From Burkholderiales bacterium RIFCSPHIGHO2_01_FULL_63_240 (GTDB taxonomy: Bacteria > Pseudomonadota > Gammaproteobacteria > Burkholderiales > Burkholderiaceae_C): a DNA stretch of 64,000 nt. The notes beneath the pieces were generated by a model. That model was not told the DNA's origin, did not search any database, and saw only the letters and a program-made list of their open reading frames with translations. Every line of letters begins with the position of its first letter. The first letter of the stretch is position 1. The stretch covers positions 186,001-250,000 of the forward strand of contig MERU01000004.1 of NCBI GenBank assembly GCA_001770725.1, written 5' to 3'. Positions 1-64,000 of the stretch are shown here, in pieces. The translations under genes and the position numbers were made by a program.

Positions 1-681
1 GCCGTTCGGGTTGACCGGGTTGCCCTTGCCGTGGTCCACGCCCTTGTTGAATGGCAGGAAGTTGCTGTCCTTGCCCGCCAGGCGGGTGCACATGTAGACC
101 TCGTCCGGGTCTGCGGCCAGATGCACCAGGCAACGTCCGAACTCGAAGATCGGCTCGTTGGGATCGCGCAGGTTGTACTGCTTGTAGATGGCGTTCCAGA
201 CCGTTTGCCCGGTCCAGGGGTTCTTGAGCTCAATGGTGGCGATGGCCAGGCCATTGACGAACAGCACCATGTCGATGGACTTGAGGCTGTCAGTCTCGCT
301 GTAGTGCACCTGCCGGGTGACGCTGAACACATTGGCCTCGTAGCGGGCCAGCACATCGGGGTTGAGCTGGTTGTAGGGCTGTCGGTAGAGCAAATCGAAG
401 TGGGCGTCATCCACATCGAGCCCCTTCTTGAGCACGGCCAGCACGCTGTCTTTTTTGATCTTCTTGCTGAGCCGCTCCAGCACCAGGCGCTGCCAGTTGG
501 GGCGGTCCTTGAGCTTGGCCACTTCCTGGGGTTGGGTGGATTCCAGAAAATCCCAGAACAGCTGGCGATCGACCGCAAAGGTTTGGTCAAAGTCAGCCGG
601 GTTGCCAACGCGATAGCCATCCTTGACCAAGGCTGTTTCAATGTGCGTTTCAAGCGCGGCTTCGTTGGTTTGACTGACCAT
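1..681 (-). CDS. hsdR: Type I restriction endonuclease subunit R, N-terminal part (runs off left edge)
   Basis: This encodes the motor/nuclease subunit of a type I restriction-modification complex, which cleaves unmodified DNA after ATP-driven translocation. Only the first 227 codons lie in the window; the reading frame is open to position 1. The N-terminal nuclease fold is visible: a hydrophobic strand (VLFVNGLAIATIELKNP) carries the E-x-K half of the PD-(D/E)xK site at about residues 147-150. The ATG at 681 is preceded by a GGGAG ribosome site 5 nt upstream. The gene follows hsdS by 14 nt and so is last in the hsdM operon. The helicase domains are outside the window. Confidence 0.93.
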   Translation of the reverse strand, partial: MVSQTNEAALETHIETALVKDGYRVGNPADFDQTFAVDRQLFWDFLESTQPQEVAKLKDRPNWQRLVLERLSKKIKKDSVLAVLKKGLDVDDAHFDLLYRQPYNQLNPDVLARYEANVFSVTRQVHYSETDSLKSIDMVLFVNGLAIATIELKNPWTGQTVWNAIYKQYNLRDPNEPIFEFGRCLVHLAADPDEVYMCTRLAGKDSNFLPFNKGVDHGKGNPVNPNG

Positions 682-695
682 GTTGCTCCCAAAAA

Positions 696-1988
696 TTATC
701 TTCGTACTGATCGGCCGGTTACGGCGGACGCAATCACGGCTTTCTTGAGCTCTTCGAGTTGGCCGCACTGACTTGCTGCAGCGGCCAACGCAGCATCCAC
801 CTTCGCGACACTTTGGTCGAGAAAGGCAACTATCTCGTTCTGCTCATCTAGCGGTGGAATGATGATCGGCGCGTTGGCAACGTCGAACAAGCTCAGCCCT
901 TCCTTCAGCCCGTATTGGCAAAGGTAGAAGTAGGAACCGCCTTGAGCGGCTAGGCTGTAGGCGACAAATCTGGGGTTGGCATCAGCCAGCCTGATTAGGC
1001 TCAAATGCTGGTTGATATAGGCCTCTTGTCCGCCGAGGCTGGCAACTGCGACACGACCGGTGTTCGCACCCGTGATGCAAACCAAAACATCGCCATCTTG
1101 CAACCGTGTTCTTTTGGCTTCTGCCCCCCTTGGGACAACGACACGATGCGCACTATCCAGTTCTATCCCGAGCGAATTATTCAAATTGCCGCTTTGAAGA
1201 AAAACTGCTCCGTCGTCGGACAGCCTGTCTGACCACCCACGTGGGCCTGATGTGATGAACGACGCCACCGATTTCAGTCTCTTCAATTCCCAGTGCTCAG
1301 GAACGTTCGATAGCCATGACAAACCAGATTTCTTCAACGGGACAGCGCCATGTAAGCCACGAGTCACAGCGTCGTAAACCAAGCACCGTTTGCTTTCCTC
1401 TAGCAATTCGATCAACTGTGCTTTCTTTGCAATGGCGGAGTCAATCTCGGCGGTCTTCTGATCAAGGAAAGCAACGATGCTATCTTGCTCGTCGCATGGC
1501 GGCAACAACGTCGATAGCTGCTTGAACTCTTGCCAGTACAGGCGCTTGCGAAAGTCCGTGATGCCCTTGGAAGCCCGGTTCATTTCGCCGATGAGCCAGT
1601 CCGTGCGGTACAGGTATTCAAAGTAGGCAGGGTTCAACGCGGCGGTCGGCGCGGCCACCACGTATGCAGGGCTGACCAAGCCATCCGTGCGAACCGCCCC
1701 AATGGCACCTTGCCAGGCCCGCATCATGTTGTACGCAACGTCACCAGGGCGAACGCGTTTATAGCTGGTGCGATCGGCCATGCGCGTTCTGGTGCGGGCG
1801 TTCTCTTCTTCGTTCTGCTCGTCGTCTGAAACACCCGTGTGCAGGGACACCGAAAGAACCGGCAGGCCATCTTCGCCAGCTTCCTGGCGCTCCTTGAACA
1901 GGGCACGATTGGCCACGACCTGCCAGTGAGATGGCACATCCGCCAACCAATCCAGGCCACTGGGCTTGTACTGTTCGTACCGCAGCAT
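696..1988 (-). CDS. hsdS: Type I restriction-modification specificity subunit
   Basis: HsdS gives the complex its bipartite DNA target. The 430-residue protein shows the duplicated layout of the family: TRD1 begins with a SGLDWLADVPSHW-type segment and TRD2, near residue 230, with SGLSWLSNVPEHW. Each half ends in a coiled-coil conserved region starting with DEQ-x-IVAFLDQ. The ATG at 1988 overlaps the TGA of the upstream nuclease gene by one base (TGATG), which indicates translational coupling and decides this start over an upstream in-frame ATG at 2183. hsdR follows 14 nt after the stop. Confidence 0.93.
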   Translation of the reverse strand: MLRYEQYKPSGLDWLADVPSHWQVVANRALFKERQEAGEDGLPVLSVSLHTGVSDDEQNEEENARTRTRMADRTSYKRVRPGDVAYNMMRAWQGAIGAVRTDGLVSPAYVVAAPTAALNPAYFEYLYRTDWLIGEMNRASKGITDFRKRLYWQEFKQLSTLLPPCDEQDSIVAFLDQKTAEIDSAIAKKAQLIELLEESKRCLVYDAVTRGLHGAVPLKKSGLSWLSNVPEHWELKRLKSVASFITSGPRGWSDRLSDDGAVFLQSGNLNNSLGIELDSAHRVVVPRGAEAKRTRLQDGDVLVCITGANTGRVAVASLGGQEAYINQHLSLIRLADANPRFVAYSLAAQGGSYFYLCQYGLKEGLSLFDVANAPIIIPPLDEQNEIVAFLDQSVAKVDAALAAAASQCGQLEELKKAVIASAVTGRSVRR

Positions 1989-3109
1989 CACTTGCCCGCC
2001 TTCTTGCTGGCCGCAGGCTGGCTGCCATCTTGACCACCCGCCACGGCGCTCTCGGCCGCCCACTCCTGCAAGCGCTGCTGCAGCTCGTCTTTGCTGGGCA
2101 GGTACAACTGGTATTCCGAGGCGTGCACATTGGCATCCTGGGGCAGCGTGATTTCCACCAGCGCGTCGTTCTTCTTTTTGCACAGGATGATGCCGACGGT
2201 CTTGTGCTCGTCGTCGCGCTTCACGAAGCGGTCAAAGTAGTTCACATACATCTGCATCTGCCCCAGGTTCTGGTGGGTCAGCTTGCCGAGCTTGAGGTCG
2301 ATCAGCACATAGCAACGCAGCAGGCGGTTGTAGAACACCAGGTCCACGAAGAAGTGCTCTTCTTCAAAGGTGAAGCGCTTTTGCCGGGCCTCGAACAAAA
2401 AGCCCTTGCCCAGCTCCAGCAGGAAGTGCTCGATCTTGTTGATGATGGCCGCTTCAAGGTCGGATTCTGAATAGCTGCTGCGCTCTTCCAGGCCAAGGAA
2501 CTCCAGCACATAGGGCGTCTTGATGAGGTCCTTGGGCGCTTGAATCAGGTCGCCTTCTGCAGCCAGTTGCCCGATGGCCTGTGGGTCGCGGCTCAGTGCC
2601 AGGCGTTCAAACAAGCCACTGTCGAACTGGCGGCGCATCTGCGCCAGCGTCCAGGTGCCACGGGCCGCCTCGATCTCGTAGAAGCGGCGCTCGTCGGCAT
2701 TGCGCAAGCCCGTCAGGAACACATAGTGCGACCACGACAGTTCAGCCAGAAACCCCGTGGGGCTCGATTCGTCAGACGCTGTCTGACGAATTTCGGGCTG
2801 GCGCTCCGCGTAGGCCTGGTAGAACAAACGGCAGTTCTTGAGGTTGGTGGCCGAGAAGCCGCGCCCAAAGCGGTTAGTCAACTCAGAGGCCAGTCCGTCC
2901 AGCAGGCTCTGGCCATAACCCGCCCGATCTTGCCCGCCCTGCAGCGCCTGCACAATCTCGCGCCCGATGAGCCAGTAGGCCAGCACCATCTCGCTGTTGA
3001 CCGTGCGCGCGACGCGCTGGCGCGCATCTTCCAGGATGGTGACGACACGGCCCAGCAACTCGCCAGGCAAGGCCGCTGCCTGGGGCGCCACAACCTTGCG
3101 CGGGCTCAT
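1988..3109 (-). CDS. DUF1016 / YhcG-family PD-(D/E)xK nuclease inside the type I R-M operon
   Basis: This 373-residue protein has an N-terminal DUF1016 domain, predicted to bind DNA (GREIVQALQGG, then GFSATNLKNCRLFYQAY near residues 95-110). Its C-terminal domain is a PD-(D/E)xK nuclease fold, with an FFVDLVFYNRLLRC strand followed by IDLKLGKL at about residues 268-275; the D and the D-x-K are candidate catalytic residues. The start overlaps the hsdM stop by four bases (ATGA) and the stop overlaps the hsdS start by one, so it is co-translated with the restriction genes. Such proteins often sit in type I loci, but their role there is not settled. Family assignment is firm; nuclease activity is inferred. 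Confidence 0.88.
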   Translation of the reverse strand: MSPRKVVAPQAAALPGELLGRVVTILEDARQRVARTVNSEMVLAYWLIGREIVQALQGGQDRAGYGQSLLDGLASELTNRFGRGFSATNLKNCRLFYQAYAERQPEIRQTASDESSPTGFLAELSWSHYVFLTGLRNADERRFYEIEAARGTWTLAQMRRQFDSGLFERLALSRDPQAIGQLAAEGDLIQAPKDLIKTPYVLEFLGLEERSSYSESDLEAAIINKIEHFLLELGKGFLFEARQKRFTFEEEHFFVDLVFYNRLLRCYVLIDLKLGKLTHQNLGQMQMYVNYFDRFVKRDDEHKTVGIILCKKKNDALVEITLPQDANVHASEYQLYLPSKDELQQRLQEWAAESAVAGGQDGSQPAASKKAGK

Positions 3110-5511
3110 GCCCCTGCCCCCACAAAAGCCACCAAGGCCTTGAGCAGGCCATCCGTCTCGGCTTCCAGGGCCAGGATTTCCTGGGTTACCGCTTCCAGGC
3201 TGCGCAATGGCTTGTGCTGGTAGAAGTATTTGTTGAAGCTGATTTCATAGCCGATGACCGTCTTGTCCAGCGCGATCCAGGCCTCGTCCACATGAGGGCG
3301 CACTTCCTTGATGAAGTAAGCGTGGATGACGCCAGAGGCGGGCAGGCTGGCGTCCAGTGAGAGCGGCACGTTTTCGGTGTCGCGCAACTCGCTGTCAGGT
3401 TCGTACTCGATGTACTCGCCCGCCTTGGCCGCTTTCTTGCCGCCCTTGGTTTCAGCGGCGGCCTGCACCTCTGCTGGCCAATAGCCATGGTCGGCCAACT
3501 TGTCGGCCGTGGTTTTCAGTTCGGCCAACAAGTCCTTGAGCTTGGCTGCGGTGAGCTGGTGTCGCTTCTTGATCACCTTGGCTGCGCGCGGGTCTCGCCA
3601 GCTCACGGCGTTCAGGATCTGCTTGCGCTCGTTCGCAGCAAGCTTGAGGCCCAAAGCTTTGATGGCATCGTCCACCAGGGCTTCGAACACATTGAAATCA
3701 AGGTGCTCCGCACTGCCGATCACCCCAGCCAATTGCTGAGCGGCTTGCATGATGGATCGCTGCGCCAGCCAAGTGGTCTCAGACAACAGCTCTTTGCGGC
3801 TCTTGGGCGAAAGGGTGATTTCTTCGCGCTCAAGGTGGTTCTCAATGGCCTCGGCATGGGCCTTCAGGCCGGTATAGACCTCTTCGCCATACTTGCCGTG
3901 CACCCATTCCATGATCTCCTGCATGCCCGGCGTGTAGCGCAAGGTGGCCATGCGCTCGGGTGTGAACTGGGCTGCCAACCGCAATGGGCGCTCCACCGTG
4001 ACTTTGTAATAGCCGAAGTCCCGGTTGTGGAAGACCTTCGAGATGCCATCCGCCGGCATGGTCAGGTACAACTGGGTGATCTGCTCAATGTGCTCGTCGG
4101 TGAACTCGCAGTTCTTCTCTCCCAGGTTCTTGCGCAGTTTCTGGAACAGGTTGGACGCGTCGATCAACTGCACCTTGCCCTGGCGCTTGGCAGGCTTGTT
4201 GTTCGTGAGCAGCCACACGTAGGTGGTGATGCCGGTGTTATAGAACAGGTTGTTGGGCAGCTGGATGATGGCTTCGAGGTAATCGTGCTCGATCAGGTGG
4301 CGGCGGATGTTGCTCTCGCCACTGCCTGCATCACCGGTGAACAGGGCCGAGCCGTTGTGGACCGATGCAATGCGCGAGCCGGCAAACCGCACAGGGCTGT
4401 CGGCACGACGCTTCATCTTGTCCACCATCTCCATCAGAAACAGCAACTGCCCATCTGAGGAGCGAGGGATGGCCGGGTAAAAATCAAAGCGCTCGCCCGT
4501 GTAGTCGGACAGGTTGACCTGGAAGCGGTGGTCAATGACTTCCTTGCCTTCAACAATGCTCTTCTGGTCGCTCTTCCATGACTTGCCGTAGGGCGGGTTC
4601 GTCAACATGAAGTCGAAGCGCTTGCCAGAGAAATCGTTGGTGGCCAGCGTCGAGCCAAAGCGGATGTTCTCGGGGTCGTTGCCCTTGATCATCATGTCGG
4701 ACTTGCAGATGGCATAGGTCTCGGGGTTGACCTCCTTGCCGTACAAGAAGACGCCCACCTTGGCCTTGATCTCGCCTTCAGGGTCGGTCACGAAGTCCTG
4801 GGACTCGGTCAACATGCCACCGCTGCCGCAAGCGGGGTCGTAAATGGTCAGCGGGTTGGGAAGCTGATCCTTGACGGGGATGAACACCAGGTTCGTCATC
4901 AGCTTGATGACCTCACGCGGCGTGAAGTGTTCACCGGCCTCTTCGTTGTTCTCTTCGTTGAACTTGCGGATCAACTCTTCGAACACGTAGCCCATGCCCA
5001 GGTTGGACAAGCCAGGCTGTGTGCGGCCATCCGGGCCCTTGCGATCATCCGGGCTGAGGTTGATTTCTTCGGAGACGAATTTTTCGATGACGTCGTGGAG
5101 CACGTCGGACTGCGCCATCTTGCGGATCTGGTTGCGCAGGTCGAACTTGTCGACGATTTCCTTCACGTTGTCCGAAAACCCGTCGAGATAATTCTTGAGG
5201 TTGGCTTCCAGTTGCGTGGGGTTGCCCAGCAGGCTCTTGAGCGTGAACTTGGACGTGTTGTAGAAGACGTAGCCAGACGCATCGCGCAGGCCGTGCGGGT
5301 CCAGATCAGCCATCGCCGCGTCTTCTTGCTGGAACCGCACTTCTTCGAGCACACCCGCCTTGCTCGGCTCAAGCAAGCAGTCCAGGCGGCGGAGAACGAA
5401 CATAGGCAGGATCACGTCACGGTATTTGCCCCGTACAAAAACGTCGCGCAAGCAGTCATCTGCAATGGACCAGATGAACGAGACGATCTTGTTATGTGCT
5501 GCGTGATCCAT
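3106..5511 (-). CDS. hsdM: Type I restriction-modification methyltransferase subunit M
   Basis: This is the adenine-N6 methyltransferase of the type I complex. Visible motifs are FTPREVIKLM (about residue 195), the SAM-binding motif I DPACGSGGM (about 225) and the catalytic motif IV NPPYG (about 304). At 801 residues it is longer than the classical ~520-residue HsdM; the extra C-terminal part contains an Ala/Lys-rich linker and a conserved segment (SGVIHAYFIKEVRPHVDEAW). ATG 5511 was preferred over an upstream in-frame ATG at 5673 because the conserved N-terminus (DHAAHNKIVSFIWSIADDCL) starts there. It is first in the operon with the DUF1016 nuclease, hsdS and hsdR. Confidence 0.94.
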   Translation of the reverse strand: MDHAAHNKIVSFIWSIADDCLRDVFVRGKYRDVILPMFVLRRLDCLLEPSKAGVLEEVRFQQEDAAMADLDPHGLRDASGYVFYNTSKFTLKSLLGNPTQLEANLKNYLDGFSDNVKEIVDKFDLRNQIRKMAQSDVLHDVIEKFVSEEINLSPDDRKGPDGRTQPGLSNLGMGYVFEELIRKFNEENNEEAGEHFTPREVIKLMTNLVFIPVKDQLPNPLTIYDPACGSGGMLTESQDFVTDPEGEIKAKVGVFLYGKEVNPETYAICKSDMMIKGNDPENIRFGSTLATNDFSGKRFDFMLTNPPYGKSWKSDQKSIVEGKEVIDHRFQVNLSDYTGERFDFYPAIPRSSDGQLLFLMEMVDKMKRRADSPVRFAGSRIASVHNGSALFTGDAGSGESNIRRHLIEHDYLEAIIQLPNNLFYNTGITTYVWLLTNNKPAKRQGKVQLIDASNLFQKLRKNLGEKNCEFTDEHIEQITQLYLTMPADGISKVFHNRDFGYYKVTVERPLRLAAQFTPERMATLRYTPGMQEIMEWVHGKYGEEVYTGLKAHAEAIENHLEREEITLSPKSRKELLSETTWLAQRSIMQAAQQLAGVIGSAEHLDFNVFEALVDDAIKALGLKLAANERKQILNAVSWRDPRAAKVIKKRHQLTAAKLKDLLAELKTTADKLADHGYWPAEVQAAAETKGGKKAAKAGEYIEYEPDSELRDTENVPLSLDASLPASGVIHAYFIKEVRPHVDEAWIALDKTVIGYEISFNKYFYQHKPLRSLEAVTQEILALEAETDGLLKALVAFVGAGA

Positions 5512-5754
5512 AAATACCTGGGAAATCGGGGGAAATCGCGATGGGCATGATTTTCCACCGAGCCAAGGCTCGATTGGATCACTGAATGTCTGGGGCTTGC
5601 GCCATACAGCAACGCCCAACTGCTCGGAATCGCTGGACGAGAGCCCCGGAGACTTGACACTGTATAAATCCACATGGAAAATGTGATAAAACGCTACCTG
5701 TAGTGTTTTTTACCCCACCCAGACACTAAATAGCGCCTGCCACAAGTACACCTC
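5512..5754. promoter_or_regulatory. Divergent intergenic region between the hsd and CBASS operons
   Basis: This 243-bp AT-richer gap separates two divergently transcribed defence operons and must hold both promoters. Two short dyads stand out: CACAT-N5-ATGTG around 5671-5685 and CTAC-CT-GTAG around 5694-5703. A TATACA hexamer on the minus strand near 5662-5667 is a possible hsdM -10. No confident -35/-10 pair could be assigned for capV. Confidence 0.4.
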
Positions 5755-6786
5755 ATGTCAGCACCTGCCCCCTGTTCAGCGTCGCAGCCAGATCAAAACA
5801 AGGTATTCCAAGTCCTTGCGCTTTCAGGCGGCGGCTACAGAGGCCTGTACACCGCAAAAGTGCTTGCAGACATCGAGCAGGAGCTCCAGGGGCCCATCGC
5901 AACCAAGTTCGATCTGATCACAGGCACCTCGATTGGCGGGATCTTGGCGCTGGCCCTCGCATTGGAAATCCGGGCGCAAACGATGGTTGACCTCTTCGTC
6001 AAGCACGGCGAGGATATCTTCAAAAAGCGCTGGTCTTTTCTGGGAATGGTGCGCGCACCCTATTCGCCCGCATCGCTCAAGGCGCAGCTTGAGGCCCCCG
6101 AAGTCTTCGGCGACCGACTCCTGGGCGCTTGCCTTCACCCCGTGATGGTCCCCTCCATCAACTACACAACGGGTGAGCCTGTTGTCTTCAAGACGGGGCA
6201 CCACCCCACGTTCAAACGAGACCACAAACATCGCCTGGTGGACATCGGGCTTGCGACCAGTGCTGCGCCGGCCTACTTTCCGCGTCATGTGTTCAATGGG
6301 GGGCAGTATGTCGATGGTGGGTTGTTCGCGAACTCACCGGGACTGCTCGCGCTCCATGAATCGCAGCATTTCTTCGGTAGAGATATCAAGCACATCCGCA
6401 TGCTGAGCATCGGGACGATGTCGTCGAAGTTCACCGTTGACCCTCGGCACAACCGGCAAGGTGGCGCCTACGACTGGGGTGGCTGGAACCCCAGCAACAT
6501 GCCCAAGAGGCTCTTTGGGTTGTCCATCTCCGCACAAGAGGTTCTGACTGACAAGGTGCTGGAGCACCGTCTGGAAAACCGATACCTGCGCATCGATGAC
6601 GACCTGTTCGATGAACGTGCCCGAGCGGTCGCGCTTGACAAGGCCGATGCCCACGCACGTGAGGTGCTGCTCGGCGCCGCCATTGAGCGCTCGAAACGAT
6701 GCATCAGTGACCCACGTCTACTGGCTTTCTTGGAACACTCGCCACCCAAGTCAGTCTTCTTTCACGGCGAACACGCATCTCCTTGA
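5755..6786 (+). CDS. capV: CBASS effector: patatin-like phospholipase CapV
   Basis: This is a membrane-degrading effector that, when bound by a cyclic dinucleotide, hydrolyses phospholipids and kills the infected cell. The 343-residue patatin domain shows the oxyanion loop SGGGYRG (residues 24-30), the nucleophile elbow G-T-S-I-G (Ser59) and the catalytic Asp in DGG (about residue 187). The general role comes from characterised CapV proteins. It is first in a compact operon, with the CD-NTase starting 12 nt downstream. In DncV-type systems the activator is 3',3'-cGAMP, which fits the adjacent synthase clade; that specificity is inferred here. Confidence 0.93.
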   Translation: MSAPAPCSASQPDQNKVFQVLALSGGGYRGLYTAKVLADIEQELQGPIATKFDLITGTSIGGILALALALEIRAQTMVDLFVKHGEDIFKKRWSFLGMVRAPYSPASLKAQLEAPEVFGDRLLGACLHPVMVPSINYTTGEPVVFKTGHHPTFKRDHKHRLVDIGLATSAAPAYFPRHVFNGGQYVDGGLFANSPGLLALHESQHFFGRDIKHIRMLSIGTMSSKFTVDPRHNRQGGAYDWGGWNPSNMPKRLFGLSISAQEVLTDKVLEHRLENRYLRIDDDLFDERARAVALDKADAHAREVLLGAAIERSKRCISDPRLLAFLEHSPPKSVFFHGEHASP

Positions 6787-6798
6787 CCGGGGTCTCTC

Positions 6799-7971
6799 AT
6801 GCTGAAACTCAATCGACTGCTGTTCGCCACTTCCGAGACCGATGTCTTCATCGACCGCCTCGCCCCCACCCCACATCAACGGGAAACCTTGGTTCAGGCC
6901 AAGAACGACATTCGGGATCATCTGCGGCCACGCATACGAGCGGCGACAGTGGCCGTGCTCGGCATGGACAAGGCAGTCGACCCCAAATTCCGCACCCAAG
7001 GCTCCTGGTCGTACAGGACCTGCATCCAGCCGGCATGGCAGCCACCCCAGGAAATGGATTGGGACTTCGGTGTGTACTTACCGGTCACCGTGTGGGAAGA
7101 CAATGGCCCGCCACACAAGATGGCGAAGCTCTACTTCACGCTGGTGGAGAGACTACTGGCGGACCTTTGCACGGACAAGGGTTGGGAACTGATCAAAGGC
7201 AAGGACACCTGCATTAGGATCCAGATCAACAACTGGGCGCACATCGATATCCCTTTGTACGCTGCGCCTGAGGAAGAGTTCGCGACGATCCTGGAAAAGT
7301 CCTTCTCCGCTCAGTTGACGCTTGACTCGGCGCGAGGCGCCCTGGTTGAGAATGCGGCGTTCGGCGAGATCGCAGAACAAGAGTGGGCCGACCTGGATCA
7401 CATCGTGATGGCAACACGGTCTGGCGAATGGAAATCATCAGACCCTGAAGCTGTCTCGAAGTGGTTCCTTGACCGTGTGAAGGAACATACCGATCAGCTG
7501 CGCCGGGTGTGTTGCTACCTCAAGGCTTGGCGTGACCTGCATTGGAAAGCTGGCGATGGGCCCACGTCCGTTTGCATCATGGTGGCCGTCGCACAGAAGT
7601 TCGAAGCGATCCGCGGTCGTGACGATCTGGCTTTGGAGGCGGCGTCCAGGACCCTCGCCAACGCTTTGCGCGGAGATATCCGTGCGCCAGGCATTGACGA
7701 AGGCAAGGAAGACTTCAACAAGCGCTTGAATCCGGCGCAACGGGAAGAGGCTTCAGCCATGGCCAGCACCCTGGCGCAGCAAATTCAGGCTGCGCGACTG
7801 AAGCCCGTGCACACGCCGGGTGATGCCATCGACATCATCCAAAGCCAACTTGGATTGCGCATCCCAATGCGGACCGATCTGGTCGAGCCAGACAGCGGCA
7901 ATGATGCGGTGAGAAGCGTGCCTGCTCGTGAGGTCAGCCGCCCGATCGTCAGAGCCACCACTGCTGGCTGA
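6799..7971 (+). CDS. CBASS CD-NTase, DncV/clade-A-like cyclic dinucleotide synthase
   Basis: The enzyme makes the cyclic nucleotide signal after phage sensing. The nucleotidyltransferase signature is intact: G-S at residues 68-69 (TQGSWSYRT), the metal-binding pair D87 and D89 in EMDWDFGVYLP, and a third acidic residue near 150 in HIDIPLYA. The spacing and the GSW-YRT...PPQ-E-MD block are those of DncV-type enzymes (clade A), whose product is usually 3',3'-cGAMP. The 390-residue length is slightly below DncV's. Its TGA overlaps the cap2 ATG by one base. The C-terminus ends in a short tail, the expected site of Cap2-mediated conjugation. Confidence 0.92.
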   Translation: MLKLNRLLFATSETDVFIDRLAPTPHQRETLVQAKNDIRDHLRPRIRAATVAVLGMDKAVDPKFRTQGSWSYRTCIQPAWQPPQEMDWDFGVYLPVTVWEDNGPPHKMAKLYFTLVERLLADLCTDKGWELIKGKDTCIRIQINNWAHIDIPLYAAPEEEFATILEKSFSAQLTLDSARGALVENAAFGEIAEQEWADLDHIVMATRSGEWKSSDPEAVSKWFLDRVKEHTDQLRRVCCYLKAWRDLHWKAGDGPTSVCIMVAVAQKFEAIRGRDDLALEAASRTLANALRGDIRAPGIDEGKEDFNKRLNPAQREEASAMASTLAQQIQAARLKPVHTPGDAIDIIQSQLGLRIPMRTDLVEPDSGNDAVRSVPAREVSRPIVRATTAG

Positions 7972-9680
7972 TGACCCCGGGTGATGCGCAGCTGACCAAC
8001 GCCCTGCGGTTGCTTCGCATGCGTGGCTTTGAGCCTGCAGGCAACCGTGCCGGCACGCGTTCTTTTGAGGGCGATTTGACTTGCCGTGGTGGCAATGTGC
8101 GCGTTCGGCTGAGCATCACGGACTGGGACTTTCTGCGTTATCCATCGATCATCGTGCTCGATGGCACTGACGGCTTCCCTCCCCTCGTTCCGCACCTGAC
8201 TGCAGAAGGATGGCTTTGCTACTTTGCAGCAGGATCAGTTGTCCTTGATCGCTACAACCCAGCTGAAGCACTCGCTCAGTGTCTTGACCAGGCCAAGCTG
8301 GTCCTTGAACAAATCCGCTTTGATGCGGACTATCGCAGGGGCGACATCCAAGACGAATTCATGGTGCATTGGCTCAATGGCCAATCGACGGCCATCTGGG
8401 ATGTGCTCATTGGCACCGTCGCACTCGGTGCCACCTGTACCAACTACTGGCTCGTCGACATCAACGGTGTGCCGACCGCATTGATCGCAGATTCCGAAAA
8501 GGAAGTTGCGGCCTTCGCTGGAGCACTCGGTGCTTCAGCTCCCGAAAAGACAACCTGCCCGTGCTGGCTGTTCCAAACCGACGTGCTTCCTGTTGTGCCG
8601 GATGTCATGCCATCAACCGTGAAAGCGTTATTCGCCTGGCTAAAGGCGTGGGACAAGGGCATCTCGAACGGCGTTCAGCGTATCCTGGAGAAGGAGCCCC
8701 GATACCTCAAATACAAGCAAGCGACCTTTGCCGTGAAAACGCCCATCGGCTGGCTCGGATTCGGCTTCGATCTCGACCAAGTCCAACGGCTGGGCGCCAT
8801 CAAGAAGCCGCGGCTCTACAAACAGCACCTCCACGGCAAAGGCGGCACACGCGGCATCATGCGATTGTCCATTTCGGAGTTCGGGCCTGCGTTCGTCCAC
8901 AGTCGAAACTTGACTTTCAAGGACCTCAGCGGCCGGCAGATCAAGGTTGTGGGATGCGGTGCGATTGGCTCCTATGTCGCTCTATCTCTGGTTCGACTTG
9001 GCGCTGGAGCCAATGGTGGAAAGTTGACGTTGATCGACCCCGACAAACTCAAACCGGAGAACATCGGAAGGCATGTGTTGGGCTATCCGGCACTGTTCAA
9101 ATCCAAGGCGACCGCCTTGCGTGATGAACTTGTTCGCCAGTTCCCTTTCTCCACCATTGACGCGTGTCCGACTGACGTCCGTGGCGTTCCTGCATTGTTC
9201 TCCGCCGATTTGGTGATCGATGCCACTGGCGAAGAGTCTGTGAGCGAGTTTCTCAATGCCCGCAGAATCGCCGAGGCGACGAAAACACCTTTGTTGCACG
9301 CGTGGATCAAAGGGAATGGGCAGACTGTTCAGACGCTTTGGGTTCAAGGCAGCAAAGGGGGATGCTTCCGGTGCCTGCGGTTGGCAGATCACAAGAACTA
9401 CAGAGAAGAAAGATTCAAGGTCCTTAAAGAGGACCCCGTGCGCAGACTCATCGGGTGCACCGGCTTTACGCCATATGGTGTTGCGGCGCCGATGCATGCC
9501 GCGACATTGGCCACTGAAACCATCCTTGACTGGTTGCAGCGCGATAGCCCAAGCCCCCGGTTTCGCACCCGCTCAGTTGCGAGCGCCGACGTGTTCGAAG
9601 TCAAGAACCAGGATCTCACCCGCCTGGCCGCCTGCCCAGCGTGCGGTACCAATGATGTTGCGATCCCAGCCGTACGGTAG
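7971..9680 (+). CDS. cap2: CBASS Cap2, E1/E2 ubiquitin-ligase-like activator of the CD-NTase
   Basis: Cap2 conjugates the C-terminus of the CD-NTase to target proteins and primes signal synthesis. The 569-residue protein has an N-terminal E2-like domain, with a Cys near residue 83 (EGWLCYF) as candidate active site. A C-terminal ThiF/E1-like adenylation domain has the nucleotide-binding loop VVGCGAIGSY (about 325) and a metal-ligand-like C-x2-C (GGCFRCLR). A Cys near 496 in IGCTGFTPYG is a candidate E1 catalytic Cys. The gene overlaps the CD-NTase gene by one base and cap3 by 29 bases. Together with cap3 it defines a type II CBASS. Confidence 0.92.
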   Translation: MTPGDAQLTNALRLLRMRGFEPAGNRAGTRSFEGDLTCRGGNVRVRLSITDWDFLRYPSIIVLDGTDGFPPLVPHLTAEGWLCYFAAGSVVLDRYNPAEALAQCLDQAKLVLEQIRFDADYRRGDIQDEFMVHWLNGQSTAIWDVLIGTVALGATCTNYWLVDINGVPTALIADSEKEVAAFAGALGASAPEKTTCPCWLFQTDVLPVVPDVMPSTVKALFAWLKAWDKGISNGVQRILEKEPRYLKYKQATFAVKTPIGWLGFGFDLDQVQRLGAIKKPRLYKQHLHGKGGTRGIMRLSISEFGPAFVHSRNLTFKDLSGRQIKVVGCGAIGSYVALSLVRLGAGANGGKLTLIDPDKLKPENIGRHVLGYPALFKSKATALRDELVRQFPFSTIDACPTDVRGVPALFSADLVIDATGEESVSEFLNARRIAEATKTPLLHAWIKGNGQTVQTLWVQGSKGGCFRCLRLADHKNYREERFKVLKEDPVRRLIGCTGFTPYGVAAPMHAATLATETILDWLQRDSPSPRFRTRSVASADVFEVKNQDLTRLAACPACGTNDVAIPAVR

Positions 9681-10119
9681 CACTGAGGCACGGGTTCTCA
9701 TTGAGCCCAAAGTTCTCGCTCGTCTGTCCATCTACAGGCAACTGCGGCCCCGAGACCCTGAGTCGGGTGGAATCCTCTTGGGATACCGGCGAGGAGAGCA
9801 CCTGCATGTTGTTGACGCCACCGAGCCCCATCCACGCGATCGCCGGAGCCGCTTTGGATTCCACCGTAAGGAGTCGTACCACCAGTCCATGGCTGTCAGG
9901 AAATGGACTGAAAGCGGCCAGAAGATGGACTACCTCGGGGAGTGGCATACGCATCCAGAGCAGCTGCCAACGCCTTCATCAACCGACATCAGAAGCTGGC
10001 TGGACATCACCGACAACAAGACCAATCCCATGGTGTTTCTAATCATCGGTATCTCCAATGTCTGGGTGGGTGTCGGGCTTGGTAGCGGCCACAGATCAAC
10101 CGACTTGCTGGTGCCATGA
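9652..10119 (+). CDS. cap3: CBASS Cap3, JAMM/Mov34 isopeptidase
   Basis: Cap3 removes Cap2-made conjugates and tunes CBASS. The 155-residue JAB/MPN domain has the complete metalloprotease signature: a Glu in PESGGILLGYR and the H-x-H...S-x2-D zinc motif in EWHTHPEQLPTPSSTD. The start is ATG 9652 (or the adjacent ATG 9655), inside the 3' end of cap2; there is no strong ribosome site, so expression is probably coupled to cap2. It is last in the CBASS operon. A perfect 12-bp palindrome (CGCATGCATGCG, 10121-10132) lies just after the stop codon. Confidence 0.9.
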   Translation: MMLRSQPYGSTEARVLIEPKVLARLSIYRQLRPRDPESGGILLGYRRGEHLHVVDATEPHPRDRRSRFGFHRKESYHQSMAVRKWTESGQKMDYLGEWHTHPEQLPTPSSTDIRSWLDITDNKTNPMVFLIIGISNVWVGVGLGSGHRSTDLLVP

Positions 10120-10303
10120 GCGCATGCATGCGTGGACAACGCCACCGTCAATCGACGGGATTTGGGGGGCTTCTTCGCATGGATAACACGCCGTGAGGCT
10201 CAAGTCATGTTGATTTGGCACCATCTCTCCAGCAGACTGAAAGGGCTACCTGTGGACATCGCGTTCACGCAGCCTTCAATGGAGATCTAGGTCTCCCAGA
10301 AGT
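10120..10303. other. Gap between the CBASS operon and the hairpin-rich plasmid-like segment
   Basis: No gene is supported here. The only structure seen is the palindrome at 10121-10132 and short dyads such as GGAGA...TCTCC near 10280-10296. The change in gene organisation across this gap makes it the likely boundary of the defence module, but no repeat or attachment site is recognisable. Confidence 0.4.
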
Positions 10304-10545
10304 CCAGCCATGCTGGCGTCGCAGTCGTGACCTGCCTTGTAGAAGCTGAACCTCGGTTCAGCTAGGCCATTTCAATGGCCTAGTGCCTCGTTCAGCCCTC
10401 ATGCTGAACACCGTGTCATCGGCGCACCTCACCGTGCCGCCGCCGAGCCGCTTCAACCGCCAGGGCTGAAGCATCCCAAGTTGGGGAACCACCATGTTCC
10501 CCATCGGGACGAGGCGTTCCCCTTCACACCCTGAAGGAGAACGTC
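10304..10545 (+). ncRNA. Structured leader, copy 1 (candidate radC-type RNA motif) with tandem hairpins
   Basis: The leader begins with the hairpin CCAGC-CAT-GCTGG (10304-10316), then a 21-nt core (10317-10337, starting CGTCGCAGTCGT). Perfect hairpins follow at 10345-10362 (GCTGAAC/GTTCAGC), 10363-10382 (TAGGCCATT/AATGGCCTA) and 10390-10409 (GTTCAGC/GCTGAAC), with another at 10450-10472 (GCTTCA/TGAAGC). At 10483-10522 a GGGGAAC arm can pair with either of two GTTCCCC copies (10496-10502 or 10516-10522), a possible switch. A strong GAAGGAG site precedes ATG 10546. The core recurs at 13203-13223 upstream of radC with one substitution and a different but equally paired 5' stem. Identification as the published radC RNA motif is from memory and untested. 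Confidence 0.6.
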
Positions 10546-10722
10546 ATGAACGCAGGCCCTCATGCGACAAGGGAAACGCGCGCCATTTGCGTGCTGTTGG
10601 GTGGCTCCGGGCTTGCCCGCGAGCCTGTGATCAGTCCTGCAGTGCTACCCGCATTGCTGAAGCCTGCGCCGCCTGTCTCGCGACAGGTCGAACAGGTCAT
10701 GGCTTACCGTGCTGCCGCCTGA
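10546..10722 (+). CDS. Small 58-residue protein, unknown function
   Basis: ATG 10546 follows an ideal GAAGGAG ribosome site 7 nt upstream and opens a 58-codon frame ending at TGA 10720-10722. The predicted product starts MNAGPHATRETRAICVLLGG and ends QVMAYRAAA; no domain is recognised. It is preceded by the long structured leader, as the neighbouring genes are by theirs. Gene calling rests on the ribosome site and leader organisation rather than on homology. A longer overlapping frame from 10494 lacks these signals. Confidence 0.6.
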   Translation: MNAGPHATRETRAICVLLGGSGLAREPVISPAVLPALLKPAPPVSRQVEQVMAYRAAA

Positions 10723-11024
10723 ACCACTTGACTGTGGTCCAGCATCAGCACATCGATACCGTGGCGATTAACCTCGCCCGCAGTTCGGGTCGAACACGAG
10801 ACGAAGCTCTGGCCTTCGTTGCCTCGCCCGTCTTGTGCCCGCCCGCGTTCGCATCCCATTGAAGTCAAGCCCGATTGATCGGGAGCCCTCGACTTCATGG
10901 GATGCGAACCGTCTTTCATGTGCCTCGGCCATTCGGCTGTGCTGCACTTCCACGCAACCCTTTGGGGAGTCCACCGTCTCCCCGCCGGGATAGGTGTGCC
11001 CTCCTCCTTTCTGGAGTTCACACC
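10723..11024 (+). promoter_or_regulatory. Hairpin-dense leader of the 168-residue gene
   Basis: Short perfect hairpins recur: ACCAC-N6-GTGGT near 10722, GTTCG-GGT-CGAAC near 10785, ACGAAG-N7-CTTCGT near 10801, the long inverted repeat at 10848-10908, and GGGGAG-N8-CTCCCC at 10964-10983. Just before the gene, GGTGTG and CACACC bracket the ribosome-site region, and a CTCC-rich arm faces the GGAG, so the ribosome site could be masked in one fold. No protein-coding frame is convincing here. Confidence 0.5.
10848..10908. repeat. Long inverted repeat, 18 paired bases per arm
   Basis: The left arm, 10848-10866 (TTCGCATCCCATTGAAGTC), pairs with 10891-10908 (GACTTCATGGGATGCGAA), broken only by one bulged T. 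The loop itself contains the smaller perfect hairpin CCCGAT-TG-ATCGGG. It is the largest dyad in the segment and could act as an RNA stem, terminator without a U tract, or single-stranded DNA structure. Confidence 0.85.
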
Positions 11025-11531
11025 ATGAATCATGAAGCGTCCCGCGTTCGCCCCAAACGCAGCTGTGTCGAGATTGAAGAGTCTCGCGCCTGGATGGGCT
11101 TTTACCGCCGTGTGGGTCAGGACCCTGTTATGGCCGCCGAAGTCATGGCCCAGTTGGAAGCTGATCCACTGATGAAGCGCAACCACCTGGCCCTGTACCT
11201 GTGCTGCAAGCAATCCTTGCGGACACACAAAGCCACAGCCGCACGCAACAGGCGCATCGGTCAGTTCGTGCGTTGGCTGTTCCATGGCGTTTTTGTTGCG
11301 CCAGCTTTGGCACTTCGCCACATGCTGCTCCAAGGCGGCGACATCGCCGTTGAATGCCTGCCACCTACTGCCAACGAACCGGCAGCAACCCAAGTCAAGC
11401 GCCTGAAGAAAGCGCCGGAGTTTGCCCAGGCTCATTCGTCTTTTGAAGCTCAAGCTTCTGTGCCCAAGGACGCGCCATCCGCCACCTCGGGAGAGCCGTC
11501 AAAGCCCAATGCTGTGTCTCAGACAGCCTGA
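11025..11531 (+). CDS. Hypothetical protein of plasmid/ICE type, 168 residues
   Basis: The start ATG 11025 follows CTGGAG with good spacing and a hairpin-rich leader. The product begins MNHEASRVRPKRSCVEIEES, has a basic N-terminal half (GRVG-like and MKRNHL segments), one possible hydrophobic helix near residues 83-105 (VRWLFHGVFVAPALAL) and a low-complexity Ala/Pro/Ser tail. No family was recognised. Its position in a run of small leader-preceded genes ending in radC suggests mobile-element accessory functions; this is inference. Confidence 0.6.
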   Translation: MNHEASRVRPKRSCVEIEESRAWMGFYRRVGQDPVMAAEVMAQLEADPLMKRNHLALYLCCKQSLRTHKATAARNRRIGQFVRWLFHGVFVAPALALRHMLLQGGDIAVECLPPTANEPAATQVKRLKKAPEFAQAHSSFEAQASVPKDAPSATSGEPSKPNAVSQTA

Positions 11532-11703
11532 TTGCCCGCACGTCAAGACCACCGCGTCTTGACCGTGCCGGGGCCAGCGCCCTGGCCCAGCCCAGATCGA
11601 CCCACGCGCCTGCCCATCTGCTGGTGGTGCATGCCGCGTCCTCCCCCATTTCGCCCGTATCTGCCCGAGTGGCAGTGCGGCACACCCACGGAAGGAATTT
11701 CCC
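11532..11703 (+). promoter_or_regulatory. Hairpin leader of the 76-residue gene
   Basis: Two strong stems follow the upstream stop: GCAC-GTCAAGAC with GTCTTGAC-CGTGC (one bulge, about 11538-11568) and GGGCCAG with CTGGCCC (about 11571-11589). A GGAAGGAA ribosome site precedes ATG 11704. The arrangement repeats the pattern seen at the other genes of this segment. Confidence 0.45.
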
Positions 11704-11934
11704 ATGACCACTGCAACCGACGCCTTGTGCGCCATCGAGAAGCGTGCCCACCGGGCCATCGTGCAGGAACTGCGCTTGCTGATCAAGGAAGTGCAGGCCC
11801 TTCAGCCTGGCCTGGCAGGTGATGACAGCGCACATGCCCATGCACTGCTGCTGAAGCTGGAGCACCTCCGACAAAGCCAAGTGGTGGACAGCGTCTGCGA
11901 TCAGCCGCCCATCCGGTTGGCCGCGCAAGGCTGA
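11704..11934 (+). CDS. Small hypothetical protein, 76 residues
   Basis: ATG 11704 has a GGAAGGAA ribosome site. The product is Ala/Leu-rich and predicted mainly helical (HRAIVQELRLLIKEVQAL, then ALLLKLEHLRQSQ), as in small coiled-coil or regulatory proteins. No family was recognised. It shares the leader-plus-small-gene format of its neighbours. Confidence 0.55.
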   Translation: MTTATDALCAIEKRAHRAIVQELRLLIKEVQALQPGLAGDDSAHAHALLLKLEHLRQSQVVDSVCDQPPIRLAAQG

Positions 11935-12019
11935 TACCGACCTGATAGCGAAACAACACGCCTGCGGGGCCACGGCCCGAGCGGCGGTGCGTCCCCAGGC
12001 TTCCACACAAGGAATCCTC

Positions 12020-12691
12020 ATGACCACCGTCACACTCAACCTGGAGCAAAAGCTCTATGTCATCACGGAGCGATCAGGCCACAGTTGCTTTGGCTTTGAC
12101 AATGCTCGCGATCATGCCAACCAGATCGCACAGCAACTCGACCAAAGCCACCTGGCCTTTGCGCCAGGCGACTACGCCACGCTGGCGGGCTATCAGAAAT
12201 ACCTGACGGCCACAGCCGCATGGGGCCGATCCCCACTGAACCACCGCACCTACTTTGCGCCCGGGACCGATCCCAAAGCGGCCAAGGTGCTGGAGTCCTA
12301 TCGCCGAACTGGCGAGAAGATCCGCCTGATACTTGGCGACCTGGCCACGGGTGAACCGTGGCTTGATGAGCATGGCGTGGTCGGCCGCATTAGCCGATCT
12401 GGCGGCATGCTCAAAATCCCCCTGCTGGTCGAGCCTGGCGAGTCAGGTGGCGGCGCCATTTTGACCGACTGCATCCTGTGCCTGGTGGACTGGCAGACCG
12501 GCAACACGCCGTATCGGCATCCAGCCTATCGCGAGGCCAACTTGAGCCTGTCGCCCAATGAATGCCCTGACCTGCCATGGGCCGTGAGGCGAGGCAGCGA
12601 TGCCATCGCTTGTTTCGCGGACATCAGCAAGGCCGCTGCCTACCTGGCCTTCATGCGCGGCGCCACCATCGAGCCACGTGTCTTTGCTTGA
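12020..12691 (+). CDS. Hypothetical plasmid/ICE protein, 223 residues
   Basis: The chosen ATG 12020 follows an AAGGAA site. The product begins MTTVTLNLEQKLYVI and looks globular and soluble, without signal peptide or membrane segment; it contains Trp/Tyr-rich stretches (YQKYLTATAAWG; DWQTGNTPYRHPAYRE) but no recognised catalytic motif. Codon use and the ribosome site support a real gene. The GC-rich leader 11935-12019 holds only weak dyads. Confidence 0.6.
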   Translation: MTTVTLNLEQKLYVITERSGHSCFGFDNARDHANQIAQQLDQSHLAFAPGDYATLAGYQKYLTATAAWGRSPLNHRTYFAPGTDPKAAKVLESYRRTGEKIRLILGDLATGEPWLDEHGVVGRISRSGGMLKIPLLVEPGESGGGAILTDCILCLVDWQTGNTPYRHPAYREANLSLSPNECPDLPWAVRRGSDAIACFADISKAAAYLAFMRGATIEPRVFA

Positions 12692-12717
12692 TGAACCGCC
12701 AGGCGGCGTGCTCCATG

Positions 12718-12966
12718 CTACGCCGCTGAACGGCATTGCTGGTACTCCCGGTCGATCAGCCAATGCAGAAACTGGGTGTCCCTGGAGACGCCCCAATAGT
12801 GCGCCTTGCATTGCGCGATGTAGGCATCCAGGTCAGCCAGCGTGCGGATGCCGACAGGCTCCAAATCGGTGATCAGCTTGAAGCGCTCAATCTCTCGCCG
12901 AGTGAGCCGGATATGGAGGCCAAAACGGATCATGGTCGTGCTCGTTGCATGGGTTCGAGTCGCCAT
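12718..12966 (-). CDS. Small hypothetical protein on the opposite strand, up to 82 residues
   Basis: This frame encodes a compact basic protein (RFGLHIRLTRREIERFKLI... then HYWGVSRDTQFLHWLIDREY). The internal ATG at 12933 is an equally likely start, since no clear ribosome site marks either. It is convergent with the 223-residue gene. No family was recognised; the composition is protein-like, but the gene is supported only by its frame. Confidence 0.45.
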   Translation of the reverse strand: MATRTHATSTTMIRFGLHIRLTRREIERFKLITDLEPVGIRTLADLDAYIAQCKAHYWGVSRDTQFLHWLIDREYQQCRSAA

Positions 12967-13323
12967 CTTGGCGAAATTTCAGGCCCGTGTCACGGCTTTG
13001 GCCACCCACTGAAACAAGATTTCTGTACTGAACTTCAGGTGATATTCAGCTATCACCCAGGCGTGCACTCGACAATGACCCGGTTCCATGGGGCCTTGTC
13101 CATGGCATGCAGCGATCAAGGCTTGAACGCTTCTGACCATCACGACACACTGCCCACCGCTACCTGCATTCCATCGCGGAATGCGCTCCGACCTTGAGTC
13201 GGCGTCGCAGTCGTCACCTGCCTCATTGACCGTGCTGGCCTCGCGTCAGCACATCCCGAGCGGGAACATCCATCCCCTCGGGACTGGACGTTCCCGCTTT
13301 TCCTTTTTGTGAAGGAGAAATCC
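12967..13323 (+). ncRNA. Structured leader, copy 2 (candidate radC-type RNA motif) upstream of radC
   Basis: Perfect hairpins occur at 13038-13057 (GGTGATA/TATCACC), 13086-13105 (CCATGG/CCATGG) and 13166-13184 (GCATTCC/GGAATGC). Then comes CCGAC-CTTGA-GTCGG (13188-13202), the 21-nt core shared with copy 1 (13203-13223), a GTGCTG/CAGCAC stem (13232-13252) and a GCGGGAAC/GTTCCCGC stem (about 13260-13297). The last stem is followed by TTTTCCTTTTT, which could make it a terminator or attenuator just before the AAGGAG ribosome site of radC. The 5' stem differs from copy 1 at several bases yet stays paired, which supports an RNA structure. Confidence 0.6.
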
Positions 13324-13905
13324 GTGAATGTCACCCACTTGTCCAGTGCCGAACTGGTCAGCGAGTTACTCGCCGCACCTGTTCGCCAAGCTCCCCTCCC
13401 TTTGCCCTGCGCCTGCGATGCAGCAGCGACATACCAGGCCGTTGAGCACGCTCCCCCTGAGCTGGCCCACAAACTCAGCATCGCACGTGAGCTGCTGCTG
13501 CGAGACATGCGCGCCAAAATGCTGGATGGACCGGTCATGGCGTCACCCAAGGTTGTCAAGGACTGGTTGTGCATGTACTGCGCCGGTTTGGAGCACGAGG
13601 TGTTCCTTGTGCTGTACCTTGACGCCCAGCATGTTCTGATCGAGGCCGAAGAGATGTTCCGGGGAACATTGACCCAAACGTCTGTTTACCCTCGTGAGGT
13701 CGTCAAAAGCGCGCTGGCCCACAACGCGGCATCCGTTTTGTTGGCCCATAACCACCCGAGCGGTCAATTGTCGCCAAGCAGTGCAGACGAACTCTTGACC
13801 CAGACGCTGAAATCCTCTTTGATGATGGTGGACGTGCGCGTGCTCGACCATTTCGTCGTAGGAGGAGACCGCGTCCTGTCTTTTGCGGAACAGGGTTTGC
13901 TGTGA
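13324..13905 (+). CDS. radC: RadC-like JAB-domain protein
   Basis: The 193-residue protein is a RadC/UPF0758-family metalloprotease-like fold. The JAMM signature is present in the second half: LLAHNHPSG-Q-L-SPSSADE, with the H-x-H and the S-x2-D zinc motif, preceded by EVFLVLYLDAQHVL. Compared with chromosomal RadC it lacks much of the N-terminal helix-hairpin-helix region, as is common for copies on mobile elements. GTG 13324 is chosen because AAGGAG lies 6 nt upstream. The biochemical function of RadC is not established; DNA repair involvement is disputed. Confidence 0.85.
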   Translation: MNVTHLSSAELVSELLAAPVRQAPLPLPCACDAAATYQAVEHAPPELAHKLSIARELLLRDMRAKMLDGPVMASPKVVKDWLCMYCAGLEHEVFLVLYLDAQHVLIEAEEMFRGTLTQTSVYPREVVKSALAHNAASVLLAHNHPSGQLSPSSADELLTQTLKSSLMMVDVRVLDHFVVGGDRVLSFAEQGLL

Positions 13906-13965
13906 AGAGGCCGGCCACCCTAGCCCGCATGGCACAGCCTCATTCCTGCCAAGAAGGAGTCCGCC

Positions 13966-14271
13966 TTGGATAACCTAATCGTGACCAGGTTGTTGGAACT
14001 GGTCGAGCCTCTGGCCGCGCTGTCGATCAGCCACTTGACGGCCACCACACGCCAGAAACTGGCCAATGACGATTTGTCAGTCAACGTGTACCCGAACGAC
14101 TATGGTGGCTTCGTCTACGTGGGCGACCCACCCTACACGGTGCCCGCTGAGAGCGATATGGCCACGATCTTCGAAGCAGCCAGATTGGCTGGCATCGTCT
14201 GGCTCAAGTTCGACAGCGATGCAGCCATCGTGGACGGGCTGCCGATTTTCGAAGAGACCGATCCCCTTTGA
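13966..14271 (+). CDS. DUF5983-like small protein
   Basis: The 101-residue product has the pattern I associate with DUF5983 proteins of integrative elements: an early SISHL segment, YPNDYGGFVYVG in the middle and WLKFDSDAAIVDGLPIFE at the end. TTG 13966 is used as start because AAGGAGT precedes it. Function is unknown. The gene is 60 nt downstream of radC, in the same direction, and ends just before a strong terminator, so the two probably share a transcript. Confidence 0.6.
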   Translation: MDNLIVTRLLELVEPLAALSISHLTATTRQKLANDDLSVNVYPNDYGGFVYVGDPPYTVPAESDMATIFEAARLAGIVWLKFDSDAAIVDGLPIFEETDPL

Positions 14272-14279
14272 CCCCCACC

Positions 14280-14314
14280 GGGCGTCGCGCCCTCAGGCCG
14301 ACGCCCATTTTTTT
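14280..14314 (+). terminator. Rho-independent terminator after the radC segment
   Basis: The 8-bp stem GGGCGTCG/CGACGCCC (14280-14287 with 14299-14306) is followed by ATTTTTTT. It ends rightward transcription of the DUF5983-like gene and overlaps the 3' end of the convergent SbcC-like gene. Confidence 0.85.
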
Positions 14315-16779
14315 GCGCCATCTACAGTCACCCCGCGATCGCGCATCGCATCCAGGTCGATCACGGCGTCGGCCATGGCGGTCAACTCCGGCGTTTGCGA
14401 CACAAAAAACTCCCGCTGGTAGCCGCCCACGCGCAGCACCTCGCGCTTCATGGCCATGAACATGCGTTTGCGCTCGGGGTCCAGCGCCCCATCGGCTTCG
14501 TCAGAAAACAAGGCGTCGTAGCGCCGACCTGCATGCTGCGCCAGGTACAGCGCCACCGCCCGCGTCAGGCACTCGTTGACCCACACGCGCTCCCCTCCGC
14601 TCATCAGGCCCAGGCTCTTGCAGTCCCCCGACTCGCCGTCATGCACGACGATGTCAAAGCCCTCGCGTTGCTCTCCCTTGCCTGTCTCCACCAGCGTGAG
14701 GATGGACACGGTGAAGCGTGGGCCATAACAGGCCAGCAGCAAGTCATTGGCCAATCCAGACAAAGCCGGGCCTGCATCGTCAATGGCCAGGGCGATCAGG
14801 CCATCGTTGCTCATGCATCGGGCAAACAGGTTCCAACTTCCCAAGCTGTCCTCCGCTCGGGCCATGCGGGATTGCACCTGCACACGCCGATGAGCCAGGG
14901 CCCGCACCTGAGCCATCAATTCAATCCTGGACTGGGCATCGCGCTCGGCGGCCAAGTGGGCTTGCTCAGCGATGGACAAGGCCAGGCGCGCTTGGGCCTC
15001 AGCCTGGGCGGCAGCAGCCAGCATCTGATGGTCAAAGGGCGTTGGCAAACCATGAAGCACCGCGTCCAGGCGATTGAGCGCCTCCCGGAAATGCTGCGCC
15101 TGTTGCACCAGCGCCTGCGCGATCCGCTGGCGTGTTGCCTCGATCTGTTGGCGCTCGGCCTGCTCTTCGGTCGTCTCGTTGCCTTGGGTCCGGCCAAGCT
15201 CTGCCATCAATGAGGACAGTTCAAGCTCAAGGGTCTGCAAGGCGGCGCAGGCTTGGCTGATCTGGCCCGCCCTGGTCGCCAGCAGCGACAAGCGAGACAC
15301 CCGTGTTCGAGCCATGTCGCCCAAGCGTTCGGCCCGGGCCAGCGCTTGCGGCGCCTGGGCCAGCTCTTCGTACCGATGGCGGATCAGGGAGAGTTCCTGT
15401 TCTGCGAGGGCCTTGTCCTGCGCCAGGCGGCTGATCTGGCCTTGTGCGCTGGGTATGAGGGTCTGGGCTTCATGCGCATCCCCCAGCAGCTTGCATTGCC
15501 CTTGCAGATCGGTGCCTGCACAAGGCACCTCACCAACCAGGCCAAAGCGGTGCGCCAACTCCTGAGCCTTCAAAGCCGCCCTGCCTGCCTCCAGTTCAAT
15601 GCTGGCGAGCTTCTGCACCAGCAGTCGTTCCGTGGCCTGTGCATCCCTCATCGCCTGCACCTGCTGTCGGCACACAACGATCTCCTGTTGCCTGGCACTC
15701 AGCACCAGTTCAGCCAGAGGCAGGCGATGTGCCGCACGCTGGACAGCGCCAGCCTCTTCGAGCACGTTCAGGCACTGGCGACGTGACTGCATGACCGTGC
15801 TCTGCCGAGACTGCGCATGCGTGCGCCGACTGTTGATGCGTTGCGCCAAGCGCTCCAGGCCCTGCAACGCATCCTGCTCTTGAGCCTTGAGCCCCTCGAT
15901 GGCTCGCGTGCCGGCAGCGATCAACGCCTTGCGCTCCTCAAGCAACTGCGTACGGCGCGCCTCGGTGCTCTGTGACTGATCCCGTTGAGCCTGCAAGAGG
16001 GCATGGCCAACCCGATGCCCATCCAATGCCTGCAGCGCTTGTTGTCGCTCAATCAAGGTCTGCGCAACTCGGTCAGATGCACCTTGCAAGCGATGCAGCC
16101 CCGCATCCAGGCGAGCCTGCTCCGCATCCAGCCCGGACAACTCCTGCCTGATGGCCGACAGCCCGGCCTTGATCAGCTTGGCGGTGTCATTGGCCTTTTG
16201 CCCCAACGCTCGGATTTCTTCCTGGCCGAGCAAGTCGGACAGCAGGCTCTTGATCTCGGCATTGCGGTAGGTGCTGAGCTGGCGCTTGCCCTGCGCCGAG
16301 AACGCCGAGGTGAAGAAGGTATCAGCGCTGCCACAAATCGCTTCAACACAGCGGGTGTAGGTCTCGACCTTGCCGTCGGACACCAGACCATCATCAAGGC
16401 ACACGGGGCGCCATTGGCCCGCATCACTGAGCGCATGCAAATAGGCCTCGGTCTTGCGGCGCCCGTTGAACCGGATCACCACTTGGGATCGATAGCACCG
16501 CCCCTCATGTGACCAGGTCAGATCCTTCTCGTTCTCGGGCAGACAGACATGGTCGTAGTAGGAAAAGCCGCCGGGGCCGCTCAAGGCCGCCCGTGACGGC
16601 ATCGTCAGATAGGGGTGCATGTTGTCCATCAGCGTGGTCTTGCCCCGCCCATTGGCCCCGGCAATGGCGACGAGTTCAGCGCCATCGGCCAGGCGCTCGA
16701 AGTCCAGGGTCAACACGTCTTGCCCCAGGCCATAACGGATGCCCCGAAAGCCTTTGAGGGTGAGTTTCAGTGGTTGCAT
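14293..16779 (-). CDS. SbcC/Rad50-like ATPase
   Basis: This 828-residue SMC-like ATPase has Walker A GANGRGKTT at residues 41-49, two long coiled-coil arms rich in Gln, Arg and Ala, an ABC signature LMSGGE (about 726) and Walker B LFSDEADGALD (about 757). Between the arms lies CAGTDLQGQC (about 420-430), a Cys-x8-Cys apex in place of the classical CxxC zinc hook. Such ATPases pair with an SbcD nuclease to process DNA ends and hairpins. The partner is present at 29777-31039 on the same strand, separated by about 13 kb of unrelated genes. ATG 16779 has a GGAG site 6 nt upstream. Confidence 0.85.
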   Translation of the reverse strand: MQPLKLTLKGFRGIRYGLGQDVLTLDFERLADGAELVAIAGANGRGKTTLMDNMHPYLTMPSRAALSGPGGFSYYDHVCLPENEKDLTWSHEGRCYRSQVVIRFNGRRKTEAYLHALSDAGQWRPVCLDDGLVSDGKVETYTRCVEAICGSADTFFTSAFSAQGKRQLSTYRNAEIKSLLSDLLGQEEIRALGQKANDTAKLIKAGLSAIRQELSGLDAEQARLDAGLHRLQGASDRVAQTLIERQQALQALDGHRVGHALLQAQRDQSQSTEARRTQLLEERKALIAAGTRAIEGLKAQEQDALQGLERLAQRINSRRTHAQSRQSTVMQSRRQCLNVLEEAGAVQRAAHRLPLAELVLSARQQEIVVCRQQVQAMRDAQATERLLVQKLASIELEAGRAALKAQELAHRFGLVGEVPCAGTDLQGQCKLLGDAHEAQTLIPSAQGQISRLAQDKALAEQELSLIRHRYEELAQAPQALARAERLGDMARTRVSRLSLLATRAGQISQACAALQTLELELSSLMAELGRTQGNETTEEQAERQQIEATRQRIAQALVQQAQHFREALNRLDAVLHGLPTPFDHQMLAAAAQAEAQARLALSIAEQAHLAAERDAQSRIELMAQVRALAHRRVQVQSRMARAEDSLGSWNLFARCMSNDGLIALAIDDAGPALSGLANDLLLACYGPRFTVSILTLVETGKGEQREGFDIVVHDGESGDCKSLGLMSGGERVWVNECLTRAVALYLAQHAGRRYDALFSDEADGALDPERKRMFMAMKREVLRVGGYQREFFVSQTPELTAMADAVIDLDAMRDRGVTVDGAKKWASA

Positions 16780-17071
16780 GGTTGGCTCCAGCGGTTTGCT
16801 GAAACCAGTTTCCGACGCGATGTCACGTTGTCAACGTCTGCCTGTCAGTACGGTGAATGCCAGCACTGCAGCGGTTGCGGTCATTCAAGTTGAATGACCG
16901 AATGACCGCTTCCGACCCAATCCAGTCTGTCGAGGAGTTGAGAAGCAGTCGCTGCCGACGGCGGCGACCGATGAAGATGCCCTGCGTTTCGGTGCCAGTC
17001 AGCGTCTTGCGGCCCGCGCGGACGAGCCTTTATCGGTGGGGATGCACCACAGATTCCACCCACCTGAAGTT
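16780..17071. other. Left junction region between the SbcC-like gene and the redox block
   Basis: No gene is supported. The part next to the ATPase gene contains a perfect dyad ACGTTG-A-CAACGT. From about 16895 the sequence resembles decayed non-coding repeat debris (GACCGCTTCCGAC); a similar string (GTCCGCTTCCGGA) occurs in the gap at the other side of the block near 29542. This is the probable left edge of the insertion, but no precise junction is visible. Confidence 0.4.
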
Positions 17072-17440
17072 TCACTTGGCACCCCCGCTGGCCTTCGACA
17101 CGTAGAGCGCCAGCGCCGCAATCTCTGCTTCGGTGAGCTTGTCCTTGTACGAGGGCATCTGGCCCAGCCCGTTGCGCAGCGCCTTCGCCACGCGCGCAGC
17201 GTCGGGCTTCAACTCGTCCAGCACCGGGCCGACGGCGCCCTCGGCGCCCGCGGCCTGCAAGGTGTGGCAAACGGCGCACGACGGGACGACGCCTTGCAGG
17301 AACAGCTTCTTCCCTAGCGCGAGTTGCGCGCTGTCGTCGGCCGCCAGCGCGGGTAGAACGGGCAGCGCCAGGCCGGCGACGAGCACCGACGCGACCCTCA
17401 TTGCATGCAACATGAAGCGCTGCTGGATGGTGCTGCGCAT
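17072..17440 (-). CDS. SorB-like monohaem cytochrome c
   Basis: The 122-residue protein has an N-terminal signal peptide ending about ALAADDS, one haem-binding CxxCH (SCAVCHT, residues 55-59) and a distal Met candidate in GLGQMPSYKDKL. It matches the small cytochrome subunit of SorAB-type sulfite dehydrogenases, which takes electrons from the molybdenum subunit in the periplasm. ATG 17440 lies 2 nt after the sorA stop, so the two were one operon. Because sorA is broken, this cytochrome may have lost its partner. Confidence 0.85.
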   Translation of the reverse strand: MRSTIQQRFMLHAMRVASVLVAGLALPVLPALAADDSAQLALGKKLFLQGVVPSCAVCHTLQAAGAEGAVGPVLDELKPDAARVAKALRNGLGQMPSYKDKLTEAEIAALALYVSKASGGAK

Positions 17441-17442
17441 GA

Positions 17443-18598
17443 TCAGGCCACCGTCACTTTCACGGCGTGGTCGGCCCAGCTCGTGTTGTTGTAGCCGCCG
17501 GCGTTTTCCATGCGCTGCTCGGGTTGCACGTTGCCTGCCGTGTCGGTGGCGCGGCTGGCCAGCGTGTGGCTGCCGGCCGGCAGCCTGGCCGGCAGCACGA
17601 ACTGGCGCCAGGCATAGCGGCCGAGGTCGGGCCCGGTGAGCCGCGCGTCGCTCCAGGTCTTGCCGCCGTCCAGCGACACCTCGACGCGCTTGATGCCGTT
17701 CATCCCGCCGAAGGCCACGCCCTGCACTTGCACCAGGCCGGCCCTCACGCCAGCTGCGTCGGGCGCGGGCGAGTTGATCCACGACTTGACCGTCATCTCT
17801 TGCACCGACGGCTGGCTCGGGTCGCCTTTGCCGCCCGGCGGCGAGATGCGGTACCCGTGCGACATGATCTTCGCGTCCGTCTCCTTGGCCGTGAAGGCCA
17901 AGCGCTTGATGTACTTGATGTTGTTCACGCCGGTGTAGCCGGGCACGATCAGGCGCGGCGGCCGGCACCGAGCGCTCGACGATGATGCTCAGCGGGTCCA
18001 GGCCTTCGGGCAGCTTCTCGCCGCCGGTGCCGGTCAGGTAACCGGCGCCCGGCACGACGCCGCCCAGCGCTTCGGCCACCACGCGCACCGGAACGCCGGT
18101 CCACATCACGCAACCCGCCGCGCCCACCTGCCAGGGTGTGCCACTGGGCTTGCTGGGGAAGTAGCCGCGACCATTGCCCGAGCACTGCAGCACCATCGCG
18201 GTGGTCTCCACGCCCATCGTCTTCAGCTCGCGCAGCGTCAGCTTGCGCGGGGCCTTCACGCCTTCGATGGCCACTTCCCACGCGTCGCGGTCGGCCACGA
18301 TGGAGGCGTCGGGCGCCGGCAGGTTGTTGCGGATGTAGAGCTGCTCGGCCGGCGTGATGACGCCACTGCCGAAGGCCGCGCGCTTGGTCTCGATGGTGGT
18401 GCTGCTGTGCACGATGACGCTGGCCGGGTCTTTCCAGTTCACGTAGGCGGGCAGCGGCTTGGGCGTGGCGCTGGCCACTGGGGTTTCGCCAGCCGCGGCG
18501 GCACCGCGCGTGAAAGTGGCCAGGCCGGCCGCGGCCAGGGCGCTGGCGCTGCCGGCCAGCATCTGGCGCCGCGGCAGCGAGTTCAAGGTCTTGTTCAT
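17443..18598 (-). pseudogene. SorA-like sulfite dehydrogenase (sulfite oxidase family), internally deleted and frameshifted
   Basis: The first part, from ATG 18598, encodes a Tat signal (LPRRQMLAGSA) and the molybdopterin domain, including the Mo-ligand Cys in LQCSGNGRGYF. The frame runs to LSIIVERSVP and then derails at about 17950-17965. The C-terminal dimerisation domain continues in another frame from a VPGYTGVNNIKYIKRL segment to a stop at 17443. In intact family members roughly 30-40 residues (a NG-x-PL...GGPLR segment) lie between these parts, so the lesion is a deletion and not a simple one-base shift. It sits in an operon with an ECF sigma, its anti-sigma and the cytochrome, with ATGA overlap to the anti-sigma gene. 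Confidence 0.85.
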
Positions 18599-19227
18599 CG
18601 GGTCTCCTTGGGGGTCGGTGTGGAATTCGGTGGGGACATGTCGGTGGCTGGACCGAACTGGCTTTGCGCCACGGCCAGGGCCTGCTTCTTCTGCGCCACC
18701 AGCACCAGCGGCTTGCCGTCGCGCGAGGTGATGACTTTCCAGTGCACGTTGCCCCACCAGCCGCTGCCCTCCGTCAGCGCCACCGCCTTGTCGAAGGCGA
18801 ACACGGTGACCATGCCGCCCTTCTCGAAGAAGGTGGTGAGGTGGTAGACGAGGTGGCCGTCGATGTCGCAAGGCCGCATCAGCTGCGGGAAGCCGGGCAC
18901 AACCTGTTGGCCGGCCAGCCCCAGGTGCTGCAGCAAGGGCGCGCTGGCCATGAAGGTGCCGCGCAGCGTGCGCTCGAAGTATTCGTGTTCGATGGCGCCG
19001 CGCACGAGTTCTGGCGGGCGCATGGCCAGCACGGCGCCGGTGCCGCTGCCTGCCAGCAGCAGGCCCAGCACGGCGCGCTGGAAGCTGCGCCGCGCCATTA
19101 GCGGCTGCGCCTTGCGGTACAAGTGCGGCGGGGCGTCGATGGGCTCGAAGGCCAGCGCCAGTTCGGCGCGCGTGCGCAAGTCGAACGCGCTGTCGGGCAA
19201 CTCGGGCGGCCGGAGTTCGCGCTTCAT
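18595..19227 (-). CDS. Putative membrane anti-sigma factor for the adjacent ECF sigma
   Basis: The 210-residue protein has a cytoplasmic-like N-terminal region, one predicted membrane helix near residues 50-70 (AVLGLLLAGSGTGAVLAM) and an extracytoplasmic domain with the segment CDIDGHLVYHLTTFFEKGG. The gene starts within the ATGA overlap of the ECF sigma gene and ends in an ATGA overlap with sorA. Position, topology and coupling indicate an anti-sigma factor that senses a periplasmic redox signal; no classical zinc-binding anti-sigma motif is evident. Confidence 0.65.
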   Translation of the reverse strand: MKRELRPPELPDSAFDLRTRAELALAFEPIDAPPHLYRKAQPLMARRSFQRAVLGLLLAGSGTGAVLAMRPPELVRGAIEHEYFERTLRGTFMASAPLLQHLGLAGQQVVPGFPQLMRPCDIDGHLVYHLTTFFEKGGMVTVFAFDKAVALTEGSGWWGNVHWKVITSRDGKPLVLVAQKKQALAVAQSQFGPATDMSPPNSTPTPKETR

Positions 19228-19757
19228 GACGGGGTCTTCCGCAAGGGCGTGACCTGGGCGCCGCCGGGTGCCCGCACTGGCACGCCCATCACCTGCTTCA
19301 GCGCGTCGCGCGCGCGAGCCAGGCGCGACAGCACGGTGCCGGGCGCAATCTCCAGCGCCTCGGCCATCTGCGCGGTGGGCATGTCGTCGAAATAGAACAG
19401 CACCAGCACCTCGCGGTGGATGGGCGCCAGCCGCGCGAGCGCCTTGACCACGTCCAGCTTGTCGTCCAGCCCGGCGTCGGGGGCGGCCTGCTCGGGCTGC
19501 TCGTCGTCGTCCAGCGACTGCATGCCCGGCGCGGCCTGGCGGAAGGCGGCGCGCCGCATGATCTGGAACAGCCAGGCCCGCGCCAAGGCCGCATCGCGCA
19601 ACTGCTCGCGGTGCTTCCAGGCGTTGGCAAAACAGTCCTGCACCACGTCTTCGGCGATGTCACGCGAGCCCGTCAGCGCCCAGGCGCTGCGCAGCAGGAA
19701 GCGGTAATGGTCCCGCACCCATTGGTTGTAGCGGGACTCGGCAGACTGGAACAGCAT
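19224..19757 (-). CDS. ECF RNA polymerase sigma factor (first pair)
   Basis: The 177-residue protein has region 2 (RSAWALTGSRDIAEDVVQDC...W) and region 4 with a helix-turn-helix (LAPIHREVLVLFYFDDMPT...GTVLSRLARARDAL), separated by an acidic linker. ATG 19757 fits the conserved N-terminus; no strong ribosome site is present. It is followed by its anti-sigma gene with a 4-nt overlap. A GGAATG-N16-GCTC site just upstream (19767-19792) resembles three others in this block, so autoregulation is plausible, although it would leave almost no 5' leader. Confidence 0.9.
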   Translation of the reverse strand: MLFQSAESRYNQWVRDHYRFLLRSAWALTGSRDIAEDVVQDCFANAWKHREQLRDAALARAWLFQIMRRAAFRQAAPGMQSLDDDEQPEQAAPDAGLDDKLDVVKALARLAPIHREVLVLFYFDDMPTAQMAEALEIAPGTVLSRLARARDALKQVMGVPVRAPGGAQVTPLRKTPS

Positions 19758-19766
19758 GGTGATCAA

Positions 19767-19792
19767 GAGCGGACAGCGCTGCGGTTCATTCC
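19767..19792 (-). promoter_or_regulatory. ECF-type promoter candidate 1
   Basis: On the minus strand, GGAATG and GCTCTT are separated by 16 nt, upstream of the first sigma operon. The -35-like element is followed by AACC, as in the site at 26881-26906. Confidence 0.45.
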
Positions 19793-19827
19793 ATCGCCAT
19801 CGTCAGTGCTTACCCTCAGGCTGGGCA

Positions 19828-20190
19828 TCACGGCCCGCGCGTGCCACCCAGCGATGGAAATTCGGCTGCCGAACCCGCGCTAGAGCGCTGCTGCAAGGCC
19901 GCCAGCCGCCGCGTCATGCTCTCGATCTCGATGGTCTGGCCGGCGATGATCTCCTCCGCCAGTTGCCGCGTGGCCGGGTCGCGGCCGTGCTGCAGCACCA
20001 GCCGCGCCATGTCGACGGCGCCGGCGTGGTGCGGAATCATCATCGCCAGGAAGTCGATGTCGGCCTGGCCCACGAAGCCCGGGCCGTGCATGTCTTGCAT
20101 CATGCGGGCCATCGAAGCGTCCATCTCGCGCTCGAAGGCACTGACTCCATGTTGGGCGTGTCCGCCCCTCATGCCCTTCATGCCCTTCAT
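19828..20190 (-). CDS. DUF305 family protein
   Basis: The 120-residue protein carries the DUF305 core: FLAMMIPHHAGAVDMARLVL, with the paired His and Met residues, and IIAGQTIEIESM. DUF305 proteins are periplasmic or secreted, four-helix ferritin-like folds often linked with copper. No clear signal peptide follows ATG 20190, and the Met/Lys/Gly-rich start (MKGMKGMRGG) is unusual. The start is in an ATGA overlap with the upstream beta-propeller gene, so it is co-translated. Confidence 0.8.
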   Translation of the reverse strand: MKGMKGMRGGHAQHGVSAFEREMDASMARMMQDMHGPGFVGQADIDFLAMMIPHHAGAVDMARLVLQHGRDPATRQLAEEIIAGQTIEIESMTRRLAALQQRSSAGSAAEFPSLGGTRGP

Positions 20191-21572
20191 GCAGTCTGCC
20201 CCTTGGCACCCACGCGCACGTAGACCAGGTTGATGCTCTTCTTGTTGCGCAGCGCTCCGGAAGGCAGGGTCAGGTTGCCCAGCGGAATCTGCGCGATGAA
20301 GACCGGCTTCAGCGGGTCGCTGACGTCGAAGGCGCTGCACACCGTCTGGCCGGCGTTGGGCGTGCCGGGCAGTTCGTCCTGCTCGTGCGCCACGTAGAGC
20401 AGCGTGTTCTCGGGGTTGGTCCACAGCCCGTGCGATTCGCGGCCGTGGCTGAAGAAGGTGCCGACCACCTTGCGCTGGCCGCTGGCTGCGCTGCGGTCGA
20501 TGATGGCGATGGGGCTGGAGGCGACGCCGCCGGGGCCCCCGTCGTCGATGCGCGCCAGGCTGGCATAGACCACGCTGCCGCGCGCGTTGCTGACGAACTC
20601 GACGTGGTTGGGCCGCGCGCCCATGCCCAGCGGCACGCTGTCAATGAGGTCGAAACCGCCCCGCGTCGAGCGAGAAGACAGCGCATCGGCCAGCTTGTGC
20701 GAGAACCACACCTCGGCGCCGTCGGGCGTGGTCTTCATGAAGGGCGTGAAGCCGGGCTTGTCCTGCGCACTGATGTCCAGTGTCGTCACGCGCTGCGGCT
20801 GGCTGTGGCCATCGGCGCCCGGGTTGACACGGAACACGTCGACCTGCGACACCTTCTGGCTGGCCACGAAGGCCAGCGTGCCTTCGCGGTTGAACCATAC
20901 CTGGGCCGGGCCGTTGATCGTCGGCAGGAACTGGCGGATGGCCGTCGAACCTGTGTTGTCGGTGCCCTTCAACTGACGCAGGGCGAGTTCGACGTTGACG
21001 ATGGCGATGCGGTCTTCCCCGCGCAGCGTCACCCAAAGCTCCTTGCCGTTGCGCGTGAAGGTGGGCTCGTGCGGTTCGCGGCCCAGCAGCAGCCCGCTGC
21101 TCAGGCGTTCGGGGTTGGTCGTCATGCCAGCGGCCGGGTTGGGCGTGTTGCCGATGACGCGGCGCTGCTCGGCGTCGACGAGGTAGATGTTGCTCGAGCC
21201 GCGCCCGCTGGTGGCCAGCAGCCGGCCGTCGGGCGACGGCACCGCGCCGTGGGCGTCGATGCAGCCGTGGTACAGCGGCTTGTGGATCATCGCCGCGTGC
21301 GTCGGCGCCACGCCGGCGGTGACATAGCGGAAGGGCGGCCGCGGGTCTTCGTCGAAGCTGGTCAGGTTGATGGTGCTCTCGACGGTGTTGGTCCTGGGGT
21401 CGATCACGACCAGCGTGTTGGAGTCTTCGTTGGTGATGAAGACGCGGTCGCGCGGGTCGATGCCGGTGGCGGCGGCGGCGCTGGACGGCGCCTGGGCTTG
21501 CGCTGCGGGCAGCGCGCTGGCGGCTGCGGCGGCCAGCGAGTATTTGAGGATGTCGCGACGTTGTGTGCTTAT
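20187..21572 (-). CDS. YVTN/YncE-type beta-propeller protein with Tat-like leader; ATA at the expected start
   Basis: The frame encodes a multi-bladed beta-propeller (repeated PDGRLLATSG, NGKELWVTLRGEDRIAIV and LAFVASQKVSQVDVF segments). A Tat-like leader (STQRRDILKYSLAAAAA) is in frame upstream of the first usable start, GTG 21407. Between an in-frame TGA and the leader there is no ATG, GTG, TTG or CTG; the codon at the expected start is ATA (21572-21570), one base from ATG. Either ATA is used inefficiently or translation starts at 21407 and gives a leaderless product. It shares an ATGA overlap with the DUF305 gene and has an upstream GGAATG-N16-GCTC site. Confidence 0.7.
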   Translation of the reverse strand: MSTQRRDILKYSLAAAAASALPAAQAQAPSSAAAATGIDPRDRVFITNEDSNTLVVIDPRTNTVESTINLTSFDEDPRPPFRYVTAGVAPTHAAMIHKPLYHGCIDAHGAVPSPDGRLLATSGRGSSNIYLVDAEQRRVIGNTPNPAAGMTTNPERLSSGLLLGREPHEPTFTRNGKELWVTLRGEDRIAIVNVELALRQLKGTDNTGSTAIRQFLPTINGPAQVWFNREGTLAFVASQKVSQVDVFRVNPGADGHSQPQRVTTLDISAQDKPGFTPFMKTTPDGAEVWFSHKLADALSSRSTRGGFDLIDSVPLGMGARPNHVEFVSNARGSVVYASLARIDDGGPGGVASSPIAIIDRSAASGQRKVVGTFFSHGRESHGLWTNPENTLLYVAHEQDELPGTPNAGQTVCSAFDVSDPLKPVFIAQIPLGNLTLPSGALRNKKSINLVYVRVGAKGQTA

Positions 21573-21673
21573 GGGTGCTTTCTGTGTTCAGTGCAAAGGT
21601 GGACGGCAGTGTGTGACGCGTGACCTCGCACCCAACGACGGGCGGCGGCGGTGCGTCAGGCGCTCGCAGCCAA

Positions 21674-21699
21674 GAGCGCACTGCAGGGCGTTTCATTCC
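21674..21699 (-). promoter_or_regulatory. ECF-type promoter candidate 2
   Basis: GGAATG and GCTCTT are separated by 16 nt on the minus strand, about 100 nt upstream of the beta-propeller gene. Both hexamers are identical to those of candidate 1. Confidence 0.5.
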
Positions 21700-21742
21700 A
21701 TGGCGGTGCAAACCACCTGCGCCGCGGGACTTGCTGTTGCCT

Positions 21743-22669
21743 TTAGCGCGGGGTGCCCAGCTGTTGGTAGACCTCGGTCGACACCCGCGCCAGCACGCTG
21801 CGGTCGACGTCTGACGACAAGGCGTAGCCGAAGGGTCCGTCGACCCAATAGAACACGTTGACGGCGCCTTCCTGCGCGAAGCGGAAGGCGGTGTCAGCGT
21901 TCTTCGCACCCGGTTTCGCATCCGGTTTCGCGGCCCCGCCCGAGCCCGCGGCGCTGCCCACGTCAGCGACGTCATTGGACACGTACAGCGTCAGCTTGCT
22001 GCCCTGCTCGTTGCGGTACATGAACTGAGCCACCGGCCCCTGGCCACCTGGCAGCAGGCGCCCGCCTTCCAGCGTGTAGCCCTGCGCCTGCAGGTGCGGC
22101 GGTTTCATCGGCGCGCCCATGCGCTTGGACAGCCAGGCCACGAGCTGGTCTTCGTGCGCGGCGTCCACTTCCACGGGCCGGCGCACATCGGGGCTGTAGA
22201 CCGCATGCGCCACGGCGGCGCGCTGCGCGAAGCCGCTGGCAGACACCAAGGTCAACCCACCCGGGGCCGGTTTCACGGCCGCCATGCGGGCCGCATCGTC
22301 ACCGCCAACACCCGCGCGGGCGCCAGCCCCGGCGCCGCGCAGCCCCCAGCCCGTGGCGCCGCTGATCACGGCGATGGCGAGCCCGGCAGCCAGGCGCTGC
22401 AGGTACCAGGGCGTCGGCGACACGGTGCGTGGGCCCGCCGACTTGAGCAGGCGCTGCGGCGGCTGCTCGTCCAGCACCGGGTCGAACAAGGCGTGCAGTT
22501 CTCGCTTCTGCGCGCGGTAGGTCTCGACGCGCTGCGCGTCGTCGGGACGCGCGGCCAGGAAAGCAGCGATCGCGGTCTGGCGCTCTGCGGGCAGGTGGCC
22601 ATCGACGAACGCATGCAGGTCGGCCTCGGTGACCGGGGGGGTGGGCGGTGGGGGGCGATCGGTGCTCAT
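21743..22669 (-). CDS. Transmembrane anti-sigma factor (second pair)
   Basis: The 308-residue protein has an N-terminal cytoplasmic domain typical of anti-sigma factors (VTEADLHAFVDGHLPAERQ...VETYRAQKRELHALFD), a membrane helix near residues 93-110 (LAAGLAIAVISGATGWGL) and a large periplasmic domain ending VSTEVYQQLGTPR. It follows its sigma gene by 19 nt. This fold, the RskA/RsiW-like ChrR-independent type, is known to sequester ECF sigma factors; the signal is unknown. Confidence 0.85.
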   Translation of the reverse strand: MSTDRPPPPTPPVTEADLHAFVDGHLPAERQTAIAAFLAARPDDAQRVETYRAQKRELHALFDPVLDEQPPQRLLKSAGPRTVSPTPWYLQRLAAGLAIAVISGATGWGLRGAGAGARAGVGGDDAARMAAVKPAPGGLTLVSASGFAQRAAVAHAVYSPDVRRPVEVDAAHEDQLVAWLSKRMGAPMKPPHLQAQGYTLEGGRLLPGGQGPVAQFMYRNEQGSKLTLYVSNDVADVGSAAGSGGAAKPDAKPGAKNADTAFRFAQEGAVNVFYWVDGPFGYALSSDVDRSVLARVSTEVYQQLGTPR

Positions 22670-22688
22670 GGGGTGCTTCGTTGTGCTG

Positions 22689-23192
22689 TCATTTGACGAC
22701 CTTCAGCCGCACGGGCTCGGCACGGCCTTCCATCAGGCCGCGCAGACGCTCGCGGCCGCGCGACAAGCGCGACATCACCGTGCCGATAGGAATGCCCAGG
22801 GCCTGCGCCACGTCGGCGTAGGCCATGTCTTCCAGCGCCACCAGCAGCAGCACTTCCTTCTGCTCGACGGGCAGCAGGTCCAGCGCGGCCTGCAGGTCCA
22901 GCACCGCCAGCCTGTCACCTTGCGTCGGCGCCACCGGCACCTCGGGGGTGTCGTCGTCCATGGTCACGGTGTGCAGCCTGGGCCGGCGCACGCCATCGGC
23001 GTGCAGGTTGTGCATGATGCTGAAGAGCCAGGCGCGCATATCGGCCACGCCGCCCCACAGGCCCGACTTGGCCCAGGCCCGCTCCAGCGTGTCCTGCACC
23101 AGGTCGTCGGCATCTTCATGGTTGTTCACCAGCGCCCGGGAATAGCGGCGCAGGCGCGGCACCCAGCTCAGCAGGTTGGAGTCGTCTTGCAT
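22689..23192 (-). CDS. ECF RNA polymerase sigma factor (second pair)
   Basis: The 167-residue protein has region 2 (RALVNNHEDADDLVQDTLERAW...MRAWLFSIMHNLHAD) and region 4 (LLPVEQKEVLLLVALEDMAY...IPIGTVMSRLSRGRERLRG). It lies between the gene for a small exported protein and its anti-sigma gene. The run of genes 24102 to 21743 is likely one transcript from the GGAATA-N16-CGTC site at 24185-24210, which would make this sigma self-amplifying if it reads that site. Confidence 0.92.
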   Translation of the reverse strand: MQDDSNLLSWVPRLRRYSRALVNNHEDADDLVQDTLERAWAKSGLWGGVADMRAWLFSIMHNLHADGVRRPRLHTVTMDDDTPEVPVAPTQGDRLAVLDLQAALDLLPVEQKEVLLLVALEDMAYADVAQALGIPIGTVMSRLSRGRERLRGLMEGRAEPVRLKVVK

Positions 23193-23238
23193 CGGCGGCT
23201 CGCGGCGTGCGGGGCTGGGTGTGGATCGTCGACAGAGG

Positions 23239-23628
23239 TCATTCCTTGATTATGTGCCAGACGTCTTTGAAGTTGTCGCCAGCGCGGTCGCCGGGCTTCT
23301 GGTCGGCCTGGTAGGTGTAGACCGGCTTGCCCTTGTAGGCCCACTGGCGCGAGCCGTCGTCGCGAACGACGATCGTGTACGAACCGGCGGGCTGGTCGCT
23401 GGCGGCGGCCATCGCGGGCGGCCACAGCGTCGCGCAGGGGCCGTTGCAGGCGCTCTTGCCACTGCTGGCCATGTCCTTATCGAAGGTGTAGAGCGTCATG
23501 CCCTTGGCGTCGACGAGCACGCCGTTGGCGAGCTTGGCCGGCACGTCGGCCGCCATGGCGCTCGTCGGCGGCGCCGCGAAGGAAGCCGTGGCGATGAGCA
23601 TCGCGGCCAAGGTGGGGAGATGTTTCAT
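23239..23628 (-). CDS. Exported COG4315-type repeat protein
   Basis: The 129-residue product has a signal peptide (to about AMAADVPA) and two copies of the family pattern: GVLVDAKGMTLYTFDKD followed by SACNGPCATLWPP, then DGSRQWAYKGKPVYTYQAD followed by GDNFKDVWH. The paired Cys (CNGPC) may form a disulfide. Members of this family often accompany ECF sigma factors and periplasmic redox genes; their function is unknown. Confidence 0.85.
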   Translation of the reverse strand: MKHLPTLAAMLIATASFAAPPTSAMAADVPAKLANGVLVDAKGMTLYTFDKDMASSGKSACNGPCATLWPPAMAAASDQPAGSYTIVVRDDGSRQWAYKGKPVYTYQADQKPGDRAGDNFKDVWHIIKE

Positions 23629-23670
23629 GGGGGCGTCCTGGGTAGAGTGCTGATGGGCTGAGCGGGTGGC

Positions 23671-24102
23671 TCAGTAAGCCGCAGCCACTGCCAGCTTGGG
23701 GTCGATCTGCCAGGTTTCGCTGACGATCTTGCCTTCGCGGTAGGTCAGCACGTAACGCACCTTGATGGGCATCTTGCCTTCGAAGACGACGTTGGCCGAG
23801 ACGGTGGCGCCCTTGGGGTTGGCCGACTCTTCGATTGAGCCGATGGTGAGTTTCAGCGGGCCGACGGCCTTGCCGAACTTTTCCCAGGTGCCGCGGATGG
23901 CGTCGGTGGTGGCGTAGGTGCCGTCCAGCGGGCCGCCGACCCAGTTCAGCTGGGCCTGGTCGGCGTAGCCGCGCATCACGATCTGCGTGTCGCCCGAAGC
24001 GATGGCCTGGAAGTGCGTGCGGGCGTCGTCGGAAGGGGCGGCGAAGGCGCTGCCGGCGGCAAGGGTCAGGGCGGTAGCGGCGAAGGTGAATGTCTTGAAC
24101 AT
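23671..24102 (-). CDS. Exported SnoaL/NTF2-like protein
   Basis: The 143-residue protein has a signal peptide (AGSAFAAPSDD) and a SnoaL-like cone fold (FQAIASGDTQIVMRGYADQAQLNWVGG at the start, YREGKIVSETWQID at the end). SnoaL-like domains bind small ligands, and no catalytic residue can be assigned here. It is the first gene of the operon leading to the second ECF sigma. ATG 24102 follows a GGAGGG site. Confidence 0.75.
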   Translation of the reverse strand: MFKTFTFAATALTLAAGSAFAAPSDDARTHFQAIASGDTQIVMRGYADQAQLNWVGGPLDGTYATTDAIRGTWEKFGKAVGPLKLTIGSIEESANPKGATVSANVVFEGKMPIKVRYVLTYREGKIVSETWQIDPKLAVAAAY

Positions 24103-24184
24103 GGAGGGCTCCGTTGAAGGCTTGATGTGAAGTGAGGGTGGTCGGTGGTGGATGAAGGGTCCATGAGGTCCCGACACAAGGGCA

Positions 24185-24210
24185 GACGGCGCCGGCAGGC
24201 GGTCTATTCC
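24185..24210 (-). promoter_or_regulatory. ECF-type promoter candidate 3
   Basis: GGAATA and CGTCTG are separated by 16 nt on the minus strand, about 80 nt upstream of the SnoaL-like gene that leads the second sigma operon. It shares the GGAATR-N16 layout with candidates 1, 2 and 4. Confidence 0.6.
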
Positions 24211-24282
24211 GGCCCACGCAAAAACTTTTTCTGTCACGCCATCGGCAGTTGACCCGCCCGACACGCTCCACCAATTGCTCCG

Positions 24283-24732
24283 ATGAAGCGAACCCTGACC
24301 TTCCTGCTGCTGGCCAGCTTGTTCACCGCCGCGACCGGTGCGCTGGCGCAAGGCATCACCGACCCCATTGGCAACCTACTGCCCACGTACATCGGTCCGC
24401 AGAACGGCGACGTGGATGTGGCGAGCGCGTTCGCCGGCTACGACCCGGCCAGCGACACCTTCAGCTTCTCGGGCACCTTTGCCGACGCCCTCGGCACCAC
24501 GGAGGGCGCCTTCTACTTGCGGGGCCTGGACCGCGGTGTCGGCACCGAAGGTTTCGTGAGCGGCAGCCCATCGGTCGGCCAGCGCATGAAGTTCGACGCC
24601 GCCGTGTTCCTGCGGCCCGACGGCATGGCTCGCGTGATCACCTTCGTGGGGTCGGTGGGCACGGGCGTCGAACTGGGGGCCGGTACCGGCACTATCGCCG
24701 GCGGCTGCGCGCCTCAGGGCGCCAGCCGCTGA
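24283..24732 (+). CDS. Hypothetical exported protein, 149 residues
   Basis: A signal peptide (LTFLLLASLFTAATGALAQG) precedes a Gly/Asp-rich beta-type sequence (FAGYDPASDTFSFSGTFADA...GAFYLRGLDRGVGTEGF). No family was recognised. The 3' end overlaps the convergent metallo-beta-lactamase gene by 19 nt, so the C-terminus might have been altered by the insertion of sequence downstream. It is transcribed divergently from the sigma operon across a 180-bp gap. Confidence 0.6.
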   Translation: MKRTLTFLLLASLFTAATGALAQGITDPIGNLLPTYIGPQNGDVDVASAFAGYDPASDTFSFSGTFADALGTTEGAFYLRGLDRGVGTEGFVSGSPSVGQRMKFDAAVFLRPDGMARVITFVGSVGTGVELGAGTGTIAGGCAPQGASR

Positions 24733-25685
24733 CCGTCTTGCGCAAACACCACCCCGCCGGCGTAGTGCGCGGCAATCGACGCCTTGACGGCATCACGCTG
24801 CGCGTCGAGCGCAGGTGACAGGTGGCTCAGCAGCAGCTGGCCGGCGCGCACCGCATCGGCCACTTCGCCGATGGCCTTGGGTGGCGTGTGCAAGGTGTAC
24901 AGCACGTCGGGCGAGCCGGGTGGGTCGAGCACCACGCTGTTGAAGACCAGCAGGCTGGTGCCTTGGGCGATTCGCCGCAGACCCGCCAGCCAGCTGGCGT
25001 CGATGTCGCCGCTGAAGGTGATGCTCTTGCCGGCGTGGTCGATGCGGTAGACCACCGCCGGTGCGTCGCGGTGGTGGCCGGCCACGGAGCTGATGCGCAG
25101 GCCGCCCTCATCGAACACCGTGCGCACTTCGGGCAGGGCTGACGCCGTGGCGGGTGCGTCGATGTCGTTCACTTGAAAGCGCAGCGGCGCCGAGAAGTCC
25201 TTCAGGTAGCCGAAGGCGCCCTGCTTGCCGAACAAGAGGTCGATGAAGCGGCTGGTGGCCGGGAAGTCGGCATCGTCGGCATCGAGCGCACGCCGCCCTG
25301 CCGGCCCGAAGATCTTGAAATCGACCGGCCCGCGGTTGGACACCGCACGGGCCTTGAAGAGGCCTGGCAGTCCACCGGCATGGTCCACATGAAGGTGCGT
25401 CAGCAGCACGATGTCGGCCCGACCCAGCGCCAGCTTGGCTTCACCCAGGCGCACGAAAGATCCCGGGCCGGCGTCGACGAAAACACGCGCCACGCCATCC
25501 ACCAACACCACGAAGGCCGAGCCCGCGCGGCCGGTGGCACCCGGGCCGCCCGAGCCCAGCACCACGAGTTCCAGCGCCGGCGGGGCGGCCGTCTGGGCCT
25601 GAGCTGCGAACGCGGCGGGCAGCGTGCACATGGCCAGACAAAGTGCCGCCAAGCGGCGCCGGCAGGGGTTGGCCAGAGTTTTCAT
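24714..25685 (-). CDS. Exported metallo-beta-lactamase-fold hydrolase
   Basis: The 323-residue protein has a signal peptide (ALCLAMCTLPAAFAAQAQ) and the metal site TH-L-H-V-D-HAGG (near residue 110), followed by later conserved positions (VAGHHRDAPAV, FSGDID, LLLSHLSP). The layout resembles arylsulfatase/RNase Z-type MBL enzymes; the substrate cannot be deduced. ATG 25685 starts just ahead of the signal peptide. It is downstream of the YncE-like gene by 100 nt and likely shares its promoter. Confidence 0.8.
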   Translation of the reverse strand: MKTLANPCRRRLAALCLAMCTLPAAFAAQAQTAAPPALELVVLGSGGPGATGRAGSAFVVLVDGVARVFVDAGPGSFVRLGEAKLALGRADIVLLTHLHVDHAGGLPGLFKARAVSNRGPVDFKIFGPAGRRALDADDADFPATSRFIDLLFGKQGAFGYLKDFSAPLRFQVNDIDAPATASALPEVRTVFDEGGLRISSVAGHHRDAPAVVYRIDHAGKSITFSGDIDASWLAGLRRIAQGTSLLVFNSVVLDPPGSPDVLYTLHTPPKAIGEVADAVRAGQLLLSHLSPALDAQRDAVKASIAAHYAGGVVFAQDGQRLAP

Positions 25686-25785
25686 TCGATCCTTTGTGCG
25701 GGCGGGGCGACAACGGGGCGAACCGGAAGCGGCAAGCCCCCGGCTCGGTCGTGCGGTGCGCCGGTTCTCTGACAGTTCCCGGTTT

Positions 25786-26829
25786 TCAGTACGCCGCCAC
25801 CGCCTGCGCAGCGGCCACCGTGGCGACGATTCGCTGCCCGGCACGCTCGACCTTGGAGATGCTCAGGTCCTCGTTCAGCACGTAGGCCGTCTTGCCGTCG
25901 CGCGTGAACACGATGGCCTGGCGCGGCTGCTTGAAGCCGGCGATGGTGGCGACCACCTTCAACGTGGCCACGTCGATCACCGACACCGTGTTGTCGGCCA
26001 AGTTGCCCGAGTAGACGAAGCGGCCGTCGGGCGTGAGCGCGGCGCCGTAGGGGTCGCGGCCCACCGGCACGGTGCCGGTGACGCGGCGCGCGGCGATGTC
26101 CACCACCGCGATGTCGTTGCTGCCGCTGTTGGCCGCAAACAGGGTCTTGCCGTCGGCGGTGACGGAGATGGCGCGGATCTTGTTGAAGCCGGTGATCTCG
26201 CCCTCGATCTTGTCGGTCTGCGTGTCGACGATGGTCACCTTGTCGCCCAGGAAGTTGGTGACGTAGAGCTTCGCGCCGTCCGGGCTCAGGCGCACGCCCT
26301 GGCGCGGCTGCGCAAAGCCGGTGATCACCGCCTTGGCCTGCCCGCTGGCGGTGTCCAGTCGCGTCACCGTGCTGCTGGCCTGGTTGTTGACATACAGCGC
26401 GCTGCCGTCCTTGCTGAGCGCGGTGCCGAAGGCGCCGGGGCCGGCCGCCAGCGTCGACGCGGTGGCCAGCGGCTTGAGCGTGGTGGTGTCCAGGCGCGTC
26501 ACCGTGCCCAGGCTGCTGTCGGAGACATAGAAGCTCTTGCCGTCGGGCGCGAACACGATGTTGCGCGGCGTGACGTAGCCGCGCAGCACACCGCGCACGG
26601 CACCGGTGGCCAGGTCGTAGACGATGACGTCCGGGCGCTCGCTGTAAGACACCACGGCGGTGGCCTCGTCGGGGCTCAGCGCCAGCGAGTTGTTGCGGAT
26701 CTGGCCGTCGAAGGTGACGCGGGCCGGGGTGGCTTCGGCGCCGTTGGCGGCGTTGGCGGGCACGCTGGCGGCGACGAGGACGAAGGTGCTGCACCAGGCC
26801 AGCGCGGTGGTGCGGAAGAAGGTATTCAT
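25786..26829 (-). CDS. YncE-like seven-bladed beta-propeller, periplasmic
   Basis: The 347-residue protein has a signal peptide (AWCSTFVLVAASVPANA) and about seven repeats of the YVTN type (SPDEATAVVSY, APDGKSFYVSDSSLGTVTRLD, SKDGSALYVNN, SPDGAKLYVTNFLGDKVTIVD, TADGKTLFAANSGSNDIAVVD, TPDGRFVYSGNLADNTVSVID). Such propellers bind partners or ligands in the periplasm; no specific role is known here. The gene has a GGAATA-N16-CGTC site about 52 nt upstream and is followed by the MBL gene. Confidence 0.85.
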   Translation of the reverse strand: MNTFFRTTALAWCSTFVLVAASVPANAANGAEATPARVTFDGQIRNNSLALSPDEATAVVSYSERPDVIVYDLATGAVRGVLRGYVTPRNIVFAPDGKSFYVSDSSLGTVTRLDTTTLKPLATASTLAAGPGAFGTALSKDGSALYVNNQASSTVTRLDTASGQAKAVITGFAQPRQGVRLSPDGAKLYVTNFLGDKVTIVDTQTDKIEGEITGFNKIRAISVTADGKTLFAANSGSNDIAVVDIAARRVTGTVPVGRDPYGAALTPDGRFVYSGNLADNTVSVIDVATLKVVATIAGFKQPRQAIVFTRDGKTAYVLNEDLSISKVERAGQRIVATVAAAQAVAAY

Positions 26830-26880
26830 GGGATGTCTTTCGGAGAGTGTTGAGAAAAGAGGGAAAGGCTTGCTGTGGTG

Positions 26881-26906
26881 GACGAGGAGAGCCCGTGGTT
26901 TATTCC
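26881..26906 (-). promoter_or_regulatory. ECF-type promoter candidate 4
   Basis: GGAATA (followed by AACC) and CGTCCA are separated by 16 nt on the minus strand, about 52 nt upstream of the YncE-like gene start. Confidence 0.6.
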
Positions 26907-26928
26907 GTCGGGCCGTGAATTCGAGGCT

Positions 26929-28059
26929 TCAGCCGAGCAGGGCCGGTACCCAGCGGTTGATCAAGGCACCGCCGACGATGAGCCAGCCGAACAGGATCAG
27001 CGCCAGCAACAGCGGCTTGGCACCGGCCTTGCGGATGGCGCCGATGTGCGTGGACAGGCCGAGTGCGGCCATGGCCATGGCCAGCAGCGCGGTGTCGATC
27101 TCGGTGGTCACCGCCACCACCGAGGCCGGCAGCCACTGCAGCGAGTTGAACAACACCACCGCGACGAAGCCGAAGGCGAACCAGGGCACGGCGAGCTTGC
27201 CTGGGGCCTGGCCCGTGGCGGCGGAAGTGTGGGCGTGGCGTTTGTCGTCACGTGCCAGCCAGGCCGACAACATCACCAGGAACGGCGCCAGCATCATCAC
27301 CCGCACCATCTTCGCGATGACGGCCGAGTTGGCCGCGTCCGGGCCCACCGAACGCGCCGCGGCCACCACCTGGGCTACCTCGTGGATGGTCGAGCCGGCG
27401 TAGATGCCGAAGCCGTTGGCGCCACCCGGAATCAGCGCCCAGTGCTGGTTCAGCTCGAACAGCGCCGGGTACAGAAAGATCGCCAGAGTGCCGAACACCA
27501 CCACCGTGGCCACCGCCACCGTTACCTGCTCGGCGCGCGCCTTGACCACCGGTTCGGCAGCCATCACCGCGGCGGCGCCGCAGATGGAACTGCCGGCGCC
27601 GATCAGCATCGCCGTCTTGCGGTCCAGGCCCAACCAGCGCGTGCCGATGAAGCAGGCCAGCGCGAAGGTCGAGCCCAGCACCAGCGCGTCGATGGCGACG
27701 CCGGCGATGCCGACGTGGCCGATGTCCTGCACCGTCAGCCGCAGGCCGTACAGCACGACCCCCAGGCGCAGCAGGTTCTGCTTGGACACGTTGACGCCGG
27801 CACCGCTGGCCGCGGCCAGGCGCGGCACCAGCGGATAGACCGTGTTGCCCACCAGCATGCCCAACACGATGGCCAGCGTCAGCGCACTGAAGCCGTGGTC
27901 CTGCAGCCAGCCGATGTGGCCCAGCGCGATGCCGGTCGCGGCCAGGGCGCCGCTCAAGGCCAGGCCGGGCAGCAGGGCTGCCAACTGCAAGCGCAACCGC
28001 GCTGCCCGGTGGCCGGCTGACGGGCCAGGGCTGGCTTGTGAGGTCGACAGCGCGTGCAT
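26929..28059 (-). CDS. yeiH: YeiH/UPF0324 family membrane protein (putative sulfate/sulfite-linked exporter)
   Basis: The 376-residue protein has about ten membrane helices and family motifs (LRLGVVLYGLRLT, KTAMLIGAGSSICGAAAV, GIYAGSTIHEVAQVV). YeiH homologues are annotated as putative sulfate exporters and in enterobacteria are controlled by the LysR protein YeiE. Here a LysR gene is divergent to it. ATG 28059 overlaps the stop of the small upstream gene by one base. Its presence next to a SorAB remnant supports a sulfur-oxyanion theme for the block. Confidence 0.85.
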   Translation of the reverse strand: MHALSTSQASPGPSAGHRAARLRLQLAALLPGLALSGALAATGIALGHIGWLQDHGFSALTLAIVLGMLVGNTVYPLVPRLAAASGAGVNVSKQNLLRLGVVLYGLRLTVQDIGHVGIAGVAIDALVLGSTFALACFIGTRWLGLDRKTAMLIGAGSSICGAAAVMAAEPVVKARAEQVTVAVATVVVFGTLAIFLYPALFELNQHWALIPGGANGFGIYAGSTIHEVAQVVAAARSVGPDAANSAVIAKMVRVMMLAPFLVMLSAWLARDDKRHAHTSAATGQAPGKLAVPWFAFGFVAVVLFNSLQWLPASVVAVTTEIDTALLAMAMAALGLSTHIGAIRKAGAKPLLLALILFGWLIVGGALINRWVPALLG

Positions 28060-28325
28060 CACGCCAGCACCCAGATCAAGGCGATGCCGGCGCACAGCAG
28101 CACGGCCGCCATCGGCACTGCGACCGGCATCCAGCGCAGCACCTGCGGGTCGATGCTGCTGTCGGCGGCCAAGGTGGTCGAGACGGCATGGGCCACGTCG
28201 CGGGTCGGCCCCATGAAGCCCGCCACTGGCCGCCGGGCAGCAACCCATTGAAGGGCATGCAGCGCCTGTGGGGCCAGCGGGCCGGGTGCTGCGGGGCGTG
28301 GGGTTGTTCGTTCAAGGGTCAGCAT
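28059..28325 (-). CDS. Small membrane protein coupled to yeiH
   Basis: The 88-residue product has one clear membrane helix at its C-terminus (PMAAVLLCAGIALIWVLA) and a Pro/Ala-rich N-terminus. CTGGAG lies 6 nt before ATG 28325. Its TGA overlaps the yeiH ATG (TGATG), so it is translationally coupled and may assist YeiH. No family was recognised. Confidence 0.65.
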   Translation of the reverse strand: MLTLERTTPRPAAPGPLAPQALHALQWVAARRPVAGFMGPTRDVAHAVSTTLAADSSIDPQVLRWMPVAVPMAAVLLCAGIALIWVLA

Positions 28326-28406
28326 GTCGGGCTCCAGATGCCGGTGGTGGCGCGGCGGGCCGCCGCCCCGTGATCGAGCGGCCAGGCAAATTTAGAGCTT
28401 GGCAAT

Positions 28407-28425
28407 CAACCCGTCCAACGGGTTG
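28407..28425. promoter_or_regulatory. Palindromic operator between yeiH and the LysR gene
   Basis: CAACCCGT-CCA-ACGGGTTG is a perfect 8-bp inverted repeat centred in the 145-bp divergent gap. Position and symmetry fit a LysR-type regulator binding site for autoregulation and yeiH control. No T-N11-A reading is needed because the dyad is complete. Confidence 0.6.
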
Positions 28426-28470
28426 TATGACTAAGATGTACCTGCGAAATCGATAACAAAGGCAATCACC

Positions 28471-29403
28471 GTGGACGTGCTTCGACTCACCCTGCGTCAG
28501 CTGCAGATTTTTGTCGCCGTGGCGCGCAGCGGCAGCACCACGGCGGCCAGCGCTGAGATAGCGCTGTCGCAATCGGCCACCAGTTCGGCCGTCAACGAGC
28601 TGGAACGCCTGCTGTCGCTGCGCCTGTTCGACCGCGCCGGCAAACGCCTGCTGTTGAACGACAACGGCCGCGCGCTGTTGCCGCGGGCTTTGGCTTTGCT
28701 CGACGGCGCCGCAGGCATCGAGCAGATGTCGCGCGACGGCAGCGCGCAGGCGCAGTCGCTGCGCATCGGCGCCAGCACGACGATTGGCAACTACGTGTTG
28801 CCCAAGCTGCTCGCTGGCTTCATGGGGGCACAGCAGCCCGGCAGCGCCGCCGCCTGGCGGTCGAAGGTCGTTATCGGGAACACCGCCGCCATCTGCGATG
28901 CCGTGACCGCTTTCGAACTCGACGTGGGGCTGATCGAGGGGCCCAGCCACCAGCCGGAGCTGGTGATCACCCCCTGGCTGCAAGACGAGATGGTGGTCGT
29001 GGCTGCGCCCGACAGTGCGCTGGCCCAGTCAAGCCGGGCGGGCGATCGCATTCCCCTGCGCACGCTGCGTGAGGCGGTCTGGCTGGTTCGCGAAACGGGC
29101 TCTGGCACGCGCGAGGCCACCGACCAGAGCTTGCTGCCCCACCTGCGTTCTTACCGGCGCAGCATCGAGCTAGGCAGTTCGGAGGCCATCCAGCGTGCCG
29201 CTCAGGAAGGGTTGGGGGTGGCTTGCCTGTCCGCCTGGGTAGTGAACGATGCGCTGGAGGCTGGACGTCTGTGCCGCGTCTCCACGACATTGCCGCGGCA
29301 GCTTCGGCAATGTCATCTGGTTGTGCATCGTGAGAAGCAGTCGACGCCCGCGTTGCTGGCGTTCATCGCCCAGGCAGATGCGACTGCTGGGGCTGCCCGC
29401 TAA
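28471..29403 (+). CDS. LysR-family transcriptional regulator (YeiE-like)
   Basis: The 310-residue protein has the LysR N-terminal winged helix-turn-helix (LRQLQIFVAVARSGSTTAAS...SQSATSSAVNELERLLSLRLFDR) and a periplasmic-binding-protein-like effector domain (IGASTTIGNYVLPKLLAGF). GTG 28471 is used as start. Its divergence from yeiH with a shared palindrome indicates that it regulates yeiH; YeiE regulators respond to sulfur compounds in other bacteria, and ligand identity here is inferred. Confidence 0.9.
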   Translation: MDVLRLTLRQLQIFVAVARSGSTTAASAEIALSQSATSSAVNELERLLSLRLFDRAGKRLLLNDNGRALLPRALALLDGAAGIEQMSRDGSAQAQSLRIGASTTIGNYVLPKLLAGFMGAQQPGSAAAWRSKVVIGNTAAICDAVTAFELDVGLIEGPSHQPELVITPWLQDEMVVVAAPDSALAQSSRAGDRIPLRTLREAVWLVRETGSGTREATDQSLLPHLRSYRRSIELGSSEAIQRAAQEGLGVACLSAWVVNDALEAGRLCRVSTTLPRQLRQCHLVVHREKQSTPALLAFIAQADATAGAAR

Positions 29404-29776
29404 CGTCCCGGCCCCGCTTCGCATGTCGAAGGTTCAGCCCTCGGCGACACGCGATTACCCTTCAGCTAGGCGCCGACGCCCGCTCCGCCCACCTGCCCAT
29501 TGATCGAAGCTTTGATGCAATGAGCTGGTCTGGGTAATCGACGTCCGCTTCCGGACGCACCACCCAACGGCTGCTTGTGGCCGAAAGCTAACGTCCGGTG
29601 TGGGCTGATCGGAGGACTGCGATCAGCCTTGGCCTGCCGCTCAGGTGCGTGGGCACAACGACTGCTCATGGCAGATCCGCGTTGGTCGATGGCACCCCTC
29701 ATCCACCCTGCACGTGTATGACTGCGGAACGGTAGATCGACACAGCAGAACGTCATCGCTAGACACCATTCGCGGC
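29404..29776. other. Right junction region between the LysR gene and the SbcD-like gene
   Basis: No gene is supported in these 373 bp. The sequence near 29540-29600 (GTCCGCTTCCGGA, then CCGAAAGCTAACGTCCGG) resembles decayed non-coding repeat debris and recalls the string near 16905 on the other side of the block. The exact insertion boundary could not be found. Confidence 0.4.
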
Positions 29777-31039
29777 TCATACGCCCTTGATGCCACCATC
29801 ACCGCAACTTAGGCATTTCGCTTCCAAAATTCTGCCAGCGATTTCATCGGGCTGTGAACACACCAATTCACCAAGGCATCTCAGCAGCCCCGCATGCTGA
29901 ACACCCGTTGCCTGCGCCCAAGCCGTGACTTTCTGTTCCAAACTGTCCAACTGCGAAATGCCCGCCGCTCTGGTCCGCACAACCGGCACGATGCGCCCTT
30001 CTAACTTGACTTCAGCTGCCGCACCCAACGCCTCCTGAATGGCCTGGCGATTGACCTCATGGCGATCTTCGTCCGCCACCGTCCACCGGACACGCACGAA
30101 CGCCCCGGCAACGTCCTGTTGCGCCACCGCATCCCGCAAGGTGTCGAGGTCTGGCTTGCCGTCAAACACAATGTCAACCGTTCGCCGAGCAGGTGTCGGC
30201 TGCAGCGTGCAGACCGCTGACGAGGTATCCACCTCCCACAGCAGCCAGCCCTTGTCGCCATCCTCCCCATAGTGGAAGCGCCCGATGGAGCCCGCATAGG
30301 CGATGCGCTGCTGCCCATGCCGCGCCTCACAGTCCCATGCCTGATGTCGGTGGATGTGCCCCAGCATGAAAGCCTGGGCCTCGGCAGCAAACAATGCGCC
30401 CGTGGTGAACTCGTGGTCGAATCCGGCCATGGGAACGCCGTGCTCGCTCATGCAGCCAAAGACGGTGCCATGCGATACGCCGATGGACGGCACCGCCAAG
30501 GTCTGTGCGCGTCGGTTGCTCTCGGCAAACCCGGCCAGCAAGACGGCCAGGTGCTCGCCCACTGCCTCGGCAGCAGCCCCCGCCCCCACCGTCGCCGCCA
30601 CAGCAGCCTTGTTGACCGTGGGCACGCAACTGAACAGGGCCATGAGCCCATCTGGCAGCACATCGAAACGCCAGCTTGAAGAAACCTGCCAGCAGCCGTT
30701 CGGCATGAGCGCCACTTGTCCAATCTGGTCGACCACATGGACAGGGTAACGCCCGCCCAAGGATTTGAAGATGGACAGGGTGCCCGGTGGCTCATGAGAG
30801 AACGTGCCTTGCAGCATCAGCACCGGACAATGGTCAGCCAGGCGACGCACCTGCGCCACCAGGCGTTCGGCAGCGGGCGAATGCAGGTCCAGGGCGTGAT
30901 CGGTTGAATCCCCAGACAGCACTGCAGCCTGCACACCTGAGGCCATGGCCATGTCGATGGCTGCCCCGAAACAGCGGTCGGCCTCGATCAGGTTCTTGGG
31001 GCCGTAGTGAAGGTCAGAAAAATGAGCAATGCGAACCAT
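29777..31039 (-). CDS. SbcD/Mre11-like metallophosphoesterase
   Basis: The 420-residue nuclease has calcineurin-type motifs: D-x-H in FSDLHYG (residues 7-13), GDSTDH, a GTFSHEP segment in the place of GNHD, and G-H-x-H in LGHIHRHQ. Such enzymes form ATP-dependent nucleases with SbcC-like ATPases. Its likely partner is the ATPase at 14293-16779 on the same strand, now separated by the redox block. The upstream RDF-like gene ends 12 nt before ATG 31039, so they form one operon. Confidence 0.85.
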   Translation of the reverse strand: MVRIAHFSDLHYGPKNLIEADRCFGAAIDMAMASGVQAAVLSGDSTDHALDLHSPAAERLVAQVRRLADHCPVLMLQGTFSHEPPGTLSIFKSLGGRYPVHVVDQIGQVALMPNGCWQVSSSWRFDVLPDGLMALFSCVPTVNKAAVAATVGAGAAAEAVGEHLAVLLAGFAESNRRAQTLAVPSIGVSHGTVFGCMSEHGVPMAGFDHEFTTGALFAAEAQAFMLGHIHRHQAWDCEARHGQQRIAYAGSIGRFHYGEDGDKGWLLWEVDTSSAVCTLQPTPARRTVDIVFDGKPDLDTLRDAVAQQDVAGAFVRVRWTVADEDRHEVNRQAIQEALGAAAEVKLEGRIVPVVRTRAAGISQLDSLEQKVTAWAQATGVQHAGLLRCLGELVCSQPDEIAGRILEAKCLSCGDGGIKGV

Positions 31040-31051
31040 GCCGTATCTCCT

Positions 31052-32347
31052 TCATGTCACCCGGTGCAGTTCGCTCTCGATCTTGTCGAGGTAGCCCTGC
31101 GGGTCGTTGCGATAGCGATCCAGTTCATCCCAAGCACGGCGACGACCATGCGGGTTAAGCCGCCACCCTCGGCCCCACCGTCGGTCGGCGTAGGCCTGGT
31201 ATTGGTCCGCAGCAATGCCATAGGCTTGGGCACGCGCCAGGAGGTGTTCCAAGGTGAGATCCCCGTCATGCACCGGGGCGTCCTTGGGTGCCTCAGCGAT
31301 CACCGACGCCACAACGGCATCCACATCGGCATCCACATCGGCACCAGCACCCTCCCACGTTGGGGCCCCATCCAGGACCTGAGTGGCCAGTTGCGCTTGA
31401 ACAATGGCCGTGTCTTCGTCCTCCCTGTCACGCAACAAGGCGGTCACATCCACAGGCGCTTCCAATTCGATGATCCATTGCGGCACACGGGTGGGCAGGC
31501 CCGTCTCGTCGATGTGGGCAACCTCCATCAAGCGCTTGGTCAGGTAAAACGGGGTGCGTTGCCGATCCAGAAAGCCAGAGATACGACCGCCACGCAGAAA
31601 GCCGATGGTTTCGAACTTCTGGATGGCCGCGTTCATCGCGTAGAAGCTGTTTGTAGGCAACTCGAACGCACTGATGGAGCGGATACCCGGGATGAAGAAC
31701 AGGAACCGCCCGGTCAGGTTGCAGCGCCGCTGCTGGTAGTCAGCGCAGGACTCGGGCTCGCAAATGCCGCCGTTGTCTTCGCGCAGAACCGTCTTGCGCC
31801 CACCGAAGATGCGGATAGAGCGCCGGCCCGTGTTGTCCATGGGCACAGGTGCATGGCACATGCAGTGGCGCACACGGCCATCAGCCGAATACTGCGACCA
31901 GTAGCGCTTGTCCTGCGCCCCCCAGGCCGCGAGTTCATGCGGCATCACGGTCTGCCACTGGTCAGCCGGAAAGACGATGGGGAAGCGATAGAGGTGAAGG
32001 CCTTCACCACGGTCCTCGCCATAGGCTTGCAGGATCTGCTTCGGTGTCTCGGGATTGGGGAAGTCTTGTGCCCGCACGGTAAACCAGGGCACGTTGCGCG
32101 GGATCAGCGGTGACTTGAGTTGCGGCATCGCACCCACGATGGCGCGTTCGATCTGATCGAAGGACTGGCCGGCTTCAACGCCCTCGTCGTAGAGGCGTTG
32201 AGCCTGGGGTTGCTCCGCCGCCTTGCGGGTGAGCACCTTGATGCCTGCGCGGATCTTGCCGCCTGTGGGGATGCGGGCGGGGCCTTGCCTGAGCAGAGTC
32301 GGCAGTGCTGCCGAACCGCCCTGGACCGTGACAGTGGTTTTGACCAT
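31052..32347 (-). CDS. gp3-like recombination directionality factor-like protein
   Basis: The 431-residue protein contains a Cys-rich block (HCMCHAPVP ... ICEPESCADYQQRRC) followed by NLTGRFLFFIPGI, the pattern I associate with phage gp3-like recombination directionality factors. It then has MNAAIQKFETIGFLRGGRISG and a long acidic C-terminal tail. In phages, such factors switch serine-integrase direction; plasmid and ICE homologues are often annotated only as metal-binding proteins. It heads the operon with the SbcD-like gene. No integrase is present in the window, so its role in recombination is inference. Confidence 0.65.
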   Translation of the reverse strand: MVKTTVTVQGGSAALPTLLRQGPARIPTGGKIRAGIKVLTRKAAEQPQAQRLYDEGVEAGQSFDQIERAIVGAMPQLKSPLIPRNVPWFTVRAQDFPNPETPKQILQAYGEDRGEGLHLYRFPIVFPADQWQTVMPHELAAWGAQDKRYWSQYSADGRVRHCMCHAPVPMDNTGRRSIRIFGGRKTVLREDNGGICEPESCADYQQRRCNLTGRFLFFIPGIRSISAFELPTNSFYAMNAAIQKFETIGFLRGGRISGFLDRQRTPFYLTKRLMEVAHIDETGLPTRVPQWIIELEAPVDVTALLRDREDEDTAIVQAQLATQVLDGAPTWEGAGADVDADVDAVVASVIAEAPKDAPVHDGDLTLEHLLARAQAYGIAADQYQAYADRRWGRGWRLNPHGRRRAWDELDRYRNDPQGYLDKIESELHRVT

Positions 32348-32413
32348 GGTGGCGCTCCTTCATGAACATTCGATGGTTCATGCTCTCGCGACTTCATGCG
32401 ACGTCAAGCCTAA

Positions 32414-32581
32414 AAACCTACGGCGAGGTCCCGTCTAGATCTAGTGCGGCACGGTGACAAGGTGGTGTTCTATGCAATCAGCGAGAACCGCAAGCTGACG
32501 GTGAAGTATGTTCAGCCTGTGAAACAGGCATGCAGCGCGGCTCTTATCTGCCTGCGCAACAACCACGTTGTTGTTGAATAG
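32414..32581 (+). pseudogene. Open-frame remnant without a start signal
   Basis: A stop-bounded frame reads LDLVRHGDKVVFYAISEN and then RKLTVKYVQPVKQ, and ends NNHVVVE. The sequence looks protein-like, but the upstream part is missing and no ribosome site is visible. It overlaps the 3' end of the convergent GDCC gene. It may be the tail of a gene cut by the insertion of the mer fragment; the parent family was not recognised. Confidence 0.3.
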
Positions 32582-32762
32582 GCGGGCATGGCACCGATCC
32601 GAATGAACAGAACACACAGCAATCCCCCGGCTTTGGGTGCAGCAGCGTATGGCAGGCCGTGCACTCGTAGTAGAACTGGCAGGCGTCGGTGGGCATGGTT
32701 TCCTGTTGTGCGTGGCCGCACTGTGGACAGGTCAGCACGGATTCAAGGATGACGGCGCTCAT
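32544..32762 (-). CDS. Cys-rich GDCCVFCS-motif protein of mer loci
   Basis: The 72-residue protein has one CxxC knuckle (LTCPQCG), then YECTACHTLLHPKPGDCCVFCS, FGSVPCPPIQ and a terminal GCC. The GDCC-x-FCSYG-x-x-PCP pattern is that of a small protein frequently found after merTP or in other metal operons. It probably binds thiophilic metals in the cytosol; this is inference. It lies 7 nt downstream of merP. Confidence 0.75.
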   Translation of the reverse strand: MSAVILESVLTCPQCGHAQQETMPTDACQFYYECTACHTLLHPKPGDCCVFCSFGSVPCPPIQQQRGCCAGR

Positions 32763-32769
32763 CGTGGCG

Positions 32770-33045
32770 TCACTTCTGCAAGGCAGACGGATAGCCAGCG
32801 TTCGTCGTGGCTGTGGTCAACGCGTCCGGCTTGGCCTTGTCGGCGTCATAGGTGACGATGGCTGTCTTGTTGTCGAAATCGATTTTGACCGCACTCACGC
32901 CCGGCACCTTTTCCAGCGACTTCTTGACCGTGATCGGGCACAGCTCGCAGGTCAAGTTCTGCACGGCCAGTGTGACGGTTTTCGGGGTGGTTGCCAACAC
33001 GGCAAGTGGCGCGCTAGCCAGCAGAGCAATGATCAGTTTTTGCAT
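32770..33045 (-). CDS. merP: Periplasmic mercury-binding protein MerP
   Basis: The 91-residue protein has a signal peptide (LIIALLASAPLAVLA) and one HMA domain with the metal motif LTCELCPITVKKSL (CxxC), ending YPSALQK. MerP scavenges Hg(II) in the periplasm and passes it to MerT. It follows merT by 12 nt. Confidence 0.93.
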   Translation of the reverse strand: MQKLIIALLASAPLAVLATTPKTVTLAVQNLTCELCPITVKKSLEKVPGVSAVKIDFDNKTAIVTYDADKAKPDALTTATTNAGYPSALQK

Positions 33046-33057
33046 GGAAGTCTCCTT

Positions 33058-33405
33058 TCAGTAGAACAGTGAGGCGAAACACGGCACGGCCAGCAGGCCT
33101 AGCAGCAGCAGCGTGACGACCCAAAACATCAGGCGCTGTCTTTGGCGTGCGCGTGGATCAGCGCACGGCGTCCCGGGCGTGCAGACCTGGGGCGCCACGT
33201 AGAGCTTGCGAAAAGCCAGTCCAAGGAAGAGCAGCGTCAGGCCGATGAAAACAGGGCGGTACGGCTCCATCGCGGTCAGGCTGCCAACCCATGACCCACC
33301 GATGCCCAGTGCCAGCAGAACAAGGGGTCCTACACAGCACACCGATGCCCCGATGGCGGCCAGCGCACCTGCGATCAACGAACCTTTTTCAGTGAGTCGT
33401 GCCAT
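33058..33405 (-). CDS. merT: Mercuric transport protein MerT
   Basis: The 115-residue inner-membrane protein has three predicted helices, the vicinal Cys pair in the first (ASVCCVGPLVLLALG) and a second Cys pair in the cytoplasmic loop (VCTPGTPC). It imports Hg(II) from MerP for reduction by MerA. No merA is present downstream, which would make import alone sensitising unless a reductase exists elsewhere. Confidence 0.93.
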   Translation of the reverse strand: MARLTEKGSLIAGALAAIGASVCCVGPLVLLALGIGGSWVGSLTAMEPYRPVFIGLTLLFLGLAFRKLYVAPQVCTPGTPCADPRARQRQRLMFWVVTLLLLGLLAVPCFASLFY

Positions 33406-33438
33406 GTCGTTTTTCTAGAACTTGTTTGTCCAAGTGTT

Positions 33439-33470
33439 ACTCTAAATCCCGTACTTAGGTACAGAGTCAA
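33439..33470 (-). promoter_or_regulatory. mer operator/promoter
   Basis: On the minus strand, TTGACT and TTAGAG are separated by 19 nt, the long spacer typical of MerR-activated promoters. Between them lies the dyad CTGTAC-CTAA-GTACGG (33449-33464). It should drive merTP leftward and control merR. Confidence 0.85.
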
Positions 33471-33480
33471 GGGGAATGTG

Positions 33481-33879
33481 ATGGCAACAGAACTGACCAT
33501 CGGCAAGCTGGCCGACGCTGCCGGAGTGAGCATCGAGACGATTCGCTACTACCAGCGGCGCGGCCTGCTGAATGAGCCACCCAAGCCACTGGGAGGGCAT
33601 CGGCGCTATGCTCCCTCGCAAGCCAAACGCCTGCGATTCATCAAGCGGGCGCAGGCACTGGGTTTCACGCTGGAAGAGATCGGTGCATTGCTGACCCTTG
33701 ATGCCGCGTGTGCCTGCGGTGAGACTCGGGCTCTTGCTGTGCGCAAGCTGGGACTGATCAAGCAGAAGATGGCTGACTTGGCGGCCATGCGACAGGCACT
33801 GGGCGACTTGGTCCAGCAGTGTGACGATGGCAACGGTGAGGCCAGCTGCCCCATCATCGATGTACTGGCATGTGATTGA
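33481..33879 (+). CDS. merR: Mercury-responsive regulator MerR
   Basis: The 132-residue regulator has the MerR winged helix (LTIGKLADAAGVSIETIRYYQRRGLL) and a dimerisation helix. The three Hg-binding Cys are placed as in MerR: ACACGETR for the first, then QQC and EASCPIID near the C-terminus. AAGGGG lies 6 nt before ATG 33481. It is divergent to merT with the operator in between. Confidence 0.93.
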   Translation: MATELTIGKLADAAGVSIETIRYYQRRGLLNEPPKPLGGHRRYAPSQAKRLRFIKRAQALGFTLEEIGALLTLDAACACGETRALAVRKLGLIKQKMADLAAMRQALGDLVQQCDDGNGEASCPIIDVLACD

Positions 33880-33892
33880 TGTCATCGCGTCG

Positions 33893-33949
33893 TTGTCAAG
33901 CCAACCCCGAAAAGCCAATTTGACAAACAACATTCGCTTCGCCTAAACT
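33893..33949 (+). promoter_or_regulatory. Promoter of the MerR-family/cus operon
   Basis: TTGACA (33920-33925) and TAAACT (33944-33949) are separated by 18 nt. The -35 element forms a perfect 7-bp inverted repeat with TTGTCAA at 33893-33899, a possible operator arm. Confidence 0.55.
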
Positions 33950-33986
33950 CCGTTCTGCGCAACAGACATTAGCCAAATCGCTCCAC

Positions 33987-34418
33987 ATGCCCACGCACGC
34001 CTTCACCGTTCGCAAGCTCGCCGACTCGGCAGGGGTCGGTGTGGAAGCGGTGCGCTTTTACCAGCGTCGCGGGTTGTTGCGTGAGCCTGCGCGTGAAGGC
34101 AATGGCTTTCGGCAGTACGACGAGGGTGACGTGCGGCGCTTGCGTTTCATCAAACGTGCGCAAGAGCTGGGCTTTTCCCTCGACGATGTGGCCTCGCTGG
34201 TGTCTTTGAGCGCCGAGACCGATCAGGTGCGCGTGCGCGAGATCACCCAGCAACGTGTGCTGGACATCCGCCAGCGAGCCACCCAACTGGAAGCCATGGC
34301 CGTTGCCCTTGAAGGCTTGGTCACTTGTTGCCAGAAGTCGGCCAATGGCGATCACTGCCCCATCATCGCGGCCCTGGTCGATCACGCCCCCCGACCCGCA
34401 GAGCAGGTGGCCGCATGA
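33987..34418 (+). CDS. MerR-family metal regulator heading the cus operon
   Basis: The 143-residue protein has the MerR DNA-binding domain (FTVRKLADSAGVGVEAVRFYQRRGLL) and a C-terminal metal loop with a CC...C pattern (VTCCQKSANGDHCPII). The mercury regulator's first Cys is missing (SLVSLSAETDQ), so it is not a plain MerR paralogue. Its ATGA overlap with the next gene places it in the cus operon, suggesting that it senses Cu(I)/Ag(I) or another soft metal. The effector cannot be told from sequence alone. Confidence 0.8.
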   Translation: MPTHAFTVRKLADSAGVGVEAVRFYQRRGLLREPAREGNGFRQYDEGDVRRLRFIKRAQELGFSLDDVASLVSLSAETDQVRVREITQQRVLDIRQRATQLEAMAVALEGLVTCCQKSANGDHCPIIAALVDHAPRPAEQVAA

Positions 34419-34831
34419 CCATGCCTCGCGCGCTCAAGCATTGGATTTGCCGACTGATGGTCGGCGTGATCTTGTTTGCGCAGATGAGCGTGGCAGCCTA
34501 CGCTTGCCCCAGCAACATGGTCTCCGGCAATGCCACAGCCGACGCCATCACCGCGATGGGCGCCATGGTGGATTGCGAGCAGATGGGCGAAGGCATGGGA
34601 AGGCACCTGGACCAAGCCAACCCTGGCCTGTGCGCCGAGCATTGCCACCCCACCCAACAAAGCGATCACACCCAGGCGCCTACCGTGCCTGCGGCGCTGT
34701 TGATCGCGCTGTACACCGTCGCCCTGACGGTGGATGCGTCAAGGCCGGATGGCCTGGCGCCGACTGCGGACAGCCGCCTTCACGCGGCGCCACCACCGCT
34801 GTCCATACTGCACTGCTGCTTCCGAATTTGA
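34415..34831 (+). CDS. Exported Cys/His/Met-containing protein upstream of cusCBA (CusD/SilD-like position)
   Basis: The 138-residue protein has a signal peptide (VGVILFAQMSVAAYACP), a Met/Cys-rich mature start (TAMGAMVDCEQMGEGMG), LCAEHCHPTQ and a C-terminal LSILHCCFRI after a hydrophobic stretch. It overlaps the regulator gene by four bases and precedes cusC. In Cupriavidus-type cusDCBA/silDCBA operons a small protein of unknown function lies in this position; the equivalence is inferred from position and residue content. Confidence 0.6.
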   Translation: MTMPRALKHWICRLMVGVILFAQMSVAAYACPSNMVSGNATADAITAMGAMVDCEQMGEGMGRHLDQANPGLCAEHCHPTQQSDHTQAPTVPAALLIALYTVALTVDASRPDGLAPTADSRLHAAPPPLSILHCCFRI

Positions 34832-34976
34832 CACGCCGAGTGACGCGGCGCTGACGGCCTGACGGTCGCCTCAGCGCCTGGTCGTGCGGGTTGCTGGCCA
34901 ATGCAGGCGCGTGGCGTTCTGCCTTGCCTGCCCTGTCCCGCGCACGCCTACGCCATTGGCTTCATTCGGAGGTGTC

Positions 34977-36341
34977 ATGTTTCCCCATTTTTCGCTCTTG
35001 TCACGCAGGAGCATGCAACTGGTCGATTTCGGCCATCCCATTTGCATGCGCATGCTCATGCGCATTCGCACGTGCTTCCAAGGTGTCGCCGTTCTGGTGG
35101 CCCTCAGCCTCGCATCCTTCCACGCCCATGCCGGGGATGTCCTGACGTTTGAACAGGCTCTCAGGCTTTCCCAGGCGCGCTCACAACAACTGGTGGCCCA
35201 GAACCACGCCACGGCGGCTGCCCGCGACATGGCGGTTTCGGCCGCTCAGCAGCCCGATCCCGTCCTCAAACTGGGCATCAACAACCTGCCCATCAGCGGA
35301 CCTGATCGCTTCAGCGTCACCCGCGATTTCATGACCATGCGCTCGGTGGGCCTCATGCAGGAGTTCACCCGTCAAGACAAACGCCTTGCACGGTCCGTGC
35401 GTTTCGAGCGAGAGGCCCAGGCCAGCGAAGCCAGCCGCGCTCAAGCGCTGACTCAACTGCAACGAGACACAGCCATCGCCTGGCTGGATCTCTACTACCA
35501 GGAACGCATGCTGGCCCTGGTCAAGGCCCAGCGCGATGAAATCCGCCTGCAAGTGGAGGCGACTGAGGTCGCCTATCGAGGGGGCAGAGGATCGCAAACT
35601 GAAGTGCTCGCTGCCCGCGCAGCGCTTGCTCAGGTGGATGACCGCATTGACCAGGCCATGCGTGAAGTGAGCACAGCGCAGACCGCGCTGCGCCGGTGGA
35701 CAGGTCGTGCAGCCGACACGCCCCTGGCCGATGCGCCCGACACCCGCCATGTTCCCTCGCACCTGAACGATCTGGAAAGCACCCTGACCACGCACCCTGA
35801 CATCACCGTCCTGATCCGGCAGGAAGAGATGGCCCAGGCCGACGCAGACCTGGCCCGAGCCAACAAACAAGCTGACTGGGGTGTGGAGCTGATGCTCAGT
35901 CAACGTGGGCCCGGCTATTCCAAGATGGCCTCTGTCAATGTCTCCGTTCCCTTGCAATGGGATCAGACGAGCCGTCAAGACCGCGACCTGGCTGCCAAGT
36001 TGGCCACCGTTGAGCAGATGCGCGCCCAGCGCGAAGAAGCCACACGGGAGCACCTCGCCCAGGTCACGGTAATGCTCCAAACCTGGCAGAGCAGCCGGGA
36101 TCGCCTGCGCCGCTACGACAGCACCCTGATCCCCCTGGCGGGCGAGCGAACACAGGCCGCTTTGACCGCCTATCGAGGCGGCAGCGGCACGCTGGCCTCC
36201 GTGCTGGAGGCTCGCCGCATGGCCTTGGACACCCAGATGGACCGACTGCGACTCGACATGGACACCGCTCGCATCTGGGCGCAGCTCAACTACCTGATTC
36301 CGGTGGCACACGACGTGGCCATGCCCGTTCTTGACCGCTGA
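34977..36341 (+). CDS. cusC: CusC/CzcC-type outer-membrane efflux protein
   Basis: The 454-residue TolC-like protein has a signal sequence (ALSLASFHAHAGD) and two OEP repeats (LTFEQALRLSQARSQQL..., ending in RGGSGTLASVLEARRMALD). The outer-membrane channel of the tripartite Cu(I)/Ag(I) pump, it connects with CusB and CusA encoded next. GGAGG precedes ATG 34977; no lipobox Cys follows the signal sequence. Confidence 0.9.
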   Translation: MFPHFSLLSRRSMQLVDFGHPICMRMLMRIRTCFQGVAVLVALSLASFHAHAGDVLTFEQALRLSQARSQQLVAQNHATAAARDMAVSAAQQPDPVLKLGINNLPISGPDRFSVTRDFMTMRSVGLMQEFTRQDKRLARSVRFEREAQASEASRAQALTQLQRDTAIAWLDLYYQERMLALVKAQRDEIRLQVEATEVAYRGGRGSQTEVLAARAALAQVDDRIDQAMREVSTAQTALRRWTGRAADTPLADAPDTRHVPSHLNDLESTLTTHPDITVLIRQEEMAQADADLARANKQADWGVELMLSQRGPGYSKMASVNVSVPLQWDQTSRQDRDLAAKLATVEQMRAQREEATREHLAQVTVMLQTWQSSRDRLRRYDSTLIPLAGERTQAALTAYRGGSGTLASVLEARRMALDTQMDRLRLDMDTARIWAQLNYLIPVAHDVAMPVLDR

Positions 36342-36354
36342 CACGGAGCCCTAC

Positions 36355-38025
36355 ATGAAACTCAAAAAACTGGTGATCGCCATGATTGCCGCCACAGCAC
36401 TGAGCGCCGCCGCATATGGCCTGTACGCATTGGGCATGCAAAGAGGCATGGGCATGAATGCCGATGCTGATCAGCGCCCCGCTCAACCCGCCACTGAAGC
36501 AACCGCCACCCAAGCCCTGCCGCAAAGCGTGGCCGAGGGTGAAGACGCCACCCGGCGCCACATCGCCGATGGCCTCAAGGCTGGCGACATGGACCCGGTC
36601 ACCGGCAAGAAGGTCCTGTACTACCACGACCCCATGGTGCCGGGCAACAAGTTCGACAAGCCCGCCAAGTCGCCTTTCATGGACATGATGCTGGTGCCTG
36701 TTTATGCAGACAGCGACGGAGACCAGGGCAAGGTCACTGTGAGCCCACGCATCCAGCAGAACCTGGGCGTGCGCACCGCAGAGGTCACCGAGGGGGTGCT
36801 GTCGCCCCAAGTTTCTGCCGTGGGCAGCATCGCTTACAACGAACGCGACCAGGTTGTCATGCAAGCACGGGCCGCCGGGTTTGTGGAGCGGTTGCATGTG
36901 CGCGCCACGCTGGATGCGGTCAAGCAAGGTCAACCCCTGGCCGATCTCTATGTGCCTGAATGGGTGGCTGCACAAGAAGAGTTTTTGTCTGTTCGCCGCA
37001 TGCAGGGCAACGACCTGGGCAGCTTGGTCGATGGCGCTCGCCAGCGCATGCGTCAGGTCGGCATGAGCGAGGATCAGATCAAGCGCGTCGAGCAAACCAG
37101 CAAGACCCAGCCGCGCGTCACCCTGGTGGCACCCATCAACGGCGTGCTCAGTGAGTTGATGGTGCGTGAAGGCATGTCCGTGATGCCTGGGGCCACCTTG
37201 TTGCGCATCAACGGCGTGTCCACGGTTTGGGCCAACGCCGAGGTGCCGGAGAGTCAAGTCGCGCAACTGCGCCCAGGCACCAAGGTGCAGGCCCGCAGCC
37301 CGGCTGTGCCTGGCACCACCTTTGAAGGCACGGTTCAGGCCCTGGTGCCAGAGGTCAACCCTGGCACCCGCACCCTCAAGGCCCGCGTGCAATTGAACAA
37401 CCCAGGCATGCACCTGGTGCCGGGCATGAGCGTGGCCATGCAGTTCATGGACATGCGTGCCGAGAAGGCCTTGTTGATCCCCACAGAGGCAGTCATCCAG
37501 ACGGGCAAGCGCACCGTGGTGATGCTGGCCGAAGACAAAGGGCGGTTCCGCCCGGTCGAGATCGAGGCGGGCATCGAGAGCGATGGGCAAACCGAGGTCA
37601 AGCGCGGTCTGGATGTGGGCCAGCGTGTGGTGGTGTCATCGCAGTTCCTCATCGATTCGGAAGCCAGCCTCAAAGGTGTTGAGGCGCGGCTCAATGGCGC
37701 ACCGGCACCCACCATGGACAACACCGCCCCCAGACACGAAGGTCAGGGCAAGGTGGAAGCCCTGGCAGACGAGGCCATCACCTTGTCGCACGGGCCGATT
37801 GCCTCACTCAAGTGGGGCGCCATGACGATGGATTTCAAGGTGCCGCTCAAGGGCGGGCTGCCCCGCCATCTGGAAGTGGGGGACCCGGTGAGCTTTGAGT
37901 TCTACATGGATGCCGATGGCATGCCGCAGTTGACCCGACTGTCGCACCTGGCACCTGAGCCCCAGCCTGCGTCCGAGGCACCCCATCACACCCATGGCCC
38001 AGCCAAGCAAGGGAGCAAGCCATGA
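36355..38025 (+). CDS. cusB: CusB membrane-fusion protein with fused C-terminal CusF-like domain
   Basis: The 556-residue adaptor has an N-terminal membrane anchor and a heavy-metal-binding segment ([20 protein letters not shown], then MDMMLVPVY). The HlyD-type hairpin and barrel region follow ([33 protein letters not shown]). After a linker, residues from about 470 form a CusF-like domain ([20 protein letters not shown]), which carries the Trp and Met Cu(I) ligands. The final tail is His-rich (APHHTHG). A separate CusF gene also occurs at 46028-46390. GGAG precedes ATG 36355, and the stop overlaps cusA (ATGA). Confidence 0.92.
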
Positions 38026-41000
38026 TCGCCCGCCTGATCCGTTGGTCCATCACCAACCGCTTCCTGGTGCTGCTGGCCACCTTGATGCTCAGTGCATGGG
38101 GGGTGTATTCGGTCGCGAGAACGCCCCTGGACGCCTTGCCCGACCTGTCTGATGTGCAAGTCATCATCCGCACCACCTACCCGGGCCAGGCACCGCGCAT
38201 CGTCGAGAACCAGGTCACCTACCCCTTGACCACGACCATGCTGTCGGTGCCTGGCGCCAAGACGGTGCGGGGGTACTCCTTCTTCGGCGACTCTTATGTC
38301 TACGTGCTGTTCGAGGACGGCACCGATCTGTACTGGGCCCGCTCGCGTGTGCTGGAGTACCTGAACCAGGTTCAGTCGCGTTTGCCTGCCAGCGCCAAGG
38401 CGTCGCTGGGGCCCGACGCCACGGGCGTGGGCTGGATTTACCAATACGCCCTGGTGGACCGTGGAGGCACACAGGATGCGGGTCAGTTGCGTGCCTTGCA
38501 GGACTGGTTCTTGAAGTACGAACTCAAGACCGTGCCCAATGTGGCGGAAGTGGCCTCGGTGGGCGGCATGGTGCGCCAGTACCAAGTGGTGTTGGACCCC
38601 GGCAAACTGGCCACCTACGGCATCCCGCACACCCAGGTGGTTGAGGCCATACAGAAGGCCAACCAGGAAGCGGGCGGCTCGGTGCTGGAGTTGGGCGAGG
38701 CCGAGTACATGGTGCGCGCCTCGGGCTACTTGCAATCGCTGGACGATTTCCGACAAGTGCCCTTGATGACCACCGACGCAGGCGTGTCAGTGCGCCTGGG
38801 GGATGTGGCCCGCATCCAGATGGGGCCCGAGATGCGCCGGGGCATTGGTGAATTGGACGGTGAGGGAGAAGCCGCTGGCGGCGTGATCGTGATGCGCTCA
38901 GGCAAAAACGCGCTGGAGACGATTGCTGCGGTGAAGGCCAAGCTCAAGACCCTGCAAGCCAGCTTGCCCAAAGGGGTCGAGATCGTGCCGGTGTACGACC
39001 GATCCACCCTCATCGAGCGCGCGGTGGAGAACCTCTCGCACAAGCTGCTCGAAGAGTTCGCCGTGGTGGCCGTGGTGTGCTTTGTCTTTTTGTTTCACCT
39101 GCGCTCGGCCCTGGTGGCCATCATCTCGCTGCCCCTGGGCATCCTGGCGGCTTTCATCGTCATGCACTACCAAGGGGTGAACGCCAACATCATGTCGCTG
39201 GGAGGCATCGCCATTGCCATCGGCGCCATGGTGGATGCAGCCGTGGTGATGATCGAGAACGCACACAAGCACTTGGAACACTGGGAGCAAGCCCACCCCG
39301 ATCAATCGCTGGAAGGTGCCGAGCGCTGGAAGGTCATCGGCGATTCGGCGGCCGAGGTCGGGCCCGCGCTGTTTTTCTCACTGTTGATCATCACGCTGTC
39401 TTTTGTGCCAGTGTTCACGCTGGAGGCGCAAGAGGGGCGGCTGTTCTCGCCGCTGGCCTTCACCAAAACCTATGCCATGGCGGCGGCAGCGGGCTTGTCG
39501 GTCACGCTGATCCCCGTGCTGATGGGCTACCTGATCCGTGGCCGCATCCCCAGCGAGCAGAGCAACCCGCTCAACCGACTCCTGATTGCCATCTACCGCC
39601 CACTGCTCAATGCAGTCTTGCAAGGCCCCAAGCGCACGCTGGCGGTGGCCGCCGTGTTGCTGTTGCTCAGCTTGTGGCCCTTGCAGCACATTGGCGGTGA
39701 GTTCATGCCCAAGCTGGACGAGGGCGACCTGCTCTACATGCCCACGGCCCTGCCAGGCTTGTCCGCAGGCAAGGCCGCCGAGCTGCTTCAGCAGACCGAC
39801 CGTTTGATCAAGACCGTCCCCGAGGTGGCCAGTGTCTATGGCAAGGCAGGCCGCGCCGAAACCGCGACCGACCCGGCACCCATGGAGATGTTCGAGACCA
39901 CCATCCAGTTCAAACCCAAAGACCAATGGCGCCCCGGCATGACGCAAGACAGGCTGGTTGAAGAACTGGACCGCATTGTGAAAGTACCCGGCTTGGCCAA
40001 CATCTGGGTGCCCCCCATCCGCAACCGCATCGACATGCTGGCCACCGGCATCAAGAGCCCCGTGGGCGTCAAGGTGGCGGGCACCGACCTGGCCACCATC
40101 GACCGACTCACGGGTGAGATCGAGCGTGCGCTCAAAGATGTGCCCGGTGTCAGCAGCGCCTTGGCTGAGCGCCTGACCGGTGGGCGCTATGTCGATGTCA
40201 ACATCCGCCGCGATGCCGCCGCGCGCTTTGGCATGAACATCGCTGATGTGCAGTCGCTCATCAGCTCGGCAGTGGGCGGCGAGAACATTGGCGAGACGGT
40301 GGAAGGCTTGCAGCGCTTCCCGATCAACCTGCGCTACCCACGCGAGACACGTGATTCGCTGGAAAAACTGCGCACCTTGCCCATCGTGAACGAGCGTGGA
40401 GAGCGCCTGGTCTTGTCCGACGTGGCCGACATCCGCGTGACCGATGGCCCGCCCATGCTGCGCAGCGAGAACGCCCGCCTGTCAGGCTGGGTGTATGTGG
40501 ACATCCGGGGGCGGGATCTGCGATCAGCGGTGCAGGACATGCAAAAGGCCGTTTCAGCTAAGGTCAAGCTGCCACCGGGCTACTCAGTGTCCTGGTCAGG
40601 CCAGTTCGAGTTCCTGGAGCGGGCCACGGCCAAGCTCAAGGTGGTGGTGCCCTTCACGCTGCTGATCATCTTCGTGCTGCTGTACCTGACATTCGGTGCA
40701 TTTGACGAGGCCTTGCTGATCATGGCCACGCTGCCCTTTGCCCTGGTGGGCGGCATCTGGTTGCTCTACCTGCTGAGCTACAACCTGTCGGTGGCTGGGG
40801 CAGTCGGGTTCATTGCATTGGCTGGCGTATCCGCCGAGTTCGGCGTGATCATGCTGCTCTACCTCAAGCAGGCTTGGGGCGAGCGCATCGACAAGGGCCA
40901 GGTCAGTGTCGATGACTTGCTGGACGCCATCCGTGACGGTGCCGTGCTGCGCGTGCGCCCCAAGGCCATGACGGTGGCAGTGATCCTCGCGGGCTTGCTG

Positions 41001-41183
41001 CCGATCATGTGGGGTGCAGGCACGGGCTCCGAGGTCATGCAGCGCATTGCTGCACCCATGGTCGGGGGCATGATCACGGCGCCACTGCTGTCGATGTTCG
41101 TGATTCCGGCTGCGTACCTGCTGATTCGCCGCAGCAAAAAGGCAAGGCGCGCCACGCAAGCGCCTCACATGAAACATGCCTGA
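38022..41183 (+). CDS. cusA: CusA heavy-metal RND efflux pump
   Basis: The 1053-residue inner-membrane pump has two RND repeats of six helices with large periplasmic domains. The HME-RND signature lies in helix 4 ([19 protein letters not shown], about residue 405), carrying the proton-relay acidic residues. Met residues in the porter domain ([12 protein letters not shown], then [14 protein letters not shown]) are positioned as in CusA for Cu(I)/Ag(I). It exports metal from periplasm and cytosol through CusB and CusC. It overlaps cusB by four bases and ends the operon. Confidence 0.95.
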
Positions 41184-41197
41184 AGGCTGTCACGCCA

Positions 41198-41452
41198 TCA
41201 CCCACAACAACAGCCACCTCGACTGGCCTTCTCGGGTTTGAGCGGCCCATTTGTCACCACCACAGGGGTGTAGCCAGCCTCCTGGATTGCGTCGCGAAGT
41301 TCATCTGCATCTGCCTCGGTGGGTTCGATCTGGACTTGGTGCGACTGCAACTCGATCCGTACAGTGGCCTCTTTATCGATGGCCCGCACCGCCTTGGTGA
41401 TGGTGCTGACGCAATGGCCGCAAGTCATGTCCTTGACTTCAAAAGTGATCAT
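41198..41452 (-). CDS. copZ: Copper chaperone CopZ-like HMA protein
   Basis: The 84-residue cytosolic protein has one HMA domain (ITFEVKDMTCGHCVSTITKAV, with CxxC) and a Cys-rich C-terminus (RGGCCCG) that is longer than in the typical chaperone. It is divergent from the CopA ATPase gene and has its own CueR-type operator. The expected role is to hand Cu(I) to CopA and to buffer copper. Confidence 0.9.
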   Translation of the reverse strand: MITFEVKDMTCGHCVSTITKAVRAIDKEATVRIELQSHQVQIEPTEADADELRDAIQEAGYTPVVVTNGPLKPEKASRGGCCCG

Positions 41453-41483
41453 CAGAAACTCCGAATGGTTTTTGGTGGGTTCA

Positions 41484-41513
41484 CTTTCAAGCTTCCCACA
41501 GCAGGAAGGTCAA
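41484..41513 (-). promoter_or_regulatory. CueR-type operator/promoter of copZ
   Basis: On the minus strand, TTGACC is followed by the dyad CTTCC-TGCTGT-GGGAAG and then TTGAAAG in the -10 place. The long-spacer layout is that of CueR targets. Confidence 0.75.
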
Positions 41514-41562
41514 GCACCTGTTTTCAATAACCATGCCATCAAAGCAAGTAATTGCCACATGA

Positions 41563-41592
41563 CTTTACATTCCCACGATGGGAAGCTTGAGG
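41563..41592 (+). promoter_or_regulatory. CueR-type operator/promoter of copA
   Basis: CTTTACA is followed by the perfect dyad TTCCCA-CGA-TGGGAA and CTTGAGG in the -10 place. It shares the GGGAAGCTTGA segment with the divergent copZ operator. Confidence 0.75.
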
Positions 41593-41629
41593 ATCCACGA
41601 CAAATATCAACCACCTATACGGGCACACC

Positions 41630-44089
41630 ATGATCTCCCCGCAAAAGCCGCTGGCCACATTCCGAATCGACATCCCCATCTCGGGGATGACTTGCGCTTC
41701 TTGTGTGTCCAGGGTAGAAAAATCGCTCAAGGCAACGGCTGGTGTGCAAAGCGCCAACGTCAATTTGGCCACCGAAGTGGCCTCGGTCCAAGCGGACCCA
41801 TCTGTGAACCTTGAGGTACTCAGCGCAGCCGTCCGCGAGGCCGGCTACGACCTGAAGACCACCGATGTGGCCCTCCATGTCGAGGGCATGACCTGCGCCT
41901 CTTGCGTCACCCGGGTGGAAAAAGCCTTGCTCAAGGTTCCCGGCGTCTTGTTGGCCTCCGTCAACCTGGCAACCGAACAGGCCGCCGTGCGTGCACTCTC
42001 CACGATCCCACCCGCATCTCTCGTGGCAGCCGTCACCAAGGCAGGCTATGTGACTCAATTGAAGCAGGAAGCCGAGCCCGCAAAGCCCAACACCCTGCCG
42101 ACATGGGGGCCCGTGGCGATCGCTTCTGTTTTAACCTTGCCACTGGTATTGCCCATGGTGCTGCAGTTGGTGGGGATCGACTGGATGCTCAATGGCTGGC
42201 TGCAACTCGCACTGGCCACGCCGGTGCAATTCTGGCTGGGCTGGCGCTTCTACCGGGCAGGATGGCGGGCCGTCAAGGCCAAGGCCGGCAACATGGACCT
42301 GCTGGTTGCGCTTGGCACGTCCGCAGCCTTCGGCCTGTCCGTCTACCTTCTGATGCGGCATTCACAGCACGGCATGCCGCACCTCTATTTCGAAGCCTCG
42401 GCTGCAGTGATCACGCTCGTTCTCCTGGGCAAGTGGTTGGAAGATCGCGCAAAGCGGCAGACCACGGACGCGATTCGCTCTCTCAACGCCTTGCGGCCGA
42501 GCACGGCACTGGTTCGACGCGATGGCGTTGACGTCGAAATGCCCGTGGCCGACGTGAGGGTCGGTGACCTGGTGAGCATACGCCCGGGTGACCGCGTGCC
42601 CGTTGATGGCGAAATCATTGAGGGGCGCAGCCATGTGGATGAATCGCTCATCACAGGCGAAAGCCTGCCTGTCGCCAAACAAGTGGGTGATCAGGTGACC
42701 GGCGGGGCCATCAACGCCGAGGGCATGTTGATTGTCAAGACGCAGGCCGTCGGTGCCGAAACAACCCTGGCACGCATCATCCGGCTGATCGAGTCGGCCC
42801 AGGCGGGCAAGGCACCCATCCAGCGCATCGTGGACCGTGTCAGCGCCGTGTTCGTTCCCGTGGTGTTGGGGGTCGCGCTACTCACCTTTCTGGCTTGGCT
42901 TGGCATCAACGGAGACTGGGAGCATGCCTTGATCAACGCCGTGGCCGTGCTGGTGATCGCCTGCCCATGTGCATTGGGCCTGGCCACACCCACGGCGATC
43001 ATGGTCGGAACAGGTGCCGCCGCACGCCGAGGCATCCTCATCAAGGATGCTCAGGCATTGGAGATCGCGCATTCGGTGACCGTCGTGGCGTTCGACAAAA
43101 CAGGCACACTGACGGAAGGCAAGCCGACGCTGGTAGCCGTTGTCCCGGCCGAAGGGTCAGGCATTGACGAAGTGGTCGCTCTGGCCGCAGCGTTGCAACA
43201 AGCAAGCAGCCATCCGCTGGCACTGGCAGTCACCACCCACGCCCGCGACGCCAGCCTCACCATCCCCTCTGTGCGAGATGCCAAGGCACTGGCGGGCCGG
43301 GGCGTCGAGGGCATGGTGAGGGGAGCCAAGTTGATGCTGGGCAACACCAGACTTTTGAATGAACTGGGGGTGGATGCAGGTGCGCTCGGCACGCAAGCCG
43401 ATGTGTTGGAGCGGCAAGGACGGACCTTGTCATGGCTTGTGCAGCAAAACGCAGGCGGCTTTGAACTGTTGGGGCTGATGGCCTTCGGAGACACCGTCAA
43501 GCCCACGGCAACTGCAGCGGTGAGAAACCTGCACCAACTGGGCATCAAAACCCTCATGCTGACCGGCGACAACCAGGGCAGCGCTGATGCGGTCGCGCAG
43601 GCCCTGGGTATTCTCGATGTGCGAGCGGAGGTGCTGCCCAGCGACAAAGCGGCCATCGTGCAAGCCTTGCGCGCCAGCGGTGAGGTCGTGGCCTTCGTGG
43701 GTGATGGCCTGAACGATGGCCCTGCCCTGGCTGCAGCATCTTGCGGTTTTGCGATGGCCGGAGGTGCTGACGTGGCAACCGAGACCGCAGGCGTCACGCT
43801 GATGCGCGGCGACCCCAGGCTGGTGGCCGACGCCCTGGATGTGTCGCGGCGAACCTATGCCAAGATCAAGCAGGGGCTGTTCTGGGCCTTTGCCTATAAC
43901 GTCCTGGGCATCCCACTGGCGGCACTGGGCATGCTCAACCCCGTCATCGCGGGTGCCGCCATGGCGCTCAGCAGCCTCAGCGTCATCGCCAATGCGCTCT
44001 TGCTGCGCCGTTGGCGGGGTGCGATGGAAAACGAGTTGCCACAGCACACCAAGCCTGCCACCGTCAATTCACAAGGAGCCGCTGCATGA
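41630..44089 (+). CDS. copA: Cu(I)-exporting P1B-type ATPase CopA
   Basis: The 819-residue pump has two N-terminal HMA domains, each with GMTCASC (Cys22/25 and Cys89/92), eight membrane helices, the CPC transport motif at residues 445-447, the phosphorylated Asp in [11 protein letters not shown] (about 489), the SHPLA nucleotide motif and the [10 protein letters not shown] hinge. It exports cytosolic Cu(I) to the periplasm. A CueR-type operator precedes it, and cueR follows with an ATGA overlap. Confidence 0.96.
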
Positions 44090-44544
44090 GCGAACACATG
44101 AACATCGGAGAAGCAGCCAAGGCCTCTGGCGTGTCGGCCAAGATGATCCGGCACTATGAAAGCGTGGGGCTCTTCCCCGGCGCTTTGCGAACCGATGCAG
44201 GTTACCGCCAGTACACCGACAAGGAGGTCGGCACCTTGCGCTTCATTCGGCAAGCCAGAGACCTCGGGTTCTCGCTGGATCAGATCCGCGAACTGCTGGG
44301 ACTATGGCAAGACCGTCGACGCCCAAGCCGCCAAGTGAAGGCGCTGGCCCAGGCCCATCTGCAGGAGTTAAATCAGAAGCTCCAGGAATTGCTTGCCATG
44401 AAGGCCACCCTCGAACACCTCGTTCATTGCTGCCATGGTGATGACAGACCGGACTGCCCGATCCTCGATATCCTGGCAACCCCACATGCCCAAAGCGAAA
44501 CGAAGCCCGCGCGGAGCGGGCTGCGGTCAGGTCGGCAAAGTTGA
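44086..44544 (+). CDS. cueR: Copper-responsive MerR-family regulator CueR
   Basis: The 152-residue protein has the MerR helix-turn-helix ([26 protein letters not shown]) and a C-terminal metal loop [14 protein letters not shown] that matches the C-x(7)-C Cu(I)/Ag(I) loop. It activates copA and copZ through the two dyads described. The ATG lies in a four-base overlap with the copA stop. Confidence 0.9.
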
Positions 44545-44578
44545 CCTGGACGATGTGGGCAAGCAGCGCATCATCCAA

Positions 44579-44869
44579 TCAATCCAGGTGTCCTTCACTG
44601 ATCAGGTTGCCAAGCCTTGCCACCTCGTTGCTGCTCGCAACTATCTTCTTCCCGTCGACGGTTTCTAACGTTTCACCTTTTTTCATGTAAACGGCTTTTC
44701 CATACTTACTTTCCTTCGCCATTTTTCCATCCTTGAAAATGTAAAGCGTGCCACCATCTTTCAGTTGATGCGTAGCAGCGGCCTGATTTTTAGCCGCATC
44801 ACCAGCATAAGCAGACCCGACAAATCCAATCAAGGCGACAAGCGTGATCAACGAGGTAGAATTTTTCAT
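44579..44869 (-). CDS. copK: CopK-like periplasmic copper-binding protein with altered Met ligands
   Basis: The 96-residue protein has a signal peptide (ITLVALIGFVGSAYAGD) and the CopK core (LKDGGTLYIFKDGKMAKESK, YGKAVYMKKGETLETVDGKK). From memory, Cu(I) in Cupriavidus CopK is bound by Met28, 38, 44 and 54 of the mature protein. By alignment here, only the residue equivalent to Met38 is Met; the others are Lys, Leu and Ala. Cu(I) binding may be weaker or use other residues. It is convergent with cueR. Confidence 0.8.
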   Translation of the reverse strand: MKNSTSLITLVALIGFVGSAYAGDAAKNQAAATHQLKDGGTLYIFKDGKMAKESKYGKAVYMKKGETLETVDGKKIVASSNEVARLGNLISEGHLD

Positions 44870-44898
44870 GGTGTTTCCTCTTAGAAATTGGCAAAAAT

Positions 44899-44928
44899 GT
44901 GGCCTTCGAATAAAATATATAAGGCCAC
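44899..44928. repeat. Inverted repeat upstream of copK
   Basis: GTGGCCTT (44899-44906) and AAGGCCAC (44921-44928) form a perfect 8-bp inverted repeat around a very AT-rich 14-nt centre (CGAATAAAATATAT). It lies in the copK promoter region and could be an operator. Confidence 0.55.
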
Positions 44929-44978
44929 GACATGCAATTTAACCGCTGCCACCTTACATAGACATGACGTCGCGATGA

Positions 44979-45833
44979 CTAATTTGACAGCATCTCGTCA
45001 ATATTAAAACGTCTTGAAAACTCATCCGTCATTCTTGAAATAATGTACTTGTCATAGACCCTTGCCAATTGCGCATCATTGCCACCCAAACGGATGTTCT
45101 TTTTGAACAAGGCCGTACGTCTGGACCCAGGTATATCTGGTCTGCGTGAGGGAGCATTGAAAACTTGCCTGACCCGAAATCCGGAGCGCACAGCACACGC
45201 GTTAACCCAAATATCATCCGCATCAGGACACGTCGCCCGGTAACCGAGTCCGACTCGTTTGAGCAGAAGCAGAAAATCAGGTGGGTAAAGTACACCACCC
45301 ACTCCAGTGGAGAAATTTAGATGGGAGGGGACACTGCTATTGCAAAGCGGCCATGCGATGTAGGGCATCAATGCATCGCCATTCGTTAAGACAGACCGAG
45401 CGCGCAAACAATGAATAACGGCCTTATCGCTCAACCAGGCATCAAAAAGATGCTTGAAAGCAAGATGTTCGTAAAAAACATCGTCGTCAATGGTGATCAA
45501 AGGTCGAACGAAAGAGGCATTCATCTGCAGATAAGGTTGCAGCTTTTTGTGAGGCCCATCGTTTTCGCAGGTTATCACCTCCAATCCACGATGACACAAA
45601 CGCGTCAACGATTTCGGCAATCGCCCCGGCCAATCTTCCCGAGACAAGAACAGAATGACTCTTCTGGGCTTAATTCCGCTGCACGCAGATTCGATCGCCA
45701 AATGAACCCTGTTGACACGATCTCCGTGTGAAGTGAGGGACACATCAAACGCTGAGCTCTCGTCCACCAATTTTTCTTTCGATAACCAGTTTTTCAATGC
45801 ATACCGAAGAAAAAGAAGATAGCTCTTCACCAC
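44979..45833 (-). CDS. Glycosyltransferase, out of place in the copper island
   Basis: The 284-residue protein has the pattern of small sugar transferases: VSLTSHGDRVNRVHLAIESA, KPRRVILFLSREDWPGRLPKS, KKLQPYLQMN, and a DDD metal site in ITIDDDVFYEHLAF. The C-terminal part has CPDADDIWVNACAV. No signal peptide or membrane helix was found. It resembles surface-polysaccharide transferases. Base composition is visibly more AT-rich than its neighbours, and it separates copK from the copper operon, so it was probably acquired separately. Confidence 0.75.
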   Translation of the reverse strand: MVKSYLLFLRYALKNWLSKEKLVDESSAFDVSLTSHGDRVNRVHLAIESACSGIKPRRVILFLSREDWPGRLPKSLTRLCHRGLEVITCENDGPHKKLQPYLQMNASFVRPLITIDDDVFYEHLAFKHLFDAWLSDKAVIHCLRARSVLTNGDALMPYIAWPLCNSSVPSHLNFSTGVGGVLYPPDFLLLLKRVGLGYRATCPDADDIWVNACAVRSGFRVRQVFNAPSRRPDIPGSRRTALFKKNIRLGGNDAQLARVYDKYIISRMTDEFSRRFNIDEMLSN

Positions 45834-46027
45834 AGCCCCAAAATAAAAAGCACTCCCAAATCAGGCCAAACACCATCTTCAGCAGAGTGGGCACTGAATT
45901 GGACTATGGGCGATCCTCTAACCAATCAACCGATCAGATAAATTGCCCAAGCAAAGCCTGATTGAATCGATCTCGGAAAAACACCACCGAGCAAAGACAG
46001 TCAACACCAACTCAACAAGCCTGGCGC

Positions 46028-46390
46028 CTAACGTGATTTAACACTTTCGTCAGGGCGCATTTTTATTTCCGTCACGATCATCTTCCCACCCTCGCTGAGG
46101 ACCATGAATTTCACCTGATCACCAGGCTTGAGATTGGACAAGATGCTCTTGTCTTTGGCGGTAAACACCATGGTCATGCCTGGCATGTCCAGGTGCTTGA
46201 TGTCACCATGCTTGATGGTGACTTTGCCGTTGGTCTGATCAATTTTCTTGATCTCGCCGTCGGTCATTGCGGGAGCCTGCGCGGACTCCATCTTCGAATG
46301 ATCCATATCTGCTTGCGCGAAAGAAGCAAGTGGAGAAGCGATACCGATGGCACAAGCCGATACGGCTAAAAACTTAGCAATGGCGTTCAT
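46028..46390 (-). CDS. cusF: CusF/CopF-like periplasmic Cu(I) metallochaperone
   Basis: The 120-residue protein has a signal peptide (AVSACAIGIASPLASFAQ) and the CusF barrel (GEIKKIDQTNGKVTIKHGDI, LDMPGMTMVFTAKD); Met ligands sit in MPGMTMVF, but the canonical Trp of the CusF motif (usually W-P-x-M-T-M) is not seen at the matching position. ATG 46390 is favoured over ATG 46402 because GAGG precedes it. It is last in the periplasmic copper operon. Confidence 0.88.
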   Translation of the reverse strand: MNAIAKFLAVSACAIGIASPLASFAQADMDHSKMESAQAPAMTDGEIKKIDQTNGKVTIKHGDIKHLDMPGMTMVFTAKDKSILSNLKPGDQVKFMVLSEGGKMIVTEIKMRPDESVKSR

Positions 46391-46398
46391 TGTTGACC

Positions 46399-46893
46399 TC
46401 ATGAGTAAGAGTTAAAAACCAGAACCGATCCGTCTTTGCGGATCAGCAGCACTTGGTATGGATCGCGGTGACCATCAAAGTCAGGCCCATCCATCCCAGG
46501 AGATCCGACAGGCATGCCAGGCACAGCCAAACCCAGGGCATGTGGCCTGTCTTTGAGCAACCGGCGGATATCGCGCGCAGGGACGTGCCCCTCGATCACA
46601 TAGCCGGACACCACAGCCGTGTGACAGGATGCCTGCCGCTCCGGCATCCCAAGGGCGGCACGCGCGGCCTTGTTGCCCTCATCCACCACGGTGACGACGA
46701 AGCCATTGTGCTCAAGGTGCGAGACCCACAGCTTGCAACAGCCGCAGTTGGGATCTTTCCACACCTTGATTGGTGTTCGCTCCGCAGTCTCTGAGGCCGC
46801 CCAAATCGTCGGCGTACATGCCAATGACAAGGCCGCCATCAGCACTTTGCGCCTAGAGCGCAATGGAGACACAGATTGGTCTCGCATGATCAT
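46399..46893 (-). CDS. DUF411 metal-binding protein (CopG-like)
   Basis: The 164-residue protein has a Tat-like or Sec leader (SRRKVLMAALSLACTPTIWA) and the DUF411 core: VWKDPNCGCCKLWVSHLEHN with the CxCC motif, ASCHTAVVSGYVIEGHVPA, and VPGMPVGSPGMD. DUF411/CopG proteins bind copper in the periplasm and are often linked with cupredoxins and multicopper oxidases. Its ATG at 46893 overlaps the cupredoxin stop (ATGA), and the stop at 46399 lies 8 nt before the cusF ATG. Confidence 0.85.
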   Translation of the reverse strand: MIMRDQSVSPLRSRRKVLMAALSLACTPTIWAASETAERTPIKVWKDPNCGCCKLWVSHLEHNGFVVTVVDEGNKAARAALGMPERQASCHTAVVSGYVIEGHVPARDIRRLLKDRPHALGLAVPGMPVGSPGMDGPDFDGHRDPYQVLLIRKDGSVLVFNSYS

Positions 46894-47393
46894 TTCTTCG
46901 AAACCTGGACCTTGCCCTTCATGCCCGCCTCGTAGTGACCAGGAACCAAGCACGCGAAATTCACTGTCCCGGCTTTAGTGAACTGCCAGACGATTTCACC
47001 TTGCTGCCCAGGCGCAATGGTCACCTTGTTGGGCTCGTCGTGCTCCATGTTCGGGAACTTCTTCATCACCTCCAAATGCTCCAAAAGTTCCTTTTCGGTC
47101 CCCAGGTTCATCTCGTGCTTGATCTGGCCTGCGTTTCTGACGACGAAGCGCACTGTTTCGCCCTGCTTGACTTGAATCGATGCAGGTTCAAATCGCATCT
47201 TGTCGCTCATCGAAACCTTGATCGTTCTGGTGACTTTCGATGCCCGACCAGGCTTGCCGATGGCGGTTTCTTCAGCGGCCTGGGTTCCTGCACCATGGTC
47301 ATGCGCATGGTCTCCCCCAGCAAATGCGGAAGCGGACAGCGTCAAGCAAGTTGCAGCAATGAAGTGGGTGGCGAATCGACGTTTGTTCATCAT
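46890..47393 (-). CDS. Periplasmic cupredoxin
   Basis: The 167-residue protein has a signal peptide (ATCLTLSASAFAGGD), a His-rich N-terminus (DHAHDHG) and a cupredoxin fold with Cu ligands visible as NAGQIKHEMNLG (His), FACLVPGHYEAGMKG (Cys, His and Met). This C-x4-H-x4-M order is that of small blue copper proteins associated with Cu resistance. It lies 27 nt after the multicopper oxidase gene and overlaps the DUF411 gene. Confidence 0.9.
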   Translation of the reverse strand: MMNKRRFATHFIAATCLTLSASAFAGGDHAHDHGAGTQAAEETAIGKPGRASKVTRTIKVSMSDKMRFEPASIQVKQGETVRFVVRNAGQIKHEMNLGTEKELLEHLEVMKKFPNMEHDEPNKVTIAPGQQGEIVWQFTKAGTVNFACLVPGHYEAGMKGKVQVSKK

Positions 47394-47420
47394 GAAAAAT
47401 CCGTATCAAGAGGTTGAGAA

Positions 47421-48833
47421 TCAGTGATCGCTGTGAGACGTCGGCTTGCGGGCTCGCACCTCGACAGCCTTGTCAGGCTTCTTGGCCCGGGGCATAGATT
47501 GCCCACCTTCAGACTTGAATCTGGCAGGCTCACTCAAGGGGCCGGTATATTCATGTGCCACGGTGCCTGCAGGATGCTTGAACCAACCAGGGTCCTTGTA
47601 ATCGCCATGCTTTTGGTTCTTGCGAACCTTGAGCACACTGAACATGCCGCCCATCTCGACCGAGCCAAAAGGCCCTTCGCCAGTCATCATGGGTACCGTG
47701 TTGTCAGGTATCGGCATTTCCATCTCGGTCATGTCGGCCATCCCACGCTCGCCCATGACCATGTACTCAGGCAAAAGGCCCTTGATCTTTTTGGCAACGC
47801 CACGGTGATCCACACCAATCAGATTTGGAACGTCATGCCCCATGGCGTTCATGGTGTGATGGCTCTTGTGGCAGTGAAAAGCCCAGTCCCCCTCCTCATC
47901 GGCCAAAAACTCGATCTGCCGCATTTGCCCAACGGCAACGTCGGTGGTCACCTCGTACCAGCGAGTGCTCTTCGGCGTCGGGCCACCATCGGTGCCTGTC
48001 ACCAAGAATTCATGTCCATGCAAATGGATGGGGTGGTTCGTCATCGTGAGATTGCCAACCCGGATGCGCACTTTGTCGTTAAGTCGAACGTTGAGCGAGT
48101 CGACCCCGGGAAAGATGCGGCTGTTCCACGCCCACAGATTGAAGTCAAGCATGGTCATCGTCTTGGGGGTGTAACTGCCCGGATCGATGTCAAAAGCATT
48201 GAGCAAGAAGCAGAAGTCTCTGTTGACCTCATCGATCAACGGGTGCTTGTTCTTCGGGTGCGTGACCCAAAACCCCATCATGCCCATGGCCATCTGTGTC
48301 ATTTCGTCGGCATGGGGGTGATACATGAACGTTCCTGGACGACGTGCCACGAACTCGTAAACGTAGGTCTTCCCCACAGGAATGGCGGGCTGATTCAAAC
48401 CGGCCACACCGTCCATGCCGTTGGGCAGCCGCTGTCCATGCCAATGGATGCTCGTGTGCTCAGGCAACCGATTGGTGACATAAAGCCGAACACGGTCGCC
48501 TTCAACCACCTCGATGGTGGGCCCAGGGCTTTGCCCGTTGTACCCCCACAGGTGCGCCTTGAAGCCTGGCGCCATCTCCCTCACCACGGGCTCGGCAACC
48601 AAATGGAACTCCTTGACGCCTTGGTTCATCCGCCAAGGCAAAGTCCAGCCATTCAAGGTCACCACAGGGTTGTAAGCACGCCCTGTTTCAGGAACGAGAG
48701 GAGCCATGGTGTCCGAACTGGTCTGAATCACCGGCTCAGGCAACGCGGCCATCGCCACGCGACTGACGGCACTGGCTGCCACGGCGCCACCAGCAATGCC
48801 AGCCATCCTGAAAAAATCTCTTCTTGACGACAT
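47421..48833 (-). CDS. Periplasmic multicopper oxidase (Cu(I) oxidase type)
   Basis: The 470-residue protein has a Tat signal (SSRRDFFRMAGIAGGAVAAS) and all four copper motifs: SIHWHGQRLP, TFMYHPHADEM, HPIHLHGHEF and HCHKSHHTMNAM. It is shorter than the ~600-residue CopA/PcoA and lacks their Met-rich insert, so it belongs to the smaller copper oxidase group. It should oxidise Cu(I) to less toxic Cu(II) in the periplasm. ATG 48833 has AAAGGA upstream and lies 14 nt after the TolC-like gene. Confidence 0.9.
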   Translation of the reverse strand: MSSRRDFFRMAGIAGGAVAASAVSRVAMAALPEPVIQTSSDTMAPLVPETGRAYNPVVTLNGWTLPWRMNQGVKEFHLVAEPVVREMAPGFKAHLWGYNGQSPGPTIEVVEGDRVRLYVTNRLPEHTSIHWHGQRLPNGMDGVAGLNQPAIPVGKTYVYEFVARRPGTFMYHPHADEMTQMAMGMMGFWVTHPKNKHPLIDEVNRDFCFLLNAFDIDPGSYTPKTMTMLDFNLWAWNSRIFPGVDSLNVRLNDKVRIRVGNLTMTNHPIHLHGHEFLVTGTDGGPTPKSTRWYEVTTDVAVGQMRQIEFLADEEGDWAFHCHKSHHTMNAMGHDVPNLIGVDHRGVAKKIKGLLPEYMVMGERGMADMTEMEMPIPDNTVPMMTGEGPFGSVEMGGMFSVLKVRKNQKHGDYKDPGWFKHPAGTVAHEYTGPLSEPARFKSEGGQSMPRAKKPDKAVEVRARKPTSHSDH

Positions 48834-48847
48834 CTTTGTTCCTTTGA

Positions 48848-50278
48848 TCAATGACCGCCACCGGCGCTGGGAGCTGCGCCGCCGACGGACAAGGTGGTAC
48901 TGGTGGGGCGCCCGATCAGCGATGCCTGCATCGCGGCGTCGGCCAACCAGAACTGTTGTTCAGCATCGATGGCGGCAATCACAGTTTCCACTTGATCCCG
49001 GTAGTCGGCCAGCAACTCGAATACACCGATGAGCATGCCGTTGTAGCGAAGCTGGTTCTCATCCGAGATGACCTTGCGCAAAGGCAGAACCTCGTCTCTG
49101 TAATGCCTGGCGACGTCATGAGCAGCTCGATAAGCCGAATAGCTCTCTCGCAGGTTGGAGCCTGCTGAGCGTATGACGGCCTCAAGCTGATTGGCCGCAG
49201 CCAAAGTACGCGCATTGAAGGCGTCGCGCTGCATACCGCCCCAGTCAAAAATTGGCAGTCGCAAGGCCAACTCATAACCTCTGGCAGTGGAACTTGTTCC
49301 CGCTGCGTTATCAAATTTGGTGTTCCTGCGGGCGGTCAACTCGATGTCGGTAAACGAGTTCACCAGTTCAAGACCCTGAGCCTTGGCATACGCATCGAAA
49401 TTGCTCTGGGCCAAGCGAATATCCAGTCGAGATTGAGACGCCTGCGCACTGAATGCCTTCGGATTCACCGGTTCCTTGGGTAAGTCGGGGAGACGATCTG
49501 GAAGCCTCAGTTGATCGACTTGGGCATCGTTCAAACCAAGCAGACGTACCAACTCCTCTCTGGCCGCCGTGTTCAGATGGCTTACAGAGGCCAACCGGGT
49601 TGCTGCGTCGGCATAAAAGGCCTGTTGCCTGGCGCGCGAAACTCGGTTGAAGTTGCCGACCGCTTGCATACGCTGCGCCAGTTCTGCGCTTGCTTGGGAT
49701 GCCTCATAGACCTGTTCGGCATACTTGAGCGTCTGTTGAGCGGCCACAGCACGGACCCAAGCCTGGCGGACCAAGGTCACTTGGTCCACAACGTCTGCAG
49801 CCAGCTTTACCTGTGCTTGTTCGATTCGTCGGCTGGCAGCACTCTGTCGCCAAGGTAGAGAGATGAGATCAAGCAAGCCAAAGGACAAAGCGCGCCCCAA
49901 CTCCAGCTCATCGCCAGCGCGCAAGCGCTCAAAACTGAACACCGGATTGGCGATACGGCCTGACTGAGCCGTCTGAGCTGCTTCAGCCCAACTCTGCGCC
50001 AGAAGGGCTTGCATGGAAGGGCTATTGACCAACGCCAGCTCCACTGCTTGCGACTGGCTCAAAGGCTTTTCCAACAAAGAGTGGGCTCGTCCGCGGAGTT
50101 TTGTCTTTTCAGAATCGTTCGTCGCCAGCGACAGATTCCCCTGCGTGAAGCCCGGGGTTTCGTCGTTGATGCGCTTGACCGATTGACCAATGTCGATGCT
50201 CGCACAACCAGAGAGAACACCCAAACCGATCGCAGCGACACCCGCTCTCAGCGGTACTCGATTGAACAGCCTTTTCAT
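48848..50278 (-). CDS. TolC-family outer-membrane lipoprotein
   Basis: The 476-residue protein has a lipoprotein signal (GLGVLSGCASI) and two OEP repeats (LSQSQAVELALVNSPSMQAL, SARG-type hairpins, ending VIAAIDAEQQFWLADAAM). In this copper operon it takes the place of CopB/PcoB or a separate efflux channel. It overlaps the upstream small gene by four bases (ATGA). Because it has no RND partner nearby, its pump is unknown; sharing with CusBA is possible. Confidence 0.85.
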   Translation of the reverse strand: MKRLFNRVPLRAGVAAIGLGVLSGCASIDIGQSVKRINDETPGFTQGNLSLATNDSEKTKLRGRAHSLLEKPLSQSQAVELALVNSPSMQALLAQSWAEAAQTAQSGRIANPVFSFERLRAGDELELGRALSFGLLDLISLPWRQSAASRRIEQAQVKLAADVVDQVTLVRQAWVRAVAAQQTLKYAEQVYEASQASAELAQRMQAVGNFNRVSRARQQAFYADAATRLASVSHLNTAAREELVRLLGLNDAQVDQLRLPDRLPDLPKEPVNPKAFSAQASQSRLDIRLAQSNFDAYAKAQGLELVNSFTDIELTARRNTKFDNAAGTSSTARGYELALRLPIFDWGGMQRDAFNARTLAAANQLEAVIRSAGSNLRESYSAYRAAHDVARHYRDEVLPLRKVISDENQLRYNGMLIGVFELLADYRDQVETVIAAIDAEQQFWLADAAMQASLIGRPTSTTLSVGGAAPSAGGGH

Positions 50279-50604
50279 CGACGGCTCTCCCCATGACCTG
50301 CGTGCGGATCATCGCGTTCAGACTCGCTGCTCGGTTTGATGTTGGGACCACCACGCGACTCTCGTGCGTAAGCTCGCCAACCACCAATGCGACCGACCAA
50401 GTCGTTGGACTCTTTCCAGGCCGCGAGAACCGGATCGGAAAAGCCCTGGTAGCTGCCAATAGGGGATCGGTAGGTCACCATGAATTCAGGTGGCGCGATT
50501 GGTTCAGCACTGGCAGGCTGCTGGGCTTGGGTCAGCCCCCCCATGGCTAACAGCACCAGACCCAGTGCGGGGCGAACAACATAGGACGATTGGGCCAATA
50601 GCAT
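50275..50604 (-). CDS. Hypothetical exported protein, first gene of the periplasmic copper operon
   Basis: The 109-residue product has a signal peptide (ALGLVLLAMGGLTQAQQ) and a conserved-looking segment (PPEFMVTYRSPIGSYQGFSD...DLVGRIGGWRAYARE). The C-terminus has HAGH. No function is known. It starts close to the CusR/CopR box at 50670-50703 and overlaps the TolC-like gene, so it leads the leftward copper operon. Confidence 0.7.
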   Translation of the reverse strand: MLLAQSSYVVRPALGLVLLAMGGLTQAQQPASAEPIAPPEFMVTYRSPIGSYQGFSDPVLAAWKESNDLVGRIGGWRAYARESRGGPNIKPSSESERDDPHAGHGESRR

Positions 50605-50669
50605 GTCTTCCTCTTGGCAAGCTGTGATTTCAAGCTGCCATTGTGCTCAGGTCAGCCTGTCGAGAACCT

Positions 50670-50703
50670 GTTTCGCAGATGACAGTTTTGTCATCTGCGA
50701 AAC
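50670..50703. promoter_or_regulatory. CusR/CopR box, perfect 15-bp inverted repeat
   Basis: GTTTCGCAGATGACA (50670-50684) and TGTCATCTGCGAAAC (50689-50703) are perfectly complementary around GTTT. The centre (ATGACA-N4-TGTCAT) matches the known CusR/CopR recognition core. It lies between the leftward copper operon (start 50604) and copR (start 50755), so one site may control both. Confidence 0.9.
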
Positions 50704-50754
50704 GCACGTCAGAATGGCGGCAAACTCAGGCGCTGGCAGGAACTGGAGATCACC

Positions 50755-51444
50755 GTGCGCATCTTGATCGTAGAAGACGAACCAAAGACCGGGGAGTACC
50801 TGCGCCAAGGGCTCAGCGAAGCAGGGTTTGTTGTCGATCTGGCGACCAACGGCCCCGACGGGATTCACCTCGCCAAACACGGTGCGCACGATCTGGTGAT
50901 CCTGGACGTCATGCTGCCAGGTCTCAACGGGTGGCAAGTGCTGAGCACCTTGCGTCAGCAAGGCCTGGAAATGCCTGTCTTATTTTTGACAGCCCGCGAT
51001 CAAGTCGAGGATCGTGTCAAAGGGCTGGAGTTGGGCGCCGATGATTACCTCATCAAACCGTTCTCGTTCGCGGAGTTGCTGGCGCGGGTTCGAATCATCC
51101 TGCGCAGGGGGCGGCAGCATGGTGACGGCCCAACGTTGTGCGTTGCTGATCTTGAGATGGATCTCTTGCGACGACGCGTGACCAGAGGTGGCGTGAGGAT
51201 CGACTTGACGGCCAAAGAGTTCGGTCTTCTGGAGCTACTGATGCGGCGACAAGGTGAGGTGCTGCCGCGTTCTCTCATCGCATCGCAAGTGTGGGACATG
51301 AACTTCGACAGCGATACCAACGTGATCGAGGTGGCCATTCGACGCCTGAGGGTCAAGATCGACGAAGGCCAAAACATGAAGTTGATTCAAACAGTACGAG
51401 GAATGGGGTACGTTCTCGAAGAGCCTGGAAGGTCTGCTCAGTGA
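50755..51444 (+). CDS. copR: Copper response regulator CopR/CusR
   Basis: The 229-residue OmpR-type regulator has the receiver domain with the phosphoacceptor Asp51 ([10 protein letters not shown]), the acidic pair in VEDEP, Lys in [12 protein letters not shown], and a C-terminal winged helix ([19 protein letters not shown]...IRTVRGMGY-like end). GTG 50755 is the start. It is coupled to the kinase gene by a GTGA overlap and lies next to its own box. Confidence 0.93.
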
Positions 51445-52856
51445 AGATCGAACGACTGAAGGCGTTGTCACTGACCGCTCGCTTGACATTGTTCTTCACC
51501 TTGACGTCCGTGTGCATTGTGCTGGGCTTGGGCAGCCTGCTTATGTACGCTGCAGACCAGCATTTCATCGATTTGGACCGCTTCACCCTCAGTGACAAGC
51601 AACTCCTCATCAAGGACATCCTAACGAAGTCGCGCTCTCAAGATGACGCCCGCAAAAGATTGAGCGAGGCCTTGAATCACCACCACGGCATGTACATCTC
51701 TGCCAAAGGCATTGACGGATCAACACTCTACAGTTCAGATCGGTTTTCTCCACCTGGGCAAGTGGCTCCGGGGCTGAGCCAGCCTGACGAGCAGGTGATT
51801 CAAAGGTGGCAGAGTCAAGGGCGGGAATACCGGGCGCTTCGCATGCAGCAAAGCCCTGGATACGACCCCACCAACGCCCTTGACGTTGTTGTGGCCATTG
51901 ACACGAAACACCACGACGAATTCATCGCCCAACTCGGCCGAACCTTAGCGATTTACACGGTACTTGCGATGATCGCCAGCGGCATGTTCAGTTGGTTTGC
52001 TGCCCACCAGGGTCTTGCTCCGTTGAGGGCGATGAAATCGCGTGCTGCGACAGTTTCCGGGAGGCAACTTGACGAGCGGATGCCTGTCGGCTCAGTTCCC
52101 ATTGAGATGGCCGATCTGGCAAAGGAACTCAACAGCATGTTGGACAGGCTGCAAAGTGATTTTCAGCGTTTGTCAGATTTCTCCTCTGATCTGGCGCATG
52201 AACTGCGCACACCTATCAGCAACTTGATGACGCAAACACAGGTTGTCCTGTCATCGCAACGTGACACGGAGACCTATCGAGATACCCTGGCATCTAACGT
52301 CGAGGAGTTTCAGCGCTTGGCCAGAATGGTGTCAGACATGCTTTTTCTGGCCAAGACTGAACGCAGCTTTGCCATACCTCAAAAGGAGCATTTTCAAGCG
52401 TCATCAGAAATCCAGAAACTCGTAGAGTTTTACGATGCCGTCGCGGAAGAAAAATTTATCCGCATCAACGTTGTGGGCGATGACCTGATCACAGGTGACA
52501 GGCTGATGTTCAGGAGGGCCGTCAGCAATCTGCTGTCAAATGCCCTTCGCCACACACCGAGCAGCGGAGACGTTTGCATCTCCGTGCGAAAAGCAGAGCC
52601 CTATATCGAGGTGGCTGTTGCCAATTCGGGCGAAGACATCGACCCCAAGGTTTTACCAAGGTTGTTCGATCGATTCTTCCGTGCAGACCCCGCTCGGGCT
52701 CACCCATCCAGCGACGGCGCAGGGCTGGGACTGTCCATCACGCGCGCCATTGTCGAAGCCCACAGCGGAAAAGTCGCCGTCACCTCAGAGCACGGGCGCA
52801 CCTGCTTCACGCTGAGTTTCCCGGTGGGCGACAGGGCGAACCCGACCCACGCCTGA
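51441..52856 (+). CDS. copS: Copper sensor kinase CopS/CusS
   Basis: The 471-residue kinase has an N-terminal membrane helix ([20 protein letters not shown]), a periplasmic sensor loop, a second helix near residue 165-185, a HAMP region, the H-box ELRTPISNL preceded by His, and the ATPase boxes ([33 protein letters not shown]). GTG 51441 overlaps the copR stop. It should sense periplasmic copper and phosphorylate CopR. Confidence 0.93.
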
Positions 52857-52922
52857 CATGCTCATTCTGTTGTTGAATTGGCATCCAGGCACCCGGTGCC
52901 GCGCAATGCGCGCCCTCTGCCA

Positions 52923-52936
52923 TTGATCTAGATCAA
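52923..52936. promoter_or_regulatory. FNR/Anr-like box
   Basis: TTGATCTAGATCAA is a perfect 14-bp palindrome that fits TTGAT-N4-ATCAA, the FNR/Anr consensus. It lies 131 nt before ATG 53067. The resemblance is exact in sequence; function is inferred. Confidence 0.55.
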
Positions 52937-52970
52937 GCTGGCTGGCGTTAATGGCCTCAATGACACCAAG

Positions 52971-52986
52971 ATAACAAACCTGTAAT
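52971..52986. promoter_or_regulatory. Second CopR-like box upstream of the copF gene cluster
   Basis: ATAACA-AACC-TGTAAT has the same half-site spacing as the perfect box at 50670-50703, with one mismatch between arms. It lies 81 nt before ATG 53067. Confidence 0.45.
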
Positions 52987-53066
52987 CTCTGACTCACCTG
53001 CATGAAAGGTGCTGCCACTAAGCTGAACTCACCACAACCGTTCGCCTAGCGAATACTGGAGTCAGC

Positions 53067-53420
53067 ATGATCGTCAATCAACGCAACTTCTCTGCCGCAG
53101 CCCTGGTTTTTTTGGCACTGAACGGAATGGCCTTTGCACAATCAAAGGCAGAAGATCACTCGGCACATCACCCTGCGGCGTCGGCATCCGCGTCAGTTGT
53201 TGCCCCAAGCGCATCGACTTCGTCGGCCATGAGCGAGTCAATGGGCATGCACGCCCACATGGAAAAGCACCACGCCGAAATCCAGCGAATCATGAAGATC
53301 CGAGACTTCAAGAAGCGCCAGGAAGCCATGAATGAGCACATGAAAGCCATGAAGGAAAGCGGCTGTCCAATGATGAAGGACGGCATGGGCATGGGCCCGG
53401 CATCCGGTACGAAAAAGTGA
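53067..53420 (+). CDS. Exported Met/His-rich protein
   Basis: The 117-residue product has a signal peptide (AALVFLALNGMAFAQ), an HH-containing start (DHSAHHPA) and a Met/His-rich half (MSESMGMHAHMEKHHAEIQ, MKESGCPMMKDGMGMG). It is probably a periplasmic copper-binding protein. It is 35 nt ahead of the DUF2933 gene and shares its promoter region with the FNR-like and CopR-like boxes. Confidence 0.75.
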   Translation: MIVNQRNFSAAALVFLALNGMAFAQSKAEDHSAHHPAASASASVVAPSASTSSAMSESMGMHAHMEKHHAEIQRIMKIRDFKKRQEAMNEHMKAMKESGCPMMKDGMGMGPASGTKK

Positions 53421-53455
53421 TTTCCACGTAAACACTCGCAATACACGGAGCGCAA

Positions 53456-53731
53456 ATGACAAACGCACACACCCATCACCAAAGCAGCACTGGACGCCCA
53501 TCGTTTCTGAGGTCCCCGCTCGGCGTAGCGTTGATCATGGTCGGCGCCATTCTGGCGTTCTTCGTATTGCGAGAGCACTGGTCGCATGTCGTGGGTAAGC
53601 TGCCCTATCTGTTGCTATTGGCATGCCCACTGATGCACCTGTTCGGGCATGGACATGGCGGTCACGGAGGGCAAAAGCACGGGTCTGACACGCCACAGAA
53701 ATCGGCAGATTCTGGCAAGACAACCCGATGA
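53456..53731 (+). CDS. DUF2933 small membrane protein
   Basis: The 91-residue protein has a His-rich N-terminus (HTHHQS), two membrane helices (LGVALIMVGAILAFFVLREHW and LPYLLLLACPLMHLF) and a C-terminal HGHGGHGGQKHG. The LLACPLMHLFGHGHGGH stretch is typical of DUF2933. Members accompany copper ATPases; function is not known. Confidence 0.85.
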   Translation: MTNAHTHHQSSTGRPSFLRSPLGVALIMVGAILAFFVLREHWSHVVGKLPYLLLLACPLMHLFGHGHGGHGGQKHGSDTPQKSADSGKTTR

Positions 53732-53831
53732 AGTGCATACAACGTGAGTTTGGAGCGGCCTACGAGGCCCATGCTTTCATCACACCAAGGTTCCTGCCGC
53801 GCTTTTTCCAATCACCGCTGGAGAGTTGCCC

Positions 53832-56192
53832 GTGAATGAAAATCACAGCCATCACCACTCACCAAGCGATAGCACCGCATTGCTTGACGACGAAGTCAAG
53901 GATCCAGTTTGTGGCATGACGATCAGGCAGCAATCGGCACTGACCGAGAGCTACGCAGGCAAGATGTTCTTCTTCTGTAGCGAACGCTGCAAAGCCAAAT
54001 TCCTCTCAAGCCCAGATCGGTTCGTCTTGCCAAACGAGGCGCAGCAGGCTGAAGCAACACCTCCTCAGTTACCAGCCTCGGAGCAACTCACAGGCGCCAC
54101 CTATACCTGCCCCATGCACCCGGAGGTTCGTCAGGACCACCCGGGAAACTGCCCCAAGTGCGGCATGACGCTGGAGCCCTTGCTTCCCATCCTGGATGAC
54201 GACAACCCTGAATTGCGTGACTTTCAGCAGCGCTTTTGGTGGACGCTTCCACTAACTGCCGTCGTATTCGTGCTGGCAATGTTCGGACACAACCTGGGGC
54301 TGATGGACATGACCGTCCAAAGCTGGGTGGAACTGATCCTGGCCACACCCATCGTGCTATGGGGCGGTTGGCCCTTCTTCTATCGGGGCTGGCTATCGGT
54401 GGTGCATCGCAGCCCCAACATGTGGACACTGATCGGCCTGGGCACTGGTGCGGCGTACTGGTACAGCGTCGTGGCCACCGCTGCGCCACAGGTCTTTCCT
54501 GCTTCTTTCATGGCGATGGGGCGTGTGGCGGTTTACTTTGAAGCCGCTGCCGTGATCATTTCTCTGACGCTGCTTGGACAGGTGCTTGAACTGAAAGCGC
54601 GCTCTCAAACGTCAGCTGCCATCAAGTCGCTCCTGGGTTTGGCGCCCAAGACAGCCAGGAGGCTAAAGCCTGACGGAACCGAAGAAGATGTACCGTTGTC
54701 CCATGTCCACGTGGGAGACCGCTTGCGCGTAAGGCCCGGAGAGAAGGTTCCTGTGGACGGCGTCGTGGAGGAAGGCACGAGTGCCGTGGACGAATCCATG
54801 CTGACTGGTGAGCCCATTCCCGTGAGCAAACGATTAGGCGACAAGGTAATAGGCGCGACGCTCAATACCAACGGTGCGCTGATCATGCGCTCGGAGCGAG
54901 TTGGATCGGAGACCATGCTGTCGCAGATCGTGCAATTGGTGGCCCAGGCGCAGCGCTCCAAGGCCCCCATGCAACGCATGGCCGATGTCGTAGCCGGTTA
55001 CTTCGTGATGGCCGTGATCAGCATTGCCCTCTTGACATTCTTTGGCTGGGGATTCTTCGGGCCTGATCCGAGCTGGGTGTACGGCCTGATCAACGCGGTA
55101 TCTGTGCTGATCATCGCCTGCCCTTGTGCGCTGGGCTTGGCCACGCCCATGTCCATCATGGTAGCCACCGGAAAGGGAGCCACGCAAGGTGTGTTGTTCA
55201 GGGATGCTGCGGCCATCGAACGCATGCGTCAGGTCAATGCATTGATCGTGGACAAGACGGGTACGCTCACAGAAGGCAAGCCAGCCTACGACCGCGCAGT
55301 GGCAGCGCCTGGCTGGGACGCCACCGAAGTATTGAGGTTGGCAGCAAGCCTCGATCAAGGTAGCGAGCATCCACTTGCCGATGCCATCGTTCGAGCGGCT
55401 CGTGAACAGGGCCTGCTCTTGGACAAGCCGATCAATTTTGAATCTGGCACAGGCATTGGCGTACAAGGGGAGGTAGATGGTCATCGCTTGGCGCTGGGCA
55501 ACACCACCCTCATGCAACAGATCGGGGCTCCCGTAGAGAAACTTGTGCCGCAGGCAGAAGCGTTGCGCGCGGAGGGCGCCAGCGTCATGTACCTGGCTGT
55601 CAATGGCCAGATTGCCGGCTTACTGGCTGTCTCTGACCCCATCAAATCAAGCACTCCTGAGGCACTGACCGTCCTTAGGGAGGCAGGTATCCGAATAGTG
55701 ATGGCCACAGGCGACGGACAGACCACAGCAAAAGCGGTCGGCGCACGGCTGGGTATCGATGAGGTTCATGGCGAGGTCAAGCCCGCAGACAAACTCTTGC
55801 TGGTCGAGCGCCTGCAGAAAGAGGGGTGCGTGGTGGCCATGGCGGGCGACGGCATCAACGATGCACCGGCGCTCGCTCGCGCGGATGTGGGTGTCGCGAT
55901 GGGAACGGGTACAGATGTGGCCATGAACAGCGCCCAGATCACCCTGGTCAAAGGCGACCTTAGAGGGATTGCCACGGCGCGCATGCTATCCATGGCGACC
56001 GTGGCCAACATGAAGCAAAACCTGGCTTTCGCGTTCTTCTACAACGCCTTGGGCATTCCCATCGCAGCGGGTTTGCTGTATCCCCTGACCGGGTGGCTGC
56101 TGTCCCCATTGATTGCGGCTCTGGCCATGAGTCTGAGCTCCGTGTCGGTGATTGGCAATGCCCTTCGGCTACAGCGCTTCAAGAAAAAGTGA
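53832..56192 (+). CDS. copF: Copper-translocating P1B-type ATPase CopF
   Basis: The 786-residue pump lacks HMA domains; instead, its N-terminus has a His-rich start (HSHHHS), a YHS/TRASH domain (KDPVCGMTI...FFCSERC) and a heavy-metal-binding domain (YTCPMHPEV, then [11 protein letters not shown]). Membrane motif [21 protein letters not shown] and [10 protein letters not shown] are intact. This architecture is CopF/SilP-like. GTG 53832 has GGAG upstream. It is the second copper ATPase in the window, probably under CopRS control; substrate (Cu(I) or Ag(I)) is inferred. Confidence 0.93.
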
Positions 56193-56483
56193 CGCACTTG
56201 AAATCCTGGTCTACCTGCCTGCGCTGGTACTCCAGCAGGGCAAGTCCATGTGGCTCCTGCTGCCTGCTGCGACAGCGCTGAGTTTGTTCTCCGTGGCTGC
56301 CGACGCTGCACCCCACGGCGGCCGGGCGTACCTACGCGGTCTGTGGTGGTGTCTACATTTTTGGGGCCTTGGCGTGACTGTGGCAAGTGGATGGCATCAC
56401 CCCAAGCCGCTGGGACAGCGGTCTGGGCCTGCATGGCGCTGGCGGGGAAGGCCTTCATTGCGTTTCAGCCAACGTCGTCCTGA
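56193..56483 (+). pseudogene. YnfA/UPF0060 family remnant with frameshifts and a stop
   Basis: Three frames together give a YnfA-like protein: LEILVYLPALVLQQGKSMWL and LLPAATALSLF; then, shifted, WLPTLHPTAAGRTYAVCGG and VYIFGALA followed by TGA; then WQVDGITPSRWD; then ACMALAGKAFIAFQPTSS and stop at 56483. The first ~15 codons are missing. It directly abuts the copF stop. YnfA is a small four-helix inner-membrane protein of unclear function. Confidence 0.8.
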
Positions 56484-56485
56484 CC

Positions 56486-57550
56486 TCAGTGGCCGTGTCG
56501 ATGGTGCGCATCCGGGAAATGCGCGTGGCTGTGGCTCATAGGCAAATGGCGATGAACGTGCTTGTGCGGCACACCCAGCACGACAGGGCCAGCGTGCTCA
56601 TGTTGATGGTGCGCATCGTGAACGTGCTCATGCGCGTGTTCCAGGGCCTCATGCGAATGCTCGTGAGCATGGTCCTCCGACAAGTGCAGCCAGACACCCC
56701 AAGCCATCAAGGCCGCAGCGACCAGCAACTGAACCGTGACAGGCTCGTGGAGAAGCAGCACAGACACCAGCGCGCCAAAGAACGGTGCAACGGAGAAGTA
56801 GGCCCCTGTGCGCGACGCACCCAGATGCCGCAGCGCCAGAACGAACAAGGTCAGGCTGGCGCCGTAGCTGAGAAACCCGAGTAAGCCCGCAGACAAAGTG
56901 GTCTCCCAACCGGGCCACCCCGCGCCCAGCGCCACGGCCAAAACCAGATTGCTGCTGCCTGCGCTCAATCCTTTGGCCATGGCAATGAAGCCGGCGTCGT
57001 TCAAGGCGACTTTGCGCGTCAGGTTGTTGTCCACCGCCCAGCCCAAACATGCCCCCAGCACCGCCAAAGATGGCCAGAGTGTCGAAGTGGCTACGTGCTC
57101 AGCAGCACCTGGCCAACTCAGCACCAAGGCACCGGCCACGATGGCAGCCATGCCCAGCACGATGCGTCGGTCCACGTTCTCCTTGAACACCACCCAGGCC
57201 AGCACGGCAGTCAGCACACTCTCCGCATTGAGCAGCAAGGACGATTGAGACGCGGACATGCCCGCAAGCCCAGTCATCAACAAGACAGGCGCTGCGATGC
57301 CGCCCGTCACGATGGCGCCTGCCAACCACCCCCATTCGCGCCAAGCCAGGGTCACCGGAGGTACACGCTGAATGCGACGCACCACCCACAAACCCATTCC
57401 GGATCCCAGGTACAACAGCGCCGCCAGCAGCCATGGGCTGGTCTGAGCGAGCAGAACCTTAGCAAGCGGCGCGCTCACACCGAACAACAATGCGGCCAAC
57501 AACGCGGACATCACGCCGACATGTCGATGAGAGAGCAACTTTTGGATCAT
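56486..57550 (-). CDS. EamA/DMT-family transporter with a long His-rich C-terminus
   Basis: The 354-residue protein has ten predicted helices in two EamA repeats (VMSALLAALLFGVSAPLAKV near the start; LGASRTGAYFSVAPFFGALVSV in the second). After about residue 292 comes a cytosolic tail with about 20 His (EDHAHEHSHEALEHAHEH, HDAHHQHEHAG, HKHVHRHLPMSHSHAH). Such tails bind Zn, Ni or Co. In a metal island a metal efflux or buffering role is likely, but the substrate cannot be assigned. It is convergent with the ynfA remnant. Confidence 0.85.
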   Translation of the reverse strand: MIQKLLSHRHVGVMSALLAALLFGVSAPLAKVLLAQTSPWLLAALLYLGSGMGLWVVRRIQRVPPVTLAWREWGWLAGAIVTGGIAAPVLLMTGLAGMSASQSSLLLNAESVLTAVLAWVVFKENVDRRIVLGMAAIVAGALVLSWPGAAEHVATSTLWPSLAVLGACLGWAVDNNLTRKVALNDAGFIAMAKGLSAGSSNLVLAVALGAGWPGWETTLSAGLLGFLSYGASLTLFVLALRHLGASRTGAYFSVAPFFGALVSVLLLHEPVTVQLLVAAALMAWGVWLHLSEDHAHEHSHEALEHAHEHVHDAHHQHEHAGPVVLGVPHKHVHRHLPMSHSHAHFPDAHHRHGH

Positions 57551-57612
57551 GGGTGAGCAGGTTCAGGCAGGAAGGAAGGATGTCGTGACTCAAGGGCCCT
57601 TGCTTCCAGAGT

Positions 57613-57960
57613 TTATTTTCTAAGCGCCAGACGGCAGTCGGTGATGCTGACCTCAACCCAATCGCCCACCTCGACATCGACATCGTTGGGTATCGCCACG
57701 ATGCGCTTTGCCCTCAGGTTGGGATTGCCGCCATAGCTATAGGAAGCCACGGCAAACCGGGTTTTGCCCGCCTCAGCACCCAATGCCATTCGGCAATCTT
57801 CCTTGCTTGATCGCACCGCCAACTGATCCTTTTCGATGGCCACAACCTGCGCTCGCCGCCAACCTTGCGAGTAGGCGTTGCTCGATACCTGCGGCCCCGT
57901 CGTGCAGGCGGTGGTCAAGGCCGCAAACACAACGACCAGTGCTATTTTCAGTTTCAGCAT
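57613..57960 (-). CDS. Small lipoprotein after the czcA remnant
   Basis: The 115-residue product has a lipoprotein signal (VVFAALTTACTTG) and a soluble C-terminal part (VVAIEKDQLAVRSSKEDCRM, then GDWVEVSITDCRLALRK). AAGGAG lies 6 nt before ATG 57960, 25 nt after the czcA stop, which indicates co-transcription with that pump. No family with known function was recognised. Confidence 0.7.
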   Translation of the reverse strand: MLKLKIALVVVFAALTTACTTGPQVSSNAYSQGWRRAQVVAIEKDQLAVRSSKEDCRMALGAEAGKTRFAVASYSYGGNPNLRAKRIVAIPNDVDVEVGDWVEVSITDCRLALRK

Positions 57961-57985
57961 GATGAACTCCTTTGGGTTGAGGCAA

Positions 57986-59774
<1,789 letters not shown>

Positions 59775-59815
59775 CGCAGAATATCCCCCCTGTGCGCAAG
59801 GGATTTTCCAAGGCC

Positions 59816-59846
59816 TTGACTCTGAACCGGCTACAGGGTTTCAAAT
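59816..59846 (+). promoter_or_regulatory. MerR-type operator/promoter of the ATPase remnant
   Basis: TTGACT and TCAAAT are separated by 19 nt carrying CTG...CTACAGGGTT. This matches the PbrR/CadR/ZntR class of MerR-activated promoters and is almost identical in layout to the site at 61929-61959. AAGGAG follows at 59853-59858. Confidence 0.8.
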
Positions 59847-59864
59847 GTTGTCAAGGAGCACGCC

Positions 59865-60178
59865 ATGACCATCACGCAGCAGGCACCGACACCGCCATTG
59901 AGACTGCTGACGTGGCCCTCATGCAAGACGACCTGCGCAAGTTGCCAGAGTTCATCGCTCTCTCCCATCGGGTGGGCAATGTGCTGAGGGCCAACATCGC
60001 CTTTGCGATCGGCACCAAGGCGGTGTTCATGGTCTTGACCTTCACGGGACACGCCAGCTTGTGGCTGGCAATCCTGGCTGACATGGATGCGAGCCTGGTC
60101 GTGGTGTTCAACGGATTGCGCCTGCTCAGGCCTACAGCGAGAGGGATAAGGTCCAGTGACGATACGCCAAAGATTTGA
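59865..60178 (+). pseudogene. Pb/Cd/Zn P1B ATPase (CadA/PbrA-like), internally deleted to start codon region and C-terminus
   Basis: The promoter, ribosome site and first codons (ATG ACC ATC ACG) are intact, then sequence jumps to the pump's end: A-G-T-D-T-A-I-E-T-A-DVALMQDDLRKLPEF, the last two helices and VVFNGLRLLRP. The join is out of frame with the ATG. All catalytic motifs (CPC, DKTGT) are gone. The remnant overlaps the lspA start by 23 nt, the normal order in pbr/cad operons. The promoter may still drive lspA. Confidence 0.85.
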
Positions 60179-60659
60179 TCCGAGCGTTGCCCGTGCCTTC
60201 CTTGCCGCCGCAGCCGTATTCCTGATGGACATCGTAAGCAAAGCTGCGGTGGTCGCTGCACTCCCGTATGGCTCCAGCGAGCCATGGCTCCCGGTGCTTA
60301 ATATCGTCCACTGGCGGAACGAAGGTGCCGCTTTCAGTTTCTTGCACGACGCAGGTGGATGGCAGCGCTTCTTCTTCAGCGCAGTCGCTGTGGCTGCCTC
60401 GATTGTTTTGGTCATACTGATTCGGCGGCCTCAAACTGATCGCCCTCAGCGGCTGGCCTTCGGGCTTCTCCTAGGCGGTGCTTTAGGGAACCTGCTCGAT
60501 CGGCTCGCTCGCGGGGCGGTGGTGGACTGGATTGATGTCAGGTGGCAGTCGTTCTACTGGCCAGCCTTCAACGTCGCAGATATCGGCATCACCCTCGGTG
60601 CTGTCTTGATGCTCGTCTGTGAGTTGCGGGGAGGGAAAACGGAGTCTGGGCCGCGTTGA
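60156..60659 (+). CDS. lspA: Signal peptidase II (LspA-type) of a metal operon
   Basis: The 167-residue protein has four membrane helices and both catalytic Asp motifs (GNLLDRLARGAVVDWIDV and FNVADIGITLG), plus the NEGAAFSF segment. LspA paralogues (PbrC-like) often follow lead/cadmium ATPase genes; they cleave lipoprotein signal peptides. GTG 60156 is the start. With the ATPase deleted, this gene would still be expressed from the MerR-type promoter. Confidence 0.9.
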   Translation: MTIRQRFDPSVARAFLAAAAVFLMDIVSKAAVVAALPYGSSEPWLPVLNIVHWRNEGAAFSFLHDAGGWQRFFFSAVAVAASIVLVILIRRPQTDRPQRLAFGLLLGGALGNLLDRLARGAVVDWIDVRWQSFYWPAFNVADIGITLGAVLMLVCELRGGKTESGPR

Positions 60660-60696
60660 CGGGAGGTATGCCAACGGTCAGTGTCGTCCTGGCGCG

Positions 60697-61356
60697 CTAT
60701 CGCGCAGTGGCAATGACATTGATCCATACCGGCTGGTGCATCGCCTCAGCCGAATTCCGCGACATCCAGAGTTCATTCACGGCCAACCCGGCGACGTCAA
60801 GTGACCTGCGTATGTCGTCTTCTGAGTAGTAGACGTACAAACGGCCGTCCGGAAGAATCGCTTCGCCCTGCCCCTCCTGGACTGCCATGAAGAGTGTGCC
60901 GCCTCTTTTGAGGGCCCGGTTCAGGCAACGAAGCGCGGGGCGAAATGCGTCCCGGGGCAAGTGGAGCAATGAAGCACATGCCCATATCCCATCGAACCGA
61001 TCTTCATAGCTGATGCTTTCGATCCGAGCGACCTCACATGGGGCGCCCGAATGCTGGGCCGCCATTTGCACGAGGGCTGTCGAGGCATCGATCCCCAACG
61101 CACAATGACCCCGGGAAAGAAAGAATTTGAGGTCCCGGCCGGAGCCGCAGCCGGCATCAAGGATGGAGGCCTTGGCCGGCAGATGTGACAGGAAGCGATC
61201 CAGGACGAACTGCGTCTGTGCACCGAAGGTCCATGAGAAGTATTCGACCGCATGGTCCTCGTAGAATCGGTTTGTCGACGCCACGGCAGCATCATGGCGA
61301 ACGGATGATAGAACGTCCTCACCATTTGGGCCTTTCAGATTGTCTTCAGACATCAT
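60697..61356 (-). CDS. Class I SAM-dependent methyltransferase
   Basis: The 219-residue protein has motif I ILDAGCGSGRDLKF (about residue 65), GIDASTALVQMA as motif II and FDGIWACASLLHLPRDAF as motif IV-V. It is similar to small-molecule methyltransferases, and no specific substrate or metal motif is visible. It is convergent with lspA and without obvious operon partners. Confidence 0.82.
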   Translation of the reverse strand: MMSEDNLKGPNGEDVLSSVRHDAAVASTNRFYEDHAVEYFSWTFGAQTQFVLDRFLSHLPAKASILDAGCGSGRDLKFFLSRGHCALGIDASTALVQMAAQHSGAPCEVARIESISYEDRFDGIWACASLLHLPRDAFRPALRCLNRALKRGGTLFMAVQEGQGEAILPDGRLYVYYSEDDIRRSLDVAGLAVNELWMSRNSAEAMHQPVWINVIATAR

Positions 61357-61928
61357 GCTCCTAGCAATCCTTCCGGCAGAGCCAAAGTCAGTTGCTGCCC
61401 GCAGAACATAAATGAAGATCCATCGGGGTTAGCCATTAAATGGGGCCACACGACGTGCCCACAGGCGATTGACGCCAGAGTCCGACATGGCTGCGGCAAG
61501 CACATCCGCCTGTGCCACGTTGGTTTGAATTGTTGGGATGATGCCAAAGATAGGCAAGTGCACGTTGCCAAGTAGCCAACTTCTTGGAGACCGGAGCCCC
61601 TCTATCAGCGAGGCCAATTGCCAAGGCCGCCACGAGGAAGGAAAGTTAGCGTCTTGGCAATCGCGGTAGGGACGCCCATTGCTGGGCGCACCCCACACAG
61701 ATCCGTACTGCCCAATTGGTCCGACGAACAACTCACAAGCCATTGAGCAGCAATGCAATTTCGACTGAAGTGCTGTGTGACACCCACGCACCGGGACATT
61801 GCAGGCGCAGCCCTGGCAATCGCGGGCATGGCAATCATCGCTCTCCAACAAGGCACCCCGTGAAGGCGATGGCAGGCGGGCTGCCAGGGTAGACGTGGCG
61901 CAGACGGTGCGGCGGGTGCACTGGCATC
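61357..61928. other. Gap between the methyltransferase and transglutaminase genes
   Basis: These 572 bp hold no intact gene. The only recognisable item is a YnfA C-terminal fragment at 61777-61863. The rest matched no family known to me in six frames; the longest open frames lack ribosome sites and protein-like composition. Confidence 0.5.
61777..61863 (+). pseudogene. Second YnfA remnant, C-terminal end only
   Basis: The frame reads VTPTHRDIAGAALAIAGMAI and IALQQGTP before TGA, which matches the end of YnfA (usual pattern V-P-x-RWD-x-AGA...GMAIIAFQP). No upstream YnfA sequence is in place. It is a different sequence from the remnant at 56193-56483. Confidence 0.65.
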
Positions 61929-61959
61929 TTGACTCTGGAGTCACTACAGGCTTTCAAAT
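61929..61959 (+). promoter_or_regulatory. MerR-type operator/promoter of the transglutaminase-like gene
   Basis: TTGACT and TCAAAT are separated by 19 nt (CTGGAGTCACTACAGGCTT), with the same hexamers and spacing as 59816-59846. It lies 38 nt before ATG 61998. Confidence 0.8.
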
Positions 61960-61997
61960 CAAGGCATATCGAATCTTGAAAGCCGAAGGCTCACGCC

Positions 61998-62705
61998 ATG
62001 CGCCATCACCACCTGACTCAAGCCACCCCGATCCTTGACCACCACGCCCCAGCCATTCGCCAACTGATTCAGCAAAGAAACTGGACTTCATTGGGACTAC
62101 ATGATCGCGTTGGGGCGGCGTATGCCTTCGTGCGTGACGAGATCGCGTTTGGCTACAACACCCAAGACGATCTGCCCGCTTCCCGTGTGCTGGCAGATGG
62201 CATCGGCCAGTGCAATACCAAGGGCACCTTGTTGATGGCACTGCTCAGAGCCATGGACGTTCCCTGCCGATTCCATGGCTTCACCATCGACAAGGCCTTG
62301 CAAAAAGGTGCCATCACCGGTTTGGCCTATTTGCTCGCCCCCGGGAACATCATCCACAGTTGGGTGGAAGTTGACATGGATGGGCGCTGGATCAACCTTG
62401 AGGGGTTCATTCTGGACCGAACCTACCTGAGTGCCCTGCAAAAGCGCTTCTCTCAGCACAACGGGCCGTTTTGCGGATACGGTGCTGCGGTGGACGACCT
62501 GCAAAACCCGCCCATCGCTTGGCAAGGTGAAAGCACCTACATCCAGCGCAATGGCATCAACCATGATTTTGGGCTTTTCGACACGCCCGACGACTTTTAC
62601 ACCAGACACGGCACCAACCTCTCGGGCTTCAAGCGGTACTTGTTTCAGCACGTGGTTCGCCACTGGATGAACAAAACCGTGCAATCCATCAGGTCCGGCA
62701 AGTGA
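61998..62705 (+). CDS. Transglutaminase-like cysteine protease-fold protein under metal-type promoter
   Basis: The 235-residue protein has the transglutaminase core with Cys72 (IGQCNTKGTLLMALLRA), His120 (IIHSWVEV) and Asp near 126-128 (VDMDGRW), and the typical upstream segment YAFVRDEIAFGYN. No signal peptide is seen. It is preceded by a PbrR/CadR-type operator and followed by czcI, so it belongs to the metal operon; such proteins are of unknown function in metal resistance. Confidence 0.85.
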   Translation: MRHHHLTQATPILDHHAPAIRQLIQQRNWTSLGLHDRVGAAYAFVRDEIAFGYNTQDDLPASRVLADGIGQCNTKGTLLMALLRAMDVPCRFHGFTIDKALQKGAITGLAYLLAPGNIIHSWVEVDMDGRWINLEGFILDRTYLSALQKRFSQHNGPFCGYGAAVDDLQNPPIAWQGESTYIQRNGINHDFGLFDTPDDFYTRHGTNLSGFKRYLFQHVVRHWMNKTVQSIRSGK

Positions 62706-62746
62706 ATCACCACGAGCGCCGTCCGTACCCTGCTACACTTTTCACC

Positions 62747-63103
62747 ATGCGTCGCTGGATCGCCATTTTCTTGCTGTGTTGGTTGCCTTTGCAGTCCCTC
62801 TGGGCGGCAGCGGCACCCTATTGCCAGCACGAACATTCGCCCCAGACAACGCATCTGGGGCACCACCAGCATGAGCACAGCGAACTGAGTGGTGGTGACT
62901 TCCCGTCACCCGATGGCCAAACATCCAACGCCGACCACGCCGACTGCCATGCTTGCCATGGTCACTGCGCAGCGTTGCCCCAATTCACGAGCCGCAACCA
63001 GATTGGCACGCCCAATCGAGGCCTGATGCGCACTGAAGACGCCAGGGTGCCCGCTGCGCCCGTGGCCTTGCCCGACCGCCCCAACTGGTCAAACCTCGCC
63101 TGA
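62747..63103 (+). CDS. czcI: CzcI-like periplasmic protein
   Basis: The 118-residue product has a signal peptide (IFLLCWLPLQSLWAAAA) and a His/Cys-rich mature part: YCQHEHSPQTTHLGHHQHEH and NADHADCHACHGHCAALP. This is the CzcI pattern, which precedes czcCBA in Burkholderiales and modulates its expression. ATG 62747 is favoured; a GTG at 62702, overlapping the upstream stop, is an alternative. Confidence 0.82.
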   Translation: MRRWIAIFLLCWLPLQSLWAAAAPYCQHEHSPQTTHLGHHQHEHSELSGGDFPSPDGQTSNADHADCHACHGHCAALPQFTSRNQIGTPNRGLMRTEDARVPAAPVALPDRPNWSNLA

Positions 63104-63270
63104 GCGGCGAGGTGCTGCCCGGGGTTCGCGCCCCACATTCAGCCTGTCTTATCGCGTGTGATTGACGCATCGGTGCCATGCCATTTGTGCGGCCCTTTTC
63201 GCCTTCAACGCCGCGACCCTGACCCTCGCCGATTCCTTCCACCTGTGGATTTTTCCCGGAGAAGAATCGG

Positions 63271-64000
63271 ATGCATTTCCGTCATCAAACACTAAGCTCA
63301 GCGCTGGCCATGATGGCCTCGCTAGCCTGCCTGTCACCCCTTCAAGCTCAAACAACGGGGGCTCAGGCACCTGTCATCTCACAGAGCGACGCTCAACACC
63401 TCACCGCTGCGCCCTCCAAACTGACGCTTTTAACCTTGTTGGAAGCAGCCTGGTCGCGTCAGCCAGAGGCGCAGTCCTACACCGAACGCCTGCGTGCAGC
63501 GGAGTCATTGAGGGCCGCCAGCAGCGCGTGGACGGCCGATTCGCCTGCCATGCTGCTGCAAGGCAAGACCGACCGCCCTGGCTCGGGTGCAGGCAGCCGC
63601 GAAGTAGAAGTTGGTGTGGCACTGCCCTTGTGGCTGCCCGGCCAGAGTCAACGCGCGACTGCACTCAGCCATGCCCAAATCTTGGCGCTACAAGGCAGTA
63701 TGAAGGCCCAACGCTTGCAACTCGCTGGCCTTGTTCGTGAAGGCTGGTGGCAAACGCAGCGCACGCAAACCGAGCTGGCCTTGGCCCAAACCAGGGTTGC
63801 CAATGCCCAGCAAATTGCCCTTGACGTGGCCCGCCGCGTCAAAGCAGGTGATCTGGCCCGCGCGGATCAGCATCAGGCAGAGGGAGCCGTGGCACAGGCC
63901 GAATCGGCCGTTGCTGAAGCGCAAGGCGCCTACGAGGCATCGCTGCATGCACTCAGGGGCCTGACCGGACTGCTGGATTTGTCTCCTGACAACCTCGAAG
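63271..64000 (+). CDS. czcC: CzcC outer-membrane efflux protein, N-terminal part (runs off right edge)
   Basis: The first 243 codons are in the window. The product has a signal peptide (ALAMMASLACLSPLQAQ) and the first OEP repeat (LTLLTLLEAAWSRQPEAQSY...GLVREGWWQTQRTQTELALA) with its coiled-coil hairpin (AVAQAESAVAEAQGAYEASL). GGAG lies 10 nt before ATG 63271. It should be the outer channel of a Co/Zn/Cd pump; czcB and czcA would be beyond the edge, separate from the czcA remnant at 57986. Confidence 0.9.
   Translation, partial: MHFRHQTLSSALAMMASLACLSPLQAQTTGAQAPVISQSDAQHLTAAPSKLTLLTLLEAAWSRQPEAQSYTERLRAAESLRAASSAWTADSPAMLLQGKTDRPGSGAGSREVEVGVALPLWLPGQSQRATALSHAQILALQGSMKAQRLQLAGLVREGWWQTQRTQTELALAQTRVANAQQIALDVARRVKAGDLARADQHQAEGAVAQAESAVAEAQGAYEASLHALRGLTGLLDLSPDNLE

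Follow-up and report, generated by a model that had tools for sequence, protein, structure and literature searches.

Why should the leaders of a radC-family gene and of a 58-residue gene carry nearly the same sequence? The question is raised by a 64,000-nt stretch of a Burkholderiales genome (the window), in which positions 10315-10337 and 13201-13223 are 23-nt repeats with a single difference (G/C, at position N of the loop described below); a reading of the sequence alone had set this common core at 21 nt, also with one differing base. A search with a 20-mer of the core and up to 3 mismatches found these two sites and none other in the window, compared to 0.03 expected, and 0/100 shuffles of the window contained two matches (largest number 1). 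It had also been claimed that the flanking stems differ in sequence and are both paired, that a further hairpin follows each core, and that the genes behind the leaders are the 58-residue gene and radC (RadC PF04002, E 9e-42), all of which was confirmed. Both leaders were predicted to fold more stably than dinucleotide shuffles (10268-10548, z -7.4; 13154-13330, z -5.7; 0/200 shuffles each).

All features of the two leaders lie on the + strand. Leader 1 has a putative promoter, TTGATT-17-CAGACT (10210-10238), a weak match that is proposed from a position common to its class. It is followed by HP0 (GTGGAC/GTTCAC, 10252-10268, 2/6 pairs changed on both sides), HP1 (10274-10302, 7/11 pairs changed on both sides), HP2 (CCAGC-CAT-GCTGG, 10304-10316), which is flush against the core, and the core with its inner hairpin GCAG-TCGTGAC-CTGC (10321-10335). 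Further downstream are HP3 (10345-10362, -10.6 kcal/mol), HP4 (TAGGCCA/TGGCCTA, 10363-10382), HP5 (GTTCAGC/GCTGAAC, 10390-10409), the hairpin GGGGAAC-CACCAT-GTTCCCC (10483-10502), and, before the ATG at 10546, an anti-Shine-Dalgarno/Shine-Dalgarno (SD) hairpin, GGCGTTCCCCTTCA-CACCC-TGAAGGAGAACGTC (10513-10545, -16.9 kcal/mol). GGGGAAC could alternatively pair with a second GTTCCCC (10516-10522) and might act as a switch. The two-arm GGGAAC/GTTCCC module is present in 23/28 leaders of the 58-aa class, in 2/4 leaders of the o73 gene and in 6/23 radC leaders; the recombinase, alpA, cl8 and methylase-like classes lack it. The 58-aa ORF (10546-10722) is conserved and has no Pfam or NCBIfam family; o73, a 168-aa ORF downstream of it (11025-11531), is also without a family.

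In leader 2, a putative promoter, TTGAAC-17-CACACT (13123-13151), is followed by HP1 (GCATTCC/GGAATGC, 13166-13184), HP2 (CCGAC-CTTGA-GTCGG, 13188-13202), the core with its inner hairpin GCAG-TCGTCAC-CTGC (13207-13221), and HP3 (13232-13252, -11.3 kcal/mol). A long terminator-like hairpin, AGCGGGAAC...GTTCCCGCT, with a T-rich tail (13259-13298, -27.0 kcal/mol) is mutually exclusive with a TCCCGAG/CTCGGGA pairing, and the SD hairpin of radC, TTTTCCTT/AAGGAGAA, is located at 13298-13319 (-7.7 kcal/mol). The radC-family gene (13324-13905) belongs to an ORF that opens at GTG 13309, and GTG 13324 is the probable start, as it matches the SD better. A resemblance of AGUCGUNAC to 16S rRNA is presumably due to chance. 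The SD hairpin covaries in the radC and 58-aa classes, the tested pair being T-A in 17, C-G in 11 and T-G in 1 of 37, counted in leaders that had been gathered by a pattern which fixes the neighbors of this pair. Predicted SD accessibility was not clearly lower in leaders than in shuffles (0.25/0.31 for 8 leaders, 0.17/0.24 for 9, and 0.19/0.19 for 3).

Two copies alone are insufficient to prove covariation; the proof comes from homologs. Collapsing identical 60-nt keys resulted in 122 copies; 117 copies with long flanks were used for the profile, and a further identity filter left 58 for the analysis of HP2. In a separate step, L181, which lies within a coding frame, was left out. In the alignment of the 58-aa class 10 pairs are changed on both sides (0/500 shuffles as high), and 98.3% of 956 cells are paired, compared to 29.5-44.6% for slid structures. 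In the radC class 33 cells are changed on both sides (0/500 shuffles), and the count of pair types does not stand out (44/500 shuffles equally high). Thus, the homologs support the structured RNA family with compensatory changes that the sequence-only reading had proposed.

The core, which had been described as a linear 21-mer, is indeed conserved in sequence, but it is not merely linear: the homolog consensus is a hairpin, GC(A/G)G-UCGWNAC-C(U/C)GC, with a nearly fixed 7-nt loop. The third stem pair is A-T in 85, G-C in 29, G-G in 4, C-G in 1, G-T in 1 and A-C in 0 of the 120 GT-prefixed copies among 150 listed matches, in which 31 of the 37 searched genomes appear. The hairpin is weak (-2.6 kcal/mol) and missing from the minimum-energy structures of both complete leaders; that of leader 2 appears when the 5' part of the leader is folded. 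Directly 5' of the core, HP2 is a hairpin of almost free sequence, and a perfect Watson-Crick stem of at least 5 pairs was found in 62% of the 58 non-redundant copies, compared to 11% in shuffles. In the recombinase class HP2 was not recovered by RNAalifold on a MAFFT alignment. A cis partner for the core was also considered and rejected, because the longest downstream complement was not longer than in shuffles in three classes (A 6.78/6.80, B 5.56/6.01, C 4.17/4.90); in class D it was weakly longer (6.92 versus 6.07, 13 copies).

The genes downstream of the copies form a common set. One of seven gene types, i.e., recombinase (Integrase_1), AlpA (PF05930), RadC, a methylase-like protein and three uncharacterized proteins, follows 110/122 copies on the same strand, while the same set was found on the opposite strand upstream of the core in 0/122; as the query proteins were taken from these very regions, the contrast in orientation is the actual test. 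Relatives of the 58-aa ORF (tblastn) are downstream of 28/122 copies. The name methylase-like was given by eye, and no Pfam family matched a 290-aa piece. A search with TIGR03759 found no match anywhere, controls included, and is thus uninformative. Twelve of the 122 copies are unassigned, and seven of these (L016, L047, L057, L059, L068, L072, L096) have less than 530 nt of downstream sequence. L090, L109 and L140 resemble members of the family but gave no match, and L026 and L120 may be chance occurrences.

This genome has five copies, which precede a recombinase gene, the 58-aa gene, radC and alpA on contig C4 and a second recombinase gene on C10. The alpA copy is reversed within the element and yet sits in sense orientation in front of its gene; therefore, the copies are oriented by transcription rather than by the strand of the element. 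Recombinase and alpA genes are located toward opposite ends, and radC and defense genes are present. The same layout, with radC and phage-defense cargo between a terminal recombinase and a terminal alpA gene, is known from the intY-alpA-radC genomic islands, which occur in Pseudomonas adjoining tmRNA and are transduced by a jumbo phage, according to the accessible part of their description (PMC12595487); that part mentions no leader RNA. The 18-19 kb pieces holding recombinase and alpA here (L162, L163) contain no tRNA or tmRNA gene.

Within the host family the leaders were found in 37/399 sampled genomes and 25/141 genera. One cultured carrier is Aquabacterium commune DSM 11901, with two cores in its locus L058. 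Viral contigs contained neither exact matches (0) nor relatives of the 58-aa protein, and four leader queries gave no BLAST match in plasmids. Covariance model R1 had matches with E<=0.01 in 5 of 369 genomes of the class; apart from the own genome, the best match (L206, 36.2 bits) falls within an open coding frame of the opposite strand, and no core was seen near the matches L207, L209 and L211. A model scan of 300 genomes of the order yielded two at E<=1e-4, the own genome and G840. These scans score the best 18-23 candidates per genome, so that copies can be missed. The rows behind models R1 and A5 had been selected for a perfect flush HP2, and a test with these models is therefore not independent evidence.

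Because of the covariation, the gene set on the same strand and the promoter-like boxes upstream, the copies are best explained as a promoter-proximal leader RNA of several operons. That both sites are copies of one such 5' leader, common to several operons of one island and acting as a regulon, has in our view about an even chance of being correct. Transcription would begin some 45-75 nt 5' of the core, and the RNA would carry between one and three variable hairpins, of which the final one abuts the conserved hairpin with the near-fixed 7-nt loop. A single factor, an island or host protein or RNA, would read the loop on all leaders. For the radC and 58-aa classes, this would result in a hairpin over the ribosome binding site being opened or closed. 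Several results weigh against this reading: the SD accessibility, the limitation of the two-arm module to a few classes, the ordinary count of pair types in the radC class, the weakness of the core hairpin, the failure to recover HP2 in the recombinase class, the lack of a clear cis complement of the core and, in the recombinase class, a distance of about 700 nt between core and gene, which is far for direct control of a ribosome binding site.

A strong rival, albeit unlikely on balance, is antitermination of the put or nut type, in which nascent hairpins and core, by themselves or together with a factor, would alter RNA polymerase and let it pass the terminators of leader and operon. A strict sigma-70 scan found no promoter at leader 1 or 2. 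TTGAC-16..19-TCNACT or TATCCT occurs in each of the 32 recombinase leaders examined, compared to 0.01 expected in shuffles, with a pattern chosen post hoc and copies short of upstream DNA left out. The distance from box to core is 49-51 nt in 22/31 recombinase leaders with a box and 79 nt in 20/25 leaders of the 58-aa class, in which one further entry is a short-locus artifact. This set distance, together with a distance from core to the tblastn start of the gene that varies from 77 to 989 nt, would fit antitermination, as would the terminator-like hairpin with T-rich tail in leader 2 and the occurrence of the element in several unrelated operons. Against antitermination, no conserved intrinsic terminator emerged across the classes, a scan of the region for terminators was at background (3 found versus 2.1 expected), and the stem sequences vary freely. 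Put RNAs are fixed in sequence.

It is improbable that the element acts as a single-stranded DNA structure, i.e., an entry promoter or a protein site on transferred DNA. In its favor, several genes behind the copies serve DNA handling in a mobile element, and in the perfect HP2 stems of the 58 copies G-T pairs are not more frequent than A-C. In the accessible text of Weinberg (2010; PMC2864571) such a structure is suggested for STAXI, which likewise occurs near DNA-binding or DNA-manipulating genes in mobile elements; STAXI is a repeated pseudoknot, and it had no Rfam match in the window. However, the 58-aa class has 75 G-U compared to 16 non-standard of 956 cells, and therefore the coding-sense strand folds; in addition, promoter-like boxes precede the hairpins, and the reversed alpA copy keeps its place before its gene. 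Even less credit is given to the view that the site is a duplex DNA operator in the initially transcribed region and that the hairpins are incidental: this would explain a nearly invariant core, in copies that were gathered by a core pattern, but the changes in the core stem are compensatory and HP2 covaries, neither of which a duplex site needs.

A comparison with catalogued families yielded no counterpart. A scan of the window against Rfam 15 found no family at its threshold, and a literature search with core strings and the names of the radC RNA and motif retrieved no match to the leader family. The int-alpA RNA is associated with int and alpA genes, and the leaders here likewise precede recombinase and alpA genes. 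It is an Rfam family (PMC12370729), and its covariance model had no match in all-Rfam scans of the window and 25 other loci (20 of them at gathering thresholds only). The label "radC-type" holds as an analogy: like the radC RNA RF01754 (Weinberg, 2010; PMC2864571, in part), the family is a multi-hairpin leader of radC and other element genes with a conserved core and several copies per genome (4 for RF01754 in G658). A diverged member of RF01754 is nevertheless the least probable explanation, and membership was rejected. The model matched neither window copy at E<=10, and a genome search that scored 150/612 candidates gave 18 matches (best E 0.9), all of them away from the five leader copies. 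No leader copy reached the 40-bit gathering cut-off, and the core helix of true members, GCAGCC/GGCUGC with an 11-nt loop, is absent from the leader core.

To our knowledge, it is poorly understood how recombinase, activator and establishment genes are coordinated in integrated islands. The leader may be an uncatalogued switch by which one signal controls several island functions. Tentatively, and with less confidence than in the leader regulon as such, we propose that one island or host factor recognizes the UCGWNAC loop in the leaders of recombinase, alpA, radC, methylase-like and further operons, and in this way decides jointly on excision and establishment; such a regulon would switch the functions of the island together. 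If this is true, the recombinase leader would be a structured RNA of roughly 700 nt of its own kind. The leader RNA adds a family that, in the window scan, matches nothing in Rfam 15, and the common RNA hairpin provides a handle, as it marks the regulon, predicts further members and can be tested with reporters.

The window contains two 23-nt cores (10315-10337 and 13201-13223) with a single difference between them, one upstream of a 58-aa gene (leader 1) and one upstream of a radC-family gene (leader 2). None of 100 shuffles of the window yielded two core matches in one sequence. The claim of the sequence-only reading that two leaders have a common core, one base apart, was borne out. The hairpins it had named were recovered in place in both leaders, which fold far better than shuffled sequences (z -7.4 for leader 1, z -5.7 for leader 2).

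Alignment of 117 of the 122 distinct copies, with all classes of downstream gene pooled, revealed conservation from -3 to about +19 around the core and little beyond; the copies had been gathered with a core pattern, and the inner invariance is partly due to this selection. Within single classes, the core flanks form a row of hairpins. RNAalifold, run separately on three classes (33, 36 and 24 sequences), placed the hairpin GCAG-UCGUNAC-CUGC within the core each time. Because this hairpin was invariant in all three sets, it was tested on other sequences: 37 genomes were searched with a pattern that allowed any base on either side of the third pair. Among the 150 matches listed, from 31 genomes, 120 begin with GT, and their third pair is A-T in 85, G-C in 29, G-G in four, C-G in one, G-T in one and A-C in none. 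Sixteen stretches were fetched, 13 picked for variant cores and three with the ordinary core. The GCGG/CCGC cores in these stretches and in the loci L199 and L200 precede alpA genes (AlpA, PF05930), and also methylase-like, 58-aa, RadC-like and recombinase genes (translations read by eye).

The sequence of HP2, the hairpin immediately 5' of the core, is almost free between copies. Of 58 non-redundant copies, 62% form a perfect Watson-Crick stem of five pairs or more at HP2, versus 11% in shuffles, and 57% versus 12% do so at the hairpin 3' of the core; in the recombinase class, RNAalifold run on the class alignment did not recover HP2. In the 58-aa class (33 sequences) 10 pairs have changed on both sides, with 38 such cells, and none of 500 shuffles scored as high. 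The radC class (24 sequences) has eight such pairs (4/500 shuffles as high) and 33 such cells (0/500); its pair types were equalled in 44/500. Compensatory change in a structured RNA, proposed from two copies, is supported among homologues by the third core pair and by both classes. The 956 cells of the 58-aa class include 75 G-U versus 16 non-standard combinations, an excess that points to folding of the sense strand; perfect HP2 stems lack such an asymmetry.

At 110 of the 122 copies, one of the family's gene types follows on the same strand, no more than 1300 nt away: recombinase (34 + 2 copies), the 58-aa gene (28), its 168-aa neighbour as the nearest gene (4), RadC (23), AlpA (13), a protein of the 97-aa type that matches nothing in Pfam (4), or a methylase-like one (2). 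Since the query proteins came from the same regions, the actual test is the strand contrast: none of these genes was found upstream on the opposite strand of the 122 copies, and the 168-aa gene lies upstream on the same strand at five. The core (one mismatch allowed) occurs in 37 of 399 host-family genomes and 25 of 141 genera, with seven single matches in seven genomes in the backward control. A scan of named species gave at least 119 stretches with the core; among the 80 titles listed, Burkholderiales-type genera predominate (for example Aquabacterium, Rubrivivax, Leptothrix and Acidovorax), and the remainder include Thauera, Dechloromonas and Accumulibacter. No exact core match was found in viral contigs, and BLAST with four leader queries gave no match in plasmids.

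The window's own genome contains five core copies, on contig C4 at 172697 (+), 196318 (+), 199204 (+) and 262678 (-) and on contig C10 at 12798 (+); the second and third lie in the window. Its recombinases on both contigs have Phage_int_SAM_2 and Integrase_1 domains, and its alpA starts 229 nt 3' of its core. On C4, the recombinase leader and the alpA leader face each other from the two sides, which resembles the Pseudomonas intY-alpA-radC islands described in PMC12595487. Other cargo in the window comprises a CBASS defence operon (5755-10119) with a phospholipase (NF041079) and a cGAMP synthase (NF041078) by NCBIfam, a ThiF/prokaryotic-E2 protein and a last gene that is JAB-like by eye. An 828-aa AAA_23/SMC-like ATPase (PF13476; 14293-16779, minus strand), which has no NCBIfam match, adjoins radC, and metal-resistance-like cargo (38022-56192) consists of an RND pump (PF00873; 38022-41183) and two heavy-metal P-type ATPases (41630-44089 and 53832-56192).

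Promoter-like boxes sit 5' of the leader hairpins. With patterns picked after inspection of the upstream regions, and in related sequences, TTGAC-16..19-TCNACT or TATCCT was present in all 32 of the recombinase leaders that were tested (against an expectation of 0.01), A[TCG]ACT in 30/33 leaders from the 58-aa, 168-aa and methylase-like classes (1.9 expected), A[CAG]ACT or ACAAT in 23/23 radC leaders (1.6 expected) and a TANRGT-like box in 9/13 alpA leaders (0.7 expected). The promoter reading rests on this conservation, because a strict consensus scan detected no promoter in the window.

Close to the start codon, GAACRCC in the Shine-Dalgarno region is base-paired with a GGYGUUC segment. A pattern search for this module yielded 37 leaders, in which the pair that varies is T-A in 17, C-G in 11, T-G in one and other in eight, some of the latter being mis-parsed or shifted pairings. 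The hairpin lies at 10513-10545 in leader 1 and, in a different form, at 13298-13319 in leader 2. The GGGGAAC arm of leader 1 has two GUUCCCC partners and could act as a switch; this double-arm module is common in the 58-aa class only. Predicted accessibility of the Shine-Dalgarno sequence was not clearly below that of shuffles (0.25 versus 0.31 in eight leaders, 0.17 versus 0.24 in nine, 0.19 versus 0.19 in three). The recombinase leaders extend over about 700 nt, most of which is structured, and look non-coding on inspection; the own-genome example (L162:4698-5395, from C4:172697 on) and its relatives are conserved. In an alignment of 18 sequences and 766 columns, five of 11 overlapping windows had z < -6 against column shuffles, a lenient control, and contained 11-18 pairs with changes in both partners; no structure was seen in alignment window 455-585. 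The recombinase leader in locus L001 had no Rfam match, and these leaders may be an RNA family of their own. The 13 alpA leaders have the core hairpin and one seven-pair helix with four pairs changed on both sides. Before alpA, several (e.g., L029, L051, L126) have a second block in common, GCGTTCCTTGGCAGCGG...CCGCTGCGACAGAGCTGGTCATG, with TTGGC/GCCAA and AAGGAATGATCATG-like ends.

The proposed radC-type identity (Rfam radC RNA, RF01754) did not hold. No Rfam 15 family matched the window at E<=1, and the two leader pieces gave four chance-level matches at E<=10, far below threshold. At gathering thresholds, 20 loci gave a single match, an nhaA-I RNA in L057 that does not overlap the core copies, and at E<=1 seven loci likewise gave one, a weak RT-15 at another place in L077. 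In a search of the complete own genome, with 150 of 612 candidates scored, RF01754 matched none of the five copies (18 hits elsewhere, best E 0.9), and its true members, on inspection, carry a different core. A 45-kb stretch of genome G658 contains four copies of Rfam radC RNA (L165-L168). One of their leaders, L167, has by eye a GGGGAAC...GTTCCCC-like stretch before the gene, and an expression module common to it and the present family is possible.

The leader is strand-specific, structured, close to a promoter-like box and common to several operons. In the proposed mechanism, one factor would read the core loop on all leaders. Antitermination is a strong rival because the distance from core to box is fixed while that from core to gene varies. 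Based on the Rfam scans, the RF01754 genome run and the true members inspected, the family is therefore filed with the multi-copy leader RNAs of mobile elements, distinct from radC RNA.
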